NCBI GenBank assembly: GCA_016842065.1
Contig: JAEPDS010000025.1
Span: 1 to 62,353, forward strand
Reading direction: 5' to 3'
Length of the DNA stretch: 62,353 nucleotides
Source: Candidatus Thiodiazotropha sp. 'RUGA'
GTDB taxonomy: Bacteria; Pseudomonadota; Gammaproteobacteria; Chromatiales; Chromatiaceae
Each line of letters starts with the position of its first letter. Position 1 is the first letter of the stretch. Under the pieces are notes generated by a model that saw nothing but the letters and a program-made list of their open reading frames with translations, was not told where the DNA came from and ran no database searches. Below, in pieces: positions 1 to 62,353 of this stretch. The position numbers were made by a program, and so were the translations under genes.

Positions 1-97
1 GTCGTTCATTTGGAATCACCAAACCTCTCTCTTCGCGCCTTGATTGGCGCTTTTTCAGGCACAACAGGGCCAATTGGATTCGTGTTAACAGGCCCTA
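1..97. repeat. Partial copy of a MITE-like element (right end)
   Basis: This stretch closely matches, in reverse complement, the left half of the complete element at 10506-10792. The match includes the GATTGGCGCTTTTTCAGGC segment and the terminal TTAACAGGCCC followed by TA. The copy runs off the left edge of the window, so its other end cannot be seen. It lies about 110 bp downstream of the moeA stop and holds no gene. Confidence 0.8.
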
Positions 98-208
98 GCA
101 AAGATTCGCGGTAATTGGCGTTCATTGGTGATTTATTCTCTAACTGTCAGTGCCATTCGTGCGCAACACCCATTTCAAGTCTCCGTTAAAAATCTAGGAA
201 GAGGCTCT

Positions 209-1486
209 TCACACAAGACTTAATGATGCGAAGGGTTGAATCTCAACCTGGTCTCCTTCACTGACTCCGGCGCAACTTTCCGGTAGCAGGATAAAGCAGT
301 TTCCACGACTCATCGAAGTGAGAATCCCCGAACCCTGCTGGCCAACCGATTCAACTTTGAGCTGACCATCGTCTGCGCTGGAAAAGACACCGCGTATGAA
401 TTCATATCGTCCAGGCCGCTTACCCAGGGCGTCCTGACAGACTGCCTTCAGGGTGAAGGGTTGATAGGGTTTGCCGGTGGCCAGATAGTGTATCGCCGGC
501 AGTACGAATTGATAGAAGGTGACCATCACCGCCACCGGATTACCGGGCAGGCCGAAGAAACGGGTTTGTCCCAGTTCGCCGAACGCCAGTGGGCGTCCCG
601 GTTTCATGGCGATTTTCCAGAAGTGGATTTCACCCAGCTGCTGCAGGATCTTTTTCGTATAGTCGGCCTCACCAACCGAAACACCCCCGGATGAGATCAC
701 CATATCCGCCTCTTCAGACGCTGCCTGGAAGGCCTGGCGCAAGGCGTCCGGGTCATCTTTAATAACGCCCATGTCGAGCAGATCCACACCACAATTTTTC
801 AGCATGCCATAGAGACTGTATCGGTTGCTGTCGTAAACATCCCCTTCTCTCAGGGATTCGCCGATGCCGCGCAATTCGTCGCCGGTGGAGAAGAAGGCGA
901 CGCGAGGCCTGCGTCTGACACTGACTTCACCAAAGCCGAGGGATGCCATGACGCCCAGATCGGCGGCTGTCAGGCGTCTGCCCGGTTCCAGCACATTGCT
1001 GCCTTTGGCGATATCCTCACCGGCATGGCGCACATTCTGTCCCGGCTTGTGTTGTGAGGTGAATGAGACCATTTGCGTCTCATCCAGTCTCGCCTGTTCC
1101 TGCATGATGACCGTGTCCGTGCCTTCGGGCATTGGTGCGCCGGTCATGATGCGGATGCATTCACCGGATTGGCATTGACCCTGAAAGGGTTGGCCGGCCA
1201 CGGTGGTGCCGATCAGCTTAAAGCTTGTCGTTGTGGAAGATTGCAGATCCGAACCCTTCAAGGCATAGCCATCCATCGCGGAGTTGGTATGGCCGGGAAC
1301 ATCGAGTGGTGAAATGATCGGTTCTGCCAGCACCCGGCCCAGAGCATCACGTAGTGCCAGTCGTTGCGTGGTCAGGATCGGCTTGATACCACGCTGGATA
1401 GCCTCTCTGGCTGCAGCAACCCGGAGGGTGCTCGATGGTTCGGGATCAGCGCAACTGGTTTGTGGATTGGTGGCTTGCAGGGTCAT
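209..1486 (-). CDS. moeA: Molybdopterin molybdenumtransferase MoeA
   Basis: MoeA inserts molybdate (or tungstate) into adenylylated molybdopterin in the cytoplasm, the metal-insertion step of cofactor synthesis. The 425-residue product has the family landmarks AMDGYA near the N-terminus, EGDVYDSN in the middle, PGRPLAFG and FGLPGNPVAVMVTF. The ATG at 1486 is preferred: an upstream in-frame extension of 43 residues has no family similarity and lies inside mobB. It overlaps the end of mobB by about 40 bp and is the last gene of the tupABC-mobAB-moeA operon. With tungstate uptake genes upstream, tungsten is a plausible metal. That preference cannot be read from MoeA itself. Confidence 0.95.
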   Translation of the reverse strand: MTLQATNPQTSCADPEPSSTLRVAAAREAIQRGIKPILTTQRLALRDALGRVLAEPIISPLDVPGHTNSAMDGYALKGSDLQSSTTTSFKLIGTTVAGQPFQGQCQSGECIRIMTGAPMPEGTDTVIMQEQARLDETQMVSFTSQHKPGQNVRHAGEDIAKGSNVLEPGRRLTAADLGVMASLGFGEVSVRRRPRVAFFSTGDELRGIGESLREGDVYDSNRYSLYGMLKNCGVDLLDMGVIKDDPDALRQAFQAASEEADMVISSGGVSVGEADYTKKILQQLGEIHFWKIAMKPGRPLAFGELGQTRFFGLPGNPVAVMVTFYQFVLPAIHYLATGKPYQPFTLKAVCQDALGKRPGRYEFIRGVFSSADDGQLKVESVGQQGSGILTSMSRGNCFILLPESCAGVSEGDQVEIQPFASLSLV

Positions 1487-2069
1487 GGATGGGGCGTTCT
1501 CCGAATCGATAGAGCTGTTGACGAATGAAGTTGGCAATCGCTTCCGGCTGGTTGAGATCCAATACCGGTAAACCGACCGGTAGAGAGGATATCGCTTCAT
1601 CCGTGGCGATGGCAATGACGTTTGGGTCAGTCTGGCAGATCAATGGCTTGCCCAGTTTAGGTCGGTGCAGCTCGATTTTCTGTATGGGGGCGTGTTTGAA
1701 TCCCTCGACCAGAACCAGGTCGAGGACCTGGTGGTCGAGATGCGGCAGGGTGGACTGCAGATCGGGTTCATTGCGCTCATCGGTCTCGGCAATCAGCGCC
1801 ATACGCCCCCTGGAGGTGACAAGCATCTGGCTGGCGCCGGATTTACGCAGCTCATAACTGTCTTTATGGGGATGGTCGATCTCGAACTGGTGCTGTGCAT
1901 GTTTCACCACCGCGATCCTCAGGCCTGCTGCCTTGAGGAGTGGCAGCAGTTTGGTCAGCAGGGTGGTTTTGCCGGTGCCGCTGTAGGCGATGATGCCGAG
2001 CAGCGGAATCGGATATTCGATTATCCCGCCAGCCTCACTGTTCAGCGGTTTGCGGTTGTTCGAGTTCAT
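1446..2069 (-). CDS. mobB: Molybdopterin-guanine dinucleotide biosynthesis protein MobB
   Basis: MobB is a small GTP-binding accessory factor that works with MobA in making the bis-MGD cofactor. The 207-residue product has a P-loop (GYSGTGKTT-type, read as AYSGTGKTT) near residue 30 and the VVKHAQHQFEIDHPHKDSYE segment typical of MobB. VLVEGFKH is at about residue 118. It overlaps mobA upstream by 35 bp and moeA downstream, indicating translational coupling. The C-terminal tail after about residue 190 is unconserved and coincides with the moeA start region. Confidence 0.93.
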   Translation of the reverse strand: MNSNNRKPLNSEAGGIIEYPIPLLGIIAYSGTGKTTLLTKLLPLLKAAGLRIAVVKHAQHQFEIDHPHKDSYELRKSGASQMLVTSRGRMALIAETDERNEPDLQSTLPHLDHQVLDLVLVEGFKHAPIQKIELHRPKLGKPLICQTDPNVIAIATDEAISSLPVGLPVLDLNQPEAIANFIRQQLYRFGERPIHDPASHQSTNQLR

Positions 2070-2637
2070 TCCTTTCCTCGGGTGTATTGATGTTCAGAAA
2101 GGTTTCAGGAATATCGGAAAAGTCGGCGGTAACCATTTTATGTTGTGCATACCAGAGATCGATTTTTCGATCACCGCCATCCAGGTAGGCGTTCAGGCTT
2201 GGTCGCAGTTTTTTGCCGATCAGGGCATACACCGGTTGCAGGCGCTTGCCGTCGTGAGCTACTGCAATGTCCGCCGCAGCGGCTTCACGCGCACTTGCCA
2301 GCCGTGCCACCAGATCTTTCGGTAGTCTGGGACCATCGCAGGGTACGGTGATCAGATTCGGGGTGGTGATCTGTTCCAGTGCGGAGTAGATGCCCGCCAA
2401 GGGACCCTGATAGCCACTCAATTCGTCCCGAATCACCGGATAACCGAACCTCTGATACTCCGCCATATTGCGGTTGGCGTTGATTAACAGCTGCCCAACC
2501 TGGGGTGCGATGGTGTTGATGACATGTTCGATCAGTGGTTTGCCATCGAGCAGGATCAGGCCTTTGTCATTGCCGCCCATGCGGCTTCCCCGGCCACCGG
2601 CCAGGATGACAGCGGTGTAATCTGAACGGTCGTTCAC
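2035..2637 (-). CDS. mobA: Molybdenum cofactor guanylyltransferase MobA
   Basis: MobA transfers GMP from GTP to molybdopterin, producing the MGD form used by DMSO-reductase-family enzymes such as the formate dehydrogenase in this window. The 200-residue product opens with the nucleotidyltransferase signature LAGGRGSRMGGNDKGL (residues 12-27). PCDGPRLP, the metal-binding aspartate region, follows at about residue 98. The start codon is GTG, and its first bases overlap the tupC stop by 4 bp, so the two genes are translationally coupled. Confidence 0.95.
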   Translation of the reverse strand: MNDRSDYTAVILAGGRGSRMGGNDKGLILLDGKPLIEHVINTIAPQVGQLLINANRNMAEYQRFGYPVIRDELSGYQGPLAGIYSALEQITTPNLITVPCDGPRLPKDLVARLASAREAAAADIAVAHDGKRLQPVYALIGKKLRPSLNAYLDGGDRKIDLWYAQHKMVTADFSDIPETFLNINTPEERNELEQPQTAEQ

Positions 2638-3347
2638 GCCGTACTCCTGAAGTTAGGGTGAGTCTGATCGAATTCGATCAGATTCTGGTTATCGATGCGG
2701 ATCAGTTTACCCTGATCCAGACGCAAGTGCTGGTCTATCAGTGAGGGGAAGTGCATAGGATCATGGCTGGCCAGCAGCATGGCTGTACCATTGCTTTTGA
2801 AAGCTTCCAGCAGACTGAGTGTGCGATGTCTCGATTCCTGGTCCAGATTGGAGGTGGGTTCATCCAGTAACAGAATGGACGGTCTCTTCAACCAGGCCCG
2901 GGCCAGGGAGACCCGCTGTTTCTCGCCTCCGGAGAGTGATTTGGCCGGAGCCTGTGACAGCTGTTTCAGGTCGGCCCACTCCAGGGCTTTGTCGATCTGT
3001 CGTTGACGCTCCCGCTTGGTCAGTTTTGCACCGATGGCATAGCCCAGGTTGTAGTTCACCGTGCCGTCAAACATATAAGGGTGTTGATGAAGATAGAGGG
3101 CATGCTGCTGCAGGGTTTTTTTGACATGGCGCCAGTTGAGCGGCCCCATACCCAGGTCGATCTGGATGCTGTCCGGTTTCTCCAGTCCAGCCAGAATACG
3201 TAACAGGGTGGTTTTACCCGCCCCATTGTCGCCACTCAACAGGTGGGTCTGTCCGGCTTGCAGGGAGAAGGTGACCTCATCCAGCACCTGCCGTTTGGCA
3301 TAGTGTTTTTTCAGGTAATGAACATTGAATTGATCTGCTGTAGTCAT
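2634..3347 (-). CDS. tupC: Tungstate ABC transporter ATP-binding protein TupC
   Basis: This is the ATPase of an oxyanion importer. It has Walker A GDNGAGKTT (about residue 39), the ABC signature LSGGEKQR (about 139) and Walker B ILLLDEPTS. Its 237 residues fit TupC-type ATPases, which lack the C-terminal molybdate-binding MOP domain of ModC. Its stop overlaps mobA, and its ATG shares a base with the tupB stop. Assignment to tungstate rather than another oxyanion rests on the TupA and TupB neighbours. Confidence 0.9.
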   Translation of the reverse strand: MTTADQFNVHYLKKHYAKRQVLDEVTFSLQAGQTHLLSGDNGAGKTTLLRILAGLEKPDSIQIDLGMGPLNWRHVKKTLQQHALYLHQHPYMFDGTVNYNLGYAIGAKLTKRERQRQIDKALEWADLKQLSQAPAKSLSGGEKQRVSLARAWLKRPSILLLDEPTSNLDQESRHRTLSLLEAFKSNGTAMLLASHDPMHFPSLIDQHLRLDQGKLIRIDNQNLIEFDQTHPNFRSTA

Positions 3348-4045
3348 CAGGCTGGTTGCCCCTTACCTTGAAAGTGCTGCAGGAAGGCATTCAGAGTGAA
3401 TGCCAGAATCAAAAGAACCAGACCCAGAGCGATACCCTGAGCGAATTCACCCTTACTCGATTCCAATGCGATGGCGGTTGGAATGTTACGGGTATAGTGG
3501 AGGATATTGCCACCAAGCATCATTGACGCCCCAACTTCGGCGATAATCCGGCCAAACGCCGCAAGCAGTGCTGCCATCAGGCCAAAACGCGCCTCCCGCA
3601 TGATGGTGATCAGCGCCCGTAGTGGTGTCGCGCCCAGAGTGCGGGCCGTCTCCCAGGCTCTGCGGTCACAGGCTTGCAGTGCCGAGTGGCCCATGGCGAC
3701 AAGAATCGGAAAGGCGAGGGCGATCTGACCAAGCACCATTGCCGTCTGAGTAAAGAGCAACTTCCACTCTCCAAGCGGACCTTGCCTGGAGAGCAGAATG
3801 AAAAGGGTCAGGCCTACTACCACGGCAGGTACTGAGAGCAGGGTACTGTTGATGGAGATCAGCAGACGTCTGCCGGGGAACTGGTAGTAGGCGAGTATGA
3901 AAGCGACCAGCAGAGCCGGTGGTGACGCCACCAGTATGGCAACCCCTGAGACCCTGAAGGAGATCGCAATGATCTCCCAGAGTTCAGAGTTACCACTGAA
4001 CAGCAACTCAAGGGCTGCCAGTGTTGTGGTGGTTAAGGAATCCAT
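3347..4045 (-). CDS. tupB: Tungstate ABC transporter permease TupB
   Basis: TupB is the membrane channel of the importer. The 232-residue protein has about five or six hydrophobic segments. Its cytoplasmic loop reads ARTLGATPLRA, followed by GRIIAEVGASMMLGGNI, the EAA-type coupling motif typical of TupB permeases. The ATG at 4045 lies 4 bp after the tupA stop and starts the family-typical sequence MDSLTTTT. A longer reading from 4114 would run 65 bp into tupA and is less likely. No strong ribosome-binding site is visible, so coupling to tupA is assumed. Confidence 0.9.
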   Translation of the reverse strand: MDSLTTTTLAALELLFSGNSELWEIIAISFRVSGVAILVASPPALLVAFILAYYQFPGRRLLISINSTLLSVPAVVVGLTLFILLSRQGPLGEWKLLFTQTAMVLGQIALAFPILVAMGHSALQACDRRAWETARTLGATPLRALITIMREARFGLMAALLAAFGRIIAEVGASMMLGGNILHYTRNIPTAIALESSKGEFAQGIALGLVLLILAFTLNAFLQHFQGKGQPA

Positions 4046-4049
4046 GTGG

Positions 4050-4898
4050 TCAGTGTTTGGTTGCGGCAAACTCTCCAGCATCAGCGGATGGTGTGAAGAG
4101 ACGGTTACTGCCAATGCGGAAGTTATTGATACGTTCCTGACCCTCCGGTGAGATCAGCCAGTGGATCAGCGCCTGGGCGCCCCGATGATTGGTGTCGGGA
4201 TAGCGCTGTGGATTTACCGCGATGATGCCATAGGGGTTGAACAGCAGGGGATCGCCCTCAAAAGCGACTTTCAGCGGAGACTTTTTCTCATACGCAAGCC
4301 ATGTTCCGCGGTCGGTTAAGGTGTAGGCATCCATTTCTGCTGCGATCTGCAGCACTTTACCCATTCCCTGGCCGGCTTCACGATACCATTGCCCTTGTGG
4401 ATCGACGGCCGCTTTTTTCCACAGTCCCAACTCTTTTTTGTGGGTGCCGGAATCATCACCGCGAGAGACGAAGATCGCCTGATGTTCGGCGATCAGTTGC
4501 AGGGCGGTGGTGGCATCCTTGGCATTTGATAAGCCAGCAGGGTCAGCTTGCGGGCCGACGATCACAAAGTCGTTGTACATCACACCGAAACGTTTTTCAC
4601 CATGACCCTGGGCGACAAATTGATCTTCGGCAGACCTGGCGTGTACCAGGACTACATCCACGTCGCCATCACGTCCCATGCGCAGTGCTTTACCGGTACC
4701 GACCGCTATCACATGGACGTTATAACCGGTGTCGGCTTGGAATTCCGGTAGCAGTTCTTTAAGCAGTCCTGAATTGTCGGTACTGGTTGTGGTGGCCAGT
4801 CGGATGATTTTGTTGGCGTCTGCATGAGCTGTGGTGAAAGGGATGAGTAGTGTCATCAACAGGAGTGTGAATAAGTGTTTCACCATATTTTTATTCAT
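4050..4898 (-). CDS. tupA: Periplasmic tungstate-binding protein TupA
   Basis: TupA captures tungstate in the periplasm and delivers it to TupBC. The 282-residue product has a Sec signal peptide ending near ALA-like TAHADA. The anion-binding motif LATTTSTDNSGLL follows, then VGTGKALRMGRDGDVDV and FVSRGDDSGTHKKE, all typical of TupA/WtpA-like oxyanion-binding proteins. The ATG at 4898 is chosen because AGG lies 9 bp upstream; an in-frame ATG at 4913 would add five residues. It heads the operon and is preceded by a canonical sigma54 promoter at 5105-5120. The leader is long, roughly 190 nt. Confidence 0.93.
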   Translation of the reverse strand: MNKNMVKHLFTLLLMTLLIPFTTAHADANKIIRLATTTSTDNSGLLKELLPEFQADTGYNVHVIAVGTGKALRMGRDGDVDVVLVHARSAEDQFVAQGHGEKRFGVMYNDFVIVGPQADPAGLSNAKDATTALQLIAEHQAIFVSRGDDSGTHKKELGLWKKAAVDPQGQWYREAGQGMGKVLQIAAEMDAYTLTDRGTWLAYEKKSPLKVAFEGDPLLFNPYGIIAVNPQRYPDTNHRGAQALIHWLISPEGQERINNFRIGSNRLFTPSADAGEFAATKH

Positions 4899-5104
4899 TG
4901 GGAGTTGCCTCATTGCGGTATAAATTTTGTGTCACTGAATCGTCCGTAAGAAGGGTGGGTACAGCGATTGATCGGGCTATGTTGCTTAACAAAAACATAA
5001 TTTAAGTGTGTTTTATTTCTTTTCAGCAGACTTAAACAGTAGTGTGCAACCATTGAACAAATGCCTAAAAAGTCACTCCTTATCTCTGGCTGCGAGGATT
5101 TAAT

Positions 5105-5120
5105 TGCAAGAGTGGTGCCA
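5105..5120 (-). promoter_or_regulatory. Sigma54 (-24/-12) promoter of the tupABC-mobAB-moeA operon
   Basis: On the minus strand this reads TGGCACCACTCTTGCA, a perfect match to the sigma54 consensus TGGCAC-N5-TTGCA with 10 bp between GG and GC. It points at tupA. It lies about 150 bp downstream (in tup orientation) of a pair of 16-bp sites expected for an enhancer-binding protein. The divergently transcribed neighbour encodes exactly that class of activator. Confidence 0.88.
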
Positions 5121-5146
5121 CTCTTATCTGGGAAAGTTGTCATGGT

Positions 5147-5187
5147 ATTTGCAATAGCAAATGGACCTGTATTGTCTACTATGTAGA
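5147..5187. promoter_or_regulatory. Two small palindromes between the tup promoter and activator sites
   Basis: ATTTGC-AATA-GCAAAT (5147-5162) and TCTAC-TAT-GTAGA (5175-5187) are perfect short inverted repeats. They lie between the sigma54 promoter and the upstream 16-bp sites. They could be operators for a second regulator, for example the HTH/PBP protein at 11664-12578. No second copy was noticed in the window, so the function is unassigned. Confidence 0.35.
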
Positions 5188-5266
5188 TAATGGCAGGATT
5201 ATAAACACAATTTCTGCATTCTTTAGCTGTCGGTTTCTCCCTGTGCTGTTCAAGGGAGTCCAAAAT

Positions 5267-5317
5267 TGAGACAAATGGTCCCAGATTGACACACTTTTTA
5301 TTGGACATTTTGTCTCA
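5267..5317. promoter_or_regulatory. Paired upstream activator sites for the sigma54 regulator
   Basis: Two 16-bp sites face each other. The site at 5267-5282, read on the minus strand, is GGGACCATTTGTCTCA; the site at 5302-5317, on the plus strand, is TGGACATTTTGTCTCA. Their outer halves form a 9-bp inverted repeat (TGAGACAAA / TTTGTCTCA). Related copies lie in the fdh/moaA intergenic region (14651-14666 and a weaker one at 14619-14634). Their position, 150-200 bp from the -24/-12 element, suits enhancer-binding protein sites. Confidence 0.7.
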
Positions 5318-5434
5318 CTCAGCCGTCGGTGGATTGCCTTGATAGAACAGTACTCAATGAACATTAAAACTGAAGAGCTTGTGGTTCGGGATGAGTCCAC
5401 GAGCGTTTACCACAAGGAAGGTACATCCAGCCGA

Positions 5435-6769
5435 ATGACCTCGGTGCTCATCGTAGACGATGAACCGGGTATCCTCAGCTTTTTACAGAAAGGGTTGAGA
5501 CGCCATTTCGGGCTGGTGGAAACTGCCAAGGATGTCGCCACAGCCGAAGAGCTGCGTAAACACTGCCATTTTGATCTGATCATTACCGACATTCGCCTGC
5601 CGGGACACCGGGGTGGCGTTGAGTGGGTAAGAGAGTTGCGAGAGCAGGGTGGGACCACCGGGGTGATCTTCATGACCGCCCATGCAGATCTGGAGACGGC
5701 CATCTCTGCGCTTAGAGCCGGTGCCGAGGATTTCATCATGAAACCGTTCCGTATGGAGCAGATGGTGGCATCCGTCGAGCGCTATCTGGATCGACAGAAG
5801 ATGCAGCGTGAGAACTTCGTGTTGCGACGCCAAGTCGATCAGATCTATGACAGCTCCGGCATCGTTGGTGAGTGCCAGCAGATGCATGCCTTGTGTGAAG
5901 TGGTCAAACGGGTGGCTCCGATGCCATCCACGGTGTTGATCGAAGGTGAATCGGGCACCGGTAAGGAGCTGGCTGCCCGGGCGATACACGACTTAAGCAA
6001 CCGCTCTGGCAGTTTTGTACCGGTCAACTGTGGCGCGATGAGTGCCGAGCTGTTGGAGAGTGAGCTGTTCGGCCATGTAAAAGGCGCCTTCACCGGCGCT
6101 CATCTCTCCCGGGATGGACTGTTTACCTACGCCAATGGAGGGACCCTGTTCCTTGATGAGATTGGTGAGATGCCTCTCTCGATGCAGGCTCACCTGTTGC
6201 GCTCCCTTGAAGAGCGCACCATCCGTCCTGTCGGCTCCAATCGGGAAGTCCCTGTCGATGTAAGGATCATCGCCGCCACCAACCGGGATCTGGGTAATGA
6301 GGTACAAAAAGGGGAGTTCCGTGAAGATCTCTACTATCGGCTCAATGTACTGACGCTGCGTATGCCAGCCTTAAGGGAGCGAAGTGAGGATATACCGCTG
6401 CTGGCCAACCACTTCATGCATACACTGGCTTCCGACCTGGGGATCGATGTCCCGGTATTGGGGGAGAACGAGATCGAATTGCTGATGCACTACGAATGGC
6501 CTGGAAACGTGCGGGAGTTGAAGAATGTGATTGAGCGTTGTCTGCTGTTGAATCGTTCGCCAAGTCTTTGCATTACCGCTACTGAGCAACAGGATGGTGA
6601 GACGACAACTGAGCAATCGGAAGCTTCATTGCAGCTTGAGGCCGTTGAGAAAAGGCATATCCTGAAGGTGCTTGACCTTCATGGGGGTAATAAATCGGCT
6701 GCAGCCCGGGTGTTGGGAATTTCGCGCAAGACACTTGAACGTAAAGCACAGGCCTGGGGAATCACCTGA
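5435..6769 (+). CDS. Sigma54-dependent response regulator (NtrC family)
   Basis: This 444-residue activator has three parts. A receiver domain has the phospho-acceptor Asp52 in LIITDIRLPG and conserved Lys103. An AAA+ domain has Walker A GESGTGKE (171-178) and the sigma54-contact loop GAFTGA (217-222). A Fis-type helix-turn-helix (KSAAARVLGISRKTLERK) sits at the C-terminus. The ATG at 5435 begins the receiver domain and has AGGAAG upstream, though spaced about 14 nt. An earlier in-frame ATG at 5357 would add 26 unconserved residues. The partner kinase follows 4 bp downstream. It is divergent from tupABC, and its likely targets are the sigma54 promoters near 5105, 14550 and 14741. Confidence 0.92.
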   Translation: MTSVLIVDDEPGILSFLQKGLRRHFGLVETAKDVATAEELRKHCHFDLIITDIRLPGHRGGVEWVRELREQGGTTGVIFMTAHADLETAISALRAGAEDFIMKPFRMEQMVASVERYLDRQKMQRENFVLRRQVDQIYDSSGIVGECQQMHALCEVVKRVAPMPSTVLIEGESGTGKELAARAIHDLSNRSGSFVPVNCGAMSAELLESELFGHVKGAFTGAHLSRDGLFTYANGGTLFLDEIGEMPLSMQAHLLRSLEERTIRPVGSNREVPVDVRIIAATNRDLGNEVQKGEFREDLYYRLNVLTLRMPALRERSEDIPLLANHFMHTLASDLGIDVPVLGENEIELLMHYEWPGNVRELKNVIERCLLLNRSPSLCITATEQQDGETTTEQSEASLQLEAVEKRHILKVLDLHGGNKSAAARVLGISRKTLERKAQAWGIT

Positions 6770-6773
6770 GTCC

Positions 6774-8843
6774 GTGTTGAAACTGATCCGTACCATCCAG
6801 AGCACCCTGCGTTATAAAATGCTGGTGCTGGTACTGTTTCCGATTCTTCTGATCATGCCGATTGCGCTTGGGCTGGCCATCTACTGGGGCTCACAGTTCA
6901 GTTATGATCAGCTGTTTATCAAGGTCAATACGGATCTCTCCGTGGCTGAGGACAACTTTCACCGTCTGCAGCAGGATTATCTGAATACCCTGGCCCGCCT
7001 GGCTGAGTCCTATACGTTCAATACCGCACTGGAATCGAAAAGTGGTGGCGTGATCCATCAACAGCTGGAGAAGATCCGGCAACAGAACGATTTTTCCTAT
7101 CTGCATCTGCTCGGTTTGGATGGCAGGATCACTTTTACCACCGACGCCGAACTGCCTCAGCGAGCCCATCCCTCTCCCTCGCTATTGATCGCCCTGCAGG
7201 GAACGCCGAAAGTGGAGATTGAAATATTTTCTGCTGAAGCGCTTGAAACCCAATCCCGAGGTTTGGCAGACAAGGTTGCACTGCCATTGCTTGAAACCCC
7301 CAGAGCCAGACCGACGGATCAGCAGGTGGAAGAGCGGGGGATGATGATCAGGGCGCTCTATCCGGTGAAGAACTCAAGAGGGGGGGTGGTGGCGATACTC
7401 GATGGCGGGGTGTTGCTGAATGGTAACTTCAAGTTCGTCGATACCATCAGGGATCTTGTCTATGGTCCAGGCAGTCTGCCTGAGGGCAGCATCGGTACAG
7501 TAACGGTGTTTCTCGATGATGTGCGTATCACTACCAATGTGCCACGCGCCGCGAATGAGAGGGCACTGGGTACCCGGGTTTCTGATGAGGTGCGAACCCA
7601 GGTGCTGGAGCATGGCAAAAAATGGATCGATCGGGCGTTTGTGGTGAATGATTGGTATATCTCCGCTTACCAACCGATTGTCGATGTGAATGGCGAGCGG
7701 GTCGGCATGCTGTATGCCGGTTTTCTTGAGGCGCCGTCGCGTAATGCGCTCTGGCAGGCGTTGCTGGTGCTGATCCTGCTTTTTCTGGCGTTGATGCTGT
7801 TATCCTCGCTACTCTCCATCAGGGGGGCAAAATCGATATTCAAGCCTCTGGAAATGATGATGAACGTGGTTCGTGCCACCCGTGAAGGCTATACCAGGCG
7901 TATTGGTCAGGTCTCGTCCACCGATGAGATTGGTGTTCTGGCGAAAGAGTTTGATCTGTTGTTGGATCTTCTGCAGCAGCGTAACCGTCAGATGCTGGAG
8001 TGGACGGATCAGTTGGAGGAGAAGGTGGAGGAGCGAACAACGGAATTGAAGTTGAAGAATGAGCGATTGCTGAGCATGATTCAAACTCTCAAGGAGACCA
8101 GGGCTCAGTTGATCAACGCGGAGAAGCTGGCTGCACTCGGGGAGCTGACGGCAGGGGTCGCGCATGAGATCAACAACCCGACCGCGGTAATGCTAGGTAA
8201 CCTGGATCTGTTGGTAGCCGAGCTGGGCAAGGATGCCGAACCGGTAAAAGAGGAGATCGATCTGGTGATTGAGCAGATCTTCCGCATCAAGGATATTATC
8301 AACAGTCTGCTGCAGTACGCCCGCACCGATCAGATGAGCGGTGAGGCCGCCTATACCGACGTCAACAGAGTGATTGAGCACACTTTGGTTTTGGTGCGAC
8401 ATCTGCGTAGCAAGAGCGATTTTGAAATCAATCTGGATCTTAAGGCGACCAGACAGGTGAAGATCAACTCCCAGGAGCTACAGCAGGTGTTGGTCAATCT
8501 GGTGGTGAATGCGGTCCATGCACTGCATCAGCAGGATGGCGAGATTAGCCTGCGCAGTTCCGACTGGGAGAATAAAGGCGTCGTGATCGAAGTGATTGAC
8601 AATGGCAGTGGGATTGCACCGCAAAGACTGGGTTCCATCTTCAATCCATTCAACAGTGGTAAGCCGACCGGTGAGGGTACCGGTCTTGGGCTTTCGGTCA
8701 GTTACAGCCTGATCAAAAAATATGGTGGCGAGATCGGGGTCAGCTCTGAGTTGGGTAAGGGCTCTGTCTTTACCATCTGGCTCTATCGGGAGGCCGATAT
8801 GGTTGATGATGAGAAGAGCTTGTCCGAGCATTATAATTATTAG
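6774..8843 (+). CDS. Membrane sensor histidine kinase (partner of the NtrC-type regulator)
   Basis: This 689-residue kinase has a transmembrane helix near residues 15-37 and a large periplasmic region resembling a double-Cache sensor (about 40-325). A second helix (about 327-350), HAMP and a coiled coil (LEEKVEERTTELKLKNERLL) follow. The HisKA motif is GELTAGVAHEINNP, with N box NLVVNAVHAL and G boxes DNGSGI and GEGTGLGLS. The start is a GTG 4 bp after the regulator stop; a TTG lies one codon later. An open frame extending back to 6672 is inside the regulator gene. The signal is unknown; formate, tungstate or another small anion would be plausible from context. Confidence 0.9.
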   Translation: MLKLIRTIQSTLRYKMLVLVLFPILLIMPIALGLAIYWGSQFSYDQLFIKVNTDLSVAEDNFHRLQQDYLNTLARLAESYTFNTALESKSGGVIHQQLEKIRQQNDFSYLHLLGLDGRITFTTDAELPQRAHPSPSLLIALQGTPKVEIEIFSAEALETQSRGLADKVALPLLETPRARPTDQQVEERGMMIRALYPVKNSRGGVVAILDGGVLLNGNFKFVDTIRDLVYGPGSLPEGSIGTVTVFLDDVRITTNVPRAANERALGTRVSDEVRTQVLEHGKKWIDRAFVVNDWYISAYQPIVDVNGERVGMLYAGFLEAPSRNALWQALLVLILLFLALMLLSSLLSIRGAKSIFKPLEMMMNVVRATREGYTRRIGQVSSTDEIGVLAKEFDLLLDLLQQRNRQMLEWTDQLEEKVEERTTELKLKNERLLSMIQTLKETRAQLINAEKLAALGELTAGVAHEINNPTAVMLGNLDLLVAELGKDAEPVKEEIDLVIEQIFRIKDIINSLLQYARTDQMSGEAAYTDVNRVIEHTLVLVRHLRSKSDFEINLDLKATRQVKINSQELQQVLVNLVVNAVHALHQQDGEISLRSSDWENKGVVIEVIDNGSGIAPQRLGSIFNPFNSGKPTGEGTGLGLSVSYSLIKKYGGEIGVSSELGKGSVFTIWLYREADMVDDEKSLSEHYNY

Positions 8844-8851
8844 GACCCGTT

Positions 8852-8876
8852 GGCTAAACCGGCCGGAAGTTTAGCC
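8852..8876. other. Hairpin after the kinase gene
   Basis: GGCTAAAC and GTTTAGCC form a perfect 8-bp stem around a 9-nt loop containing CCGGCCGG. No T-run follows, so it is not a clear rho-independent terminator. It may mark the 3' end of the regulator-kinase transcript. Confidence 0.4.
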
Positions 8877-8945
8877 GAAGTGGATAATCCAGGATGCTTA
8901 AATGCTCATCAAGAAATACATTACAAATAAAACCTATAACTGACT

Positions 8946-9479
8946 ATGAATAACATGCTACTTCAATTGATCGTCAAAGCCTTGGCGTTCTCTGCCCAAA
9001 AGCATCGGGATCAGCGACGTAAGGATGTGCAGGAGACCCCCTATGTCAACCACCCCATCAGCTTGATGGATATCCTGGTGAATGAAGGGGGTGTGTATGA
9101 TACAGAGACGCTGATAACCGCCTTACTGCATGATACGATTGAGGATACGGAGACGACCTTTGAAGAGATCGAAATCGAGTTCGGATTGGTGATCGCCAGC
9201 CTGGTGATGGAGGTATCTGACGATCAATCCCTCTCCAAGCTTGAGCGCAAAGCGATGCAGATACACCATGCCCCGAATCTCTCTGAAAAGGCCAAGCTGG
9301 TAAAGTTGGCTGACAAAATCGCCAATCTGCGGGATATCGCCCATAGTCCCCCGAAAGGTTGGGACCTGTCCCGACGACAGGCCTATTTCGATTGGGCCAA
9401 GGATGTTATCGATGGCTTGAGAGGCGCCCACCAGGGTCTCGAGTTGCTGTTCGATGACGCCTACAGCAAACGACCCTGA
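8946..9479 (+). CDS. Small HD-domain phosphohydrolase (SpoT/MESH1-like)
   Basis: The 177-residue protein carries the metal-binding HD pattern of the RelA/SpoT hydrolase fold: a leading His (SAQKHRDQRRK), YVNHPISL, then ALLHDTIEDTETT with the HD pair and ED motif, and LVKLADKIANLRD. The full protein is just this domain, with no synthetase or TGS part. It may therefore be a small alarmone hydrolase or a related nucleotide phosphohydrolase. It sits between the two-component genes and moaB. No evidence ties it to cofactor synthesis except position. Confidence 0.8.
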   Translation: MNNMLLQLIVKALAFSAQKHRDQRRKDVQETPYVNHPISLMDILVNEGGVYDTETLITALLHDTIEDTETTFEEIEIEFGLVIASLVMEVSDDQSLSKLERKAMQIHHAPNLSEKAKLVKLADKIANLRDIAHSPPKGWDLSRRQAYFDWAKDVIDGLRGAHQGLELLFDDAYSKRP

Positions 9480-9527
9480 TGAGTTTGCCAGTCCGTCAGG
9501 GCATCAGGTGTAAGCGACGCTTGAGTT

Positions 9528-9541
9528 CTGATCTTGATCAA
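9528..9541 (+). promoter_or_regulatory. FNR/ANR-like site upstream of moaB
   Basis: CTGAT-CTTG-ATCAA matches the FNR consensus TTGAT-N4-ATCAA at 9 of 10 positions. It lies about 85 bp before the moaB ATG, a distance compatible with a -41.5 activator site and a short leader. This suggests oxygen-responsive control of moaB. Confidence 0.5.
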
Positions 9542-9618
9542 GGCAATGTGCTTTGCAGCTGGCATGCTATCGACTGTTTTTTCCTGATGAATAGAATGAG
9601 ATCCACGGAGCCTACAAC

Positions 9619-10140
9619 ATGAGTGACGAACGTCAGTTTATCCCTTTGAATATCAGCGTTATGACTGTATCGGACAGTCGAACGGAAGAGAATGACAAAT
9701 CCGGCCAAAAGCTCAAGAGCATGCTGGAAGAGGCTGGGCATAAGCTGGCCGACAAACGCATCGTGAAAGATGATCGCTATCAGATCAGAGCGGTGATCTC
9801 CGAGTGGATTGCCAATCCGGATGTTCAGGTGATTATCACCACCGGTGGTACGGGACTGACAGGAAGAGACGGAACACCGGAAGCGGTCGAACCTCTGTTG
9901 GATAAGATCATCAACGGTTTTGGTGAGATGTTCCGCTCACTCTCCTATGAGATCATCGGCACATCGACCATGCAGTCCCGGGCGATCGCCGGTGTTGCCA
10001 ATGGTACCTTTGTCTTTTGTCTGCCGGGTTCAACCGGCGCCTGTAAGGATGGCTGGAGTAAATTGATCTCCGCGCAACTCGATTACCGGACACAACCCTG
10101 CAATCTGGTGGAGCTGATGCCCAGATTATTGGAGAAATAG
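9619..10140 (+). CDS. moaB: Molybdenum cofactor biosynthesis protein MoaB
   Basis: MoaB-family proteins adenylylate molybdopterin before metal insertion, or in some bacteria are paralogues of that enzyme. The 173-residue protein has the MPT-binding motif ITTGGTGLTGRDGTPEA (about residues 74-90). It also has LSYEIIGTSTMQSRAIAG and FCLPGSTGACKDGW. A GGAG sequence lies shortly upstream of the ATG. It is separate from the two other cofactor loci in the window but complements moaA, mobAB and moeA. moaC, moaD and moaE are not present here. Confidence 0.93.
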   Translation: MSDERQFIPLNISVMTVSDSRTEENDKSGQKLKSMLEEAGHKLADKRIVKDDRYQIRAVISEWIANPDVQVIITTGGTGLTGRDGTPEAVEPLLDKIINGFGEMFRSLSYEIIGTSTMQSRAIAGVANGTFVFCLPGSTGACKDGWSKLISAQLDYRTQPCNLVELMPRLLEK

Positions 10141-10304
10141 TTTTTCCATAGCAACTTGAATTTGATCGATAGGATACTGGCGGATTGATTTCAGTTGGTT
10201 TCTCGAGACTGTCGAGGTTTGTGACGTCAACAGAGACAAACAAGCAGACGATGACAGTTAAGAACGACCAATCATCAGGGTGTAAGCAGATCGAGAGATT
10301 AACT

Positions 10305-10485
10305 CCCCTCTCCCCTTGCGGGAGAGGGGCCGGGGGAGAGGGGGATTCTCCATCAGCATCCTCCTCAATCTAAGCAATACCCCATACATGTATCGTTGAG
10401 TGAGTGCAATTTACACTTCTATCGCATCACTCGTTTGATGCTCACTCTCTCCCCAACTCCTCTCCCATCAAGGGAGAGGGGCTTT
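10305..10485. repeat. Two CCCCTCTCCC-type hairpins between moaB and the MITE
   Basis: CCCCTCTCCC-CTTGC-GGGAGAGGGG (10305-10329) is a perfect 10-bp stem. A second, similar hairpin with an ATCAA loop lies at about 10457-10481 and is followed by CTTTTA, so it may terminate moaB transcription. Hairpins of this composition recur in many proteobacterial intergenic regions. The bases between them show no gene. Confidence 0.55.
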
Positions 10486-10505
10486 TATACATCTCCTCAG
10501 CTAGC

Positions 10506-10792
10506 TAGGGCCTGTTAAGACTAATCCAATGCGCCCTGTTGCGCCTGAAAAAGCGCCAATCAAGGCGCGAGGAGTGAGGTTTGGTGATTCCAAATGAACG
10601 ACGAGCAACGGTTCGTGGCGCTTTTTCAGGCGCGCCCCCCCATATTGATATTTAAGAGGGGGCTGGGGCTATTTTTCCGCCCAGCGGCGTTATCATTCGC
10701 TCATGTAGAATGACTACACGACGCTCATTCTGCCTTGCTGGACACAAAAACAGACCCAGCAGGGCGTATTGGATTAGTGTTAACAGGCCCTA
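10506..10792. mobile_element. MITE-like element with 33-bp inverted ends flanked by TA
   Basis: The left end (from GGGCCTGTTAAGACTAATC) and the right end (to GATTAGTGTTAACAGGCCC) are inverted repeats matching at about 31 of 33 positions. TA is present at both outer boundaries, as expected for IS630/mariner-type target duplication. The 283-bp interior has further palindromes and no transposase. A partial copy lies at 1-97, and isolated ends lie at 30501-30511 and 42781-42800. The right boundary supplies the TAG stop of the gene at 10790-11221. Confidence 0.8.
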
Positions 10793-11221
10793 GACTCCAC
10801 TGATTATATTGAGGAAAAAAAACAGTAGTACAAAAAAGCCGCCGACGATCATCCAGGTTCGGTTCCAGATGGCGTGGCGACGTTTGAGTTGTGCTGTTTC
10901 CGCATCGATCGCGACCCTTGTCTGAGTGTCTATGCTGGGATCGATCCACACCTGTTGATGGCTCAGATCATCCGATTCCACAGCAGAGATGGCATGGGAG
11001 ACTTCGGTTTTGTAGAGTCGGCTGTCCAGGTCGACCAGTCTGTTGTGAAGCTGGTTGTGCATGTGCATCAGCGCGGCTTCGATATCATCGAAACGGGCGA
11101 TGTAGCGGATCTCGGAGCCCGCTTCAGATTCCTGGGTATTCGGCAGCTCATCTCTGATCCTGGCTCTGATCATGCCGACGTGATCAGGGTGGGTTTCCAG
11201 TACCAGATAACCTGTTTTCAT
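10790..11221 (-). CDS. Tail-anchored-like membrane protein of unknown function
   Basis: I do not recognise this 143-residue protein. It starts MKTGYLVLETHPDHVGMIRARI and is mostly charged and helical, with a likely coiled coil around IARFDDIEAALMHMHNQLHNRL. It ends in one hydrophobic helix (WMIVGGFFVLLFFFLNIISG), suggesting a cytosolic domain anchored by its C-terminus. The start at 11221 is chosen over 11344 because the first 41 residues of the longer frame look random. Its TAG stop lies on the boundary of the adjacent MITE, so the original C-terminus may have been slightly longer. Confidence 0.6.
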   Translation of the reverse strand: MKTGYLVLETHPDHVGMIRARIRDELPNTQESEAGSEIRYIARFDDIEAALMHMHNQLHNRLVDLDSRLYKTEVSHAISAVESDDLSHQQVWIDPSIDTQTRVAIDAETAQLKRRHAIWNRTWMIVGGFFVLLFFFLNIISGV

Positions 11222-11382
11222 AATATGGCCTGTCGATTCAGAAAGCGGCAACGATGAGTGGATGAGTCCATCATACCACTGACTCTTTTTACAGGTGAAG
11301 TCGTGGGCCAGCTGGAGATCAGAACATTGGCCTGTATTGGACACATAATAGCGTAATCTCTGCTCAGTGAAGAAGAGAAAAT

Positions 11383-11629
11383 AGTCCGCGAATGAACGCG
11401 AATGAACGCAAATCGAGAAGAGGGATTTGGTGTGATTGAGTGCAGCTGTTCTGTTGTGACTTAAGCAAGCAGAGATCGATATAACTTTCGTTCTGGTGCC
11501 GTTTGGGGCGAACAGAAATTAACGCTTCATATCCCTCGATTTCATTGGGGTCACGACGTGTGAGTATCAGAGCAGATTTGCCAGAGTAACAACAAACCAT
11601 TTGCGTTTATTCGCGTTCATTCGCGGACT
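11383..11629. repeat. Second MITE-like element with 31-bp inverted ends
   Basis: The ends at 11383-11413 and 11599-11629 are inverted repeats identical at 30 of 31 positions, each carrying an internal near-tandem GAATGAACGC. They enclose about 185 bp without a convincing gene. A 78-codon open frame on the minus strand has no family features and is not called. The ends are unlike those of the 10506-10792 element. Together with its flanks this fills the gap 11222-11663. Confidence 0.75.
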
Positions 11630-11663
11630 TTTTTATTCTTAAAGACTTTTCGAAACAGACAGG

Positions 11664-12578
11664 CTACTCATCCCCCCACACCAGCTCACCCGCTTCACTC
11701 AGATCATAGCCCCCAAGGCGCTCGCCCATGGCCTGGCAGTCGGCTGAGCGCAGACGATTGATCAGATCCTGGAACAAACGACGGAACCAGATGTTTCTCG
11801 GCAGCGCCAGATCGAAGGACTCCCAACCGAAGGGTATGAAATCGAGGCCATACTCTTGCGCAGCGGCGCGCGCACCGGGTGCGGCATCGGTCTGATTCAT
11901 GGCGATACTGGCGGCCGCTTCGCGCTCCGACAGGGCGGTGCAGACCGAGTTCAACTGTTCGATATTGACATTGTGTTGGCTGAGTACTTCGAGCAGAAAA
12001 CGTTGTGCACCGGCACCGCTTTGTCGCATTGCCCAGCGGTGGTTGCCCTCCAGCAGGGTTTTGGTGTCCGGCCTGAGTTCACCCAGTGTGCGATTGACCA
12101 TCAAACCCTGTTCCCGACGAAACAGACGAATCAGTACCCATTGTCGGAACTGGGGGTATTGACGTAACAGGGCCGGGTGGCGGGTGTTGCTCTCCTGGTT
12201 GGGACCCCAGTGTATCCCACAGGCATCGATGCGGTTCGCCTGAAGCAGATCAAGGCCGAGTCGGGTACCTGTCGGTGAGTAGCTGATCAGGGCATGGGCG
12301 CCGGTCTCCTGGGCAAAATTCATGATCAATCGATAGAGTAGGGGATCGTCACTGCCGGCAATCACGAGCCGGTTGGTCATCAGGCCGCCATGGGCGGAAT
12401 CAAGCATCCAGCGATCCACCAGTTCTCTCGGAAACAGCCACTTGCCGGTAATTTTGGTTGCCGGAATACGCTCCTCGTTGACCAGAGAGTAGATCTTCTT
12501 CTCGTTAAGGTGCAGGTATTCAGCAACCTGTTTTACGTTCATGAATACATGCTGGTCTTGCGAGATCACTGCAGCCAT
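11664..12578 (-). CDS. HTH regulator fused to a periplasmic-binding-like domain
   Basis: The 304-residue protein begins with an excisionase/MerR-like helix-turn-helix (VKQVAEYLHLNEKKIYSLVNEERIPATKITGKWLFPRELVDRW pattern, about residues 12-55). A PBP-like domain follows (from about 65) with SDDPLLYRL, YSPTGTRLGL, GIHWG and FIPFGWESFDL. Such fusions are known as PBP_like (PF12727-type) regulators and are often linked to molybdate or tungstate genes. It has no signal peptide, so it would sense a cytoplasmic ligand. The ATG at 12578 has AGGAGAGG just upstream. It follows fdhD by 16 bp in the moaA-fdhD operon. Confidence 0.85.
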   Translation of the reverse strand: MAAVISQDQHVFMNVKQVAEYLHLNEKKIYSLVNEERIPATKITGKWLFPRELVDRWMLDSAHGGLMTNRLVIAGSDDPLLYRLIMNFAQETGAHALISYSPTGTRLGLDLLQANRIDACGIHWGPNQESNTRHPALLRQYPQFRQWVLIRLFRREQGLMVNRTLGELRPDTKTLLEGNHRWAMRQSGAGAQRFLLEVLSQHNVNIEQLNSVCTALSEREAAASIAMNQTDAAPGARAAAQEYGLDFIPFGWESFDLALPRNIWFRRLFQDLINRLRSADCQAMGERLGGYDLSEAGELVWGDE

Positions 12579-12594
12579 ATCCTCTCCTTTATTT

Positions 12595-13479
12595 TCAACT
12601 CTTGGCGTGTTCCACCGGTTTCTTCTGGTTGGTCTGATAACGCACCGGCGGTATGGCATCAAAAGTAATATTCTCTGCCCCGTTATAGATTAAAAAGTGT
12701 TTACCCTTGGCCCTTGCGATCAGGGTTACACCGATACGTTTGGCCAGTTCCACGCCCATCTGGGTGGCGCCTGAGCGGGAGAGCAGGAGGGGGATGCCCA
12801 TCTGCGCGACCTTGATCACCATCTCCGAGGTCAGTCGGCCGGTGGTGTAGAAGAGCTTGTCCCTGCCCGGAATAGAATCAAGCAGCATGTTGCCGGCGAT
12901 CGCATCTACTGCATTGTGTCGTCCCACATCCTCGATGAACAGCAGGATTTCGGCCCTCCGGCAGAGCGCACAGCCATGCACAGCTCCGGCACGCTGGTAG
13001 ACTTCATTGTAGCTGCTGAGATTCTTCAGCAAGGCATAGATGCCGGATTGCAGATGGGTGGATTGCGGCAGTTCGATTTTATCCAGATCCTCCATCAGAT
13101 CACCGAAAACCGTGCCCTGGCCACAGCCGGTGGTGACCGTCTTACGAGCAGTTTTCTGTTGCAGATCCGGAATGCCGTCAAAGGTTGTGACAGCCGCCGA
13201 TTCAGTCTCCCAATCCACCTGGATGGCTTTCACCTGATCGATCGTCTTGATCAGTCGCTGGTTGTGCAGCCAGCCCAATACCAGCATCTCCGGGCGGGTA
13301 CCGAGGGTCATCAGAGTGACGATCTCCTGTTTATCCAGATAGACGGTCAGCGCCCGCTCTGCAGCTACCCGACCTCGGCGTATCTCACCGTATTCATCCA
13401 CCGCAGTGGCAGGGTGGGCGGCACTCAGGCCGGCATCGGTAAGCTGTGGGCGATGAGTGTACTCATTTGCCTTGTTCAT
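12595..13479 (-). CDS. fdhD: Formate dehydrogenase accessory sulfurtransferase FdhD
   Basis: FdhD passes sulfur to the molybdenum/tungsten centre of formate dehydrogenase, which is essential for its activity. The 294-residue product shows GCALC with the two functional cysteines in the loop AVHGCALCRRAEI. FIEDVGRHNAVDAIAGNM, YTTGRLTSEMVIKVAQMGIP and SRSGATQMGVELA follow. The ATG at 13479 follows GGAGG on the moaA end; a start at 13506 would overlap moaA. Its operon with moaA, divergent from the fdh structural operon, fits its role. Confidence 0.95.
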   Translation of the reverse strand: MNKANEYTHRPQLTDAGLSAAHPATAVDEYGEIRRGRVAAERALTVYLDKQEIVTLMTLGTRPEMLVLGWLHNQRLIKTIDQVKAIQVDWETESAAVTTFDGIPDLQQKTARKTVTTGCGQGTVFGDLMEDLDKIELPQSTHLQSGIYALLKNLSSYNEVYQRAGAVHGCALCRRAEILLFIEDVGRHNAVDAIAGNMLLDSIPGRDKLFYTTGRLTSEMVIKVAQMGIPLLLSRSGATQMGVELAKRIGVTLIARAKGKHFLIYNGAENITFDAIPPVRYQTNQKKPVEHAKS

Positions 13480-13489
13480 TGCGGTCACC

Positions 13490-14512
13490 TTATCCTCCGG
13501 TAACATTCATATGCCGGAACAGCACCGGTTGGCTGCTGAGGTCAAACTCATGTCCTTTGGGTTTGATCTCCATGGCATCGATGATGGCTTGACGCAAGGG
13601 GGCATCATCCAGCGGATTGGCCCGTACCACACGGCGCAGATCCATGGAGTGCTCCTGACCCAGACAGAGCAGCAATCGGCCTTCTGCCGTTAAGCGCACC
13701 CGGTTGCAGTGATCACAGAAGTTGTGGCTGTGGGGTGAGATGAATCCCACCCGGCTTTGCGAACCGTTGAGGCGATAGTAGCGGGCCGGGCCACCGGTGG
13801 TTTCGGTGGTTGGAATCGTTTCGTAGTGTTGCTGGATATCCTGCAGAACCTGGTCACTCGAGTAGAAGACCTGTTGCCGATCATGATCGTTGATTACACC
13901 AAGGGGCATCTCTTCGATGAAGCTGATGTCCATGCCGCGGGTTTCAGCAAAACGGACCAGATCGACCACTTCATCATGGTTGCGATCTTTCAGAATCACC
14001 GTGTTGATCTTCAGGCGTTTGAAACCGGCCTCCAGTGCGGCATCGATACCGTTCAGGGTGCGTTGAATATCGCCAACCCGGGTCATTTCGTGGAAACGAT
14101 CCGCCTGCAAGGTATCCAGACTGATGTTGATCCGGCTAACACCAGCGGTCTTCAGGGCCTTGGCATAGCGGGTCAGCTGGGTGCCATTGGTGGTCAGGGT
14201 CAGGTCTTTCAGGCCGGGAAGCCTGCCGAGTGCCTGAAACAGCTGCATGATGCCCCGTCGGGTCAAGGGCTCGCCACCGGTAATGCGGATCTTGTTGACC
14301 CCCATTTCGACAAAATTACTGGCCACCCGGTAGAGCTCTTCCAGGGTCAGTAACTGGGTTCTGGGGACAAACTTCATATCTTCAGACATGCAGTAGACAC
14401 AGCGTAGATCACACCGGTCGGTGACCGAGATACGCAGATAGGTGACTTGACGATTGAAACGGTCGGTCAGGCGATGGGTTTCAGCAGCCGGTTTATTGTT
14501 TGTTTCGGGCAT
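13490..14512 (-). CDS. moaA: GTP 3',8-cyclase MoaA
   Basis: MoaA is the radical SAM enzyme that converts GTP towards cyclic pyranopterin phosphate, the first step of molybdopterin synthesis. The 340-residue protein has the radical SAM triad CDLRCVYC (residues about 34-41) and GGEPL. The second cluster is bound by CDHCNRVRLTAEGRLLLC. It ends in the functional GG dipeptide. It heads a minus-strand operon with fdhD and the HTH/PBP regulator. A -24/-12-like element lies at 14550-14566, and activator-like sites at 14619-14666 are shared with the divergent fdh operon. Confidence 0.96.
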   Translation of the reverse strand: MPETNNKPAAETHRLTDRFNRQVTYLRISVTDRCDLRCVYCMSEDMKFVPRTQLLTLEELYRVASNFVEMGVNKIRITGGEPLTRRGIMQLFQALGRLPGLKDLTLTTNGTQLTRYAKALKTAGVSRINISLDTLQADRFHEMTRVGDIQRTLNGIDAALEAGFKRLKINTVILKDRNHDEVVDLVRFAETRGMDISFIEEMPLGVINDHDRQQVFYSSDQVLQDIQQHYETIPTTETTGGPARYYRLNGSQSRVGFISPHSHNFCDHCNRVRLTAEGRLLLCLGQEHSMDLRRVVRANPLDDAPLRQAIIDAMEIKPKGHEFDLSSQPVLFRHMNVTGG

Positions 14513-14549
14513 TGATTAGGGTCTCTCCAACAAGCGCTTGTACTCTATA

Positions 14550-14566
14550 GGCAAAAGTCATACCGG
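14550..14566 (-). promoter_or_regulatory. Possible sigma54 promoter for moaA-fdhD
   Basis: On the minus strand the sequence CCGGTATGACTTTTGCC places GG and GC exactly 10 bp apart, as sigma54 requires. Only part of the -24 hexamer matches. It is weaker than the tup and fdh elements, but its position and orientation are right. It shares the intergenic activator sites at 14619-14666. Confidence 0.55.
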
Positions 14567-14618
14567 ATCTCGATAGCCTGTTTGAGGCCCATGCTGCGTA
14601 GGCTCACAGCCGGGTGGT

Positions 14619-14666
14619 GGTATTAAATGTCTCACTCTGTGAATAAGAACGGGACATTTTGCCCTG
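14619..14666. promoter_or_regulatory. Activator sites between the fdh and moaA operons
   Basis: GGGACATTTTGCCCTG (14651-14666) matches the sites near tupA closely (GGACATTTTG is identical to 5303-5312). A second candidate at 14619-14634 ends in TGTCTCA but its left half is degenerate. They lie between two divergent -24/-12 elements, about 75-100 bp from each, the usual layout for an NtrC-type activator. Confidence 0.65.
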
Positions 14667-14740
14667 TTTTGCCACAGCTCCATTTTTTGGATTATTTTCC
14701 GGCGCCATGAATTCTCTGCCGATTTTCCCCATCGGCTTTC

Positions 14741-14755
14741 TGGTACATAACTTGC
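14741..14755 (+). promoter_or_regulatory. Sigma54 promoter of the formate dehydrogenase operon
   Basis: TGGTACATAACTTGC matches the sigma54 consensus with one transition in the -24 box and the exact 10-bp GG-to-GC spacing. It lies about 40 bp before the ATG at 14794, leaving a short leader with GGAGG at 14781-14785. Its presence also argues that translation does not start at an upstream in-frame ATG (14659). Confidence 0.85.
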
Positions 14756-14793
14756 GATTCACTCCAGAAGGTTTCTATCTGGAGGTATCGAGC

Positions 14794-15309
14794 ATGTTTT
14801 CATCACAGAAGAGAATTGGTGACGACCTGCCCCGGGAGTTCTCGCTATCGGTGATTATGCAGAAGTCACCCAGCACCAATCGGTGGCAGCCCTATCAATG
14901 GGAAGCGGTAGGTGTGCTGGCAACCGGTGAAAAGGCCAATCCGAAACAGGCGGAGATGATTTATGAGCAGCAGGAGACCAGTCGTTACCTCCACAGCGGT
15001 TTCAAGCTCAGGCTGCATGAAGATGAGTGCGAGAGCTATTACCACAATCTGCTCTCTGCAAATCCCTGCTGTTATGTGGTTGCCGATATGTCGGATGACG
15101 GTACACCATCCCCCTTCATGGTGAGTTTCAGTTTTGATGAGGCTCATGCCTATCTGGAGGGTGATGAGGAAATCTATGCCGTTGCGGTTCCGGCTGAGAT
15201 CTATCAATGGGCTGAGGCCTTTGTACTTGCCCACTATGTGCCGACCAAGCGCAGCAAACGCAAACGGGCGGATTGGCGTGAATCCGAGAGGGGCTCTCAT
15301 GGAGCCTAA
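14794..15309 (+). CDS. DUF3305 protein (formate dehydrogenase cluster)
   Basis: DUF3305 proteins are found almost only in formate dehydrogenase clusters beside DUF3306 and a polyferredoxin; their function is not established. The 171-residue product has the family feel of PREFSLSVIMQKSPSTNRWQPYQWEAVGV, then EECESYYHNLLSANPCCYVV-like segments and a basic tail (KRSKRKRADWRE). It is soluble with no signal peptide. The ATG at 14794 is set by GGAGG eight bases upstream and by the sigma54 promoter at 14741. The 3' end overlaps the next gene by 11 bp. It may be an assembly factor. Confidence 0.85.
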   Translation: MFSSQKRIGDDLPREFSLSVIMQKSPSTNRWQPYQWEAVGVLATGEKANPKQAEMIYEQQETSRYLHSGFKLRLHEDECESYYHNLLSANPCCYVVADMSDDGTPSPFMVSFSFDEAHAYLEGDEEIYAVAVPAEIYQWAEAFVLAHYVPTKRSKRKRADWRESERGSHGA

Positions 15310-15835
15310 TGAAAAAAAGCCTCTGGATGAACGGCGAGACAGCCGTGACGAGAGTTTTATCAGACGCTGGTCGGATCGAAAACTGGCCTCTCAGCAACCT
15401 TTGGTTGAACAGGCCGAAGCAGAACAAACACTGGACCAGCCCTGTGATGAGGATATGCCACCTCTGGAGTCGCTCGACGACTCCTCCGACTACAGCGGTT
15501 TTCTCTCTCCCAAAGTCTCAGAGCCGCTGCGCAAGATGGCTTTGCGCAAACTCTTCCACGGCAGTGATTTCAATCTCTGTGACGGCCTGGATGACTATGC
15601 GGAGGACTTCACCACGTTCGAAGCCCTGGGGGATGTGATCACGGCCGACCTAAAGCATCAGCTTGAGATGCAAGAGCAAAGAGAAGCAGAGCGGCAGGAG
15701 CAGGCAGAAGCAGAGCCGGTTGAGTCCGATGCGACAGCTTTGCAAAGCGATGATCAAACCTCAACAGAGGATCCGCATCCGCTTACTGAACAACAACTGC
15801 CCAATGATGATGACAATCGAGAGATCCCCTCATGA
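15299..15835 (+). CDS. DUF3306 protein (formate dehydrogenase cluster)
   Basis: The 178-residue protein is acidic and contains the DUF3306 core: SFIRRWSDRK, then SDYSGFLSPKVSEPLRKMALRKLFHGSDFNLCDGLDDYAEDFTTFEALGDVI in pattern. A low-complexity Glu/Gln-rich tail follows. The ATG at 15299 overlaps the DUF3305 stop; open sequence further upstream is out of context. Its ATGA overlap with the next gene shows tight coupling. The role is unknown; such proteins may help load or hold the catalytic subunit before Tat export. Confidence 0.83.
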   Translation: MEPNEKKPLDERRDSRDESFIRRWSDRKLASQQPLVEQAEAEQTLDQPCDEDMPPLESLDDSSDYSGFLSPKVSEPLRKMALRKLFHGSDFNLCDGLDDYAEDFTTFEALGDVITADLKHQLEMQEQREAERQEQAEAEPVESDATALQSDDQTSTEDPHPLTEQQLPNDDDNREIPS

Positions 15836-17442
15836 ATGAGACGAACGACAATACCACACAACAGATCAATCAACAGGCCCGCCGAGAGGCCCAGGCCGCG
15901 ATGGGGCGAGTCAGAATTGAGGCCACAGGACTGGTCAACTACCAGAGCCGAGGGCGCTTGGCAGTGATCGGTGATCAGCGGGCGATGGAAGTTGCACCGG
16001 GGCTTGGTGATCGGTTGCACCCGATGGTGATTCTTACCGCCGGTGCTGAAGAGCCGGGTGTTCCGTTGGTGCCGCTGGGTGGGAGGGCGATTGGGATTGA
16101 TGGTTTTCTGGGGGATTTCAAGATCCATCTCGGCGAGGCGGGGCAGGTCAATTATGAGCTTCTAGCCGTGGATCTGATTCTCGATCTGTCACCAGAGCCT
16201 CTGTTGGATCGTGCGATGACACCTCCCGGCTATTTCCACTGTGCAGGGGATGACACGGAACTGGATCAGGTGATTACCACCCTGGGGGAGATGAAAGGGC
16301 AGTTCGAAAAACCCCGCTATTTCGATTACGACCCACAGATCTGCGCCCATGGGCGATCGGGAAAAACCGCCTGTAGCCGCTGTCTTGATGTCTGTCCGGC
16401 AGAAGCCATCAGCAGCCTGGCTGAGACCATCGAGGTGAATGCCTATCTCTGTCAAGGTGGGGGAGCCTGCGCCACAGTCTGCCCAAGCGGTGCAATACGC
16501 TATGTCTATCCCAGCGTAAAGGACACCCTGGAGCGGTTGCGTAAACTGCTCACTGTTTACCGTGATGCTGGAGGAGAGGATCCACTGCTACTGATTACTG
16601 CGGAGGGTGACCAACCCTTTCCTGAACCGGCAATGGGCAATCATCTGGTGATGCAGGTGGAAGAGCTGGCCAGTGTGGGGCTGGAGGTCTGGCTCTCGGC
16701 TCTGGCCTATGGCGCCAGGGCGGTCTGGCTGATGGATCGGCAGGAGATGTCAGCCGGCGTGAGTGACGCCCTGCAACAGCAACTGACCACCGCTGAAGAG
16801 ATTCTGACCGCCATGGGCTATCCTGCCGGGGTGATCAGACTGGTCCAAGCGGACCAGGCAGAAGTCGGTTCGCTGATGCCTGAGCTGGAAACTGCCGGGT
16901 TTTCCGGACTTGGGGATAAGCGTCAGACCGCCTATCTGGCGATCGACCACCTGGTCAGTCAGGCAATCCGGGCCGAACCCATGGCCAGTCTGAGTCAAGG
17001 TGCTCCGTTTGGTAATGTCAGCGTATCCAGCCACGCCTGCACCCTCTGTTTCTCCTGTGTCGGGGTCTGTCCGGGGAAAGCGCTGCAGAGCAGTTCGGGT
17101 GAGCAGCCACAACTTCGCTTTATCGAGGCCAACTGCCTGCAGTGTGGTCTCTGCACCAGCACCTGCCCCGAGGATGCAATCTCGATTACCCCCAGGCTGT
17201 TGTTCGATGCTGAGAGCAGAAAGCAGCCGCGTAGCCTGCACGAGGAGCAGCCATTTCACTGTGTCTCCTGTGGCAAACCCTTCGCCACCCGCTCGGTGAT
17301 CGAGAAGATGCGCAGTCGACTCAGTGACCACTACATGTTTCAAAATGAGCGGGCAATCAGGCGTCTGAGTCTCTGTGATGAGTGCCGAGTGGTTGATATT
17401 GCCCAGGACCCGGACGCGATGGATGGACAGATTCACCAATAG
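15832..17442 (+). CDS. Cytoplasmic polyferredoxin of the formate dehydrogenase cluster
   Basis: This 536-residue iron-sulfur protein has no signal peptide. It has one pair of cluster motifs near residues 165-220 (CSRCLDVCPAEAI, CQGGGACATVCPSGAI). A second pair lies near 400-455 (CTLCFSCVGVCPGKAL, CLQCGLCTSTCPEDAI). Two late CxxC pairs follow (CVSCGKPF, CDECR), possibly a zinc or rubredoxin-like site. The middle section (about 240-385) has no cysteines and resembles a nucleotide- or flavin-free alpha/beta domain; similarity to MvhD-like domains is only an impression. It belongs to the DUF3305-DUF3306 set, so it may move electrons to or from formate dehydrogenase during maturation or turnover. 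Confidence 0.85.
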   Translation: MNETNDNTTQQINQQARREAQAAMGRVRIEATGLVNYQSRGRLAVIGDQRAMEVAPGLGDRLHPMVILTAGAEEPGVPLVPLGGRAIGIDGFLGDFKIHLGEAGQVNYELLAVDLILDLSPEPLLDRAMTPPGYFHCAGDDTELDQVITTLGEMKGQFEKPRYFDYDPQICAHGRSGKTACSRCLDVCPAEAISSLAETIEVNAYLCQGGGACATVCPSGAIRYVYPSVKDTLERLRKLLTVYRDAGGEDPLLLITAEGDQPFPEPAMGNHLVMQVEELASVGLEVWLSALAYGARAVWLMDRQEMSAGVSDALQQQLTTAEEILTAMGYPAGVIRLVQADQAEVGSLMPELETAGFSGLGDKRQTAYLAIDHLVSQAIRAEPMASLSQGAPFGNVSVSSHACTLCFSCVGVCPGKALQSSSGEQPQLRFIEANCLQCGLCTSTCPEDAISITPRLLFDAESRKQPRSLHEEQPFHCVSCGKPFATRSVIEKMRSRLSDHYMFQNERAIRRLSLCDECRVVDIAQDPDAMDGQIHQ

Positions 17443-17489
17443 AATCGCCGATGCTTCGCCATTCGATTCCCCTTTTGTCATTTTTTTAC

Positions 17490-17508
17490 CCGTGGATTTG
17501 GTCCACGG
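17490..17508. other. Intra-operon hairpin before the TorD-like gene
   Basis: CCGTGGA-TTTGG-TCCACGG is a perfect 7-bp stem preceded, not followed, by a T-run. It is therefore not a terminator in either direction. It may be an mRNA processing or stability element. Confidence 0.35.
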
Positions 17509-17538
17509 CTTGCAATTGCTTTATCCGAGGAGCGTGTG

Positions 17539-18204
17539 ATGAATGACCTGAGCCCCAGGACGCAAAACAACTCAACAAACAACCAGTGGACATCCGAAGA
17601 GGCAGCCTATAGCGCTGAGGTGATCGGTCTGGATGAAGAGCAGCAGTGTCGGGTCGGTGCCTATGGCATGTTGGCTCAATTGCTCAGGAATCCACCGGAT
17701 CAGCAGGTGTTGAGCCAGGTTTCCGCATTCACCCAGCTGACTTCGGAGGTCGATGAGTTGGCGCTGTCGATGACCATGCTGGGACTGTCGGCTGCAAGCT
17801 CGAACTGCGCTGCTGTTGACGATGAGTTTCACAATCTGTTTATCGGCATGGGGCGGGGTGAGTTGGTGCCATACGGGTCCTGGTATCAGACCGGTTTTCT
17901 GATGGAGAGGCCATTGGGACGCCTGCGCGATGATCTGGTCCGTTTGGGCTTTCAGCGCCAGCAGGGTGTCACTGAACCGGAAGATCATGTGGCGGCACTG
18001 TGTGAAGTGATGGCCATTCTGATACAGGAGTCACAGCCCTTTCAGTTGCAGGCAGAGTTTTTCGAAACCCATATGGCCGGTTGGCTGGAGCGGTTTTTCA
18101 ACGATCTGAGTGATGCCAGATCAGCTGTTTTCTACAAGGCAGTGGGACGCTTCGGAGCCGCCTATATGGCATTGGAAAAGCGCTACCTGAATATGACGGT
18201 ATGA
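17539..18204 (+). CDS. TorD/DmsD-family chaperone
   Basis: TorD-family proteins bind Tat signal peptides and help insert molybdo- or tungstopterin before export. The 221-residue protein has the family core EFHNLFIGMGRGELVPYGSWY (in two shorter parts: DDEFHNLFIG and LVPYGSWYQTGFL). GVTEPEDHVAALCEVM is the second conserved helix. The ATG at 17539 has GAGGAG six bases upstream; a GTG lies one codon earlier. It precedes the small Tat protein and fdhA, so FdhA is the likely client. Confidence 0.9.
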   Translation: MNDLSPRTQNNSTNNQWTSEEAAYSAEVIGLDEEQQCRVGAYGMLAQLLRNPPDQQVLSQVSAFTQLTSEVDELALSMTMLGLSAASSNCAAVDDEFHNLFIGMGRGELVPYGSWYQTGFLMERPLGRLRDDLVRLGFQRQQGVTEPEDHVAALCEVMAILIQESQPFQLQAEFFETHMAGWLERFFNDLSDARSAVFYKAVGRFGAAYMALEKRYLNMTV

Positions 18205-18250
18205 AATGAAACAGTCGTGATCGAATGACTATCCAACGGAGGAAGAGTCG

Positions 18251-18463
18251 ATGAAAAAGAAGTCCAGAAAAACACCGGATAACCAACGCAGGGCCTTTCT
18301 GCGGGGTACCGCCGGAGCTGGCGTCGGTGTGGCAGCCTTAGCCGCTCTTCCCGGTCTGACAGCTGCTTCTGTGGAAGAGGCGAATGAAGAGAAGCCGGAG
18401 TCTCAGAAAGGGTATCGCCTGACACCTCATATTGCTGCCTACTACAAGACAACCATCCGTTGA
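18251..18463 (+). CDS. Small formate dehydrogenase-region Tat-signal protein
   Basis: The 70-residue protein is nearly all twin-arginine signal (NQRRAFLRGTAGAGVGVAALAALPG). A short tail ends HIAAYYKTTIR. It fits the TIGR02811-type 'formate dehydrogenase region TAT target' proteins always found just before fdhA. Its function is unknown; it might be a small periplasmic subunit or a decoy for the TorD-like chaperone. It lies 18 bp before fdhA. Confidence 0.9.
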   Translation: MKKKSRKTPDNQRRAFLRGTAGAGVGVAALAALPGLTAASVEEANEEKPESQKGYRLTPHIAAYYKTTIR

Positions 18464-18481
18464 GTCATCGAGGGTACCGGA

Positions 18482-21379
18482 ATGAAACTACACAAGATCT
18501 CTGACTCTGTAACCGATATCAACAAAGACTCGGCGCCATCGAAGCGATCAACCGCAGGCATGACGATGAGTCGTCGCAGTTTTCTGCGCAATTCAGGCTT
18601 GATGGCGGGCGGTGCTGCGCTGGCCACAAGTTTTGCCCCGGGCATGATCAAACGTACCGAAGCTGCCACACAGGCGGCTGCCGGTCAGGTCGAGCTGAAA
18701 AAGACCATCTGTACACACTGCTCTGTAGGTTGCGGCATTGTCGCCGAGGTGCAGAATGGTGTCTGGACAGGGCAGGAGCCGGCCTTCGATCACCCGTTCA
18801 ATCTCGGCGCCCATTGCGCCAAAGGGGCTTCGGTGAGAGAGCACGGTCATGGTGAACGTCGACTGAAATATCCTACCAAGCTGGTGGATGGCAAATGGAA
18901 AAGAGTCTCCTGGGAGCAGGCGATCAACGAAATCGGCGACAAGATGCTGGAGATCCGCGAGCAGTCCGGGCCCGATTCTGTCTATTGGCTGGGTTCGGCC
19001 AAACACAATAACGAACAGGCCTACCTGTTCCGTAAGTTTGCCGCCTTCTGGGGCACAAACAATGTGGACCATCAGGCGCGCATCTGTCACTCCACTACCG
19101 TAGCCGGTGTTGCCAACACCTGGGGTTACGGTGCCATGACCAACTCCTACAACGATATCCATAATTCCCAGGCGATTCTCATCATCGGCGGTAATCCTGC
19201 CGAAGCCCATCCGGTCTCTCTGCAGCATGTCTTCAAGGCCAAAGAGGAGAACAACGCGCCACTGATCGTTATCGATCCACGCTTTACCCGTACCGCAGCC
19301 CATGCGGACCTCTTTCTGCGATTGCGCCCAGGTACCGATGTACCTTTGATCTGGGGCATGCTCTATCACATCTTCAAGAACGGCTGGGAGGATAAAGAGT
19401 TCATCCGCCAGCGTGTCTACGGTCTGGAAGAGGTGAAAAAAGAGGTGGCCAAGTGGACACCCGAAGAAGTGGAACGGGTAACCGGTGTGCCTGAGAACCT
19501 GGTGTATGCCGCGGCGAAGACCATGTCGGATAATCGCCCGGGTACCTTCATCTGGTGTATGGGTGGCACCCAGCACACCATCGGCAACAACAACACACGC
19601 GCTTACTGCACCTTCCAGCTGGCCCTGGGCAACATGGGAGTTTCCGGTGGTGGTACCAACATCTTTCGTGGACACGACAATGTTCAAGGTGCCACTGACT
19701 TCGGTGTGCTCTCCCACACACTGCCCGGTTACTACGGACTCTCGAAAGGGGCCTGGGGCCACTGGGCCAAAGTGTGGGATGTGGATTTTGATTACATCGC
19801 AGGACGCTTCGATCAGGGAAGTTACGAGCAGTCCAAGGGTAAGGATGTTGCAGTAATGAACACCAAGGGGATCCCGGTATCCCGCTGGATCGACGGTGTT
19901 CTGGAAGAGAAGGGTAACATTGCGCAGAAGGATAATGTGCGGGCAATGGTGCTCTGGGGACATGCGCCGAACAGTCAAACCCGTGGACCGGAGATGAAGA
20001 AGGCGATGGAGAAGCTGGATATGATGGTGATCATCGATCCCTATCCCACCGTCTCCGCGGTAATGCATGATCGAACCGACGGTGTCTATCTGCTGCCGGC
20101 GGCAACCCAATTTGAAACCTATGGTTCGGTGACCGCGTCAAACCGTTCATTACAGTGGCGGGATAAAGTAATCGAGCCGATGTTCGAGTCTTTGCCGGAC
20201 CATACCATCATGTACCGGATGGCGAACAAGCTCGGTTTTGCCAATGAACTGTTCAAGAACATCAAGGTGAGTAACGATGAACCGCTGATCGAGGATATCA
20301 CCCGGGAGTTCAACAAAGGCATGTGGACCATCGGCTACACCGGTCAGAGTCCTGAGCGGATGAAGAAGCAACAGCAGAACTGGGGTACCTTCGACTACAC
20401 CTCACTGCTGGCAGAGGGTGGTCCCTGTGATGGTGAATTCTATGGTCTGCCCTGGCCATGTTGGGGCACCGCTGAGATGGGGCATCCGGGAACACCGAAT
20501 CTCTATGACACCAGTAAACCGGTGGCGAAGGGCGGCTTGACCTTCAGAGCCAGGTTCGGGGTGGAGCGCAACGGCGTCAGCCTGCTGGCGGACGGCGCCT
20601 TCTCCAGAGGCTCGGAGATCAAGGACGGCTATCCGGAATTTACCGATAAACTGCTGAAGAAGCTTGGTTGGTGGGACGATCTGACCCCCGAAGAGCAGGC
20701 ACTCGCGGAAGGCAAGAACTGGAAGACCGATCGTTCCGGCGGTATCCAGCGGGTGGCGATCAAGCATGGTTGCGCACCCTTCGGTAACGCCAAGGCGCGT
20801 ACCGTGGTCTGGACCTTCCCCGATCCGGTGCCGATTCATCGTGAGCCCCTCTACACCAGTCGCAGGGATCTGGTGGAGAAGTATCCCACCTATGAAGACC
20901 GCAAGTCCTTCTATCGTCTGCCGGTGCGTTACGGATCGATCCAGGCGAAAGACTATTCGAAAGACTACCCGATCATACTCACTTCGGGGCGTCTGGTTGA
21001 GTACGAAGGCGGCGGTGATGAGACCCGCTCCAACCCCTGGCTGGCTGAGCTGCAGCAGGATATGTTTGTCGAGATGCACCCGAGGGATGCCAACAATGCC
21101 GGAGTGAAGGATGGCGATGATGTCTGGCTGGAAGGAGCCGAAGGCGCGAAGGTCAAGGTGAAGGCCATGGTAACCCGAAGAGTTGGCGCCGGTGTGGCCT
21201 TTATGCCGTTCCATTTCGGTGGCCATTTCCAGGGTAAGGATCTTCGCAGCAAATATCCCGACGGGGCCGACCCCTTTGTACTGGGCGAAGCCTGTAACAC
21301 GGCCATGACCTATGGCTACGACTCCGTTACACAGATGCAGGAAACCAAGTGCAGCCTGTGTCGCATCACGAAAGCCTGA
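18482..21379 (+). CDS. fdhA: Formate dehydrogenase catalytic subunit (Cys-type, Tat-exported)
   Basis: The 965-residue enzyme oxidises formate (or reduces CO2) at a bis-MGD Mo/W centre. A Tat signal (SRRSFLRNSG, residues 30-39) sends it to the periplasm. The [4Fe-4S] site is CTHCSVGC (77-84) plus Cys112 in HCAKG. The active-site position is Cys202 in RICHSTTVAG, encoded by TGT, not selenocysteine, followed by the essential His203. MGGTQHTIGNNNTRA and the C-terminal MopB domain (from about 830) are complete. Neighbouring TupABC makes tungsten likely. It forms a periplasm-facing complex with FdhB and the cytochrome b subunit. Confidence 0.96.
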   Translation: MKLHKISDSVTDINKDSAPSKRSTAGMTMSRRSFLRNSGLMAGGAALATSFAPGMIKRTEAATQAAAGQVELKKTICTHCSVGCGIVAEVQNGVWTGQEPAFDHPFNLGAHCAKGASVREHGHGERRLKYPTKLVDGKWKRVSWEQAINEIGDKMLEIREQSGPDSVYWLGSAKHNNEQAYLFRKFAAFWGTNNVDHQARICHSTTVAGVANTWGYGAMTNSYNDIHNSQAILIIGGNPAEAHPVSLQHVFKAKEENNAPLIVIDPRFTRTAAHADLFLRLRPGTDVPLIWGMLYHIFKNGWEDKEFIRQRVYGLEEVKKEVAKWTPEEVERVTGVPENLVYAAAKTMSDNRPGTFIWCMGGTQHTIGNNNTRAYCTFQLALGNMGVSGGGTNIFRGHDNVQGATDFGVLSHTLPGYYGLSKGAWGHWAKVWDVDFDYIAGRFDQGSYEQSKGKDVAVMNTKGIPVSRWIDGVLEEKGNIAQKDNVRAMVLWGHAPNSQTRGPEMKKAMEKLDMMVIIDPYPTVSAVMHDRTDGVYLLPAATQFETYGSVTASNRSLQWRDKVIEPMFESLPDHTIMYRMANKLGFANELFKNIKVSNDEPLIEDITREFNKGMWTIGYTGQSPERMKKQQQNWGTFDYTSLLAEGGPCDGEFYGLPWPCWGTAEMGHPGTPNLYDTSKPVAKGGLTFRARFGVERNGVSLLADGAFSRGSEIKDGYPEFTDKLLKKLGWWDDLTPEEQALAEGKNWKTDRSGGIQRVAIKHGCAPFGNAKARTVVWTFPDPVPIHREPLYTSRRDLVEKYPTYEDRKSFYRLPVRYGSIQAKDYSKDYPIILTSGRLVEYEGGGDETRSNPWLAELQQDMFVEMHPRDANNAGVKDGDDVWLEGAEGAKVKVKAMVTRRVGAGVAFMPFHFGGHFQGKDLRSKYPDGADPFVLGEACNTAMTYGYDSVTQMQETKCSLCRITKA

Positions 21380-21406
21380 GCGCGGGTTTAACAGAGGATA
21401 TACGAC

Positions 21407-22036
21407 ATGGCACGAATGAAATTCTATTGTGATCCTGAGCGTTGCATCGAATGCAATGCCTGTGTGACCGCCTGTAAAAATGAAAACGAGGTTCCCTGGG
21501 GAGTCAACCGTCGTCGGGTAGTGACCATCAGTGACGGGGAGGAGGGGGAGCGCTCCCTCTCAGTTGCCTGCATGCACTGTTCTGACGCGCCGTGCGCAAC
21601 GGTCTGTCCAGTGGACTGCTTTTATACCACCCAGGATGGTGTGGTGCTGCATGATAAAGATATCTGTATCGGATGCGGTTACTGCTTCTATGCCTGTCCG
21701 TTCGGCGCACCACAGTTTCCGGAAGATGGCGCCTTCGCCACCCGTGGCAAGATGGACAAGTGTACCTTCTGTGCCGGTGGTCCTGAATCCGACAGCAGCT
21801 CGGATGAACATCGTAAATACGGCTCCAACCGACTTGCAGAGGGCAAGCTGCCATTGTGTGCCGAGATGTGTTCAACCAAAGCGCTGCTTGCCGGTGATGC
21901 AGATGTGATCTCCGATGTCTATCGCAGTCGCATCATCAACCGCAGCGCCAGTGTGATGGCTCGAGGTGTCTCCTATAGGGAGTCCTCATTCAGGGCACCG
22001 AAAAACATGAGCGGTAAAAGCAGCTCTAAAGAGTGA
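21407..22036 (+). CDS. fdhB: Formate dehydrogenase iron-sulfur subunit
   Basis: The 209-residue electron-transfer subunit has four cysteine groups for four [4Fe-4S] clusters: CIECNACVTACKN, CMHCSDAPCATVCPV, CIGCGYCFYACPFG and CTFC...C...C near residues 120-155. It links the FdhA active site to the membrane cytochrome. It lacks its own signal peptide and probably crosses the membrane with FdhA (hitch-hiker export). Unlike E. coli FdnH it has no C-terminal transmembrane anchor. It follows fdhA by 27 bp with AGAGGA before the ATG. Confidence 0.95.
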   Translation: MARMKFYCDPERCIECNACVTACKNENEVPWGVNRRRVVTISDGEEGERSLSVACMHCSDAPCATVCPVDCFYTTQDGVVLHDKDICIGCGYCFYACPFGAPQFPEDGAFATRGKMDKCTFCAGGPESDSSSDEHRKYGSNRLAEGKLPLCAEMCSTKALLAGDADVISDVYRSRIINRSASVMARGVSYRESSFRAPKNMSGKSSSKE

Positions 22037-22411
22037 TAAAGATCAAGTCCGAAAACAATTCGTAAGGTGCGGTCTTGCCGCACCTTGCAATATTGAGTGA
22101 TTAGGCAGGGTTTAATCGATCATTTGATGCTTATAAAGCGCAGGCTTCAGGAGGCTCTGATTGATCTTTAGATGACCATCCCGAGCTAGGCCGGGATTCG
22201 CAAAATCGATCAGATTGGCTCGGCATTTTTTACAATGACCGAATATAAAGGAGGCCACATAACGGTTTGATTTAGAGATTAACTGATGGTGCTGCAGGCT
22301 GGATTGACCACATCAACACCCTGGTTACCAATCGTCAGCAAAAAACAGATTTGCTTTTCTTCGCATTCATGAGCGGACTAAACAAAAAACCAGGCTACCA
22401 GGATAAGGTTA
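22037..22411. other. Gap inside the fdh operon with a strong hairpin
   Basis: This 375-bp gap separates fdhB from fdhC. AAGGTGCGG-TCTTG-CCGCACCTT (22064-22086) is a perfect 9-bp stem without a T-run, so it may attenuate or stabilise mRNA. Near 22360-22385 there is a degenerate version of the GCG-ATTCATGAGCGGACT end seen at 11599-11629. No gene or clear promoter is visible. Confidence 0.5.
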
Positions 22412-23503
22412 ATGATTAATAGCAGAGAGAGGATAAATCGCCGTGTGGGGCGCATCTCGTTTACCGGGTTGCTGGTATTTCTAGTACTCTACAGCCTGCC
22501 GCTTGAGATCATTGCAGAGACCAAGGGCAGCCAGGAAATGCCATCTGTGATGGTGCTTAATCCAGCTGCTGAACTGTGGCGGGATGTGCGCCAGAGAGAG
22601 GGCAGCAATATCGGTATCTCCCAGGTACGGGGAGTCGATAGCGGTGTTCTGATCAATGCCAACGGGGACAGGTGGCGAAAGTTCCGTATGGAGCAGTTGA
22701 TTCCGATCGGTGGGTCGATACTGGTTGGGGTGTTTATCCTGTTGGGTATTTTCTACATGCTCAGGGGTAAGGTACCAATCGAAGGTGGCCCGTCGGATCG
22801 AAAACTGTTTCGTTACACCACCTATGAACGGATGATCCACTGGTTTGTGGCATCGCTTTTTCTGTTTCTTGCCATCTCAGGGTTGATCCTTCTGTTTGGC
22901 AGGCCGGTGTTGATTCCATTGATGGGTAAAGAGGCATTTTCCGTGTTAGCCTCAGCCTGCAAGGAGGGGCACAACCTGATGGGGCCACTGTTTCTGGTTG
23001 CGGTCGTACTGATCTTTATCCGTTTTGTCAGACGCAATATCTACCAGCGAGGTGATCTGAGCTGGTTACTGCGTGGTGGGGGAATCATCGGTACCAAACA
23101 TGTGCCGTCGAATTTCTTCAATATGGGTGAAAAGAGTATGTTCTGGCTGCTGATTTTGGTGGGCAGTCTGATCATCGCTTCAGGCCTGGTGTTGGTGTTT
23201 CCGCTGTTCGGTCAGGGAAGGGAGTGGATGGAACTCGCCCATGTGGCTCATGCGCTGGGCGCCCTGTTGATGATCGTGGTGATCATGGGACATATCTATA
23301 TCGGTTCAGTGGGCATGGAGGGAGCCCTGGAAGGCATCACGACCGGTTATTGTGACCTTAACTGGGCCAAGGAGCACCATGACCATTGGGCAACCGAAGT
23401 AATCGAGCGCGGCGAAGATCTCTCCAATGAGGCGGTCGAGCGATTAAGGCGTAGCGAACCGCCAGGTGGCGTCAAGCTGCATCTTCAGGAGCATGGCAAA
23501 TGA
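22412..23503 (+). CDS. fdhC: Formate dehydrogenase cytochrome b556 (gamma) subunit
   Basis: The 363-residue membrane protein has an N-terminal signal or anchor (residues 15-35) and a periplasmic stretch. Four core helices of the FdnI/FdhC type follow. Heme-ligand candidates are in YERMIHWFVAS, CKEGHNLMGP, LAHVAHALGA and VIMGHIYIG. It would pass electrons from FdhB to the quinone pool. AGGATAAGG lies upstream of the ATG. Its end overlaps the next membrane gene (ATGA), linking it to the DsrM/DsrK-like pair. Confidence 0.93.
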   Translation: MINSRERINRRVGRISFTGLLVFLVLYSLPLEIIAETKGSQEMPSVMVLNPAAELWRDVRQREGSNIGISQVRGVDSGVLINANGDRWRKFRMEQLIPIGGSILVGVFILLGIFYMLRGKVPIEGGPSDRKLFRYTTYERMIHWFVASLFLFLAISGLILLFGRPVLIPLMGKEAFSVLASACKEGHNLMGPLFLVAVVLIFIRFVRRNIYQRGDLSWLLRGGGIIGTKHVPSNFFNMGEKSMFWLLILVGSLIIASGLVLVFPLFGQGREWMELAHVAHALGALLMIVVIMGHIYIGSVGMEGALEGITTGYCDLNWAKEHHDHWATEVIERGEDLSNEAVERLRRSEPPGGVKLHLQEHGK

Positions 23504-24141
23504 TTGGGGAATTCATCGATGGGCCACTTTGGACCTTCGCACTGACTGTGTTTGTCATCGGTGTGATCTGGCGGATTGCATCCATTCTAATGAGTGGTGT
23601 CAGAAACGATCTTGCTGTACCGAAAGGCAGTGCAGGCAACGGTGCTTTTCGTGCAATCTTCAGCCGCTTTGTTCCTGAACGTACTGTGACAAAAAGGGGT
23701 AAACTGCAATTGATTGCCGGCTATGCCTTTCATCTGGGTTTGTTTGCGCTGCTTTTTTTTGCGCAACCCCATATCGATTTTTTTGCGCAACGGATTACCG
23801 GTTTCTCCTGGCCTGCAATGCCCTATTGGGCATTTATCGTATCCGCAGAACTGGCATTCGCCGGTTTGATCTTTCTATGGCTGTATCGATTGCTCAATCC
23901 GGTTACCCGATTACTCTCCGATCTGGATGATCATGTGGGAGCCATACTGGTGTTTGTTGTGATGCTGAGCGGTTGCCTGGCACTCGCTCAGTCCTTCGAG
24001 GTACTGCGTCTTCTGCATCTGCTGCTGGCTGAACTGCTGTTGCTCTACTTTCCGTTCAGCAAGTTGATGCATGCCTTTACCTTTGTCATGAGTCGGGGGT
24101 ATACCGGGGCGACAATGGGACGTAAAGGTGTAAACGCATAG
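23500..24141 (+). CDS. NarI/DsrM/HdrE-like membrane cytochrome b
   Basis: The 213-residue protein has about five transmembrane helices and histidines placed as in nitrate-reductase gamma family cytochromes (YAFHLGLFALL, DDHVGA, LLHLLLAE, SKLMHAFTFV). DsrM and HdrE belong to this family. The next gene encodes the matching DsrK/HdrD-like iron-sulfur protein, so the two likely form a quinone-linked membrane module. Overlap with fdhC by 4 bp indicates co-production with formate dehydrogenase. Confidence 0.85.
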   Translation: MIGEFIDGPLWTFALTVFVIGVIWRIASILMSGVRNDLAVPKGSAGNGAFRAIFSRFVPERTVTKRGKLQLIAGYAFHLGLFALLFFAQPHIDFFAQRITGFSWPAMPYWAFIVSAELAFAGLIFLWLYRLLNPVTRLLSDLDDHVGAILVFVVMLSGCLALAQSFEVLRLLHLLLAELLLLYFPFSKLMHAFTFVMSRGYTGATMGRKGVNA

Positions 24142-24159
24142 AACTTGGGAGAGCTGTCG

Positions 24160-25416
24160 ATGAGTGAAACCTTTGACCTTGGTGTGGAAGCAATGAAGGC
24201 GCAGCTCGATGCGAAAGTCGCTTCCTACTTCTCCAGTTGTGTCCATTGCGGGCTGTGTGCCGAGGCCTGTCTCTTCTATACGGAGACCGGGGATCCTCAC
24301 TATACGCCGATCTATAAGCTGGAGCCGATGAAGAAACTCTGGCGCCGTGAGAAGACGTTCTGGGGCAAACTCGGTGCCTCACTGGGTATGGGTGAAGAAC
24401 TCACGGAGCAGGATTTTGCTGACTGGGAAACCCTGGTCTATGACAGTTGTACATTGTGTGGGCGTTGTTCGATGGTTTGTCCGGTGGGTAACGATATCAC
24501 CTACATGATCCGTAAGCAGCGTGAAGCATTTTCTGTCGCAGGTTATGCACCGGAAGGGATGAAAGAGGCTTCCCGGCGTGCTCTGAAATACGGTAGTCCA
24601 ATGGGTGTTACCTTCAAGACCCTGCAGGCCACCCTGTCTCATGTAGAGAAGGATACAGGACTGACCATTCCGGTGGATCAAAAGGATGCCGATTACATGA
24701 CACTCTTCTCCTCCATGGAGATTGTCAATTTTCCGGAGTACATTGAAAGCATCGCGAGAATTTTCAAGAGTGCCGGTGTCTCCTGGACCATCAGCAGTAA
24801 AGCCTATGAAGCGACTAACAGTGGTATTCAGATTGGCAATAAAGAGATCGCAGCTGAACTGGTTGGCAGAGTTGTTCAGGCAGCAGAAGATCTGGGTGTG
24901 AAATACGTGGTTAGCCCCGAGTGTGGACATGCCTATACCGCGATTCGCTGGGAAGGACCAAATCTTATCGGCAGAGCCTTCAACTTTGAAGTTGTTCATA
25001 TTCTGGAACTGCTGGAGCAGTTGCAGTCGGAAGGGCGCTTGAAGCTGAAGTCCACCGAGCAGACCCCGTTGACACTGCACGATCCCTGTCAGATTGTTCG
25101 GCGTGGTGGTGTGGTGGAACAGCCGAGGGTGTTGCTCAACAGTGTGGCTGATAACTTCACAGAGATGACGGATCACGGTGTGATGAACTGGTGTTGTGGC
25201 GGTGGCGGTGGCGTGAGTGCCAATGAGCGTGCCGAAGAAGTCAGGTTGGAGGTTTTCAGCTGTAAACAGAAACAGCTTAATCAAACCGGTGTGGGTACCA
25301 TGGTCACGGCCTGTGCCAATTGCAGGATTATCTTGGAGGAGGGTATTGAACACTATGAGATGGATACCGAAGTGATCAGTCTGACTGAGCTGTTGGCAGA
25401 GCACCTTCAAGAGTGA
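24160..25416 (+). CDS. DsrK/HdrD-like iron-sulfur protein
   Basis: The 418-residue cytoplasmic protein has two ferredoxin-type motifs (CVHCGLCAEACLF near residue 28 and CTLCGRCSMVCPVG near 105). Two CCG-type regions follow: SPECGHAYTA with LHDPCQIVRRGG, then NWCCGGGGGV and CANC. This is the HdrD/DsrK pattern, in which a special cubane may carry out disulfide or persulfide chemistry. The ATG at 24160 has GGGAGAG upstream; an earlier ATG at 24145 is less well placed. Paired with the cytochrome before it, it may connect formate oxidation, quinone and a cytoplasmic thiol/disulfide substrate. Confidence 0.88.
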   Translation: MSETFDLGVEAMKAQLDAKVASYFSSCVHCGLCAEACLFYTETGDPHYTPIYKLEPMKKLWRREKTFWGKLGASLGMGEELTEQDFADWETLVYDSCTLCGRCSMVCPVGNDITYMIRKQREAFSVAGYAPEGMKEASRRALKYGSPMGVTFKTLQATLSHVEKDTGLTIPVDQKDADYMTLFSSMEIVNFPEYIESIARIFKSAGVSWTISSKAYEATNSGIQIGNKEIAAELVGRVVQAAEDLGVKYVVSPECGHAYTAIRWEGPNLIGRAFNFEVVHILELLEQLQSEGRLKLKSTEQTPLTLHDPCQIVRRGGVVEQPRVLLNSVADNFTEMTDHGVMNWCCGGGGGVSANERAEEVRLEVFSCKQKQLNQTGVGTMVTACANCRIILEEGIEHYEMDTEVISLTELLAEHLQE

Positions 25417-25542
25417 GCTGTGGCGGATGCCGGGAGATCAAAATCACTGCCTCATTGCAGTGTGTTGAAAGGAGCTCAATGAAATTCCCCCCGGATTGCA
25501 CCGGGATAGCGACAGTCGGTTGTTCATCCTTTCTGATCCGTT

Positions 25543-25560
25543 TGACACTGATTTGTGTCA
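25543..25560. promoter_or_regulatory. Palindrome upstream of the DUF4399 gene
   Basis: TGACAC-TGATTT-GTGTCA is a perfect 6-bp inverted repeat with a 6-bp spacer, about 155 bp before the DUF4399 start. It could be an operator. No matching copy was recognised elsewhere in the window. Confidence 0.35.
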
Positions 25561-25715
25561 TATCGATATTTACCGAATTTTCAAGGGTTATCCTCGGCTA
25601 ACCATTTCGCTGAGTGACTGTCTTACTATCCGTCAGGCGAGTCTTGAATCTCTACCTGGCGCATATAAAAGGGGCTGTTGATTATAAAGTACAAAAATCA
25701 TCCGAGGAGGAATCC

Positions 25716-26144
25716 ATGATTTCAAATACGACCAAAATACTCTCAGGGCTTGTTTTCATGTTGCTGAGTATGCCACTGCTGATGGCCGGGACGCCGGCTC
25801 CCGATGGTGCGCACCTCTACATCATCTCGCCAAAAAACGGTGAAACCCTATCTGGACCTGTGACTGTCATGTTTGGCTTGAAGGGCATGGGGGTCGCACC
25901 GGCAGGTATCGACAAAGCCAAGACCGGTCATCATCATCTGTTGATCAATGTGGATAAGATGCCGGCGATGGATAAACCGCTGCCATCGGATGATCAGCAT
26001 CGTCACTTCGGTGGCGGTCAGACCGAGGTCACTCTGGATTTGCCGAAGGGTGAACACAGTCTGCAACTGGTGCTCGGCGATATGAACCATATACCGTTCA
26101 ATCCACCGGTAATCTCTGAAAAAATCATGATTATGGTGAAATAG
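25716..26144 (+). CDS. Exported DUF4399 protein
   Basis: The 142-residue protein has a Sec signal peptide (to about residue 24, LLMAGTPA). A small beta domain follows with HLYIISPKNGETLSGPVTVMFGLKGMGVAPAG and HHHLLINVD, then HRHFGGGQTEVTLDLPKGEHSLQLVLGDMNHIPF in pattern. The clustered histidines and FGLxGMGVAPAG motif fit DUF4399, a periplasmic family of unknown role whose histidines might bind metal. GAGGAGG precedes the ATG. It is separated from the fdh operon by 299 bp. Confidence 0.85.
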   Translation: MISNTTKILSGLVFMLLSMPLLMAGTPAPDGAHLYIISPKNGETLSGPVTVMFGLKGMGVAPAGIDKAKTGHHHLLINVDKMPAMDKPLPSDDQHRHFGGGQTEVTLDLPKGEHSLQLVLGDMNHIPFNPPVISEKIMIMVK

Positions 26145-26151
26145 AGATCAT

Positions 26152-26222
26152 AGAGGGTGGTTGGTGTGGAACAATCGATCCCGACTGTTGTGGGATGCCG
26201 GTTCAGGCTCTAACCATCCTCT
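26152..26222. terminator. Long inverted repeat between convergent genes
   Basis: AGAGGGTGGTT (26152-26162) and AACCATCCTCT (26212-26222) pair at 10 of 11 positions across about 50 bp, with a smaller stem possible inside. It starts just after the DUF4399 stop and lies before the end of the convergent transporter gene. That suggests a transcript-end structure. No T-run is present. Confidence 0.35.
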
Positions 26223-26374
26223 GTATCACAACTCCAACTGGTTCAATATTGAAACCGGAACGTTTGTCCAGCAGATTGATGGTCACACGATGGGGAATAT
26301 GCTGTTCGCCTGATTCTTCATACGTCACCGGAACCTTTGGATCTGTTCTTCAATGATCAGGACATTCAGTCAGG

Positions 26375-27574
26375 TTACTCAGCACTCGTCTTCTTGGGGA
26401 ATAGAGATCGGCCGATCAGAAACCAGCCCCAGCCAATCAGTAATCCGACAGCCACATTGATCACGGCGCAGCAGATGCCGGTCAGCAGGATGACGCTCAG
26501 ATCGAGTGGCGCAGAGGAGATGAGCGATTTGTGCCAGGCGAGATCGAGCCCGGCATAGATCAGCAGTGCGCCAACCGCTGCCAGGGGGATCAGCAAGAGT
26601 ATCTGCAGTGCTTGTGGACCAAACAGCAACCCAAGGGCTAGCATGGTGGTTCCGAAAAGGGCTGGAGCCAGCCATGTGCGGGCACCGAAACGGTGTTGTA
26701 CCACCAGTCCCCCGGCACCATGACACATCGGGAAAGCGCCGAAGGGCGCCAGCAGCATATTCAACGCACCAGTGGTGAAACCGAGTCTGGTCGGGGAGAT
26801 GCGTTGCTTATCCTCAGGGAAATAGCGGCCGGCAATGGCTGCTGTGGCAAGGATGGCATTGGTCAATGTCAGGCTGAGTTGAGGGAGTAATATCGTCTGT
26901 GCCGACAGGCCGAGTTGATGCCAGCCAAAGCTGGTCCATTGAGGGGTATGCAGGGCCAGGCTGATATCGGTGAGCGGATTCTGTGCCGTTGTTGATAGGC
27001 TCCATAGACAGGCGCCAACAACGAGGATCACTGCGGCCGCAGGTCTCAGCGGGGTAACCAGTAGCAGGAGCAGTATTCCGCTGGCGACAATACCTGTCCA
27101 GGGATCTGTAGCGATCAACTCGATGCCCGCCCAGGCAAGCATCAGCCCAACACCGAGTTGGATGCCAGCCATAACCGGTGCGGGTATTTTTCGTGCCAGT
27201 AGGTCGAGGACTCCCAACAGAGAGAGCAGAGCAACCGTAATCCCCAATAAAAAACCTGTTGCTGCGATCGTCTGGGCATCCAGACTCTGGGTGATGACAA
27301 CGGCAGCAACCACTTTCATCGGTTGTATCGGAATCGGACGCCGATAGAGGGCGGCGACCACAAGAGCAAACAGGCCAAAGCCGATCAACAGGCCCGTTGG
27401 ATCGACCTTCTGCAGGGCTAAAACACCGATGACAATCGGCAGAAAGGTGCCCAGGTCGGCAAAAGCACCGGACAGGTCCCCAATGTATCGATGATGATTG
27501 AGAGATTTGAACTGTTGAAGCACTACCCGAGTATAGGACACAGGAGATGGTGCTGTTAATCTATAACCAGGCAA
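26375..27574 (-). CDS. MOT1-family molybdate permease
   Basis: The protein of up to 399 residues has about ten to twelve hydrophobic helices and both signatures of the MOT1 group within the sulfate-permease superfamily: GDLSGAFADLGTFLPIVIG near the start and GAFPMCHGAGGLVVQHRFG near residue 285. MOT1 proteins are high-affinity molybdate transporters. The start is uncertain: 27574 is TTG, with GTG alternatives at 27541 and 27523; the conserved domain begins after all of them. It gives the region a second oxyanion transporter besides TupABC. Confidence 0.85.
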   Translation of the reverse strand: MPGYRLTAPSPVSYTRVVLQQFKSLNHHRYIGDLSGAFADLGTFLPIVIGVLALQKVDPTGLLIGFGLFALVVAALYRRPIPIQPMKVVAAVVITQSLDAQTIAATGFLLGITVALLSLLGVLDLLARKIPAPVMAGIQLGVGLMLAWAGIELIATDPWTGIVASGILLLLLVTPLRPAAAVILVVGACLWSLSTTAQNPLTDISLALHTPQWTSFGWHQLGLSAQTILLPQLSLTLTNAILATAAIAGRYFPEDKQRISPTRLGFTTGALNMLLAPFGAFPMCHGAGGLVVQHRFGARTWLAPALFGTTMLALGLLFGPQALQILLLIPLAAVGALLIYAGLDLAWHKSLISSAPLDLSVILLTGICCAVINVAVGLLIGWGWFLIGRSLFPKKTSAE

Positions 27575-27709
27575 CCCGGAGTGACCACTTGGCTTGATTG
27601 TAATCCGTTTGCAACAAACTCACGGCACAATCTGCCCCGTCAGATTCATTTGCCTATATAATTAACCCGGTAGAAGGCGTTAAATTCTTAACTGCGGTGG
27701 GAGTACATT

Positions 27710-28708
27710 TTGAAAGCACGCATCGGTATCAATGGTTTTGGACGTATGGGACGTTTGGGCCTCAGAGCAGGCTGGAACGATGAGAATCTGGAGTTCTGTC
27801 AGATCAATGAGATTGCCGGCGATGCCGGCTGTTCCGCCCACCTATTGCAGTTTGACTCTGTACATGGCATTTGGGACCACCAATGCCAGGGTGATGGGGC
27901 TGCAATGACGGTCGATGAGAGCAGCCTCAGTTACTCCTCGAATTCAACCATCGATGAGACCGATTGGTCGAATTGCGATATCGTGATCGAAGCCACAGGC
28001 AAACATCACAAGAAACCGGAAAGACTTCAGTCCTACTTCGATCAGGGAGTGAAGAAGGTCATCGTGGCGGCACCCACCGAAGGGGCGCAGAATCTGGTCT
28101 ATGGGATCAACGATCATCTCTACGATCCAGAGGTGAACCATCTGGTCACGGCAGCCTCCTGTACCACCAACTGTCTGGCGCCTCTGGTGAAGGTGCTGCA
28201 TGAGAAGATCGGTATCGTGCATGGCTGCATGACCACCATCCACGATATCACCAATACCCAGACCATCGTCGACAGAGGGCATAAGGACCTGAGAAGAGCC
28301 CGTGCCTGTGGTCAGTCGCTGATTCCCACCACAACCGGCTCTGCCAAGGCGATCACCAAGATCTTTCCCGAACTGGAGGGGCGTCTCGATGGCCATGCTG
28401 TGCGGGTGCCTTTGCTGAACGGGTCATTGACCGATTTTGTCTTCGAGGCGCCCAGGGCGGTCACCGCAGAAGAGGTGAATGGCTATTTTCGTGAGGCAGC
28501 GGAAGGGGAGTTGAAAGGGATCCTGGGTTATGAGGAGCGTCCACTGGTTTCGGTCGACTATGTCAACGATCCACGCTCCTCGATTGTGGACGCCCAATCC
28601 ACCCTGGTGATCGATGATCGTCAGGTCAAGATCTACGCCTGGTATGACAACGAGTGGGGTTACGCCAACCGACTGATCGATATCGTGCGCAAAGTGGCTG
28701 CGGGTTAA
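27710..28708 (+). CDS. ArsJ-associated glyceraldehyde-3-phosphate dehydrogenase
   Basis: The 332-residue protein is a complete GAPDH: NAD motif [14 protein letters not shown] and catalytic Cys in [10 protein letters not shown]. Its divergent N-terminal half and direct junction with arsJ identify the arsenic-resistance type. With arsenate in place of phosphate it makes 1-arseno-3-phosphoglycerate, which ArsJ exports. The start is TTG at 27710, with GGGAG seven bases upstream; no ATG lies nearby in frame. arsJ begins 1 bp after its stop. No arsR or arsC is next to it. Confidence 0.93.
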
Positions 28709-28709
28709 G

Positions 28710-29942
28710 ATGGATCAAGGGGTACGCAACTACCTAGTGGTGACCGGGGGCTATTGGGCCTTCACCATCACAGACGGGGCAATCCGCATGCTGGTGGTGC
28801 TCTACTTCCACCTGCTGGGCTACTCGCCGTTCGAAGTGGCGATGCTGTTTCTCTTCTACGAGTTCTTTGGGATTGTCACCAATCTGGTAGGCGGTTGGCT
28901 GGGTGCGCGCATCGGCCTCAATCTGACCATGCATATCGGCATGGCTCTGCAGGTGGTTGCCCTGATGGCGTTGACCGTACCCGATGCCTGGCTCTCGGTT
29001 GTCTATGTGATGATCGCCCAGGCACTCTCCGGGATTGCCAAAGACCTGAACAAAATGTCCGCTAAGGCTTCGGTTAAGACGATGGTGCGTGGCGGTGGCG
29101 AATCAAAATTGTTCAAATGGGTGGCACTGCTCACTGGTTCAAAGAACGCCTTGAAAGGGGCCGGTTATTTCATTGGAGCAGCGCTACTTGAGTGGATCGG
29201 TTTTCGTGGCGCACTGGCTCTCCTGGCCGGGATGCTGTTGCTGGTTTTGATCACGACGTCAATGATGCTTCCCGCCGGGCTTGGGAAGATGAAATCGAAG
29301 CCGAAATTTTCTCAGGTCTTCTCCAAGGTGGCGGCGATCAACTGGCTGTCCGCGGCGCGCTTCTTTCTGTTTGGCTCCCGCGATGTCTGGTTTGTGGTCG
29401 GTCTACCGGTGTTTCTCTACGAAGTGCTTGAGTGGAGTTTTACTCAGGTCGGTGGGTTTCTGGCACTCTGGATTATCGGCTATGGTTTTGTTCAGGCCAG
29501 TGTTCCCAAACTGCTCGGACGTGTTCACCAGGGGCAGGGGCCAGGTGGGGGAACGGCACGCTTGTGGGCATTTCTGTTGGCACTGTTGCCTGCATTCATA
29601 GCGATTGCGTTGAATCAGGGATGGCCGGCTGAACAGGTATTGGTCGTGGGTCTGATTCTGTTCGGAGTTGTTTTCGCCATCAACTCAGCGGTTCACTCCT
29701 ATCTGATCCTGGCTTACTCGGATCATGAAAAGGTCTCCATGAACGTGGGTTTCTACTATATGGCCAATGCCGGAGGCAGGCTGATCGGTACCGTACTTTC
29801 CGGCTTGATCTATCAGACTTACGGCCTTCAGGGTTGTCTCTGGTGGTCGGCTTTGTTTGTGGTTCTGGCTGCATTGCTCTCCTTCGGTTTACCCGAGGTC
29901 GGGGCCGATGAAAAACAGCCACTGAAAGCTGACAGCCACTGA
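28710..29942 (+). CDS. arsJ: Organoarsenical efflux MFS transporter ArsJ
   Basis: The 410-residue major-facilitator protein has about twelve helices and the ArsJ opening GVRNYLVVTGGYWAFTITDGAIRMLVV (in parts: NYLVVTGGYWAFT, DGAIRMLVVLYFH). SGIAKDLNKMSAKASVK is in the middle loop. ArsJ extrudes 1-arseno-3-phosphoglycerate made by the upstream GAPDH, giving arsenate resistance without reduction to arsenite. It is translationally coupled to the GAPDH gene. Confidence 0.95.
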   Translation: MDQGVRNYLVVTGGYWAFTITDGAIRMLVVLYFHLLGYSPFEVAMLFLFYEFFGIVTNLVGGWLGARIGLNLTMHIGMALQVVALMALTVPDAWLSVVYVMIAQALSGIAKDLNKMSAKASVKTMVRGGGESKLFKWVALLTGSKNALKGAGYFIGAALLEWIGFRGALALLAGMLLLVLITTSMMLPAGLGKMKSKPKFSQVFSKVAAINWLSAARFFLFGSRDVWFVVGLPVFLYEVLEWSFTQVGGFLALWIIGYGFVQASVPKLLGRVHQGQGPGGGTARLWAFLLALLPAFIAIALNQGWPAEQVLVVGLILFGVVFAINSAVHSYLILAYSDHEKVSMNVGFYYMANAGGRLIGTVLSGLIYQTYGLQGCLWWSALFVVLAALLSFGLPEVGADEKQPLKADSH

Positions 29943-29964
29943 TCAGCCGATCTACAGGGTCTGT

Positions 29965-30387
29965 TTATTCCATCAACAGTTGCAATAGCAACCGACTCCA
30001 GATGGTAAAAATCAACAGATAGCCGACAATAAAGGCATTCTTTCGATGCAGTACGTTGTTGCTTCCCAGGTGTATCCAGCTGTGGATCATACGCGAAGCG
30101 AGGTAACACCAGGCCAATCCCAGATAGATGGGATCAGTTTTATCCAATAGCAGAATGACAATCGTACTCAGATAGAAAAGCTGTGGTGTTTCCAGCAGAT
30201 TTTGAAAGTGGTGGGTGATTTTGATCAGATATTCCGGTGGCCGGCCGCCCCGATTGTATTTGAAATAGGCAATGCTCAATGAGCCCTCTTTTACAGCCTT
30301 GTAGCGAGCAGTGAGTAGGGCGATCCCCATTCCACCGGTCATCATCACCAGGCAGATCATTGGTATCAGAATTTGTGAATGATTCAT
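29965..30387 (-). CDS. MAPEG-family membrane protein
   Basis: The 140-residue protein has four hydrophobic helices and the MAPEG core HHFQNLLETPQLFYL and ASRMIHSWIHLGSNNVLHR. The family includes membrane glutathione S-transferases and related proteins, but bacterial members of this size are mostly uncharacterised. It is convergent with arsJ (22 bp apart) and divergent from the TetR gene, which may regulate it. Confidence 0.88.
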   Translation of the reverse strand: MNHSQILIPMICLVMMTGGMGIALLTARYKAVKEGSLSIAYFKYNRGGRPPEYLIKITHHFQNLLETPQLFYLSTIVILLLDKTDPIYLGLAWCYLASRMIHSWIHLGSNNVLHRKNAFIVGYLLIFTIWSRLLLQLLME

Positions 30388-30500
30388 GGCTATCCTTGGA
30401 TTTTCACTGAAGTTGCACCAGGGATCCTAGTCAAATCCTAAATATGATCAAGATAATATTATTGGCATATGCTATTTTCATCTCATGATTCAATCACTGA

Positions 30501-30511
30501 TTAACAGGCCC
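30501..30511 (+). repeat. Solo MITE end before a TetR gene
   Basis: TTAACAGGCCC followed by TGA equals the terminal bases of the 10506-10792 element, here with no second end. It lies 8 bp before the TetR ATG at 30520 and so forms its leader. Only about 14 bp match, so chance or a conserved remnant are both possible. Confidence 0.4.
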
Positions 30512-30519
30512 TGACAGCC

Positions 30520-31098
30520 ATGCCCTATACCACTGAGCACAAACGGCAGAGTCGTCAGCGTATTCTCGACAGTGCGGTAAGATTGTTTCTGCAACAGGGT
30601 TATGAAAAGACCGGGATCAGCGAGATCATGCAGGATGCCGGTCTGACTCATGGGGGCTTCTATGCCCATTTCAGCAGCAAAGGAGAGCTCTATATCGAGG
30701 CAATGACCCATGCTGCGAAAAACGGTCGATTCACAGCTCATCTAAATAACGGCAAACAGGGAGAGGTGTGGCTTCAGGGAGTGCTGGAGGGCTATCTGAA
30801 TCTGGACCATGTGGAAGGTGATGAGAGTCCCTGTCCACTCGCCTTCCTGGTTACCGATATCGCCACTCGGGAATCAGAGGTGAGACATGCTTACACTCGT
30901 ATATACAAGAGCATGAATCGTTTCATCAGTCGACAGGCTACGGAGGAGTCAAACAGACCCGGTGACGATATCTACGCAGTCACCGCCATGATGATTGGTG
31001 GGGTGGCAATCAGTCGTGCGATCGATGATCCAAGGTTAGCCAAACGTCTGTTGCACAGCTGTAAGCAGATTGCAGGGAAGTTGCTAAGTGATGACTGA
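30520..31098 (+). CDS. TetR-family regulator
   Basis: The 192-residue repressor has the TetR helix-turn-helix TGISEIMQDAGLTHGGFYAHFSSK near residues 28-51. A variable ligand-binding half contains PCPLAFLVTDIA. It overlaps the following acetyltransferase gene by 8 bp and is divergent from the MAPEG gene at 29965-30387; either could be its target. The ligand is unknown. Confidence 0.9.
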   Translation: MPYTTEHKRQSRQRILDSAVRLFLQQGYEKTGISEIMQDAGLTHGGFYAHFSSKGELYIEAMTHAAKNGRFTAHLNNGKQGEVWLQGVLEGYLNLDHVEGDESPCPLAFLVTDIATRESEVRHAYTRIYKSMNRFISRQATEESNRPGDDIYAVTAMMIGGVAISRAIDDPRLAKRLLHSCKQIAGKLLSDD

Positions 31099-31636
31099 TT
31101 CCATCTCCGCCATTGATTTTGTCATGAAAAACGGCATCCCCTGTCGGGTGCAACCCTGTGTGGAACCCAATACCCGACACACCGCTGAATTTCTGAAGAA
31201 GCAGATCGAGATCGGTTTTCAGCATATGTCTGCCCGTTCCCGTATCAGTCGGTTTGCCACTGCGATGGATCACTTGACGGAACAACAACTCGATTATCTG
31301 ACAGACCTGGATGGCAAGGATAGAGTGGCCTGGTGTGCCACAGTAACCCCCGATGGGGAGGAGCAGGGTATCGGTATCGCACGTTATATCAACTTGCCCG
31401 ATGAAGCAGATATGGCTGAATTCGCCATTACAGTTGTTGACGACTATCAGGGGCAGGGTGTGGGCTATCAGTTACTCAGAAAACTGATTCAGTCTGCGAG
31501 CCAGAATGGTTTTAAAATCCTGCGGGGGTATATACTGATGACTAATACGCCTATGCTGGCACTCTGTAAACGTTTCGAGAGTAGAAGATCCATGGTCGAT
31601 GGACCTTTTGTTATTGTTGATATATTAGTGGAGTAG
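31091..31636 (+). CDS. GNAT-family acetyltransferase
   Basis: The protein (181 residues from the ATG at 31091; a GTG lies one codon earlier) has the acetyl-CoA motif VVDDYQGQGVGYQLLRKLI (about 117-135). The preceding strands are ARYINLPDEADMAEFAITV. The substrate cannot be inferred. N-terminal residues such as MSARSRISRF resemble acetyltransferases found next to or fused to acyl-CoA synthetase-type proteins. It overlaps the TetR stop, so the two genes form one unit. Confidence 0.85.
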   Translation: MTDSISAIDFVMKNGIPCRVQPCVEPNTRHTAEFLKKQIEIGFQHMSARSRISRFATAMDHLTEQQLDYLTDLDGKDRVAWCATVTPDGEEQGIGIARYINLPDEADMAEFAITVVDDYQGQGVGYQLLRKLIQSASQNGFKILRGYILMTNTPMLALCKRFESRRSMVDGPFVIVDILVE

Positions 31637-31702
31637 AATAAACAATTAATTGTTATCTTGCTGTGATTAAAATTACAACGAACTATAACGGAGCGCAGTC
31701 TG

Positions 31703-32095
31703 ATGAGTCCAACACTGAAATATATCGGGCATATCAACACCCCATACAGGGCATTGGAGGATTGCCCAAACAACGTAAATCCACATGGCCCACTCTGTCA
31801 ACTGGTGATTCATGATGCCTATGTAGACGGTCTGGCCGGTTTGAAGAAGGGGCAGGCGATACTGATGCTCTACTGGTTTGAGAGTACCGAAAGAGGCGCC
31901 ATTCAGCAGCAGAGTAATCAGGGTGGCGAGATGATCGGCACCTTTGCTTTGCGTTCCCCCCACAGGCCTAACCCGATTGGAGCAGCGGTGCTGCCGATCG
32001 AGGCGATTGAGGATGGTGTGGTCTTTGTGAAGGGGCTTGATTGCCTGAATGGCACCCATTTGCTGGATATCAAGCCCGCCATTCCCAAGGAATAG
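31703..32095 (+). CDS. TrmO/TsaA-like SAM-dependent methyltransferase
   Basis: The 130-residue protein opens with LKYIGHINTPYRALEDCPNN. It carries the TrmO-family signature IGTFALRSPHRPNPIG with ALDVL-like strands. TrmO methylates N6-threonylcarbamoyladenosine in tRNA. This protein is shorter than E. coli TrmO, lacking its C-terminal domain, so it may act on another substrate. It stands alone. Confidence 0.85.
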   Translation: MSPTLKYIGHINTPYRALEDCPNNVNPHGPLCQLVIHDAYVDGLAGLKKGQAILMLYWFESTERGAIQQQSNQGGEMIGTFALRSPHRPNPIGAAVLPIEAIEDGVVFVKGLDCLNGTHLLDIKPAIPKE

Positions 32096-32384
32096 CCTTG
32101 TAATAACTAAGGGATTGTATGGAGGCTAAATACGATGTCATGAGGTCCTGACAACACTCATTTCTCTATTTTCAGGTGCTCAGGTGCTATCAGTACGCTT
32201 CTTAATCGCCACTTCTGTTCCAGGGATTTCAAACAGATTTACATTTTCAAACAGCTCACCTGCTGTATAGAGATTTTAGTGGGCCTGAAGCCGTGCGATA
32301 GTTCATGCAGGACCAGAGTATCGACGGCCATTGTTGCATGACCAATTGATTCATCAAGCTGATACGTTTATGACGAAAGGGAAT

Positions 32385-32410
32385 TGATCTGACACTGGCG
32401 TGTCAGATCA
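32385..32410 (-). terminator. Strong hairpin after acuI
   Basis: TGATCTGACAC-TGGC-GTGTCAGATCA is a perfect 11-bp stem beginning 9 bp past the acuI stop on the minus strand. No long T-run follows, so it may be a hairpin that protects or ends the transcript. The rest of the gap 32096-32384 shows no gene. Confidence 0.5.
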
Positions 32411-32418
32411 GCGCTCGA

Positions 32419-33405
32419 CTATCGATTCACATCGACAATTCTTCTTCCCCGGATCTTCCGGGCAAGTAGACTGTCTGCCGTCTCAATTACTTCGGACAAT
32501 CCGATCTCTTCAGCAATATTGCTCAACTTGCTGAGATCCAGATCCTGCTCCAGACGATCCCATGCCTGCTGGCGTCTCTGTTTGGGACACATCACGCTGT
32601 CGATCCCGATCAGGGAGACGCCTCTTAGGATAAACGGGGCTACCGTTGCCGGAAAGTCCATACCGCCCGCCAGACCGCAGGCCGTGACCACACCGCCATA
32701 GTGGGTGCTGGCACAGGCATTGGCGAGTACATGGGAGCCAACCACATCGACCACACCGATCCAGCGCTCTTTGGCCAGCGGTCTACCCGATTGAGCGAGC
32801 TCCTCGCTTGCAATAATGTCAGCCGCACCCAAATCCTTCAGAAAAGCGGATTCCGCTTCAGCCTTGCCACTGAGAGCAATCACTGAGTAACCCAGTTTGG
32901 CGAGTATCGCAATCGCGACGCTGCCAACACCGCCCGATGCCCCGGTCACCAGGATCTCCCCCTTGTCCGGTGTAATGCCGTTTTTTTCCAGTGCGAGGAT
33001 ACAGAGCATTGCGGTGTAGCCGGCTGTGCCGATCGCCATGGCATCCTTCGGCTGTAACGAATCAGGCAGTCGAACCAACCAATCGCCGTTCACTCTGGCT
33101 TTCTGTGCCAAGCCTCCCCAGTGCTTTTCACCCACACCCCATCCATTCAGGATTACCTGATCGCCCGGTTGGTAATCGCCATGTGTACTGCTGCTGACGG
33201 TTCCCACCAGATCGATACCCGGCACCATGGGAAAGCGTCTTACAACCGGTGATTGGCCAGTGATCGCCAGGGCGTCCTTATAGTTTATGGATGAATAGTG
33301 CACATCGATGGTGACATCACCTTCCGGGAGCATCGCTTCATCGATGTCTGAAATCGTGGCGGTGTAATTCTCATCTTGCTTGTCAATCAGAACGCCTTTG
33401 AACAT
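32419..33405 (-). CDS. acuI: Acrylyl-CoA reductase (AcuI/YhdH family)
   Basis: The 328-residue zinc-free MDR oxidoreductase begins MFKGVLIDKQDENYTA. It has SSINYKDALAITG, PMVPGIDLVGTV, GTAGYTAML and the NADPH motif VTGASGGVGSVA. This family reduces acrylyl-CoA to propionyl-CoA in DMSP/acrylate breakdown and detoxification. The ATG at 33405 has AGAGG upstream; a longer frame to 33447 would include the operator. A TetR gene 49 bp upstream on the same strand and an operator in between indicate a repressed unit. Confidence 0.9.
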   Translation of the reverse strand: MFKGVLIDKQDENYTATISDIDEAMLPEGDVTIDVHYSSINYKDALAITGQSPVVRRFPMVPGIDLVGTVSSSTHGDYQPGDQVILNGWGVGEKHWGGLAQKARVNGDWLVRLPDSLQPKDAMAIGTAGYTAMLCILALEKNGITPDKGEILVTGASGGVGSVAIAILAKLGYSVIALSGKAEAESAFLKDLGAADIIASEELAQSGRPLAKERWIGVVDVVGSHVLANACASTHYGGVVTACGLAGGMDFPATVAPFILRGVSLIGIDSVMCPKQRRQQAWDRLEQDLDLSKLSNIAEEIGLSEVIETADSLLARKIRGRRIVDVNR

Positions 33406-33422
33406 ATCGGTGCCTCTTTGGT

Positions 33423-33436
33423 TAGACGGACGTCTA
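33423..33436. promoter_or_regulatory. TetR-type operator before acuI
   Basis: TAGACG-GA-CGTCTA is a perfect palindrome between the acuR-like stop and the acuI start. A closely related palindrome precedes the regulator itself (34098-34112). Sharing of TAGAC/GTCTA arms points to the same repressor. Confidence 0.75.
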
Positions 33437-33453
33437 GTAAAAAACAAAAAAAA

Positions 33454-34086
33454 TTATTTCAGACTGTTTATGAAAAAATCTGCGTAGCTTTGCAGTGCAT
33501 TAGGAGTGCGTTCGAGCTTTGCGCGTAATACGGCTCCCTCCCAGCCTGTCCAGAACAGATAGGCTGACTGCTTGCAATCCGTGTCGGCGGAAATATCGCC
33601 AGCCGCTTTAGCTTCCTCCAGGCAGGCTTCCAGCCGTTGTTGCCAGGTTTCGAATACCTCGATCAGTTGTCTGCGGAATGATTCGGGCAGGGCGCCCATC
33701 TCCTGGCCAAGGTTGCCAACCAGGCAGCCCCGCTTGAACTGATGCCGGGCCATGCCGTCTATCGCATCCTGCATGAATAGACTCAGACGCTGCAGAGCAG
33801 GGAGGGATCGATTGCCCAGGGATCTATCCAGTTTGTGCTCGAAGAATTTTGCATAGTTGCTGATCAGTTCCGAGCCGAAGGCATCCTTGTTCTTGAAGTA
33901 GTGATAGAAAGAGCCCTTCGGCACCCCGACTCGTCGCAGAATTTCGTCAATGCCGGTGGCGCTGTAACCTTTTTCAGTGAGCACCTCCATACCTGAACGA
34001 ATCAGTTCAGCTTTGGTTTGACTGAATCCGGCCTGGTCTTTGGGGGGGCGGCCTCGACGTCGTTTCAGGGGGGTGGCAGAGCGCAT
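33454..34086 (-). CDS. acuR: TetR-family regulator (AcuR-like)
   Basis: The 210-residue protein starts with a basic arm (LKRRRGRPPKDQ). Its helix-turn-helix is ATGIDEILRRVGVPKGSFYHYFKNKDAFG. Its match to AcuR, the acrylate-responsive repressor, is based on its position directly before acuI and typical features (FKRGCLVGNLGQEM). The ATG at 34086 is chosen since the operator at 34098-34112 lies just upstream; an in-frame extension to 34254 would read through it. Confidence 0.85.
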   Translation of the reverse strand: MRSATPLKRRRGRPPKDQAGFSQTKAELIRSGMEVLTEKGYSATGIDEILRRVGVPKGSFYHYFKNKDAFGSELISNYAKFFEHKLDRSLGNRSLPALQRLSLFMQDAIDGMARHQFKRGCLVGNLGQEMGALPESFRRQLIEVFETWQQRLEACLEEAKAAGDISADTDCKQSAYLFWTGWEGAVLRAKLERTPNALQSYADFFINSLK

Positions 34087-34097
34087 GGGTAAAATAT

Positions 34098-34112
34098 TAG
34101 ACCGATCGTCTA
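34098..34112. promoter_or_regulatory. Autoregulatory operator of the AcuR-like gene
   Basis: TAGAC-CGATC-GTCTA is a palindrome 12 bp before the regulator start, with the same arms as the site before acuI (spacer 5 instead of 4). The remaining bases to 34456 show no gene. Confidence 0.7.
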
Positions 34113-34456
34113 TAAAAATCAAACAACCGCCGCTAAGGTGACAGAATCGGCTGCGCATTTCGACTGACCGACGATGCGGAGCCGGCCTCCTCTGTGTGAA
34201 TTGGGTGGATAATCGATGCATGCCTGTGGACTTGATGTGTGCTTCAAGAACCATACGGCTGTAAAAGAAATTTGGCTGCAGGGCTCAATCTCCCGATATC
34301 GTGTGAAATGGCGTAATTTTCCAACTCTGAATTGGGTCATATGACGTAAAAAAACGCCGAAATAGCAATCAATGATTGATGTCAATGAGAGATGGAAACC
34401 GGGCCGGCTAGACTTTCAGCAGTTTATGATTTTTGCACAGTTCTGTCATTTATGAG

Positions 34457-34747
34457 ATGAAACGATCCAACACCTTTTTTGTCTGTCTGCTGGTGTTGCT
34501 GACAGGTTTTATTACAAGCCTTGTTGATGTTGCGAGTGAGAGTGGACAGCGCCTATTGCAGGCGCCCGAGTCCGCTGGCCTGGTCAGTCGGTTGGGTCTG
34601 ACCGACCTGTCGCTGTTCACCGAGGCCCGTTATACCAGACACCCCTCTCAGGCCGATATCCACTCCGCTTTCCAGGATCATCCTGTCGCACTGGAGCATT
34701 TTCCCACGGGTTCGTTGCTGCAACCGCCTGCTGGTCTCTTACGATGA
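34457..34747 (+). CDS. Short membrane-anchored protein of unknown function
   Basis: I do not recognise this 96-residue protein. It has one N-terminal hydrophobic segment (FFVCLLVLLTGFITSLVDVA), which could be a signal anchor. A periplasmic tail with several histidines follows (RYTRHPSQADIHSAFQDHPVALEHF). The ATG at 34457 starts MKRSNTFF; one at 34433 is possible. Its stop overlaps the ABC permease start by 4 bp, so it belongs to the transporter set. The histidines could bind metal. Confidence 0.65.
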   Translation: MKRSNTFFVCLLVLLTGFITSLVDVASESGQRLLQAPESAGLVSRLGLTDLSLFTEARYTRHPSQADIHSAFQDHPVALEHFPTGSLLQPPAGLLR

Positions 34748-35877
34748 TAGCCCTCCTGCGCAAGCAACGATATTTTATCGACTACACCCTGGGCACAATG
34801 ATGCGCCACAAGGGGAAGAGTCTTGGTCTGCTGTCAGTCTATACATTGATCATATTCATGCTGGCTTCAGTGATGCTGTTCAGCCATGCCATGCGCAGCG
34901 AAGCGGTTGCTCTGCTGGCCAACTCACCGGAAATCGTTGTGCAGCGGATACAGGCGGGAAGAAGTGTCATGGTGCCGGCAGATTATCTGCAGAGAATCGG
35001 TAAGCTGCGCGGTGTCACTGAAAAGCGTGGCCGCTTGTGGGGCTACTACTACGATCCTGCCGTCAAAGCCAACTATACGGTGATGGCCAGCGAGCAGGAT
35101 CAACTTTCGATAACCGATATTGTGATTGGTGAGGGGATTGCCCGAACCAGAGGCCTGTCGATTGGTGACTATCTGACACTGAGATCCCATCAAGGTAAAG
35201 CATTCTCTTTCAGAGTATTGAGGCTGCTGGAGAGTGACTCGGAACTGATCAGCAGTGATCTGCTATTGATGAACCCGCAAGGCTATCGGCAATTGTTCGG
35301 TCTTGACGAATCGCTCTACACCGACCTTGTGTTGTCGGTGAGAAACCCCCGGGAGATACAAAAGATTGCTGAGAAACTGACACGCTTGTTACCGGACAGT
35401 CGGCCAATACTCAGATCGGAGATCCTGCGTACCTATGAGAGTCTCTTCTCCTGGCGGCAGGGTGTGATGTTGATTCTATTACTTGGTTCAGTACTCGCTT
35501 TTGTTATCTTCGCCTGGGACAAAGCCTCCGGCTTGAGTGCCGAGGAGCGCAAGGAGATCGGTATCCTGAAAGCGGTTGGCTGGGAGACCGGCGAAGTGAT
35601 GCGGATGAAGTTCTGGGAGGGGGTGATCATATCCCTGATGGCTTTTCTTATTGGCTATCTGGCTGCCTACTTACATGTGTTCTATACCTCAGCCGGTCTG
35701 TTTGAGCCAGTTCTGAAAGGCTGGTCTGTTCTCTATCCCCGTTTTCAGTTAACCCCGTCAGTGGACGGTCTGCAACTCGCGACACTGTTTTTCTTTACGG
35801 TGTTGCCCTATACCCTGGCGACCATCGTGCCGGTCTGGCGGACCTCCATAACGGATCCTGATCTGGTGATGCGGTAG
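34744..35877 (+). CDS. ABC transporter permease (FtsX/LolCE/MacB type)
   Basis: The 377-residue protein has one N-terminal helix, a large periplasmic domain (about 50-225) and three C-terminal helices. This is the FtsX-domain layout of mechanotransmitting ABC proteins. The sequence DKASGLSAEERKEIGILKAVGWETGEVMRMKFWEG is the conserved coupling region. Proteins of this class move lipoproteins or act on periplasmic partners rather than import ions. Here they may extract or deliver something among the NosL and thioredoxin-like partners. It is coupled to the genes on both sides. Confidence 0.88.
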   Translation: MIALLRKQRYFIDYTLGTMMRHKGKSLGLLSVYTLIIFMLASVMLFSHAMRSEAVALLANSPEIVVQRIQAGRSVMVPADYLQRIGKLRGVTEKRGRLWGYYYDPAVKANYTVMASEQDQLSITDIVIGEGIARTRGLSIGDYLTLRSHQGKAFSFRVLRLLESDSELISSDLLLMNPQGYRQLFGLDESLYTDLVLSVRNPREIQKIAEKLTRLLPDSRPILRSEILRTYESLFSWRQGVMLILLLGSVLAFVIFAWDKASGLSAEERKEIGILKAVGWETGEVMRMKFWEGVIISLMAFLIGYLAAYLHVFYTSAGLFEPVLKGWSVLYPRFQLTPSVDGLQLATLFFFTVLPYTLATIVPVWRTSITDPDLVMR

Positions 35878-35883
35878 TTGGCG

Positions 35884-36567
<684 letters not shown>

Positions 36568-36572
36568 CGGTG

Positions 36573-37577
36573 ATGTTGAATCCTGCCATTCTGGCTCTGC
36601 TGATGGTTTCGGTGCTGGTCTCCACGATGCTGTTGGTGGCGGCCGCTTTTGCTTTCAGAATCCTGCGTCACTGGGATATTCAGAGCGGCAGCGAGTTGCA
36701 GCTTCGACTGGAAAGGCGTACCTATCTGGTATCGACCCTGTTGATCTGGGCTTTCACGTTTGAGTTTCTCTCTCTGTTGCTGTTCATCTACAACGCGGAG
36801 GCCTTGTCTGGACAGTTTGTTGGCGCCATGTGTGCAACCGGGGTATTGAACCTGAATCCCTGGGGATGGCCGACACTGTTTTTAAAGATCACCCTGTTCT
36901 TTGTGGCAGCCATTTGGCTGCTGCTGAACTATCTCGACAACCGGGGCTACGACTATCCACTGATCCGTTTCAAATATGCTCTGTTGCTGTTGGCGCTGCC
37001 GCTGGTTGTTGCCGAAACGATTGTACAGTGGCTGCATTTTACTGAGATGGAGCCAAACCTGATCACCTCCTGTTGTGGAACACTCTTCTCCGCCGATGCG
37101 CAGGGGGTTTCCGCTGAGGTCAGTGGTATCGCCCCGGCGAATTCGATACTTGCTCTGGCTATCTCGGGGATAGTGGTTATTGCCGCTGGGGTATGGGTGG
37201 CGATGCGAGGAACCAGTGGCTGGTTGTTGTCGATTACCGGGGCCGCCGCCTTTGTGATTGCACTCATGGCAATTATCTCGTCCATCTCGCTCTATATCTA
37301 TGAGCACCCCCATCACCACTGTCCGTTCTGCATTCTCAAACAGGGCCATGGCTATGTGGGTTACTTTCTCTACATACCTCTGTTTCTGGCAACCGCACTC
37401 TCTCTAAGTGCCGGCTTTGTATCACCCTGGCGCAAGATCGTCAGTCTGAGTCAAACGGTGGCGGATGTGTTGCCTGTCATAAGCTGGTTGGCGCTGTTCT
37501 TTTTCCTACAGTTCTACCTAACCTCAGCCTGGTCGATCTGGAGTTCAAGGCTCACCATGATGGAGGTCTGGTGGTGA
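36573..37577 (+). CDS. Polytopic membrane protein with CC and HHHCPFC motifs
   Basis: This 334-residue protein has about eight hydrophobic helices and I cannot name a family for it. Two loops stand out: NLITSCCGTLFSA (about residue 165) and EHPHHHCPFCILKQGHGYVG (about 245-265). They combine paired cysteines, a CxxC and a His cluster in a way that suggests metal or redox chemistry at the membrane face. Start is ATG at 36573 (GTG one codon earlier). It overlaps the thioredoxin-like gene by 7 bp, consistent with a thiol or copper relay between the two. Confidence 0.8.
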   Translation: MLNPAILALLMVSVLVSTMLLVAAAFAFRILRHWDIQSGSELQLRLERRTYLVSTLLIWAFTFEFLSLLLFIYNAEALSGQFVGAMCATGVLNLNPWGWPTLFLKITLFFVAAIWLLLNYLDNRGYDYPLIRFKYALLLLALPLVVAETIVQWLHFTEMEPNLITSCCGTLFSADAQGVSAEVSGIAPANSILALAISGIVVIAAGVWVAMRGTSGWLLSITGAAAFVIALMAIISSISLYIYEHPHHHCPFCILKQGHGYVGYFLYIPLFLATALSLSAGFVSPWRKIVSLSQTVADVLPVISWLALFFFLQFYLTSAWSIWSSRLTMMEVWW

Positions 37578-38074
37578 TCAAACAGACACTCTCCATCTTA
37601 TTTGTCGTATTGATTCTGAGCGCTCTCAATGGCTGTCAGTCAGAGAGTTCAGCGCTGACCAAAGGCGAGCCGCCACCCGCTTTTCAGTTACAGGATCTCA
37701 ACCAAGAGAGGCTGAATTTTCCGCAGGATTTTGCGGGAGAGGTCGTTGTGATCCGATTCTGGGCCGATTGGTGTCCCTTCTGTGAGTCGGAGATGCAGAG
37801 CATTGAGCCGGTCTATCAGACATATCGTTCTAAAGGCTTGGTGATCCTTGCGCTGAATGTGCGGCAGGATAGTGAAACAGCGGCAGCCTTCATAGAAAAA
37901 CTGGATATCAGCTATCCGGTACTGCTCGACCGGGAGGGGGCAGTGGCGAGAGCGTATGGGGTAATCGGTCTGCCAACCACCTTCATACTCGATCGCAAGG
38001 GGAGATTGCACACCCGTATCATCGGTGAGTCCACTGCGGAGCTGTTCGCCCGGATCGTGGATGAGCTGATATGA
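37571..38074 (+). CDS. TlpA/ResA-like thioredoxin lipoprotein
   Basis: The 167-residue protein has a lipobox (LSALNGC, Cys at about residue 22), so it is probably lipid-anchored on the periplasmic side. It has a thioredoxin fold with active site WADWCPFCESE. GLPTTFILDRKGRL contains the cis-proline. The start is GTG. TlpA/ResA-like proteins reduce disulfides in cytochrome c or copper-site assembly. Its CPFC matches the CPFC of the membrane protein encoded just before. Confidence 0.9.
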   Translation: MVIKQTLSILFVVLILSALNGCQSESSALTKGEPPPAFQLQDLNQERLNFPQDFAGEVVVIRFWADWCPFCESEMQSIEPVYQTYRSKGLVILALNVRQDSETAAAFIEKLDISYPVLLDREGAVARAYGVIGLPTTFILDRKGRLHTRIIGESTAELFARIVDELI

Positions 38075-38748
38075 GTGCTGAGCTGAGCCTCGGGGTGGCC
38101 TTTCTAACCGGCATTCTCGGTAGCTTTCACTGTGTTGGTATGTGCAGTGGCATCAATGCAGGGTTCTTTATCCATTTTTCACCCAGCTTGCGATTAAGCC
38201 ATCTGCTTACATACCACGCGCTGCGGATTGGGGTTTATGCGCTGCTGGGTATCGGTGGTGCCGTTGTCGGTCAGGTGTTGGTGCAGAGTGGCATTGTCGG
38301 AAAAGCGCAGGGATTGCTGATGATTCTTGCCGGTGGTCTGGTTGTGTTGCTGGGATTGCATCTGCTGGGTGTATCACTCAACAGACCGGTGAAGGCTAAA
38401 CAGGTCACATATGCTGTTCCATTAGTCAGTCTGAACAAATCGATCTCAGTTCCAACCGTCGTGGTCGGCCTGCTCAATGGCCTGGTGCCGTGCAGTCTGG
38501 TTTTCTCCGTTGCCGTGAAAGCGGTATCCACCGCCGATCCGTTGACTGCAGGGCTGCTGATGTTGAGTTTCGGTGCTGGAACCCTGCCTTCCATGGTAAC
38601 GGTCAGTCTGCTGGGCGGTTATGTCGGCAAAACTTTCCGTGGTGTGCTTGCCCGCTTGGCTGGTCTGTTGGTGGTCGCGCTTGGGCTCTGGACAGTTTAT
38701 GAAGGGGTTGTTTTTTACGACATCATGCGTGGATTGGCCAATTGGTAG
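38071..38748 (+). CDS. SafE/UreH-like transmembrane protein
   Basis: The 225-residue protein has six or so helices. It opens with the DsbD_2/UreH-like signature FHCVGMCSGINAGF and has GLLNGLVPCSLVFSVAVKA in the second half. Relatives accompany cytochrome oxidase assembly, copper handling or nickel urease and are thought to move reductant or metal. The two cysteine motifs (HCVGMC and PC) are kept. ATGA overlap with the thioredoxin gene suggests the pair exchange electrons. Confidence 0.88.
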   Translation: MSAELSLGVAFLTGILGSFHCVGMCSGINAGFFIHFSPSLRLSHLLTYHALRIGVYALLGIGGAVVGQVLVQSGIVGKAQGLLMILAGGLVVLLGLHLLGVSLNRPVKAKQVTYAVPLVSLNKSISVPTVVVGLLNGLVPCSLVFSVAVKAVSTADPLTAGLLMLSFGAGTLPSMVTVSLLGGYVGKTFRGVLARLAGLLVVALGLWTVYEGVVFYDIMRGLANW

Positions 38749-38875
38749 ATCCATCGGTTGAGTGGGTAGTGACGGCCCTCATTCAGCACTTTATTCAGGG
38801 ATTGTTGAGCGGTTCAATCTCATTCCATGGTTAATACCGCTGTTTATGTTTAAGTAGAAGAGGAGTAGTAAATCG

Positions 38876-39559
38876 ATGAGTGAAACGAGTAACAAGGAGC
38901 GCAGAAATCTGTTGAAGCTGCTATCGGCTGCCGGATTGACTGGTCTCGCAGGTGGTGCGTTGGCAGGTCAGGGTGTCGGTGCCATGGTGCCGGGTAGAGG
39001 CTGGGTCGAAGCAACAGGGGCCAGTTGTGATGGGGATGGAACGCCGTTGCAGTTCATTCCCAAGAGAGCAGCGGATGCCACTCCTCTGGAGAATGAACTG
39101 GAGAAATACGCCAAGTGTCCCTACTGCGGTATGGATCGTACCAAGTGGCAGCATAGCCGCCATCTGGTCCACTACGATGATGATCTGGTGGATGCCACCT
39201 GTTCCATCCACTGTCTGGCGATCAGTCTCTCCCTGAATATCGATCGTGGTCCGAAGGCGATCTATGCGGCGGATTTCGGTGCCGATGGTGAGATCAAGCC
39301 GTTGGTCAATGTGGATGAAGTGAGCTATCTGATCGGCGCCAAGCTGAAAGGTACCATGACCACCCGAAGCAAGATGGCCTTCGCTTCCGCTGATCAGGCA
39401 AAAGCGATTCAGGCGGAAAAGGGGGGCACTCTGGCAAATTTCGATGAGGCTTTGAGCGAGGCCTATGCGGGAATGGCGAAGGACACCATGATGGTTCGCA
39501 AAAAGCGTGCGGAACGACGCAGGAAAATGATGCAAAAGATGAAGCAGCAAAAGGGTTGA
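38876..39559 (+). CDS. NosL-family protein 1 (signal-bearing)
   Basis: The 227-residue protein starts with a Tat- or Sec-like signal (ERRNLLKLLSAAGLTGLAGGALA, only RR-N-LL, so Tat export is uncertain). The NosL core is KCPYCGMDRTKWQHSRHLVHYDD plus DATCSIHCLAISLS. NosL binds Cu(I) for nitrous oxide reductase, but NosL-like proteins occur without nosZ, as here. The tail (KKRAERRRKMMQKMKQQKG) is strongly basic and unusual. Both cysteine pairs could coordinate copper. Confidence 0.88.
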   Translation: MSETSNKERRNLLKLLSAAGLTGLAGGALAGQGVGAMVPGRGWVEATGASCDGDGTPLQFIPKRAADATPLENELEKYAKCPYCGMDRTKWQHSRHLVHYDDDLVDATCSIHCLAISLSLNIDRGPKAIYAADFGADGEIKPLVNVDEVSYLIGAKLKGTMTTRSKMAFASADQAKAIQAEKGGTLANFDEALSEAYAGMAKDTMMVRKKRAERRRKMMQKMKQQKG

Positions 39560-39687
39560 TGGGAGAGATGCTGTGCCAAGTGGTGCTTGGCACAGCAATC
39601 TGGTTTTTGCAGTTGGATTCATCACGCTCCGTGACGCTGGAAGTCGTGAGAATGAACACTATTTCGATGAATGGCAGATCGATGAGT

Positions 39688-40194
39688 ATGAAAAAAGAGT
39701 GGTTGAGACGGCGGAGTGCCATATTGTTGATATTTGCATGCTGGCTACTGTATCTACCGGCTCTTCAGTCTCAGGAGCTCCCCAACCCCGGTCCCAAGGA
39801 TACCTGCCCGGTATGCGGCATGTTTGTTGCGAAATACCCCGAATGGATCGGCACGGTACTCTACAAGGATGGCCATGCCCACCATTTCGATGGCGCCAAG
39901 GATCTTTTTAAGTATCTTTTCGATCTGCAGAAGTGGGCACCCGATCATCAGGCGAGTGAGATTGATCGTATCGCTGTCACCGAGTACTACAGTCTGGCCC
40001 GTATCGATGCCAAGCGTGCCTATTATGTGATCGGTTCGGATGTGCTGGGTCCGATGGGACATGAGTTGATCCCCCTGGAGAGTCAGGCCGATGCAGAGGA
40101 GTTCCTGAAGGATCATCAGGGGGTAGCCATCCTGAAATTTGATCAGGTTGGAAAAGGATTGCTGTTGAATCTGGATGTGGGTGTTTTTGAGTAG
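39688..40194 (+). CDS. NosL-family protein 2
   Basis: The 168-residue protein has an N-terminal signal or anchor (LRRRSAILLIFACWLLYLPALQSQ). The NosL motif is DTCPVCGMFVAKYPEWIGTVLYKDGHAHHFDGAKDLFKYL; Cys, Met and the HAHHFDG histidines are likely metal ligands. The start is uncertain: 39688 begins MKKEWLRRR, with in-frame ATGs at 39652, 39667 and 39682. It ends the eight-gene set that began at 34457. Confidence 0.88.
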   Translation: MKKEWLRRRSAILLIFACWLLYLPALQSQELPNPGPKDTCPVCGMFVAKYPEWIGTVLYKDGHAHHFDGAKDLFKYLFDLQKWAPDHQASEIDRIAVTEYYSLARIDAKRAYYVIGSDVLGPMGHELIPLESQADAEEFLKDHQGVAILKFDQVGKGLLLNLDVGVFE

Positions 40195-40350
40195 ATCAGC
40201 AGCCTACCTGCAGCCTTGTGCTGACGCATGGTTTAACTCTGGTCTGTAAGCCAGGGAGAGAGAAGGTGCGACGATTTTTCGCGCCTGTTCTGATATGATG
40301 ATCTGACATGATGCAGGGTTGATACGGTTTCCAACCAGGACGATCCCCCT

Positions 40351-42480
40351 ATGTATATCTGTCTGATAAGTGTTCATGGTTTGATTCGCGGTCACGATCT
40401 CGAGCTGGGACGTGATGCCGATACCGGCGGCCAAACCAAGTATGTGGTGGACCTCGCCAAAGCGCTGGCCGAACGGGATGGTGTCAGTCGGGTCGATCTG
40501 GTGACCAGGCGTGTGGTGGATGCGGATATCAGCGACGACTATGCAGAACCCCTCGAACTGCTGTCAGAGAAGGCCAAGATCGTCAGGATCGATGCCGGTC
40601 CTGAAGGCTATCTGGCCAAGGAGACCCTGTGGGATCATCTCGACAGCTTCATGGACAACCTGCTCAACTGGCTGAAGTCCCAGCCGCGCATGCCCGATAT
40701 CGTTCATACCCACTATGCGGATGCAGGCTATGTCGGTGTACGGCTTTCCCATCTGCTCGGAGTGCCGTTGGTACACACCGGCCACTCCCTTGGGCGGGAT
40801 AAACAGCATCAACTACTCGCCAAGGGTTTCAGTCGAAAGGAGATCCGCGAGCGTTACAACATGGATCGCCGGGTGGAAGCGGAAGAGGAGGTGCTGGCGA
40901 ATGCGGATCTGGTGATCACCAGTACCCACAATGAGATCGAAGAGCAGTACAGCCTCTACAATCACTATCAGCCGGATAATATGGCGGTGATCCCGCCCGG
41001 CACCGACCTGACCCAGTTCCACCCCCCGTCCCGTGGGGATAACATACATTTCCGTAAAACCCTGTCACGGTTTCTGCGCGATCCCGACAAACCGATCATT
41101 CTCGCACTCTCCAGACCCGATGAGCGTAAGAACATCCTCACCCTGCTGGAAGTCTACGGTGAGTCGAGTCAGTTGCAGAGTGCAGCCAATCTGGTGATTG
41201 TGGCTGGCAACCGGGATGACATCCGGGATATGGAGAGTGGCCCCCAGTCGGTGATGACCGATATCCTGATGACCATCGATCTCTATGATCTGTATGGTCG
41301 GGTTGCTGTGCCGAAACGCCATCTGGCCAAAGAGGTGCCGGAGATCTACCGTCTGACGGCCCTCTCAGAAGGGGTGTTCGTCAATCCGGCGCTGACGGAG
41401 CCCTTTGGTTTGACTCTGCTCGAAGCAGCAGCCAGTGGATTGCCGCTGATCGCCACGGAGAATGGCGGGCCGGTGGATATCATTGGCAACTGTAACAACG
41501 GATTACTGGTAGACCCGCTGAACAAGAAAGCGATCCGTCGCAGTCTGCTGAAGATCTTGCATGATAACGATTTGTGGCAGAAGTATGCGCGCAATGGATT
41601 GAATGGTGTACGCAAACACTACTCGTGGAAGGCGCACGCCAAGAAGTATCTGGCGATGATCAAGCCGATGCCCGCAGAACATGAAAGGTTGCCCACCAAG
41701 CCACCGAAACATGTTAAGTATCGTTATCGGGATCGGGCCATATTTACCGATCTGGATCAGAACCTGCTGGGTAATCCCACCGGCCTGAAACGTTTCATAC
41801 AGGTGGTGCGTGAAAACCGCAAATGTGCCACCTTCGGTATTGCTACCGGGCGTCGCCTCGATGACGCCCTCTCCATCATGAAGAAGTTTGCCATTCCGAT
41901 TCCAGACGTACTGATCACCAGTCTGGGTACCAAGATCCACTATACGCAGGGTCTTTCGATGGATGACTATTGGGGTGAGCATATCGATCATCTGTGGCAG
42001 CCAAAAGGCATACGCCGGGTTTTGGCGGATCTTCCCGGGATCAAACCGCAGCCCAAACAGGATCAGAGTTTTTTCAAAATCGGTTACCACTACGATCCCA
42101 ACAAGGCACCCTCGGTTGATGAGATCAACGCACTGCTGCGTAAGGAGGAGTTGACCTGCAATGTGATTCACGCCTTCGGTCAGTTTCTCGATGTGTTGCC
42201 TTCCCGGGCCTCCAAAGGGCAGGCGTTGCGCTACGTGGCACAGCGGCTGGATGTACCCCTCGAAAATATCCTGGTTGCGGGAGGCTCCGGTTCTGACGAG
42301 GATATGATGCGTGGCAATACCCTGGCCGTGGTGGTGGCCAACCGCCATCATGAAGAGCTCTCCCATATGATCGATCTTGAGCGGATCTATTTTGCCAAGC
42401 AGTCCCATGCCTTGGGGATTCTTGAGGCGATCGATCACTACGACTTCTTCAGAAGTTGTCATGTGCCTGAGGAGGCATAA
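40351..42480 (+). CDS. sps: Sucrose-phosphate synthase with sucrose-phosphatase-like domain
   Basis: The 709-residue protein has an N-terminal GT4 sucrose-phosphate synthase (MYICLISVHGLIRGHDLELG; GGQTKYVVDLAKAL; HTHYADAGYVG; NPALTEPFGLTLLEAAASG). A HAD domain follows from about residue 465, as in cyanobacteria and methanotrophs. HAD motif I reads DLDQN where DxDxT is usual, motif II ATGR and motif III ASKGQAL are kept, and motif IV reads GGSGSDEDMM instead of GDSGND. Phosphatase activity is therefore uncertain. The enzyme makes sucrose-6-phosphate from UDP-glucose and fructose-6-phosphate, probably for osmoprotection. Confidence 0.93.
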   Translation: MYICLISVHGLIRGHDLELGRDADTGGQTKYVVDLAKALAERDGVSRVDLVTRRVVDADISDDYAEPLELLSEKAKIVRIDAGPEGYLAKETLWDHLDSFMDNLLNWLKSQPRMPDIVHTHYADAGYVGVRLSHLLGVPLVHTGHSLGRDKQHQLLAKGFSRKEIRERYNMDRRVEAEEEVLANADLVITSTHNEIEEQYSLYNHYQPDNMAVIPPGTDLTQFHPPSRGDNIHFRKTLSRFLRDPDKPIILALSRPDERKNILTLLEVYGESSQLQSAANLVIVAGNRDDIRDMESGPQSVMTDILMTIDLYDLYGRVAVPKRHLAKEVPEIYRLTALSEGVFVNPALTEPFGLTLLEAAASGLPLIATENGGPVDIIGNCNNGLLVDPLNKKAIRRSLLKILHDNDLWQKYARNGLNGVRKHYSWKAHAKKYLAMIKPMPAEHERLPTKPPKHVKYRYRDRAIFTDLDQNLLGNPTGLKRFIQVVRENRKCATFGIATGRRLDDALSIMKKFAIPIPDVLITSLGTKIHYTQGLSMDDYWGEHIDHLWQPKGIRRVLADLPGIKPQPKQDQSFFKIGYHYDPNKAPSVDEINALLRKEELTCNVIHAFGQFLDVLPSRASKGQALRYVAQRLDVPLENILVAGGSGSDEDMMRGNTLAVVVANRHHEELSHMIDLERIYFAKQSHALGILEAIDHYDFFRSCHVPEEA

Positions 42481-42607
42481 CGGCCAAGCCGCTTATCTGG
42501 GCAGACCTGGGCAGAAGTCTGATAGCGCTACAATCGGTCTGTTGTGATTTGCTATTCTTAATCCGAATGGCAATTTAAAACCCATTGCATCCAGGTTTAT
42601 CGAAGGG

Positions 42608-42676
42608 ATTTGGTGGGGCATGGCCCCACACTGCACCATGAATTCAACAGTAGCGTGGGGCCATGCCCCACCAAAT
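42608..42676. repeat. Nested palindromic repeat pair (REP/MITE-like)
   Basis: Arms of 22 bp at 42608-42629 and 42655-42676 are perfect inverted repeats. Each contains its own palindrome GTGGGGCATGGCCCCAC. The structure can fold either as one long hairpin or as two small ones. It sits between sps and the fructokinase gene. No T-run follows. The rest of the gap 42481-42808 holds only the solo MITE end. Confidence 0.7.
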
Positions 42677-42780
42677 TACGCTAAAGTAAGTACCATTCAT
42701 CCTTAACCACAACAAGCTCATTCTTTAAGTTGCCGGGTTGATCAAGTTTCGTGTGATTGAAACTCAACTCGTTGTTCGAT

Positions 42781-42800
42781 GAATTCGTCTTAACAGGCCC
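42781..42800 (+). repeat. Solo MITE end before fructokinase
   Basis: GAATTCGTCTTAACAGGCCC matches bases 76-95 of the window-edge MITE copy at 18 of 20 positions, so this is a true remnant end. It stops 8 bp before the fructokinase ATG. Its partner end is absent. Confidence 0.65.
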
Positions 42801-42808
42801 TGATAACA

Positions 42809-43708
42809 ATGAATAATAAAGAACTGATCATCTACGGCGAAGTGCTCTACGACTGCTTTCCAAGTGGAGAACAGGTACTCGGTGGTGCGCCGTTCAACGT
42901 CGCCTGGCATCTCCAGGCGTTTGGCCAGTCGCCCTATTTTATCAGTCGCGTCGGTCGGGATGAGGAGGGGGAGCGGATTCTCCAGGCGATGGCGGACTGG
43001 GGTATGGAGACCACCGGTGTGCAACAGGATGAGGAGCATCCCACAGGCCGGGTCATGATCACCCTCGAGCAGGGCGAACCGAGCTATGAGATCATGGCCG
43101 ATGCCGCCTATGACTTCATCGATCCGGCTGCATTGGAGTCCCTCGGCTGTGAGATGCTCTATCACGGCAGTCTGGGATTGCGAAACCGGGTCGCCCTGAG
43201 TGCGCTTGAGCGACTGAAACAGAATGGTGCTGAGACCATATTCCTCGATGTCAATCTGCGCCCACCCTGGTGGCAGCGGGAATCGGTTGTGGGCTGGATC
43301 GATCAGGCCAACTGGCTTAAATTGAATCAGCATGAACTTGATCAGCTGGATGGCGCTGGCGGGGATCTGCATCAGCAGGCGCTGGCGTTCAAACAGAAAC
43401 ATGACCTGACCGGTTTGATCGTAACACTGGGGGAGCAGGGTGCCTTTGTGCTGGCGGATCAACCTTCTCCCCTGCAAGTGGCTCCCGAAGCGAGTCAGGA
43501 GACCGTGGACAGCGTTGGTGCAGGTGATGCGTTCACTGCGGTGATGCTGCTTGGACTGAACGCCCGTTGGCCGCTGGATTTGACCCTGCAAAGGGCGCAA
43601 TCCTTTGCTTCAGCGATTGTAGGAAAGCGTGGTGCTACCGTATCATCAGCAAAATTCTATGCAGACTTCATGTCACAATGGGAGAGTGAGGAGAGGAGCG
43701 CGGATTAG
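42809..43708 (+). CDS. Fructokinase (PfkB family)
   Basis: The 299-residue kinase has the PfkB features GGAPFNVAWHLQAFG near the N-terminus, FLDVNLRPPWW, and the catalytic VDSVGAGDAFTA (anion hole and base Asp) near residue 234. It phosphorylates fructose released by amylosucrase, returning it to fructose-6-phosphate for sucrose synthesis or glycolysis. It lies between sps and the amylosucrase gene, as in halotolerant methanotroph sucrose clusters. Confidence 0.92.
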   Translation: MNNKELIIYGEVLYDCFPSGEQVLGGAPFNVAWHLQAFGQSPYFISRVGRDEEGERILQAMADWGMETTGVQQDEEHPTGRVMITLEQGEPSYEIMADAAYDFIDPAALESLGCEMLYHGSLGLRNRVALSALERLKQNGAETIFLDVNLRPPWWQRESVVGWIDQANWLKLNQHELDQLDGAGGDLHQQALAFKQKHDLTGLIVTLGEQGAFVLADQPSPLQVAPEASQETVDSVGAGDAFTAVMLLGLNARWPLDLTLQRAQSFASAIVGKRGATVSSAKFYADFMSQWESEERSAD

Positions 43709-43732
43709 TGCTACAGGTTCCGGTATCGCAAT

Positions 43733-45712
43733 ATGTATGAACAGGTTTCCCATTCACTGCTGAATCATATCCTCGACGAACTCAAAACCGAGATTCGTAA
43801 ACGGGATCTGCGCCACTTCTATACCCGGCTCGGGGCGAATTTCTATGGCATTCATCTGCTGTTCCACCACCTCTATGGAAAACGGGACGATTTCAAGGAG
43901 CAGATGATTCATCTGGTGGAGGTCATGGCGACCCGCTATGTGCAGCGCCATGTCACCCTCAAGCAGTTGGACAGCGAACGGGAGAAGCATCACAACTGGT
44001 TCCTCAGTCAGGAGTGGGTCGGCATGGCCCTCTATGCGGATGGTTTTGCTGACAATCTGCAGGGGGTGGATGAGCGTTTGCCCTATCTGCAGGAGCTGGG
44101 CGTCAATATGCTGCATGTCATGCCGGTGATGGTCTGCCCCGACGGCGCCAGTGACGGGGGCTATGCGGTGAGTGATTTCCGCAATGTGGATGAGCGTTTC
44201 GGCACTCTGGAGGATATCAACCGACTCGCCACCTCAACCCGTAAAAGGGGCATGCTGCTGGTGATGGATATGGTGCTCAACCACACCTCGGATGAGCATG
44301 AGTGGGCGCAGCGGGCTCGTGCCGGGGAGCAGAAGTACCAGGAGTACTACTACACGTTCGACAATCGTGATATTCCGGATATGTTCGAAGAGACCATGCC
44401 GGAGATCTTTCCAGAGACCTCACCCGGTAACTTCACCTGGGATCAGCAGATGAACAAGTGGGTGATGACGGTCTTCAATCACTACCAGTGGGATCTCAAC
44501 TACAACAACCCGGCTGTGTTCATCGAGATGCTGGATAACACGCTGTTCTGGGCCAATCAGGGAGCGGATATTCTGCGTCTCGACGCGGTGGCGTTTCTCT
44601 GGAAGAAGATCGGCACTACCTCGCAGAATGAGCGTGAGGCCCATCTGCTGCTGCAGTTGATGAAGGACTGTTGTCAGGTTACTGCGCCGGGTGTGCTGTT
44701 CATTGCCGAAGCGATCGTCGCGCCGGTGGAGATCACAAAATATTTTGGTGAGGATGCGGTGATCGCCAAAGAGTGCGAAATCGCCTACAACGCCACCTTC
44801 ATGGCCTTGATCTGGGATGCGGTTGCCACCAAGAACACCAAGCTGCTGCGCCAGGGTATCCAGAGCCTGCCGACCAAGCTCGACCGGGCCACCTGGCTCA
44901 ACTATCTGCGCTGTCACGATGATATCGGTCTCGGTTTCGATGATGCGGATATCCAGCGGGCCGGTTACCAGCCGCTGGCCCATCGTAAGTTCCTGGTCGA
45001 ATTTTTTACCGGCCGCTACGACGATTCACCCGCCCGCGGCGCACCCTTCGGAGTGAATCTGAAGACCGGGGATGCCCGAATCTCCGGGTCTCTGGCCTCC
45101 CTGGTGGGGCTGGAGGCTGCGATTGAACTGGGGGATGCCGAGGCGATCGAGCAGTCGGTCAAGGTGATCCTGTTACTGCACAGTCTGATCTGCTCCTTTG
45201 GCGGCATGCCACTGCTCTACTATGGTGACGAGATCGGCACATTGAATGACCGGGAGTTCCTCAACGATGAACACAAAGCGGGGGATAACCGCTGGATGCA
45301 GAGACCGAAGATCGATTGGCAGCGGGCGGAACGTCGCCATCAGCACGGCACCCCGGAACAGCAGATCTTCGATGGCCTGAAAAAGATGATTGCCGCCAGA
45401 AAGGGGATTCCCGCATTTGCCGATTTCAACAACCGGGAACTGCTTGAAGTGGATAATCCTCATCTGTTTGTCTTCTGGCGCAGCGACCCCTTCATGCCGC
45501 TCGGTTCTGTACTGGTGGTCTGCAATTTTGACAGCAACCCTCAGTACATGGAGCTCAGCGCATTGGGCAATCGGGGAATGTTTGAGTATGGGAATTTGAA
45601 GGATCTCTATTCCGGGGAGAGTCCTCGTCTGTTCAAGCAGCAGTTGGTGATACCGCCCTATCAGTTCTACTGGTTGACCGATCAGCGGCCTGAAACAGGA
45701 CTCAGACTGTAG
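43733..45712 (+). CDS. ams: Amylosucrase (GH13)
   Basis: The 659-residue enzyme polymerises or transfers glucose from sucrose, releasing fructose. It has an all-helical N-terminal domain and the GH13 barrel: MDMVLNHTSDEHEW (region II side), ADILRLDAVAFLWK with the nucleophile Asp, FIAEAIVAP with the acid Glu, and LRCHDDIG. The order and length match Neisseria-type amylosucrases (about 630-650 residues). It starts 24 bp after the fructokinase gene. It may recycle sucrose into glycogen-like glucan. Confidence 0.95.
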   Translation: MYEQVSHSLLNHILDELKTEIRKRDLRHFYTRLGANFYGIHLLFHHLYGKRDDFKEQMIHLVEVMATRYVQRHVTLKQLDSEREKHHNWFLSQEWVGMALYADGFADNLQGVDERLPYLQELGVNMLHVMPVMVCPDGASDGGYAVSDFRNVDERFGTLEDINRLATSTRKRGMLLVMDMVLNHTSDEHEWAQRARAGEQKYQEYYYTFDNRDIPDMFEETMPEIFPETSPGNFTWDQQMNKWVMTVFNHYQWDLNYNNPAVFIEMLDNTLFWANQGADILRLDAVAFLWKKIGTTSQNEREAHLLLQLMKDCCQVTAPGVLFIAEAIVAPVEITKYFGEDAVIAKECEIAYNATFMALIWDAVATKNTKLLRQGIQSLPTKLDRATWLNYLRCHDDIGLGFDDADIQRAGYQPLAHRKFLVEFFTGRYDDSPARGAPFGVNLKTGDARISGSLASLVGLEAAIELGDAEAIEQSVKVILLLHSLICSFGGMPLLYYGDEIGTLNDREFLNDEHKAGDNRWMQRPKIDWQRAERRHQHGTPEQQIFDGLKKMIAARKGIPAFADFNNRELLEVDNPHLFVFWRSDPFMPLGSVLVVCNFDSNPQYMELSALGNRGMFEYGNLKDLYSGESPRLFKQQLVIPPYQFYWLTDQRPETGLRL

Positions 45713-45724
45713 TGTGACGACGAC

Positions 45725-45758
45725 TGGCGTGATCGTTTTGTGATAATTACGTGAAAGT
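45725..45758 (+). promoter_or_regulatory. OmpR-type direct repeats before the response regulator gene
   Basis: TTTGTGATAATTACGTGAA (45737-45755) is repeated at 18 of 19 positions at 48112-48130. With its flanks it forms three related units at 11-bp steps (GCGTGATCGTT, TTGTGATAATT, ACGTGAAAGTC), the geometry of OmpR/PhoB-family sites. It lies about 90 bp before the regulator gene, so autoregulation is likely. Confidence 0.65.
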
Positions 45759-45844
45759 CACGCTATAGATTTTTGATTCAATCCTGGGTTAAAGAGAATA
45801 AACAAAAGACCAAGCGAACCCTACAACTGGAATTGATCGATTAA

Positions 45845-46561
45845 ATGCAACGTAAGTTACTGATCGTTGAAGATGAGCCGGATATTGCCCATCTGGTACA
45901 GAAACATCTGCAGGATGCCGGATACGACGCGGATATCGCAAGTAACGGCGCTGCAGCCATGGAGCTGTTCAGAAAAAACAGTTATCAATTGGTGATCCTC
46001 GATTTGATGCTGCCCGATACGGATGGTTTAACCCTGTGTCGCCAGATGCGCAGTGCCGAAGAGTATGTGGCGATTTTGATGCTGACGGCGAAGTCGACCG
46101 AACTCGATCGGGTGCTCGGTCTTGAGATGGGCGCGGATGACTATCTGACCAAGCCCTTCAGCGTGCCTGAATTGATGGCCCGTATCAAAGCCCTGTTCCG
46201 GCGTATCGATGCCTTGAAGGAGGGTAACAAGGACATCACCGAGCAGGAGAGTATCGAACGGGGTGCTCTCTATATCGATGTCAACAAGCGCTCGGTTCAG
46301 GTTGAGGGCGAAGCGGTGGATCTGACCGCCAGAGAGTTCGATCTGCTGCTGTTTTTCGCTCAGCATCCCGGCCGGGTTTTCAGTCGCATTCAACTGCTCG
46401 ATAAGGTCTGGGGCTATAACCATGATGGTTATGAACACACGGTAAACTCCCACATCAATCGCTTACGCTCAAAGATCGAGAAAGATCCTTCCGAACCCCA
46501 ATATGTATTGACGGTATGGGGTGTGGGTTACAAGTTTCGCGATCAACGGAGTGAAGCATGA
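45845..46561 (+). CDS. OmpR/PhoB-family response regulator
   Basis: The 238-residue protein has a receiver domain (VEDEPDIAHLV, phospho-acceptor Asp in LVILDLMLPD, Lys in LTKPF). A winged helix follows with RVFSRIQLLDKVWGY and HTVNSHINRLRSKIE. The next gene is its kinase, 51 bp downstream. Repeats matching an OmpR-type site precede this gene and the msrB unit (48101-48133), suggesting that envelope or oxidative damage repair is part of its output. Confidence 0.94.
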   Translation: MQRKLLIVEDEPDIAHLVQKHLQDAGYDADIASNGAAAMELFRKNSYQLVILDLMLPDTDGLTLCRQMRSAEEYVAILMLTAKSTELDRVLGLEMGADDYLTKPFSVPELMARIKALFRRIDALKEGNKDITEQESIERGALYIDVNKRSVQVEGEAVDLTAREFDLLLFFAQHPGRVFSRIQLLDKVWGYNHDGYEHTVNSHINRLRSKIEKDPSEPQYVLTVWGVGYKFRDQRSEA

Positions 46562-46612
46562 ACAGCCGGGGCAAGTTTGCGCTCTGGCTGCGGCCAGGGT
46601 TGTGAGGTGGCT

Positions 46613-48076
46613 ATGTTTCAATCCCTCTATGCCCGTCTCTCGCTTGCCCTGATCGGCCTGTTTCTGGTCACCGGGATTGTCTATGCCCTGATCTCCCTGG
46701 TTACCACCACTCGTTATATGCAGGAGATCACTCAGCACTTCAACCAGGATCTGGCGCAACGCATCGTGGCGGATCGTCGCCTGGTGATCGATGGCGAGAT
46801 GAACGATCTGGCGCTGAAGAAAACCTTCAGCGACTACATGGACATCAATCCGAGTATCGAGATCTATCTGCTGGACAAGCAGGGGACGATTCTCGCCTTC
46901 TCGGCCGATGCGGGAAAGGTGAAACGCAAGCAGGTCGATCTGGCACCGATCGAAGCCTTTATGCGCGGTGAAGGTTTTCCTCTGCTGGGAGATGATCCCC
47001 GCTCCCATGAAAGGCGAAAAGCGTTCTCTGTGACCGAGGTGCCGGCCGGTGATATGCCTGACGGCTACCTCTATGTGGTGCTCAGGGGTGAAGAGTACGA
47101 TAACGCCGAGCAGGCGGTATTGGACAGCTATGCGTTGCGCTACAGTGCCGGTGCGGTAGCGGTCAGTATGGGCTTTGGTCTGCTAACCGGACTGTTGCTG
47201 TTTCGCTGGCTGACACGTCGCCTGCAACGACTCTCCAGTGTGATGAGCGCATTCCAGCAGAGTGGTTTCACCAGCCATCAGGAGTTGCCGGAGAGATTTG
47301 ATCCGGGCGGAGATGAAGTCGAGCGGCTGGGTGCGGCTTTCGAGGAGATGGCGCAGCGTATCGCCGATCAGTGGGGCCAGCTGAAGCAACAGGACAAGCT
47401 GCGCCGGGAACTGGTGGCGCAGGTATCCCATGATTTGAGAACCCCATTGGCCGTGTTGCACGGTTATCTCGAGACCCTGCATATGGAGCGGGGGGAGCGT
47501 GAAGGCGAGTCACAGCAGGACTATCTGGGTATCGCTCTCAAACAGAGCGAACGTCTGAAGGGGATGCTCGAGGATCTGTTTGAGCTGGCCCAGTTGGAGG
47601 CGAGAGAGACCAAGCCGGTGTGCGAGCCCATGGCGTTGGCGGAGCTGGTTCAGGATGTGATTCAGAAGTTTCAGCTGCCGGCACAGCAGCATCAGGTCGA
47701 GGTGAAGTGGCATCTGCCCCAGTCACCGCCTCAGGTGAAAGCGGATTTCGCCATGACCGAACGGGTGCTGGATAACCTGATTGGCAACGCGATTGACCAT
47801 TGTGAATCGGGAGGCAGTGTCACGCTGAACATTTCTCAGCAAGCGGATTTTGCCCTGGTGGAGGTCATGGACGATGGCAAGGGCATCGATGAAGCGGAAC
47901 TGGCGCACCTCTTCGATCCATTTTTCCGTAAGCGCAAGCAGGGTAAGGAGGGTGGACATGCGGGTCTGGGGCTTGCGATTGCCCGCCGTATGGTGGAGTT
48001 ACAGGGTGGTGCCATCTCCGCTGCCAATAATCCGCAAGGCGGGGCCTGCTTCAGCTTCACTCTGCCGCTTGCCTAA
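46613..48076 (+). CDS. Sensor histidine kinase (EnvZ/BaeS type)
   Basis: The 487-residue kinase has a helix at about 8-30, a periplasmic domain of about 130 residues and a second helix near 185-205. HAMP follows, then HisKA (LVAQVSHDLRTPLAVLHGYLE) and HATPase (NLIGNAIDH, DDGKGI, GHAGLGLAIA). The ATG at 46613 has GAGGTGG upstream; an open frame back to 46577 includes implausible residues. It is the partner of the preceding regulator. The periplasmic region has no recognisable ligand domain. Confidence 0.93.
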   Translation: MFQSLYARLSLALIGLFLVTGIVYALISLVTTTRYMQEITQHFNQDLAQRIVADRRLVIDGEMNDLALKKTFSDYMDINPSIEIYLLDKQGTILAFSADAGKVKRKQVDLAPIEAFMRGEGFPLLGDDPRSHERRKAFSVTEVPAGDMPDGYLYVVLRGEEYDNAEQAVLDSYALRYSAGAVAVSMGFGLLTGLLLFRWLTRRLQRLSSVMSAFQQSGFTSHQELPERFDPGGDEVERLGAAFEEMAQRIADQWGQLKQQDKLRRELVAQVSHDLRTPLAVLHGYLETLHMERGEREGESQQDYLGIALKQSERLKGMLEDLFELAQLEARETKPVCEPMALAELVQDVIQKFQLPAQQHQVEVKWHLPQSPPQVKADFAMTERVLDNLIGNAIDHCESGGSVTLNISQQADFALVEVMDDGKGIDEAELAHLFDPFFRKRKQGKEGGHAGLGLAIARRMVELQGGAISAANNPQGGACFSFTLPLA

Positions 48077-48100
48077 ACCCACCAACGCACCGTAAACCCA

Positions 48101-48133
48101 CTTGTGATTCATTTGTGATAATTGCGTGAATCT
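48101..48133 (+). promoter_or_regulatory. OmpR-type direct repeats upstream of msrB
   Basis: Three related units at 11-bp steps (CTTGTGATTCA, TTTGTGATAAT, TGCGTGAATCT) lie just after the kinase stop. They contain the 19-bp sequence shared with 45737-45755. They are about 370 bp before the msrB start, so the promoter must have a long leader or serve a small transcript. The rest of the gap to 48504 shows no gene. Confidence 0.6.
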
Positions 48134-48504
48134 CTGAGGAGGCTTGCCCGCTAAGCTCTCACCATGCGTTGGCGAAAACGAGGTTTTACTGCAAAAAGCA
48201 CCGAGTTATTCCGAGTGAATCTCGTGGGATAATTTCTGTCTTAACAAACAGACTCCATCGATTCAGGGAAAATAAGAACTAACTGTTTTTCGGACAGTTG
48301 TCAGATTGACTTAAGGTGAATTGGTGAGAGATTGCTTGGCTATCCAAGCCCTGATATCAGCACGATTGTGCAGTGACGCTCAAACCGATTTTTAGCGTGA
48401 ATGCCTGATTGGTCTGAAAGGTTTCCGTGTGATGACGGATGCAACCAGCTATGCCACTTTGGACTCTCCAGCGCGTCCTTGGTCTATGTAACAGGAGATA
48501 TAGA

Positions 48505-48999
48505 ATGAAGCGAAGAAGTTTGATCAAACTACTGGGCGTAGCAGCTGTGATGCCGGTCGTCGGTCATTCGGTGTTTGCCAGACAGGGTGAAGAGATGACA
48601 AAAATGGGTAAACTTGATCTGACCGAGGAGGAGTGGCGCAAGCGTCTGACCCCTGAGCAGTTCCGGATATTACGCGAGGAGGGTACCGAGATGCCCGGCA
48701 GCAGTCCGCTGCTGCATGAAAAGCGTAAAGGCACCTTCGTCTGCGCAGGTTGCGACAATCCCCTGTTTGCCTCCAGTACAAAATATGAGAGTGGTACCGG
48801 CTGGCCAAGTTTTTATGACCATCTGCCGAACGCCCTGGGCACCAAAAAGGATTTTAAGCTGATCTGGCCCCGCACGGAGTACCACTGCGCCCGTTGTGGC
48901 GGTCATCATGGGCACGTCTTCAATGATGGACCGAAACCAACCGGTCTGCGCTACTGCAACAACGGGGTAGCACTGAAGTTTGTGCCGGATCTCTCATGA
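48505..48999 (+). CDS. msrB: Exported peptide-methionine (R)-S-oxide reductase MsrB
   Basis: The 164-residue protein has an N-terminal signal (RRSLIKLLGVAAVMPVVGHSVFA). The complete MsrB domain has GTEMPGSSPLLHEKRKGTFVCAGCDNPLF in pattern, ESGTGWPSF and zinc site CAGC/CARC. The catalytic Cys is in GLRYCNNG. It repairs oxidised methionine, here outside the cytoplasm. The ATG at 48505 has AGGAGA upstream. It overlaps the DUF1223 gene by 4 bp. The reductant must be a periplasmic thiol protein. Confidence 0.92.
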   Translation: MKRRSLIKLLGVAAVMPVVGHSVFARQGEEMTKMGKLDLTEEEWRKRLTPEQFRILREEGTEMPGSSPLLHEKRKGTFVCAGCDNPLFASSTKYESGTGWPSFYDHLPNALGTKKDFKLIWPRTEYHCARCGGHHGHVFNDGPKPTGLRYCNNGVALKFVPDLS

Positions 49000-49745
49000 T
49001 CTCCCGGCAGGCATTGGCCCTGTTGCTGGGGATGACTCTACCGCTCAGTATGGCCGCTCAAGCCTTGACGCTTGAGAGTCCGGAAGAGCAGGTGCAACTG
49101 GTTGAACTGTTTACTTCACACGGCTGCAGCAGCTGCCCACCGGCGGACCGCTGGCTGGGTAAACTGGAGAGTCATCCCGGGCTCTGGCAGCAACTGATTC
49201 CGATGGCCTTCCATGTGGATTACTGGGACTACCTGGGTTGGCAGGATCGATTTGCCTCCCCGGCCTACAGTCAACGGCAGCGGCACTATCGCCAATCAGG
49301 TGCCATCCGATCCGTCTACACGCCAGGATTCGTGGTCAACGGCAAGGAGTGGCGGGGCTGGTTTCGTCATCCGAAGCTTGAGCTTGGCGGGGCCAAGAAG
49401 GTCGGCCGATTGACCCTGGATGTGCAGACCGGTGTCGGTGTTAAGGCGGCGTTTTCACCCCTGGCCGGTATGGATCATCAAGGGCTGGAGGCAAATCTGG
49501 TGATTCTCGGCTTTGATCTGGAGAGTGAGATTGGCGCCGGTGAAAACCGGGGCAGGACCCTGAGCGAGCATTTTGTGGTGTTGAGCCACAGCCGTTCACC
49601 GCAGCAGAGCCGGGCTGGTGAATGGTCACTCCCCTGGCCTGAGTTTTCCCCACATGGCAGCAAGCGTCTGGCGGTTGTACTCTGGTTGAGCCATCCTGAG
49701 AGTGGTGAGCCGGTTCAGGCGGTGGGTGGATGGCTGCCCGGATAG
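48996..49745 (+). CDS. DUF1223 secreted thioredoxin-like protein
   Basis: The 249-residue protein has a signal peptide ending near AAQALT. The DUF1223 core is VELFTSHGCSSCPPADRWLG, HVDYWDYLGWQDRF and YTPGFVVNGKEWRGW. The CSSCPPA sequence sits where thioredoxins carry CxxC. Being coupled to exported MsrB, it could be a partner that supplies or senses electrons. The role of the family is not known. Confidence 0.88.
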   Translation: MISRQALALLLGMTLPLSMAAQALTLESPEEQVQLVELFTSHGCSSCPPADRWLGKLESHPGLWQQLIPMAFHVDYWDYLGWQDRFASPAYSQRQRHYRQSGAIRSVYTPGFVVNGKEWRGWFRHPKLELGGAKKVGRLTLDVQTGVGVKAAFSPLAGMDHQGLEANLVILGFDLESEIGAGENRGRTLSEHFVVLSHSRSPQQSRAGEWSLPWPEFSPHGSKRLAVVLWLSHPESGEPVQAVGGWLPG

Positions 49746-49814
49746 GGTTATTTCGGTCATACCCCGGCGGGGTGATTGGATTCTTGGTGGCGCCGATAAG
49801 ATACCATCCCGAAA

Positions 49815-49843
49815 TTGCGTGAAGTGGGGTGCTATGCTAGAAT
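49815..49843 (+). promoter_or_regulatory. Putative sigma70 promoter before the rimP operon
   Basis: TTGCGT and TAGAAT are separated by exactly 17 bp, giving a plausible -35/-10 pair. Transcription would start near 49850 and meet a terminator at 49897-49920 after about 70 nt, then the rimP leader hairpins. Confidence 0.5.
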
Positions 49844-49896
49844 CCGCACCAGAATTTTGCGATAGCTGTCGGTTGTCAGCCGCAGTGCATTATAAT

Positions 49897-49923
49897 AAAA
49901 CCCCGATAGCGGGGTTTTTTTAT
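49897..49923 (+). terminator. Rho-independent terminator upstream of rimP
   Basis: AAAACCCCG-ATAG-CGGGGTTTT followed by more T residues is a canonical terminator. It lies between the putative promoter and the rimP leader, so it either ends a small RNA or acts as an attenuator of the rimP-nusA-infB operon. Confidence 0.8.
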
Positions 49924-49939
49924 TTTAGAAAATAGGTGG

Positions 49940-50015
49940 TTACCGACGCGGCACTGCGTCGCGTGGATTGCCCGTTTTCTGCTACGACAGGATGGGCCAT
50001 GTGCCCATTTTTTAT
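49940..50015 (+). ncRNA. rimP leader with attenuator-like terminator
   Basis: A stem CGACGC-GGCACT-GCGTCG (49944-49961) is followed by ATGGGC-CATGT-GCCCAT and a T-run (49992-50013), just 16 bp before the rimP ATG. Gammaproteobacterial rimP-nusA-infB operons commonly carry such a leader (rimP leader RNA) ending in a terminator. The identification rests on position and structure. Confidence 0.65.
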
Positions 50016-50028
50016 TGCGGTGGGAAAA

Positions 50029-50487
50029 ATGAGGTCTGCGCCAGAAAATCTGAAAATGCTCATCCGTCAGGAGGTCGAACTTCTGGGCTATGAGTTAGTG
50101 GGCGTGGAGCTGACCGGGCAGGGCAAAGGCGGGTCTCTACTGCGGGTCTATATCGACCATGCGGAAGGCATATTGCTGGATGATTGTGTACAGGTCAGTC
50201 ATCAGATCAGTGGCGTGCTCGATGTGGAAGATCCGATCAAGGAGCGCTATCAACTTGAGGTCTCGTCACCAGGTGTGGACAGACCGCTGTTTGAAGAAGC
50301 GCACTTTGAGCGATTCAAAGGCAGCAAGGTGCGCCTTAAAACCCGTACCAAGATTGATGGCCGACACCGATTCACTGGTGAATTGGGCGGCGTGGAAGAT
50401 AGTCAGGTTTTAATTGAAGAAGACGGGACACTCTATCGAATACCGGTCGATATGATCGATTCGGCACGAGTCATACCGGAATTTTGA
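50029..50487 (+). CDS. rimP: Ribosome maturation factor RimP
   Basis: RimP is needed for 30S subunit maturation. The 152-residue protein has [25 protein letters not shown], the conserved [19 protein letters not shown] and [12 protein letters not shown]. The ATG at 50029 follows GTGGGA. A longer frame from 49936 would run through the leader hairpins and is rejected. It is the first gene of the operon with nusA, 14 bp ahead. Confidence 0.96.
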
Positions 50488-50501
50488 ATTGGGAAACATT
50501 G

Positions 50502-51995
50502 ATGAGTAAAGAGATATTGCTGGTCGTAGATGCGGTCTCCAATGAAAAAGATGTGGCAAAGTCGATCATCTTTGAAGCCATTGAAGCTGCGTTGGCGTCT
50601 GCCACGAGAAAACGTAATGGAGATGACATTCTCGTTCGGGTCGCGATCGATCGTGCTTCCGGAGATTACGACACTTTCCGTCGCTGGGAAGTGGTCGAGA
50701 ACTATGCGGAAGATGAGCCGGATGCACCACTGAGGCAGATCATCGTGGATGCGGCCCGGGAAGAGGATCCGGATATACAGATTGGCGATTTCGTTGAAGA
50801 GCCCATCGCATCCATTGAGTTCGGACGGATTGCCGCACAGGCGGCAAAACAGGTCATCGTACAGAAGGTGCGTGAAGCTGAGCGGGCCAAAGTGGTCGAG
50901 GCCTTCAGGGGCCGCGAAGGTGAACTCGTCACCGGGGTGGTGAAACGCATCGACCGGGGTAACATCTTCATGGACCTGGGTGGCAATGCCGAGGCCTTCA
51001 TCGGGCGAGAGCACATGATCCCCAAGGAGTCGATCCGGGTGGGTGATCGGATTCGTGGCTATCTTTATGAGGTCAGATCGGAACCCAGAGGTCCACAACT
51101 GTTTATCAGTCGTACCATGCCTGAACTGCTGATCGAGCTGTTCAAGCTGGAAGTCCCCGAAGTGGGTGAGGGGCTGATCGAGATTCGCAGTGCAGCGCGG
51201 GATCCCGGATTACGTGCCAAAATTGCGGTTAAGGCATTGGATCAGCGTATCGATCCGGTCGGTGCTTGTGTCGGCATGCGTGGCTCACGGGTTCAGGCGG
51301 TCTCCAACGAGCTGAATGGTGAGCGAGTCGATATCATTCTGTGGAATGACAACCCGGCGCAGTTTGTGATCAACGCCATGTCACCGGCGGATGTGGTCTC
51401 CATCGTGGTCGATGAAGATACCCATGCCATGGACGTGGCGGTGAGTGAGGAGAATCTCTCCCAGGCGATCGGGCGTGGTGGACAGAATGTTCGACTGGCC
51501 AGTCAGCTGACCGGTTGGGAACTGAATGTCATGGACGAAGCCCAGGCCTCCGAAAAGAGTGAATCGGAAACAAAAGGCTATATGGACTCCTTTATGGAGC
51601 AGTTGGATGTGGATGAGGATGTGGCGGCGATCCTGGTGCAGGAGGGCTTTACCAGTGTCGATGAAGTCGCCTACGTACCGATTGAAGAGATGCACTCCGT
51701 TGAAGAATTCGATGAAGAGCTGGTAGAAGAGTTACGCAACAGAGCGAAGGACTATCTGTTGACGCGCGCGATTGCCAATGAAGAGGCTTTCCGTGAACCT
51801 GCCGAAGATCTGCTGAGCATGGAGGGTATGGATCAGCAGCTCGCCTTTACCCTGGCTGGCCGGGGTGTGGTGACCATGGAGGATCTGGCAGAACAATCCA
51901 TCGATGAGCTCATGGAGATTGACGGCATGGATGAGGAGCGGGCAGGCCAGCTGATCATGACAGCGCGTGCTCCCTGGTTTGAAGAGGCGGAATAG
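50502..51995 (+). CDS. nusA: Transcription termination/antitermination factor NusA
   Basis: NusA binds RNA polymerase and nascent RNA, controlling pausing, termination and antitermination. The 497-residue protein contains the N-terminal polymerase-binding domain, then S1 ([22 protein letters not shown]) and KH domains ([30 protein letters not shown]). Two acidic helix-hairpin-helix repeats lie at the C-terminus. The length matches E. coli NusA. The start is ATG at 50502, directly downstream of rimP. Confidence 0.97.
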
Positions 51996-52065
51996 GTCAC
52001 TCCGGTTTCTGGGTGAAGACGAAGCAAAGCAACAGATGGAAAAGGCAAATTCGAGAGGCTGATGA

Positions 52066-54711
52066 ATGAGTGAAGTAACGGTAGCACAACTTGCAAATGT
52101 CGTTGGCATTCCTGCCGATCTGTTGATGGAACAGTTGGCGGACGCCGGCATTCAGGCGAATAGCCCTGAAGATAGAATTTCCGATGATGAGAAGGCGAAA
52201 CTGCTGCTGCATCTGCGTGAGAGTCACGGCAAAAAGAAGACCTCGACGGTTACCGCACCCAGCAAGGTGACACTCAGACGTAAAACGGTCAGCGAACTGC
52301 GACAGCCGACTTCGAGCGGACGCAGCACGCTGAGTCGTGCATCGGCCGCGCCGGCAAAAACGGTGAGCGTAGAAGTGCGAAAGAAACGTACCTACGTGAA
52401 GCGCACCAATGTCGAGTCGGATGAGAGCAAGGTCAAACAGGCGGAAGAGGCACGCAAGGCGCTGGATGATCAGGCCAAAGAGCGTGCAGCCATTGAGGCG
52501 GAAGTGGAAGCCCGTAAGGCGGCCGAGGTTGCCAAGCGACAAGAACAGGAAGAAGCCGAGAAACAAGCACAGGAAGAGGAAGCTGCCAGACTTGCAGCCG
52601 AAGAGGAAGCCAAACGTTTGGCCGAAGAAGAGGCGGCAAAAGAAGCGGCAGAGGAAGCTAAACGCCAGGAAGAGCTGTTGAGATCACAAGCCGCTGCTGA
52701 GCCTGAGCCGGTTGCCGAAGCGAAACCCGCTGCCGATGCCAAGGCCGAGCCGTCCCGCGGTAAGAAAGGTCGCAAAGAGAGTCGTCGCGATGAGAAGGGT
52801 TTTAGCGATGACAAAAAGGCGGACCGTAAAGAGCTGCACGTGGCGGAAGGGCTGCGTGGAAAGCGCAAGAAAAAACCGGGTAAACAGCGCAGAGCAGCTG
52901 CTGCTGCCAGCGACGCCCAGCACGCCTTCCAGCGCCCGACCGCTCCGGTTGTGCATGAGGTCAAGGTTCCCGAGAACATTACCGTTGCCGACCTGGCGCA
53001 GCGCATGACCATCAAGGCTGCCGAAGTAATCAAGGTATTGATGAAGATGGGCATGATGGTGACCATCAATCAGACCCTGGATCGGGATACCGCCATCCTG
53101 GTGGTTGAAGAGATGGGCCATGTGCCGGTTGTGCAGCGTGACGAAGATATCGAAGCCGATCTGCTGAGTGAAGAGGATGATGCCCATACGCAGGGAGAGC
53201 AGGTCAACCGTCCTCCGGTGGTCACCATCATGGGCCATGTCGATCATGGTAAGACCTCACTGCTCGACTACATCCGCACCAGTCGGGTGGCGGCCGGTGA
53301 AGCGGGTGGTATCACCCAGCATATCGGCGCCTACCATGTGGATACCGACAAGGGCACCGTCTCATTTCTCGATACTCCGGGCCATGCGGCGTTTACCGCG
53401 ATGCGTGCCCGTGGTGCCAAAGTTACCGATATCGTCATCCTTGTGGTGGCCGCCGACGACGGCGTGATGCCACAAACCAAGGAGGCGATCCAGCACGCCA
53501 AGGCGGCTGAAGTGCCACTGATCGTGGCGATCAACAAGATCGATAAGGAAGAGGCCAATCCGGATCGGGTGATCCAGGAGCTCTCCCAGGAAGAGGTCAT
53601 CCCGGAAGACTGGGGTGGCGATACCATGTTTGTAAGGGTCTCCGCGAAGACCGGTGAAGGTATCGATGATCTGCTCGATTCGATTCTGCTGCAGGCAGAA
53701 GTGCTTGAACTGAGAGCGGTTGAAGATGGCCCGGCCAACGGTTCCATCGTTGAGTCGTCACTCGACAAGGGGCGTGGTCCGGTGGCTACCGTACTGGTTC
53801 AGTCCGGTACCCTGAACCGGGGCGATATGATCGTTTCAGGTAAGGAGTTCGGCCGAGTAAGGGCGATGTTCGATGAGGCCGGTCGCTCCATTAAGACTGC
53901 CGGTCCTTCCATTCCGGTGGTGGTGCTGGGTCTCTCCGGTACGCCGGAAGCCGGTGACGACGTGCGTGCGGTCAGTGATGAGCGTCGTGCCCGTGAGATC
54001 GCCGAACTGCGTCAGGACAAACAGCGCTCGACCCGTCTGGCCGCGCAGAAGGCCGCTAAACTGGATGAGATGTTCACCCAGATGGAAGAGGGCGAGACCC
54101 AGACCCTGAATGTGATCGTCAAAGCGGACGTGCAGGGTAGTGTGGAAGCGCTCAAGGAGTCGCTGGTCAAGACCTCCACCGATGAAGTAAAGGTTAGCGT
54201 TGTGGCTTCCGGTGTGGGCGGTATCAACGAGTCTGACGCCAATCTGGCGGTAACCTCGAATGCGATCATCATCGGCTTCAATGTGCGTGGTGATGCGGGT
54301 GCCCGACGAGTGGTGGAAGAGCAGGGCATCGACATGCGCTACTACAGCATCATCTATGAAATCATCGATGATGTGAAAAAGGCGATCTCCGGTATGCTCT
54401 CTCCCGAAATCCGCGAAGAGATCATCGGTCTGGCCGAAGTGCGGGATGTGTTCCGCAACTCCAAGCTGGGCGCGATTGCCGGTTGTATGGTGCTCGAGGG
54501 TATGGTCAAGCGCAACAACCCGATCCGTGTACTGCGCGACAATGTGGTGATCTACGAAGGTTCACTCGAGTCCCTGCGGCGCTTCAAGGATGACGTCACT
54601 GAAGTGAAGAGTGGCATGGAGTGTGGTATCGGCGTGAAGAACTACAACGATGTGCAGTCTGGAGATCAGATCGAGGTGTTTGAACGGACGGAAATTGCCC
54701 GTACCGTCTAA
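52066..54711 (+). CDS. infB: Translation initiation factor IF-2
   Basis: The 881-residue GTPase has an N-terminal IF2_N domain ([21 protein letters not shown]). A long Lys/Glu/Ala-rich helical linker (about 90-290) and a second IF2_N domain ([21 protein letters not shown]) follow. The G domain has [17 protein letters not shown] and NKID. It places initiator tRNA on the ribosome. The highly charged linker is typical for gammaproteobacteria. Confidence 0.97.
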
Positions 54712-54762
54712 GCTTGATTGAGATTATGTATTCCATCAATCCGAACAACCAAGGCACAACCG

Positions 54763-54790
54763 AAACAGTCTGCACCAGCAGGCTGTTTTT
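54763..54790 (+). terminator. Terminator-like hairpin between infB and rbfA
   Basis: AAACAGTCTGC-ACCA-GCAGGCTGTTT makes an 11-bp stem (one G-U pair) followed by TTT. It lies 16 bp before the rbfA ATG, so it may cause partial termination within the operon. Confidence 0.65.
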
Positions 54791-54805
54791 CATGGGGCAT
54801 GCTGC

Positions 54806-55165
54806 ATGAGCCGGGATTTCAAACGTACCGACCGGATCGGCGCTGAACTGCAGAAGGAGTTGGCCGAGCTGATCCGTGAAGAGATCAAAGACAAGGCGCT
54901 TGGCATGGTGACCGTCCAGGAGGCGCGTGTCGTGCGGGATCTCTCCCAGGCCAAAGTCTATTTCACCACCCTGGGCGCAAGTTTTTCCCAAAAGGAGAGT
55001 GCCGATCATCTCAACCAGGTGGCCGGTCATCTGCGCTGGTTGCTTGGACAGCGTATGAAAATACGCACAGTACCCAAACTTCAGTTTGTTTATGACGTTT
55101 CGGTGGAGCAGGGGGAGCATCTCTCCAACCTGATCGAAGAAGCGATAACCGAGAAACAAAACTGA
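54806..55165 (+). CDS. rbfA: Ribosome-binding factor A
   Basis: RbfA is a cold-adaptation factor needed for 16S processing and 30S assembly. The 119-residue protein has the KH-like fold landmarks RTDRIGAELQKELAELIREEI, VTVQEARVVRDLSQAKVYFT and VPKLQFVYDVSVEQG. Length is typical. It follows infB in the conserved order and precedes truB. Confidence 0.96.
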   Translation: MSRDFKRTDRIGAELQKELAELIREEIKDKALGMVTVQEARVVRDLSQAKVYFTTLGASFSQKESADHLNQVAGHLRWLLGQRMKIRTVPKLQFVYDVSVEQGEHLSNLIEEAITEKQN

Positions 55166-55196
55166 TTCCAGTGATAATGTTTTTTAGAGATTAAGT

Positions 55197-56120
55197 ATGG
55201 GACGTCGTCGTAACAGAGGGCGCAATATCAATGGGGTATTGCTGCTCGACAAGCCGCAAGGCATGACCTCCAACAAGGCGTTGCAAGAGGTCAAGTTTCT
55301 TTACAAGGCCGCCAAGGCTGGCCATACCGGCAGCCTGGACCCATTGGCAACCGGTCTGTTGCCGATCTGTTTTGGTGAAGCCACCAAGCTCTCCGCCTTT
55401 CTGCTCGATGCGGATAAGCGCTATCTGGTGAAGGTCAAACTGGGCGAAACCACCACCACCGCAGATGCGGAGGGTGAAGTTGTGGAGACCGGTGACCCGA
55501 GCGGTGTGACGGAAGCTGCTTTGCTGGAGACGTTGAAGGAGTTCCTTGGCGAACAACAGCAACTGCCTCCCATGTATTCGGCCATCAAACATAACGGCGA
55601 GCGGCTCTACAAACTGGCCCGTCAGGGCATTGAGGTGGAGCGGGAACCCCGTACTATCCATATTCACGGTCTCGATCTGCTGAGCTTTGATCTGCCTGAG
55701 TTTGAGATGGACGTTCGTTGTTCCAAAGGCACCTATGTGCGCACCCTGGCCGAGGATATCGGCAAGCGCCTGGGATGCGGCGCCTACGTCAGCGGTCTGC
55801 GACGTACCGGCGTGGGACCTTACGACGATCAATCGATGCTCACTGTGGAGCAGGTCCAGGAAGCCTTCGGTGAGAAGCGTTTTGCGGAGATGGATGAGTG
55901 GCTGCTGCCTTTGGAGAGTGCCCTGGCCGATTGGCCGGAAGTCGCCCTCAGTGCGGATGCCGCTTTCTACATGAAGCAGGGGCAGCCGATTCTGGTGCCG
56001 AATGCGCCGACCAGTGGCTGGGTGAGACTCTACGCCAACAAAACCGATTTCATCGGGGTTGGGCAGATTCTCGACGACGGGCGGGTCGCCCCCAAGCGGC
56101 TGATGCAGGCGGTGGACTGA
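55197..56120 (+). CDS. truB: tRNA pseudouridine(55) synthase TruB
   Basis: TruB makes pseudouridine 55 in the T-loop of tRNAs. The 307-residue protein has GVLLLDKPQGMTSN, the catalytic Asp48 in HTGSLDPLATGLLP, KRYLVKVKLG and SKGTYVRTLAEDIG. A C-terminal PUA-like domain includes GWVRLYANKTDFIGVG. An open frame on the opposite strand across the same span is a shadow. Confidence 0.97.
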   Translation: MGRRRNRGRNINGVLLLDKPQGMTSNKALQEVKFLYKAAKAGHTGSLDPLATGLLPICFGEATKLSAFLLDADKRYLVKVKLGETTTTADAEGEVVETGDPSGVTEAALLETLKEFLGEQQQLPPMYSAIKHNGERLYKLARQGIEVEREPRTIHIHGLDLLSFDLPEFEMDVRCSKGTYVRTLAEDIGKRLGCGAYVSGLRRTGVGPYDDQSMLTVEQVQEAFGEKRFAEMDEWLLPLESALADWPEVALSADAAFYMKQGQPILVPNAPTSGWVRLYANKTDFIGVGQILDDGRVAPKRLMQAVD

Positions 56121-56377
56121 GTCTGTCAGCCGAGAAGTATTGAAATTTGCCATTCCGGCACCCCGAAATGGCAAATTCAGGTGATTTAATCAGGGGTTAG
56201 CCACGCATTTGACTTGGCTGACTTGCCGTTGCAGCAGAGAACGCGCATACTACGCGGTCTTCCTGGCTTCGCCTGAAAAGATTGATGAATTAAAGCGGTC
56301 CGGTCAGCCTGAACTCATTGTCGGGTTGGCCTGAAAAGTGGCCATATTTCAAGACGTAACCTATAGGAGTACACGTC
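56121..56377. other. truB-rpsO gap with a long hairpin
   Basis: AATTTGCCATTCCGG-CACC-CCGAAATGGCAAATT (56144-56177 approx.) pairs over 15 bp with one mismatch. No T-run follows. Between it and rpsO the sequence could form the S15 autoregulatory leader, but I cannot show this from base pairing alone. AGGAG precedes the rpsO ATG. Confidence 0.45.
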
Positions 56378-56647
56378 ATGTCAATGAGTGCAGCAGAAAA
56401 GAAATCCATTGTCGAAGAGTATCAGCGCGCCCCTGGCGATACCGGTTCACCCGAAGTGCAGATCGCACTGATGACCGGCCGCATCACCCAGCTGACCGAG
56501 CATTTCAAAGATCACAAGCAGGATCACCACTCCCGTCAGGGCCTGGTACGTCTGGTCAACTCCCGCCGCAAGCTCCTCGACTACCTGAAAGGCAAAGATC
56601 AGCAGCGTTACAAAGACCTGATCTCCCGTCTGGGCCTGCGTCGCTAA
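56378..56647 (+). CDS. rpsO: 30S ribosomal protein S15
   Basis: The 89-residue protein begins [18 protein letters not shown] and has [45 protein letters not shown] and [12 protein letters not shown]. It is full length and binds 16S rRNA in the central domain. It sits before pnp, as in E. coli. Confidence 0.98.
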
Positions 56648-56686
56648 GCCTCCCCGTCAATACACAACGTATCCAAGGATTCAAAC

Positions 56687-58789
56687 GTGACATTAATTAA
56701 GAAAGAATTCCAATGGGGAGACAACAAGGTCTCCATCGAGACTGGTGAGATCGCACGTCAAGCCGATGGCGCGGTCATGGTCAACATGGACGACACCGTC
56801 GTCCAGGTCACCGTGGTCGAAGCGAAAAGCGCTGTGCCCAGGGACTTTTTCCCACTGACCGTTGACTACCAGGAGAAAACCTACGCTGCCGGTATGATCC
56901 CAGGCGGTTTTTTTCGCCGTGAAGGTCGTCCCAGCGAGAAGGAGATCCTTACCTCACGTCTGATCGATCGCCCGATCCGTCCGCTTTTTCCTAAAGGGTT
57001 CACCAGTGAAGTTCAGGTCATCATCACTGTGATGTCACTGAATCCTGATGTAGATCCTGAGATCCCGTCTCTGATCGGTACCTCTGCCGCGCTGGCCATC
57101 TCCGGCCTGCCGTTCCAGGGTCCGGTTGGCGCCGCCCGGGTCAGTTATAAGGATGGAGAGTACACCCTCAACTCGCCTTCCACCGGCCTGAGTGACAAAT
57201 CCGATCTGGATCTGGTCGTTGCCGGTACCGAAGAAGCCGTACTGATGGTGGAGTCGGAAGCCAACCAGCTCTCTGAAGAAGTGATGCTGGGTGCAGTACT
57301 TTTCGGTCATGAAAATTTCCAGGTCGTCATTCAGGCGATCAAAGAGCTGGCAGCGGAAGTCAACAATCCGATTGAAGAGTTCAACCCGCCTGTGGTTGAC
57401 GAAGAGCTGAAAGCAGCGGTAGCAGCCGAAGCCGCAGAAGGCATCGGCAACGCTTACCGTGTCGCTGACAAGCTGGATCGTTATGCCGCCATCGATGCCA
57501 CCGTTGACGCTACCTTGGAAAAGCTGACTGCCGTTGAAGCAGACGGTGAGCAACGCTGGAGCAAGGATGAGATCTACGGTCAACTGGAGAAGCTGAAGAA
57601 AGTGACCGTTCGCGGTCGTATTCTGGACGGCGAGCCCCGCATCGACGGTCGCGACACCCGCACCGTTCGTCCGATCGCTGTACGCACCGGCGTACTGCCC
57701 CGTACCCACGGTTCGGCCCTGTTCACCCGCGGTGAGACCCAGGCGCTGGTCATCACTACCCTGGGCACCGAGCGTGATTCACAGATCATCGACGCCCTGG
57801 ACGGCTCCCGTCGTGAGCATTTCATGCTGCACTACAACTTCCCGCCATTCTGTGTCGGTGAGACCGGCCGTGTGGGTAGCCCCAAGCGTCGTGAGATCGG
57901 TCATGGCCGTCTTGCCAAGCGTGGCGTGCTGGCCTGTATGCCGACCATCGGTGACTTCCCTTATGCGATCCGTGTGGTCTCCGAGATCACCGAATCGAAT
58001 GGTTCCTCCTCCATGGCTTCCGTCTGTGGCACCAGCCTCTCTCTGATGGATGCGGGTGTTCCGATCAAAGCACCGATCGCCGGTGTGGCCATGGGTCTGA
58101 TCAAGGAAGAGGACAAGTTTGCCGTCCTGACCGACATCATGGGTGACGAGGATCACTTGGGTGACATGGACTTCAAAGTGGCCGGCACTGCGGAAGGCAT
58201 CAATGCCCTGCAGATGGATATCAAGATCAACGGCATCACCAAAGAGATCATGGAGATCGCTCTGGATCAGGCCAAAGAGGGTCGTCTGCACATCCTGAAC
58301 GAGATGAACAGCGTCATCGATACCCATCGCAACCAGATGTCCGAGCACGCACCACGCATCATCGAGTTCAAGATCAACCCGGACAAGATCCGTGACGTAA
58401 TCGGTAAGGGTGGCGTGACCATCCGCTCCATCACCGAAGAGACCGGCGCCACTGTGGACATCACAGACGATGGCGTGGTGAAGATCTTCTCCGTCGACAA
58501 GCATGCCGGTGAAGAGGCACAGCGTCGTGTTGAGCTGATCACCGCGGACGTTGAAGTCGGTACCATCTACGAAGGCAAAGTCGCCAAGCTGATGGACTTC
58601 GGTGCTTTCGTCACCATTCTGCCCGGCAAGGACGGCCTGGTGCACATCTCCCAGATCTCCAACGAACGTGTGGAGAAGGTCAGCGACAAGCTGGCGGAAG
58701 GGGATGTTGTGAAGGTCAAAGTGCTGGAAGTCGACAAGCAGGGCCGCATTCGTCTCAGCATGAAGGCGATCGACGAAGCCGAAGCCTGA
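56687..58789 (+). CDS. pnp: Polyribonucleotide nucleotidyltransferase (PNPase)
   Basis: PNPase degrades RNA 3' to 5' by phosphorolysis and is part of the degradosome. The 700-residue protein has two RNase PH domains (first with [31 protein letters not shown] in pattern, second with RGETQALV and the catalytic [19 protein letters not shown]). KH ([20 protein letters not shown]) and S1 ([15 protein letters not shown]) domains follow. It starts with GTG, as is often seen for low-level control, with AAGGAT upstream. Confidence 0.97.
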
Positions 58790-58810
58790 TCAGAAGCTGA
58801 TCGGCTGATG

Positions 58811-58838
58811 AAAAAGGGGCCTGACGGCCCCTTTTTTT
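58811..58838 (+). terminator. Rho-independent terminator after pnp
   Basis: AAAAAGGGGCC-TGAC-GGCCCC followed by seven T residues, 22 bp past the pnp stop. It ends the rimP-to-pnp transcription unit. Confidence 0.93.
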
Positions 58839-58997
58839 ATGCCCTGTGAAACCAGATAAATCCGTTGTAAAAAACCGGGGAGTTGAAGATTGTGTGATAG
58901 TTTAGTGATAGGCTTGAGGTAGAGTCAGCTGGAATTGGTAATCAACCCCGACGGGGTATTGCCCATGTAAAAACATAAAATAACTCCAGGTCCTAGC

Positions 58998-59474
58998 ATG
59001 AAAGCACGCACAATACTGATACTTTTAATTACCCACGGCATCGTCGGCTTCGCAGGATTTGCCATAGGCATCTTTGTGCTGCCGATTCTTGTGGCACCTC
59101 CAGCGCCCACTCAATCCGCTGTCGAGCAGATCTCCTCACAAGCCAGCTACACCGCCGAGTTCCGCAGAGACCTGCAGGACAGTGATGCGCTGCACTGGGG
59201 TGAGGGTCAGGTCTCCGTAAGCTCCACCTCCATTACCCTGATGGGTGAGCTGGCGCCCGGGCCGGATTACAAACTCTACCTCTCTCCAAAGTATCTGGAG
59301 ACCGAAGCGGAGTTCAATCAACTGAAGCCCGATATGGTCCGAGTGGGGGATGTCCGCACCTTCGATAACTTTATCGTTGATGTGCCCTCACATATCAACC
59401 CATCCGATTACACGAGTGTGATTGTCTGGTGTGAATCGTTTGGGCAATTTATAACGTCTGCCAAATACAAGTGA
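58998..59474 (+). CDS. DM13-domain membrane-anchored protein
   Basis: The 158-residue protein has one N-terminal transmembrane anchor (TILILLITHGIVGFAGFAIGIFVLP, in parts). A periplasmic DM13 domain follows, with HWGEGQVSV, LAPGPDYKLYLSP and the closing VIVWCESFGQFITSAKYK, whose Cys is conserved in the family. DM13 domains are proposed to take part in redox or hydroxylation reactions, with no proven role in bacteria. It stands alone between the pnp terminator and an AT-rich gap. Confidence 0.85.
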   Translation: MKARTILILLITHGIVGFAGFAIGIFVLPILVAPPAPTQSAVEQISSQASYTAEFRRDLQDSDALHWGEGQVSVSSTSITLMGELAPGPDYKLYLSPKYLETEAEFNQLKPDMVRVGDVRTFDNFIVDVPSHINPSDYTSVIVWCESFGQFITSAKYK

Positions 59475-59902
59475 GTTGTTTCGCTGTCAGTATTGGTCAG
59501 GGTGCTAGTATGGTCTGCCCTCGCTGATCCCTAGTTTATTGGTAAACCCATCAATTATTCTGACTCAATGTTAAGCAAACATTTCTGTATCTGTGGGTAT
59601 GAAGCAGTTGGTAACCACGTAACAAATGTTGTGTGGTCAAACTAATTGGAACTCAGGCGAATAACTCCTTTTCGTCGTTACGTTTACTAAGCACAGTCAT
59701 GCGTTAGATTTCGCAGCGCCTATGTGTGTTGTAGATCAATAGTTACAGTTTCATTTTGAGTCGTGAAAATAACAGTGATTAAATAATCGTTAAGATCGAT
59801 TAGTCCTCAAATTCGCTGGATGTTATGGGTCTCTTGTATGGAAAGCTGTTGAAAGGTTAGTATTGAAAGTTCTATATGAGCAATATTTACAAGGATTTGT
59901 TT
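59475..59902. other. AT-rich intergenic region
   Basis: This 428-bp stretch has no convincing gene, RNA fold or repeat that I can identify. Its base composition is clearly more AT-rich than the operon to the left, marking the transition to accessory DNA. Confidence 0.5.
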
Positions 59903-60571
59903 ATGAAAATTCATTACCTTTTTCTCCCCCTCTTTGCCGTCGCAAGCTCCGTACTCCAAGCTGAAACCACAATCACTCTCAACAGTGATGTAGGTGACTA
60001 TATTGGGCAGGGTCAAAGTTATGCCTACACAGATGAAAACTCGGTTATCCAGTACTCTCGAAATTACGATAATGGAATCACTGTAAGAATAAACAATTTA
60101 CCAGGTGAGCCGTCCGATTGGTGGACATTGAACATTGCTGCACCAGGGGATGCAGAGATTCAAGCCGGTATCTATGAGAACGCTACCCGTTTTCCATTCC
60201 AGGATGCGAGTGTGCCAGGGCTCTCTTCTTCAGGTAACGGAAGAGGTTGTAATACGCTGACTGGATGGTTTGAGGTTTATAGTGTTTCCTATGATGCGAC
60301 GGGTAATCTTGAGTCTTTGAATATGGATTTTGAACAACATTGTGAAGGCGGTAGTGCTGCACTTCACGGATCGATCAATTTTAATACCACTACGCCGGTT
60401 GGTGCGCGTGTGAACGGGCTCGATCTTAATAAAGTGGTGTGCAGGAACAGAACGTCTGGTCAGAAAGTAGTCTTTGCAACAGATGATGCCTCGTTTGACT
60501 GTAAGCAGGAAGGCCTGCAGGTGAATCCAGGTGATAATATTCAGATTAAAATGTTGGGAACTGCTCAGTAG
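59903..60571 (+). CDS. Secreted protein of an uncharacterised family
   Basis: The 222-residue protein has a Sec signal (FLPLFAVASSVLQAE). A beta-rich body follows with GQGQSYAYTDENS, DWWTLNIAAPGD, QAGIYENATRFPFQDASVPGL, GNGRGCNTLTGWFEV and FEQHCEGGSAALHG. I know this GVYxxATRxPFQ...GRGCNxLTGxFxV...DFEQHCEGG pattern from unannotated proteins in many bacteria, including actinobacteria. Its function is unknown. Five cysteines remain in the mature part and could form disulfides. The ATG at 59903 starts the signal peptide; one at 59876 adds nine residues. Confidence 0.7.
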   Translation: MKIHYLFLPLFAVASSVLQAETTITLNSDVGDYIGQGQSYAYTDENSVIQYSRNYDNGITVRINNLPGEPSDWWTLNIAAPGDAEIQAGIYENATRFPFQDASVPGLSSSGNGRGCNTLTGWFEVYSVSYDATGNLESLNMDFEQHCEGGSAALHGSINFNTTTPVGARVNGLDLNKVVCRNRTSGQKVVFATDDASFDCKQEGLQVNPGDNIQIKMLGTAQ

Positions 60572-60784
60572 TTGATCTTTGAATGAACAGTCGGGTATTA
60601 GGGGAGAGTATGCCAGTTTGATGCCCGACTGTTTTTTAATTTATATTGTGAGTCAATTATTTAAAAGAACCTGAATGAGTTATACAAAAGATAATAGATC
60701 ACATGGTAATGACACTATGTGAATTAAAGTTACTGATCGATAGCTATAATATGGACGATCATCTCACGTTAGGTAAACTTTATT

Positions 60785-60967
60785 GTGTTGAATGGTAAAT
60801 TTCTGCTCAATGGATCTGAAATAGTTCGGTACAGTTGGCTTGCTATATTTATTATTTGTCCAGGAATATTATTCCAGCTAGGGCAATCTGTCGCTGGTGT
60901 CTTGGTTGCGTTAGTGTTTGGATTTATTGAGTTTACCTGGAAGCCTGGGTGTAGTAAGCGAGACTAA
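60785..60967 (+). CDS. Possible small membrane protein
   Basis: A 60-codon frame (GTG start) encodes two hydrophobic stretches ([16 protein letters not shown] and [15 protein letters not shown]) and a short basic tail. No family is recognised and no clear ribosome-binding site is visible, so it may not be a gene. It lies just before the broken RHS segment. Confidence 0.35.
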
Positions 60968-60996
60968 TTAATGAGTGTCCTGAATTTCCGGTAATC

Positions 60997-61329
60997 TATT
61001 ACAACTACTTCCGAGACTATGATCCAATAACCGGAAGATACTTGCAGTCTGATCCCATAGGACTTGATGGTGGAATCAATACGTATGCCTATGTTGGGGG
61101 GAATCCAGTTTTAAAAGTGGATGTATTTGGCCTTGAAGAAGAAATCGAAATATGTATGTCACGAGTTCCGTCTGGTCCACCTCCGTGTGTTGATGATTCA
61201 GTGGATTTGGCAAGTTGCTATTTATGCTGTGGTGCTGCTGTAAATCCGCTTGATAAAAGTTTGTGTAAAGCAGATTGTGCTTTTAGGTATCCTGGCGGGG
61301 GATATAAAAAAGATCCTAGAAGAAAATAA
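60997..61329 (+). pseudogene. C-terminal fragment of an RHS-repeat protein with variable tip
   Basis: Reading from 60997 gives [19 protein letters not shown], continuing [18 protein letters not shown], the hallmark RHS core end. A Cys-rich variable tip follows ([21 protein letters not shown]). The several-kilobase RHS body that should precede it is missing; the open frame reaches only 60958, after a TAA. It is therefore an orphan tip or a displaced remnant. Complete RHS proteins deliver such tips as toxins. With eight cysteines the tip is unusual; its activity cannot be guessed. Confidence 0.8.
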
Positions 61330-61348
61330 TTTAATTATATAATTTACT

Positions 61349-61846
61349 ATGACAATAGATAAAAAATATACTGTAGTGGTTATTTTAAGCTTAATCCTTA
61401 CATTTATTATCGGTATCAATGTAGGTGCGAAAATTGGGGTAAACCAATGGATTAGCAGAGCAGCACCATATAGGGGAGCTGAAAATGTTAAGTTACTGCA
61501 GCTCTTGAATGCGCAAGAGATACAACAAGTAAGAGAATACCTAGAACTTGAACTTGATTCGCAGATAGTTATTCATTGGGATTCACTGAATAGCCGTGAT
61601 TGGCCCCTAATTACTGGTGAGTCAGACTCCTTAAATAATATGCAGGATAGTTTTATTACTGATATCATAGAGTATCGTAAAACTAACCCCTCAATTGGAA
61701 GAAATATTATTCAGCGATCAAAGGATAAAGAAGCTGCAGAGAGTTTTATTTCGAATCTTGAAAAGGCTCAATCTGATGTTGAGATTAAAACCAAATTGCT
61801 TTTAGATTATTACGACAACATATACAAGAATAGTCAAGAAGAGTAG
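61349..61846 (+). CDS. Small membrane-anchored protein after the RHS tip
   Basis: The 165-residue protein has one N-terminal helix (YTVVVILSLILTFIIGINVG) and a helical, acidic C-terminal part (KAQSDVEIKTKLLLDYYDNIYK). It starts 19 bp after the RHS fragment and shares its AT-rich composition. This is where cognate immunity genes usually sit, so it may protect against the tip. No family is recognised. Confidence 0.6.
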   Translation: MTIDKKYTVVVILSLILTFIIGINVGAKIGVNQWISRAAPYRGAENVKLLQLLNAQEIQQVREYLELELDSQIVIHWDSLNSRDWPLITGESDSLNNMQDSFITDIIEYRKTNPSIGRNIIQRSKDKEAAESFISNLEKAQSDVEIKTKLLLDYYDNIYKNSQEE

Positions 61847-61897
61847 GACGCCCAAATAAATATTGAGAAGCAGGATGAAGTGATATAGCGTTAAATG
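61844..61897 (+). repeat. Direct repeat, copy 1 (before a hairpin)
   Basis: About 54 bp beginning TAGGACGCCCAAATAAATAT resembles 62213-62266 (TAGGACACCCAAACAAATAT) at roughly 85 percent. It begins at the stop of the preceding gene. The second copy lies directly before the transposase gene, so the pair may mark an insertion or duplication of the transposase leader. Confidence 0.65.
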
Positions 61898-61915
61898 TAG
61901 TAATCACGACCCGAT

Positions 61916-61951
61916 CTGACAGTTACCGGATTTTCCGGAGGTGACTGTCAG
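61916..61951. other. Compound hairpin at the accessory gene end
   Basis: CTGACAGT and ACTGTCAG form an outer 8-bp stem. CCGGA-TTT-TCCGG forms an inner 5-bp stem, separated by unequal internal loops. It may end the RHS-tip transcript. The rest of 61952-62212 has a tandem GAAATGCTGGGAC (near 62009-62034) and no gene. Confidence 0.5.
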
Positions 61952-62212
61952 GTTAAGTTCAATTCAAGAACTTCTCCTGCCAGATTTGTTTCCCATCCTC
62001 CCAGCGAAATGCTGGGACGAAATGCTGGGACACCCATAAAATTTACGGTATTGCACTGGCAGTATTTTTTCATCTTGTTTAGTGGTTAGTTAGCGCTTAC
62101 TGGTCAATAGCAGCAGGCTGGTCAGTCTTTTCCGGTTTGGGCGGTCAGGTCTTGTCAGTAGTCTGGTCAATCGAGTGCAGCACCTGCAGTTGCAGATTCC
62201 ACCTAGGAAGAA

Positions 62213-62266
62213 TAGGACACCCAAACAAATATTGAAAAGCAGAATGAAGTGATATAGGGTTGAAAG
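62213..62266 (+). repeat. Direct repeat, copy 2 (transposase leader)
   Basis: This is the second copy of the repeat starting at 61844. It ends about 30 bp before the transposase ATG at 62296. Confidence 0.65.
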
Positions 62267-62295
62267 AAGAAATCAGAATCAACATGGAGGTTGAT

Positions 62296-62353
62296 ATGAC
62301 AAGAGCCCGTAAGACGCTCGTGAGCTTGGAATCCACACCTTTCTACCACTGCA
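62296..62353 (+). CDS. Y1-type (REP-associated) transposase, N-terminal part only
   Basis: The frame starts MTRARKTLVSLESTPFYHC and is cut by the window edge. This opening, with ESTPFYHC, is that of Y1-type (HUH) transposases in the TnpA-REP/IS200-like group. GGAGG lies five bases before the ATG. Whether the gene is complete, and which repeats it mobilises, cannot be seen here. Confidence 0.75.
   Translation, partial: MTRARKTLVSLESTPFYHC

Follow-up and report, generated by a model that had tools for sequence, protein, structure and literature searches.

A narrow sigma54-type regulon under one NtrC-type response regulator is the best reading of the locus described here, and it would tie the uptake of tungstate to the assembly of the cofactor and to a tungsten formate dehydrogenase of the periplasm. 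We give the model as a whole, in which a histidine kinase would act through the response regulator and paired palindromes on three promoters, a probability of about 85%. It is built on features read from sequence, namely the predicted operators and promoters, their phasing and conservation, their co-occurrence with the regulator, and the joint evolution of kinase and receiver.

Genes of the locus

The window, that is the whole stretch of DNA analysed (62,353 bp), contains the following genes.

209..2637, minus strand: moeA, mobB and mobA (cofactor assembly), tail of the tup operon (Pfam MoeA_N/MoCF_biosynth/MoeA_C, MobB, NTP_transf_3)
2634..4913, minus strand: tupC, tupB and tupA, tungstate-type ABC importer (NCBIfam tung_bind_TupA, tung_perm_TupB; PDB 3muq/3lr1)
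5339..6769, plus strand: NtrC-type response regulator (Pfam receiver, sigma54 AAA+, Fis-type HTH); start uncertain, ATG near 5435 possible
6672..8843, plus strand: membrane sensor histidine kinase with periplasmic Cache-type domain (Pfam sCache_3_3, HisKA, HATPase_c); start uncertain
8946..10140, plus strand: HD-domain protein and moaB/mogA-type protein (Pfam HD_4, MoCF_biosynth)
11664..12662, minus strand: PBP_like + HTH_17 protein, second candidate regulator (Pfam; genome distribution)
12595..14512, minus strand: fdhD and moaA (Pfam FdhD-NarQ; Radical_SAM + Mob_synth_C)
14794..18204, plus strand: DUF3305, DUF3306, Fe-S protein and TorD-type chaperone (Pfam; ATG at 14794)
18482..24141, plus strand: formate dehydrogenase with FdhA, FdhB (FDH3 beta), cytochrome b subunit and membrane anchor (PDB 9vap, NCBIfam)

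The order moeA-mobB-mobA is kept in most relatives. The regulator carries the GAFTGA loop, the acceptor Asp and the acidic pair plus Lys, and its recognition helix is conserved in orthologues; the H-box of the kinase reads AHEINNP. Because the AlphaFold model of the kinase is weak (mean pLDDT 63) and the sensor in this model matches only generic Cache/PAS-type sensors by Foldseek, such as KinD, DctB, DcuS and CitA, formate is taken here as a presumed signal. FdhA has a twin-arginine signal near its N-terminus (MSRRSFLR), and its closest solved relative is SoFdhAB (PDB 9vap; 1520 bits, residues 26-965, near full length). FdhB passes the FDH3_beta model NF038355 (338 bits, cut-off 240), the FDH-gamma model scores above its cut-off and the TmcC-type anchor below.

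By analogy with SoFdhAB, the metal of FdhA would be tungsten. It is unlikely that this is a molybdenum regulon instead, with importer and enzyme using molybdate or either metal: although TupA, TupB and TupC miss their NCBIfam equivalog cut-offs (247 of 400, 200 of 320 and 106 of 400 bits) and mobB adjoins the regulator in three genomes that have tup on another contig (G061, G095, G117), TupA resembles PDB 3muq and 3lr1, of which the latter (E 1e-81) is named a tungstate-binding protein, and the closest solved relative of FdhA is a Cys-W enzyme.

Paired operators and sigma54 promoters

Both divergent intergenic regions carry two helically phased copies of a predicted operator (UAS), a 17-bp near-palindrome of roughly TGGGACATTTTGTCCCA, and their -24/-12 elements face tupABC-mobAB-moeA, moaA-fdhD and the formate dehydrogenase genes.

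5105..5120, minus strand: -24/-12 (sigma54) element of the tup operon, TGGCACCACTCTTGCA, 0 mismatches to TGGYAY-N5-TTGCW
5267..5283, minus strand: UAS 1, putative regulator operator, rank 1 in the window by the weight matrix derived from other genera
5301..5317, plus strand: UAS 2, putative operator 34 bp from UAS 1, rank 2 in the window; spacing conserved
14550..14565, minus strand: weak -24/-12 element of moaA-fdhD, CGGTATGACTTTTGCC, 2 mismatches
14618..14634, plus strand: UAS 3 (weak copy), putative operator, rank 5 in the window; a conserved site of relatives lies at the aligned position
14650..14666, plus strand: UAS 4, putative operator 32 bp from UAS 3, rank 3 in the window
14741..14756, plus strand: -24/-12 element of the formate dehydrogenase operon, TGGTACATAACTTGCG, 1 mismatch
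17499..17514, plus strand: additional -24/-12-like element 5' of torD, TGGTCCACGGCTTGCA, 1 mismatch

An earlier note on this DNA had reported four 16-bp near-palindromes lying 75-200 bp from three -24/-12 elements. All four palindromes are where it had placed them, measured here as 17 bp, and so are the three promoter elements, with 0, 1 and 2 mismatches for tup, fdh and moaA. The UAS centres lie roughly 156 and 190 bp from the -24 at tup, 84 and 116 bp at fdh, and 62 and 94 bp at moaA, and this span of 62-190 bp is within or near the claimed one. The copy that had been called weaker is among those confirmed, and relatives have a conserved counterpart of it. In the window, no UAS scoring 10 or more lies within 400 bp of the torD element; -24/-12 elements at torD are found at 21 of 31 loci. 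Control of the locus by RNA (Moco/Tuco RNAs were looked for) was rejected, with 0 Rfam matches in the window at gathering score.

In the proposed mechanism, the Cache-type kinase would sense a periplasmic signal, possibly formate or a related small carboxylate, and phosphorylate the NtrC-type regulator. The regulator would then bind the two phased palindromes in each intergenic region and simultaneously activate, and not repress, sigma54 RNA polymerase at the three promoters. The three predicted transcription units are tupABC-mobAB-moeA, moaA-fdhD(-PBP/HTH) and DUF3305-DUF3306-FeS-torD-fdhABC, so that metal uptake, pterin cofactor assembly and the periplasmic tungsten formate dehydrogenase would be produced together.

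Statistical support for the motif

The weight matrix was derived from 27 regions outside the genus of the window (47 sites). With it, the four reported sites rank 1, 2, 3 and 5 across the 62,353 bp, and this ranking is not blind to them, since the seed of the matrix was a consensus typed after viewing the reported sites and the dyads. Rank 4 is a chance match at 20672 that scores 13.9 compared to 14.7 for the fdh site, and thus the fdh site alone would not stand out. Ten column-permuted matrices served as control in the window scan: the real matrix gave 2 matches at threshold 17 (permuted 0 each), 2 at threshold 15 (permuted 0-1) and 4 at threshold 13 (permuted 0-4).

Dyad counts in orthologous regions, of which the window's own genus supplies 11 of the 27 tup/mob-regulator regions and 7 of the 18 moaA-DUF3305 regions, revealed -24/-12 dyads in 25/27 and 14/18, respectively. 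The dyad GACA-1-TTTG, a part of the UAS, was present in 11/27 and 13/18, with shuffle maxima of 7 and 4. The spacing of the UAS pair is 33-34 bp in all 14 two-site tup/mob-regulator regions and 32-33 bp in all 9 two-site moaA-DUF3305 regions. A tup-facing -24/-12 element together with a UAS of at least 13 occurs in 25 of 27 orthologous regions, and a regulator-facing element (at most 1 mismatch) in only 2 of the 27. At the second locus, 17 of 18 orthologous regions have the minus-strand element facing moaA-fdhD (at most 2 mismatches), and 15 of 18 have the element facing DUF3305 (at most 1 mismatch) with a UAS of at least 12.

In the window's own genome, 30 of 33 perfect -24/-12 sites were scanned 40-350 bp upstream; the scan covers perfect sites, and weaker promoters of the fdh type lie outside it. 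The tup site is the only one of the 30 with a UAS upstream, the next best UAS score being 12.0 with the full matrix, and a wider regulon was rejected on this count. Among 16 retrieved loci with the motif at up to 2 mismatches (L090-L105), a -24/-12 element (at most 1 mismatch) lies within 400 bp only at the two tup ones. Many unlinked copies of the motif with promoters, which would have spoken against the regulon of the earlier note, were not seen in this search. At up to 3 mismatches the bare motif is rarer than the reversed control in this genome (172 versus 280), a figure that we list against the regulon too.

Regulator and operator across Gammaproteobacteria

Across Gammaproteobacteria, operators are for the most part found together with the regulator, and genomes with the regulator span 19 families of the class sample. 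At class level, DUF3305 is present in 21/22 genomes with the regulator and 22/347 without it (Fisher p 2e-21, kinship ignored). In other families, a UAS of at least 13 upstream of DUF3305 was found in 14/18 regulator-bearing and 6/22 regulator-lacking genomes (p 0.004). In two of these six a divergent regulator that shares the recognition helix is linked to the locus, and in another a fragment of a regulator lies at a contig edge; moving the three after the fact changes the counts to 17/21 and 3/19. The orthologues read share the helix NKSxxARxLG[IV][SA]RKTL[ED]RK, which is missing from 17 of the 18 distinct other matches listed.

Several genera keep both operator and sigma54 promoter at both loci. 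In two genomes tup has moved away from the regulator yet retains UAS and -24/-12 (G082, G191), and two tup-fdhD-DUF3305 clusters lacking the orthologous regulator have neither (G059, G115). The conservation at both loci, the retention at moved tup and the co-occurrence with the regulator support the single sigma54 regulon for tup, cofactor genes and fdh that had been put forward from the window alone.

The co-occurrence is not perfect, and exceptions were found in several genomes. A UAS is present and the regulator was not found in three drafts (G291, G517, G400), in the first two of which the contig that bears the cluster is without it. Four regulator-bearing genomes have no UAS of at least 13 at DUF3305; it stands upstream of the regulator in G260 and G502, upstream of torD in G406, and in neither region tested in G286. 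G494 has a 457-bit regulator match with the same helix, yet its UAS scores only 11.1. Displaced tup genes in regulator-bearing genomes have a UAS but no -24/-12 at up to 1 mismatch in G061, G095 and G172, and neither of the two in G117, G135, G003, G149 and G162.

We consider it improbable that the palindromes are bound by the PBP_like + HTH_17 protein, encoded next to fdhD and perhaps a sensor of an oxyanion or cofactor, while the response regulator acts elsewhere. This protein is conserved in the cluster and, of the 40 DUF3305 regions scored at class level, accompanies (at 240 bits or more) 17/20 with and 4/20 without a UAS; the corresponding counts for the regulator are 14/20 and 4/20 at the set threshold, the former rising to 17/20 with three divergent or fragmentary regulators, and G291 and G517 combine UAS and PBP_like + HTH_17 protein. 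However, the protein is disfavoured because G254 and G110, each 99% complete, have UAS and regulator-kinase pair but lack it, as does G476 (72% complete). In addition, sigma54 activators usually have such paired palindromes, here spaced by 32-34 bp, upstream of their -24/-12 promoters. That the sites at 5267-5317 merely autoregulate the regulator gene, with the shared regulon a proximity effect, has very little probability: they lie close to the called start of the regulator ORF, just 20-70 bp upstream, but the conserved promoter next to them points to tup/mob and hardly ever to the regulator, and relocated tup keeps both elements.

Loss of the kinase and decay of the receiver

The constant element is the response regulator, not the regulator-kinase pair. 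Evolution can dispense with the kinase, which was not found in 16 of the family's 44 genomes that have the regulator. This amends the earlier proposal of control by one two-component pair. Where an adjacent kinase is present it co-evolves with the receiver, the phosphorylation residues DD/D/K being intact in 43/43 kinase-bearing genomes read versus 3/17 without kinase. The operators mostly persist in kinase-less genomes, and some lineages appear to retain the switch after loss of its sensor. In several lineages, then, no kinase was found and the receiver residues are lost, yet most operators are still there; in these the regulator probably functions independently of this phosphorylation step.

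We tentatively extend this, at slightly less than even odds, to the whole class: throughout Gammaproteobacteria a single sigma54 activator would coordinate the supply of tungsten with cofactor assembly and with the tungsten enzyme, and the phospho-switch of this activator would have been discarded several times. After kinase loss the receiver would decay while DNA-binding helix and operators are kept, and the regulator would come to depend on a phosphorylation-independent input, for example a ligand or partner sensed by the remodelled receiver.

Significance and comparison with known systems

Tungsten-dependent formate metabolism gains a candidate master switch with defined predicted operators, which shows how a cell could couple the uptake of a rare metal to the demand of one enzyme. 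The candidate switch is present in clam-symbiont bacteria, which are suspected of using formate as an energy source (PMC11171427), and in many relatives. Through the loss of kinase and receiver function with operators kept, same-genus pairs (G046/G113, G061/G149, G097/G011) are at hand for study of the route to a phosphorylation-independent response regulator. In addition, the locus offers candidate promoters for enzymes related to the oxygen-tolerant SoFdhAB.

No description of such a regulon was found in the literature searched, which omits most subscription journals. The pair resembles NtrBC, ZraSR and AtoSC in its receiver, AAA+ domain with GAFTGA, Fis-type HTH and membrane kinase, and tandem palindromes upstream of -24/-12 are typical of the NtrC family. 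However, the regulator scores well below the named NCBIfam equivalog cut-offs (best is AtoC, 423 of 714), and the content of the regulon differs. FhlA, the formate-sensing sigma54 activator of fdhF/hyc, is similar in activating formate dehydrogenase and maturation genes; to our knowledge it is not part of a two-component system and controls no tungstate uptake or tungsten cofactor genes, and the regulator reaches only 291 bits of the 830 set for the FhlA equivalog. ModE and TunR likewise tie oxyanion uptake to metal-cofactor metabolism, but they are metal-binding one-component regulators and are not known to depend on sigma54.

The fdnG operon of Geobacter sulfurreducens is RpoN-dependent and, like the locus here, combines a formate dehydrogenase with fdhD, whereas the accessible part of its account has no word in "tungst-" and gives no shared activator (PMC2725144). 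Regulation goes unmentioned in the accessible section on Shewanella oneidensis SoFdhAB (PDB 9VAP), a tungsten enzyme with a Cys-W active site that FdhA resembles by sequence match (PMC13397495). The tungsten-dependent Me-FDH1 of Methylorubrum is heterodimeric, unlike the enzyme here (PMC13396061). The moeA1-mobB-tupBCA cluster of Methylorubrum extorquens, for which the accessible text names no regulator, resembles the present locus in that a tungstate importer is clustered with tungsten-cofactor genes, there serving a tungsten formate dehydrogenase (PMC13197769).

Gene cluster and enzyme

The window is a single 62-kb contig out of a 4.77-Mb genome. Its kinase shares 98% identity with the kinase of Candidatus Thiodiazotropha taylori and with that of a gill symbiont of Stewartia floridana; the organism is therefore a Thiodiazotropha-type lucinid symbiont. 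The cluster, from about 0.2 to 24 kb, is arranged as follows:

Gene order in the window
moeA-mobB-mobA-tupC-tupB-tupA, minus strand, first block
response regulator (5339-6769) and kinase (6672-8843), plus strand, after the tup block
HD protein and moaB-type protein, plus strand, after the kinase
PBP/HTH-fdhD-moaA, minus strand, after the moaB-type gene
DUF3305-DUF3306-Fe-S-torD-fdhABC and membrane anchor, plus strand, end of the cluster, to about 24 kb

FdhA contains a twin-arginine motif, and its residues 26-965 align with SoFdhA of Shewanella (9VAP); SoFdhAB is a Cys-W enzyme according to section 13 of a 2026 review (PMC13397495). The solved relatives of TupA include a tungstate-binding protein, and TupA, TupB and TupC all score under the NCBIfam cut-offs. 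For sensing, the kinase has a Cache-type domain flanked by two membrane segments, as seen in structure model and sequence. Formate as its signal would be compatible with a periplasmic formate dehydrogenase (FDH).

Operator and promoter sites

The four palindrome copies and three -24/-12 (sigma54 promoter) elements described in the earlier note were all found in the window. The palindrome was lengthened by one base to 17 bp and is termed UAS here, the putative operator of the regulator.

Sites in the window
5105-5120, minus strand, -24/-12 of tup (TGGCAC-N5-TTGCA, 0 mismatches)
5267-5283 and 5301-5317, UAS copies
14550-14565, minus strand, -24/-12 of moaA-fdhD
14618-14634, weak UAS copy
14650-14666, main UAS copy
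14741-14756, plus strand, -24/-12 of fdh
17499-17514, plus strand, -24/-12-like element 37 bp ahead of the torD ORF

A weight matrix trained on 27 regions outside the window's genus, with a seed consensus typed when the reported sites and dyads were already known, ranked the reported sites 1, 2, 3 and 5 of the 62 kb. Permuted-column controls gave no match at threshold 17 (real: 2) and 0-4 at threshold 13 (real: 4). The fdh site (14.7) scores near the best chance match (13.9, at 20672) and alone stands out little.

A kinase search of 194 family genomes (E<=1e-60) gave 36 matches including the genome itself, of which G070, G101, G122 and G147 matched the kinase core only and were left out as orthologues, leaving 32. 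The order of the cluster is unchanged in most of the 30 annotated loci (29 fetched stretches and locus L057). Including the window, 27 tup/mob-regulator regions (set A) and 18 moaA-DUF3305 regions (set B) were collected, 11 and 7 of them from the window's genus. The -24/-12 dyads top all 4+4 dyads (25/27 A and 14/18 B regions), and the UAS dyad CAAA-1-TGTC occurs in 13/18 B regions against at most 4 in shuffles, and in 24 of the 45 A and B regions together against at most 8, these regions sharing descent and thus not being independent events. The matrix ranking is a stronger test than such counts over orthologous regions. The two UAS copies are 33-34 bp apart in set A (all 14 two-site regions) and 32-33 bp in set B (9/9), about three DNA turns. 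From the centre of the best UAS, the distance to the -24 is 94-203 bp at tup/mob (25 regions) and 62-135 bp at fdh (15 regions). The minus-strand moaA element (at most 2 mismatches) is found in 17/18 B regions; in the listed part of a 15-sequence alignment of the moaA-DUF3305 region, conserved blocks correspond to the -24/-12 and to both UAS copies, main and weak.

A -24/-12 with at most 1 mismatch, no more than 400 bp ahead of the torD match, was present in 21/31 distinct loci and a UAS of at least 13 in 4/31 (L186, L367, L370, L375), which makes a fourth sigma54 promoter likely there in some lineages.

Co-occurrence and displaced genes

The orthologous regulator (at least 545 bits in the family; the next group begins at 507) occurs in 44/194 family genomes and DUF3305, the first gene of the FDH operon, in 45/194, including 40 of the 44 with the regulator. 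Across the class, 22/369 genomes have the regulator (E<=1e-140) and 43/369 have DUF3305, with both in 21 of the 22 (Fisher p 2e-21, uncorrected for phylogeny). Outside the family, the family-trained matrix was run over the 450 bp preceding DUF3305 in 40 of the 41 genomes that have it (G207, which did not align, was dropped): a UAS of at least 13 was present in 14/18 regulator-bearing versus 6/22 regulator-lacking genomes (p 0.004). In G255 and G544, two of these six, a linked divergent regulator lies under the threshold; G491 has a regulator fragment at a contig edge, and no regulator was found in G291, G517 and G400; shifting the first three post hoc gives 17/21 versus 3/19. As for the regulator-bearing genomes without this site, G260 and G502 carry UAS and promoter upstream of the regulator and G406 upstream of torD; no UAS was found in G286. 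Upstream of the regulator itself, 13/20 class-level stretches, one of just 20 bp, have a UAS of at least 13.

Some genes that moved away from the regulator keep the sites. In G082 tup sits behind moaB and moeA with a UAS of 17.9 and a perfect -24/-12, and in G191, with tup and regulator on different contigs, tup retains a UAS of 20.5 and a perfect -24/-12. Regulator-distant FDH clusters retain the UAS in G007, G096, G118, G192, G046, G061 and G172, the promoter position lying beyond the stretch scanned in the first four. Where tup is on other contigs in genus g4, a UAS without -24/-12 remains in G061, G095 and G172, and both are missing in G117, G135, G003, G149 and G162; this pattern counts against a shared regulon. 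The regulator-adjacent mobB of G061, G095, G117, G135 and G172 has both elements. Both are missing at the divergent tup copies of G108, G159, G171 and G011, and at tup-fdhD-DUF3305 of G059 and G115, which have no orthologous regulator. In regulator-less genomes, 15/17 tup regions examined have no UAS of at least 13, the exceptions being G041 (13.5, one-mismatch promoter) and G086 (18.0, no promoter). A side observation in genus g4 (L074-L077, L088) is that mobB lies divergently beside the regulator, with the cofactor genes, not the importer, remaining next to it.

Taken together, the cluster appears to be a conserved, narrow sigma54 regulon: the single regulon proposed in the earlier note is supported by sites kept in relatives and at moved genes and by the co-occurring regulator, as far as sequence comparison can tell.

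Candidate UAS-binding proteins

Besides the response regulator, one other conserved candidate is encoded in the cluster, at 11664-12662 (minus strand). It combines a PBP_like domain with an excisionase-type HTH (HTH_17), is conserved beside fdhD and is perhaps an oxyanion or cofactor sensor. It tracks the UAS equally well (17/20 UAS-bearing, 4/20 UAS-lacking genomes). No copy (E<=1e-30) was found in G254 and G110, two genomes with regulator, kinase and UAS; mainly on this ground, and given the promoter layout, the regulator is preferred as the putative binder. The recognition helix NKSxxARxLG[IV][SA]RKTL[ED]RK is common to the regulator orthologues read, including ones with as little as 45% overall identity, and is missing in 17 of the 18 distinct other matches listed, a comparison made outside the family's 484-507-bit group. 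The exception, G494, was scored as regulator-lacking and has a 457-bit match with the same recognition helix and a UAS of 11.1. In the divergent linked regulator of G544 (L372), an alignment (L310) places DACAGA at the GAFTGA position, possibly an altered sigma54 contact or a misalignment.

Probable kinase loss and receiver degradation

The earlier note had assigned control to one two-component pair. This holds in part: the kinase fits as partner where present, but it was not found (E<=1e-60) in 16 of the 44 regulator-bearing family genomes. Some of these absences may be gaps, since completeness is below 85% in seven of the 16; it reaches 90% or more in the other nine, including G136 of the window's genus, where regulator and HD gene are neighbours and no kinase separates them.

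Receivers were read in 60 genomes, 43 with and 17 without kinase (G162 cut at one position; kinase-less family genomes G001, G003, G072, G130, G134 and G191 omitted). The full set of acidic pair, acceptor Asp and Lys is present in 43/43 kinase-bearing versus 3/17 kinase-less genomes (G083, G136, G207), and the acceptor Asp is replaced in five of the 17 (G011, G048, G248, G388, G439; p 0.001). Loss probably occurred more than once, because G011, G113 and G149 have same-genus counterparts with kinase and intact receiver (G097, whose regulator reads as two pieces, G046 and G061). Genomes with degraded receivers keep a UAS of at least 13 at one or more promoters in 12/13 cases (exception G048). 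This co-loss with retained UAS supports the kinase as the likely partner in genomes that have it and, in those without it, a regulator working independently of phosphorylation. Kinase-less loci with degraded receiver and mostly kept operators are L182, L183, L184, L186, L187, L189, L191, L306, L371, L298, L296, L299 and L372.

Comparison with known systems

Formate dehydrogenases are among the sigma54 targets in the part seen of a cross-bacterial survey (PMC12316311), and fdnG of G. sulfurreducens is described as RpoN-dependent in the relevant part of PMC2725144. The portions consulted of the D. vulgaris sigma54 regulome (PMC4641369) contain no tungst- or molybd- term. M. extorquens has tup clustered with moeA1-mobB, with no regulator named in the excerpts of PMC13197769, and the sections consulted on formate use in Thiodiazotropha (PMC11171427, PMC6712303) mention no such regulator. 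Of other regulators compared, FhlA is a formate-sensing sigma54 activator that is not known as a two-component regulator, and ModE and TunR are one-component metal regulators not known to act through sigma54. In agreement with the earlier note, our search of this literature, seen in part, found no description of joint control of importer and formate dehydrogenase. As far as this search shows, the content of the regulon is new, and an NtrC-type two-component regulon is of a known kind.
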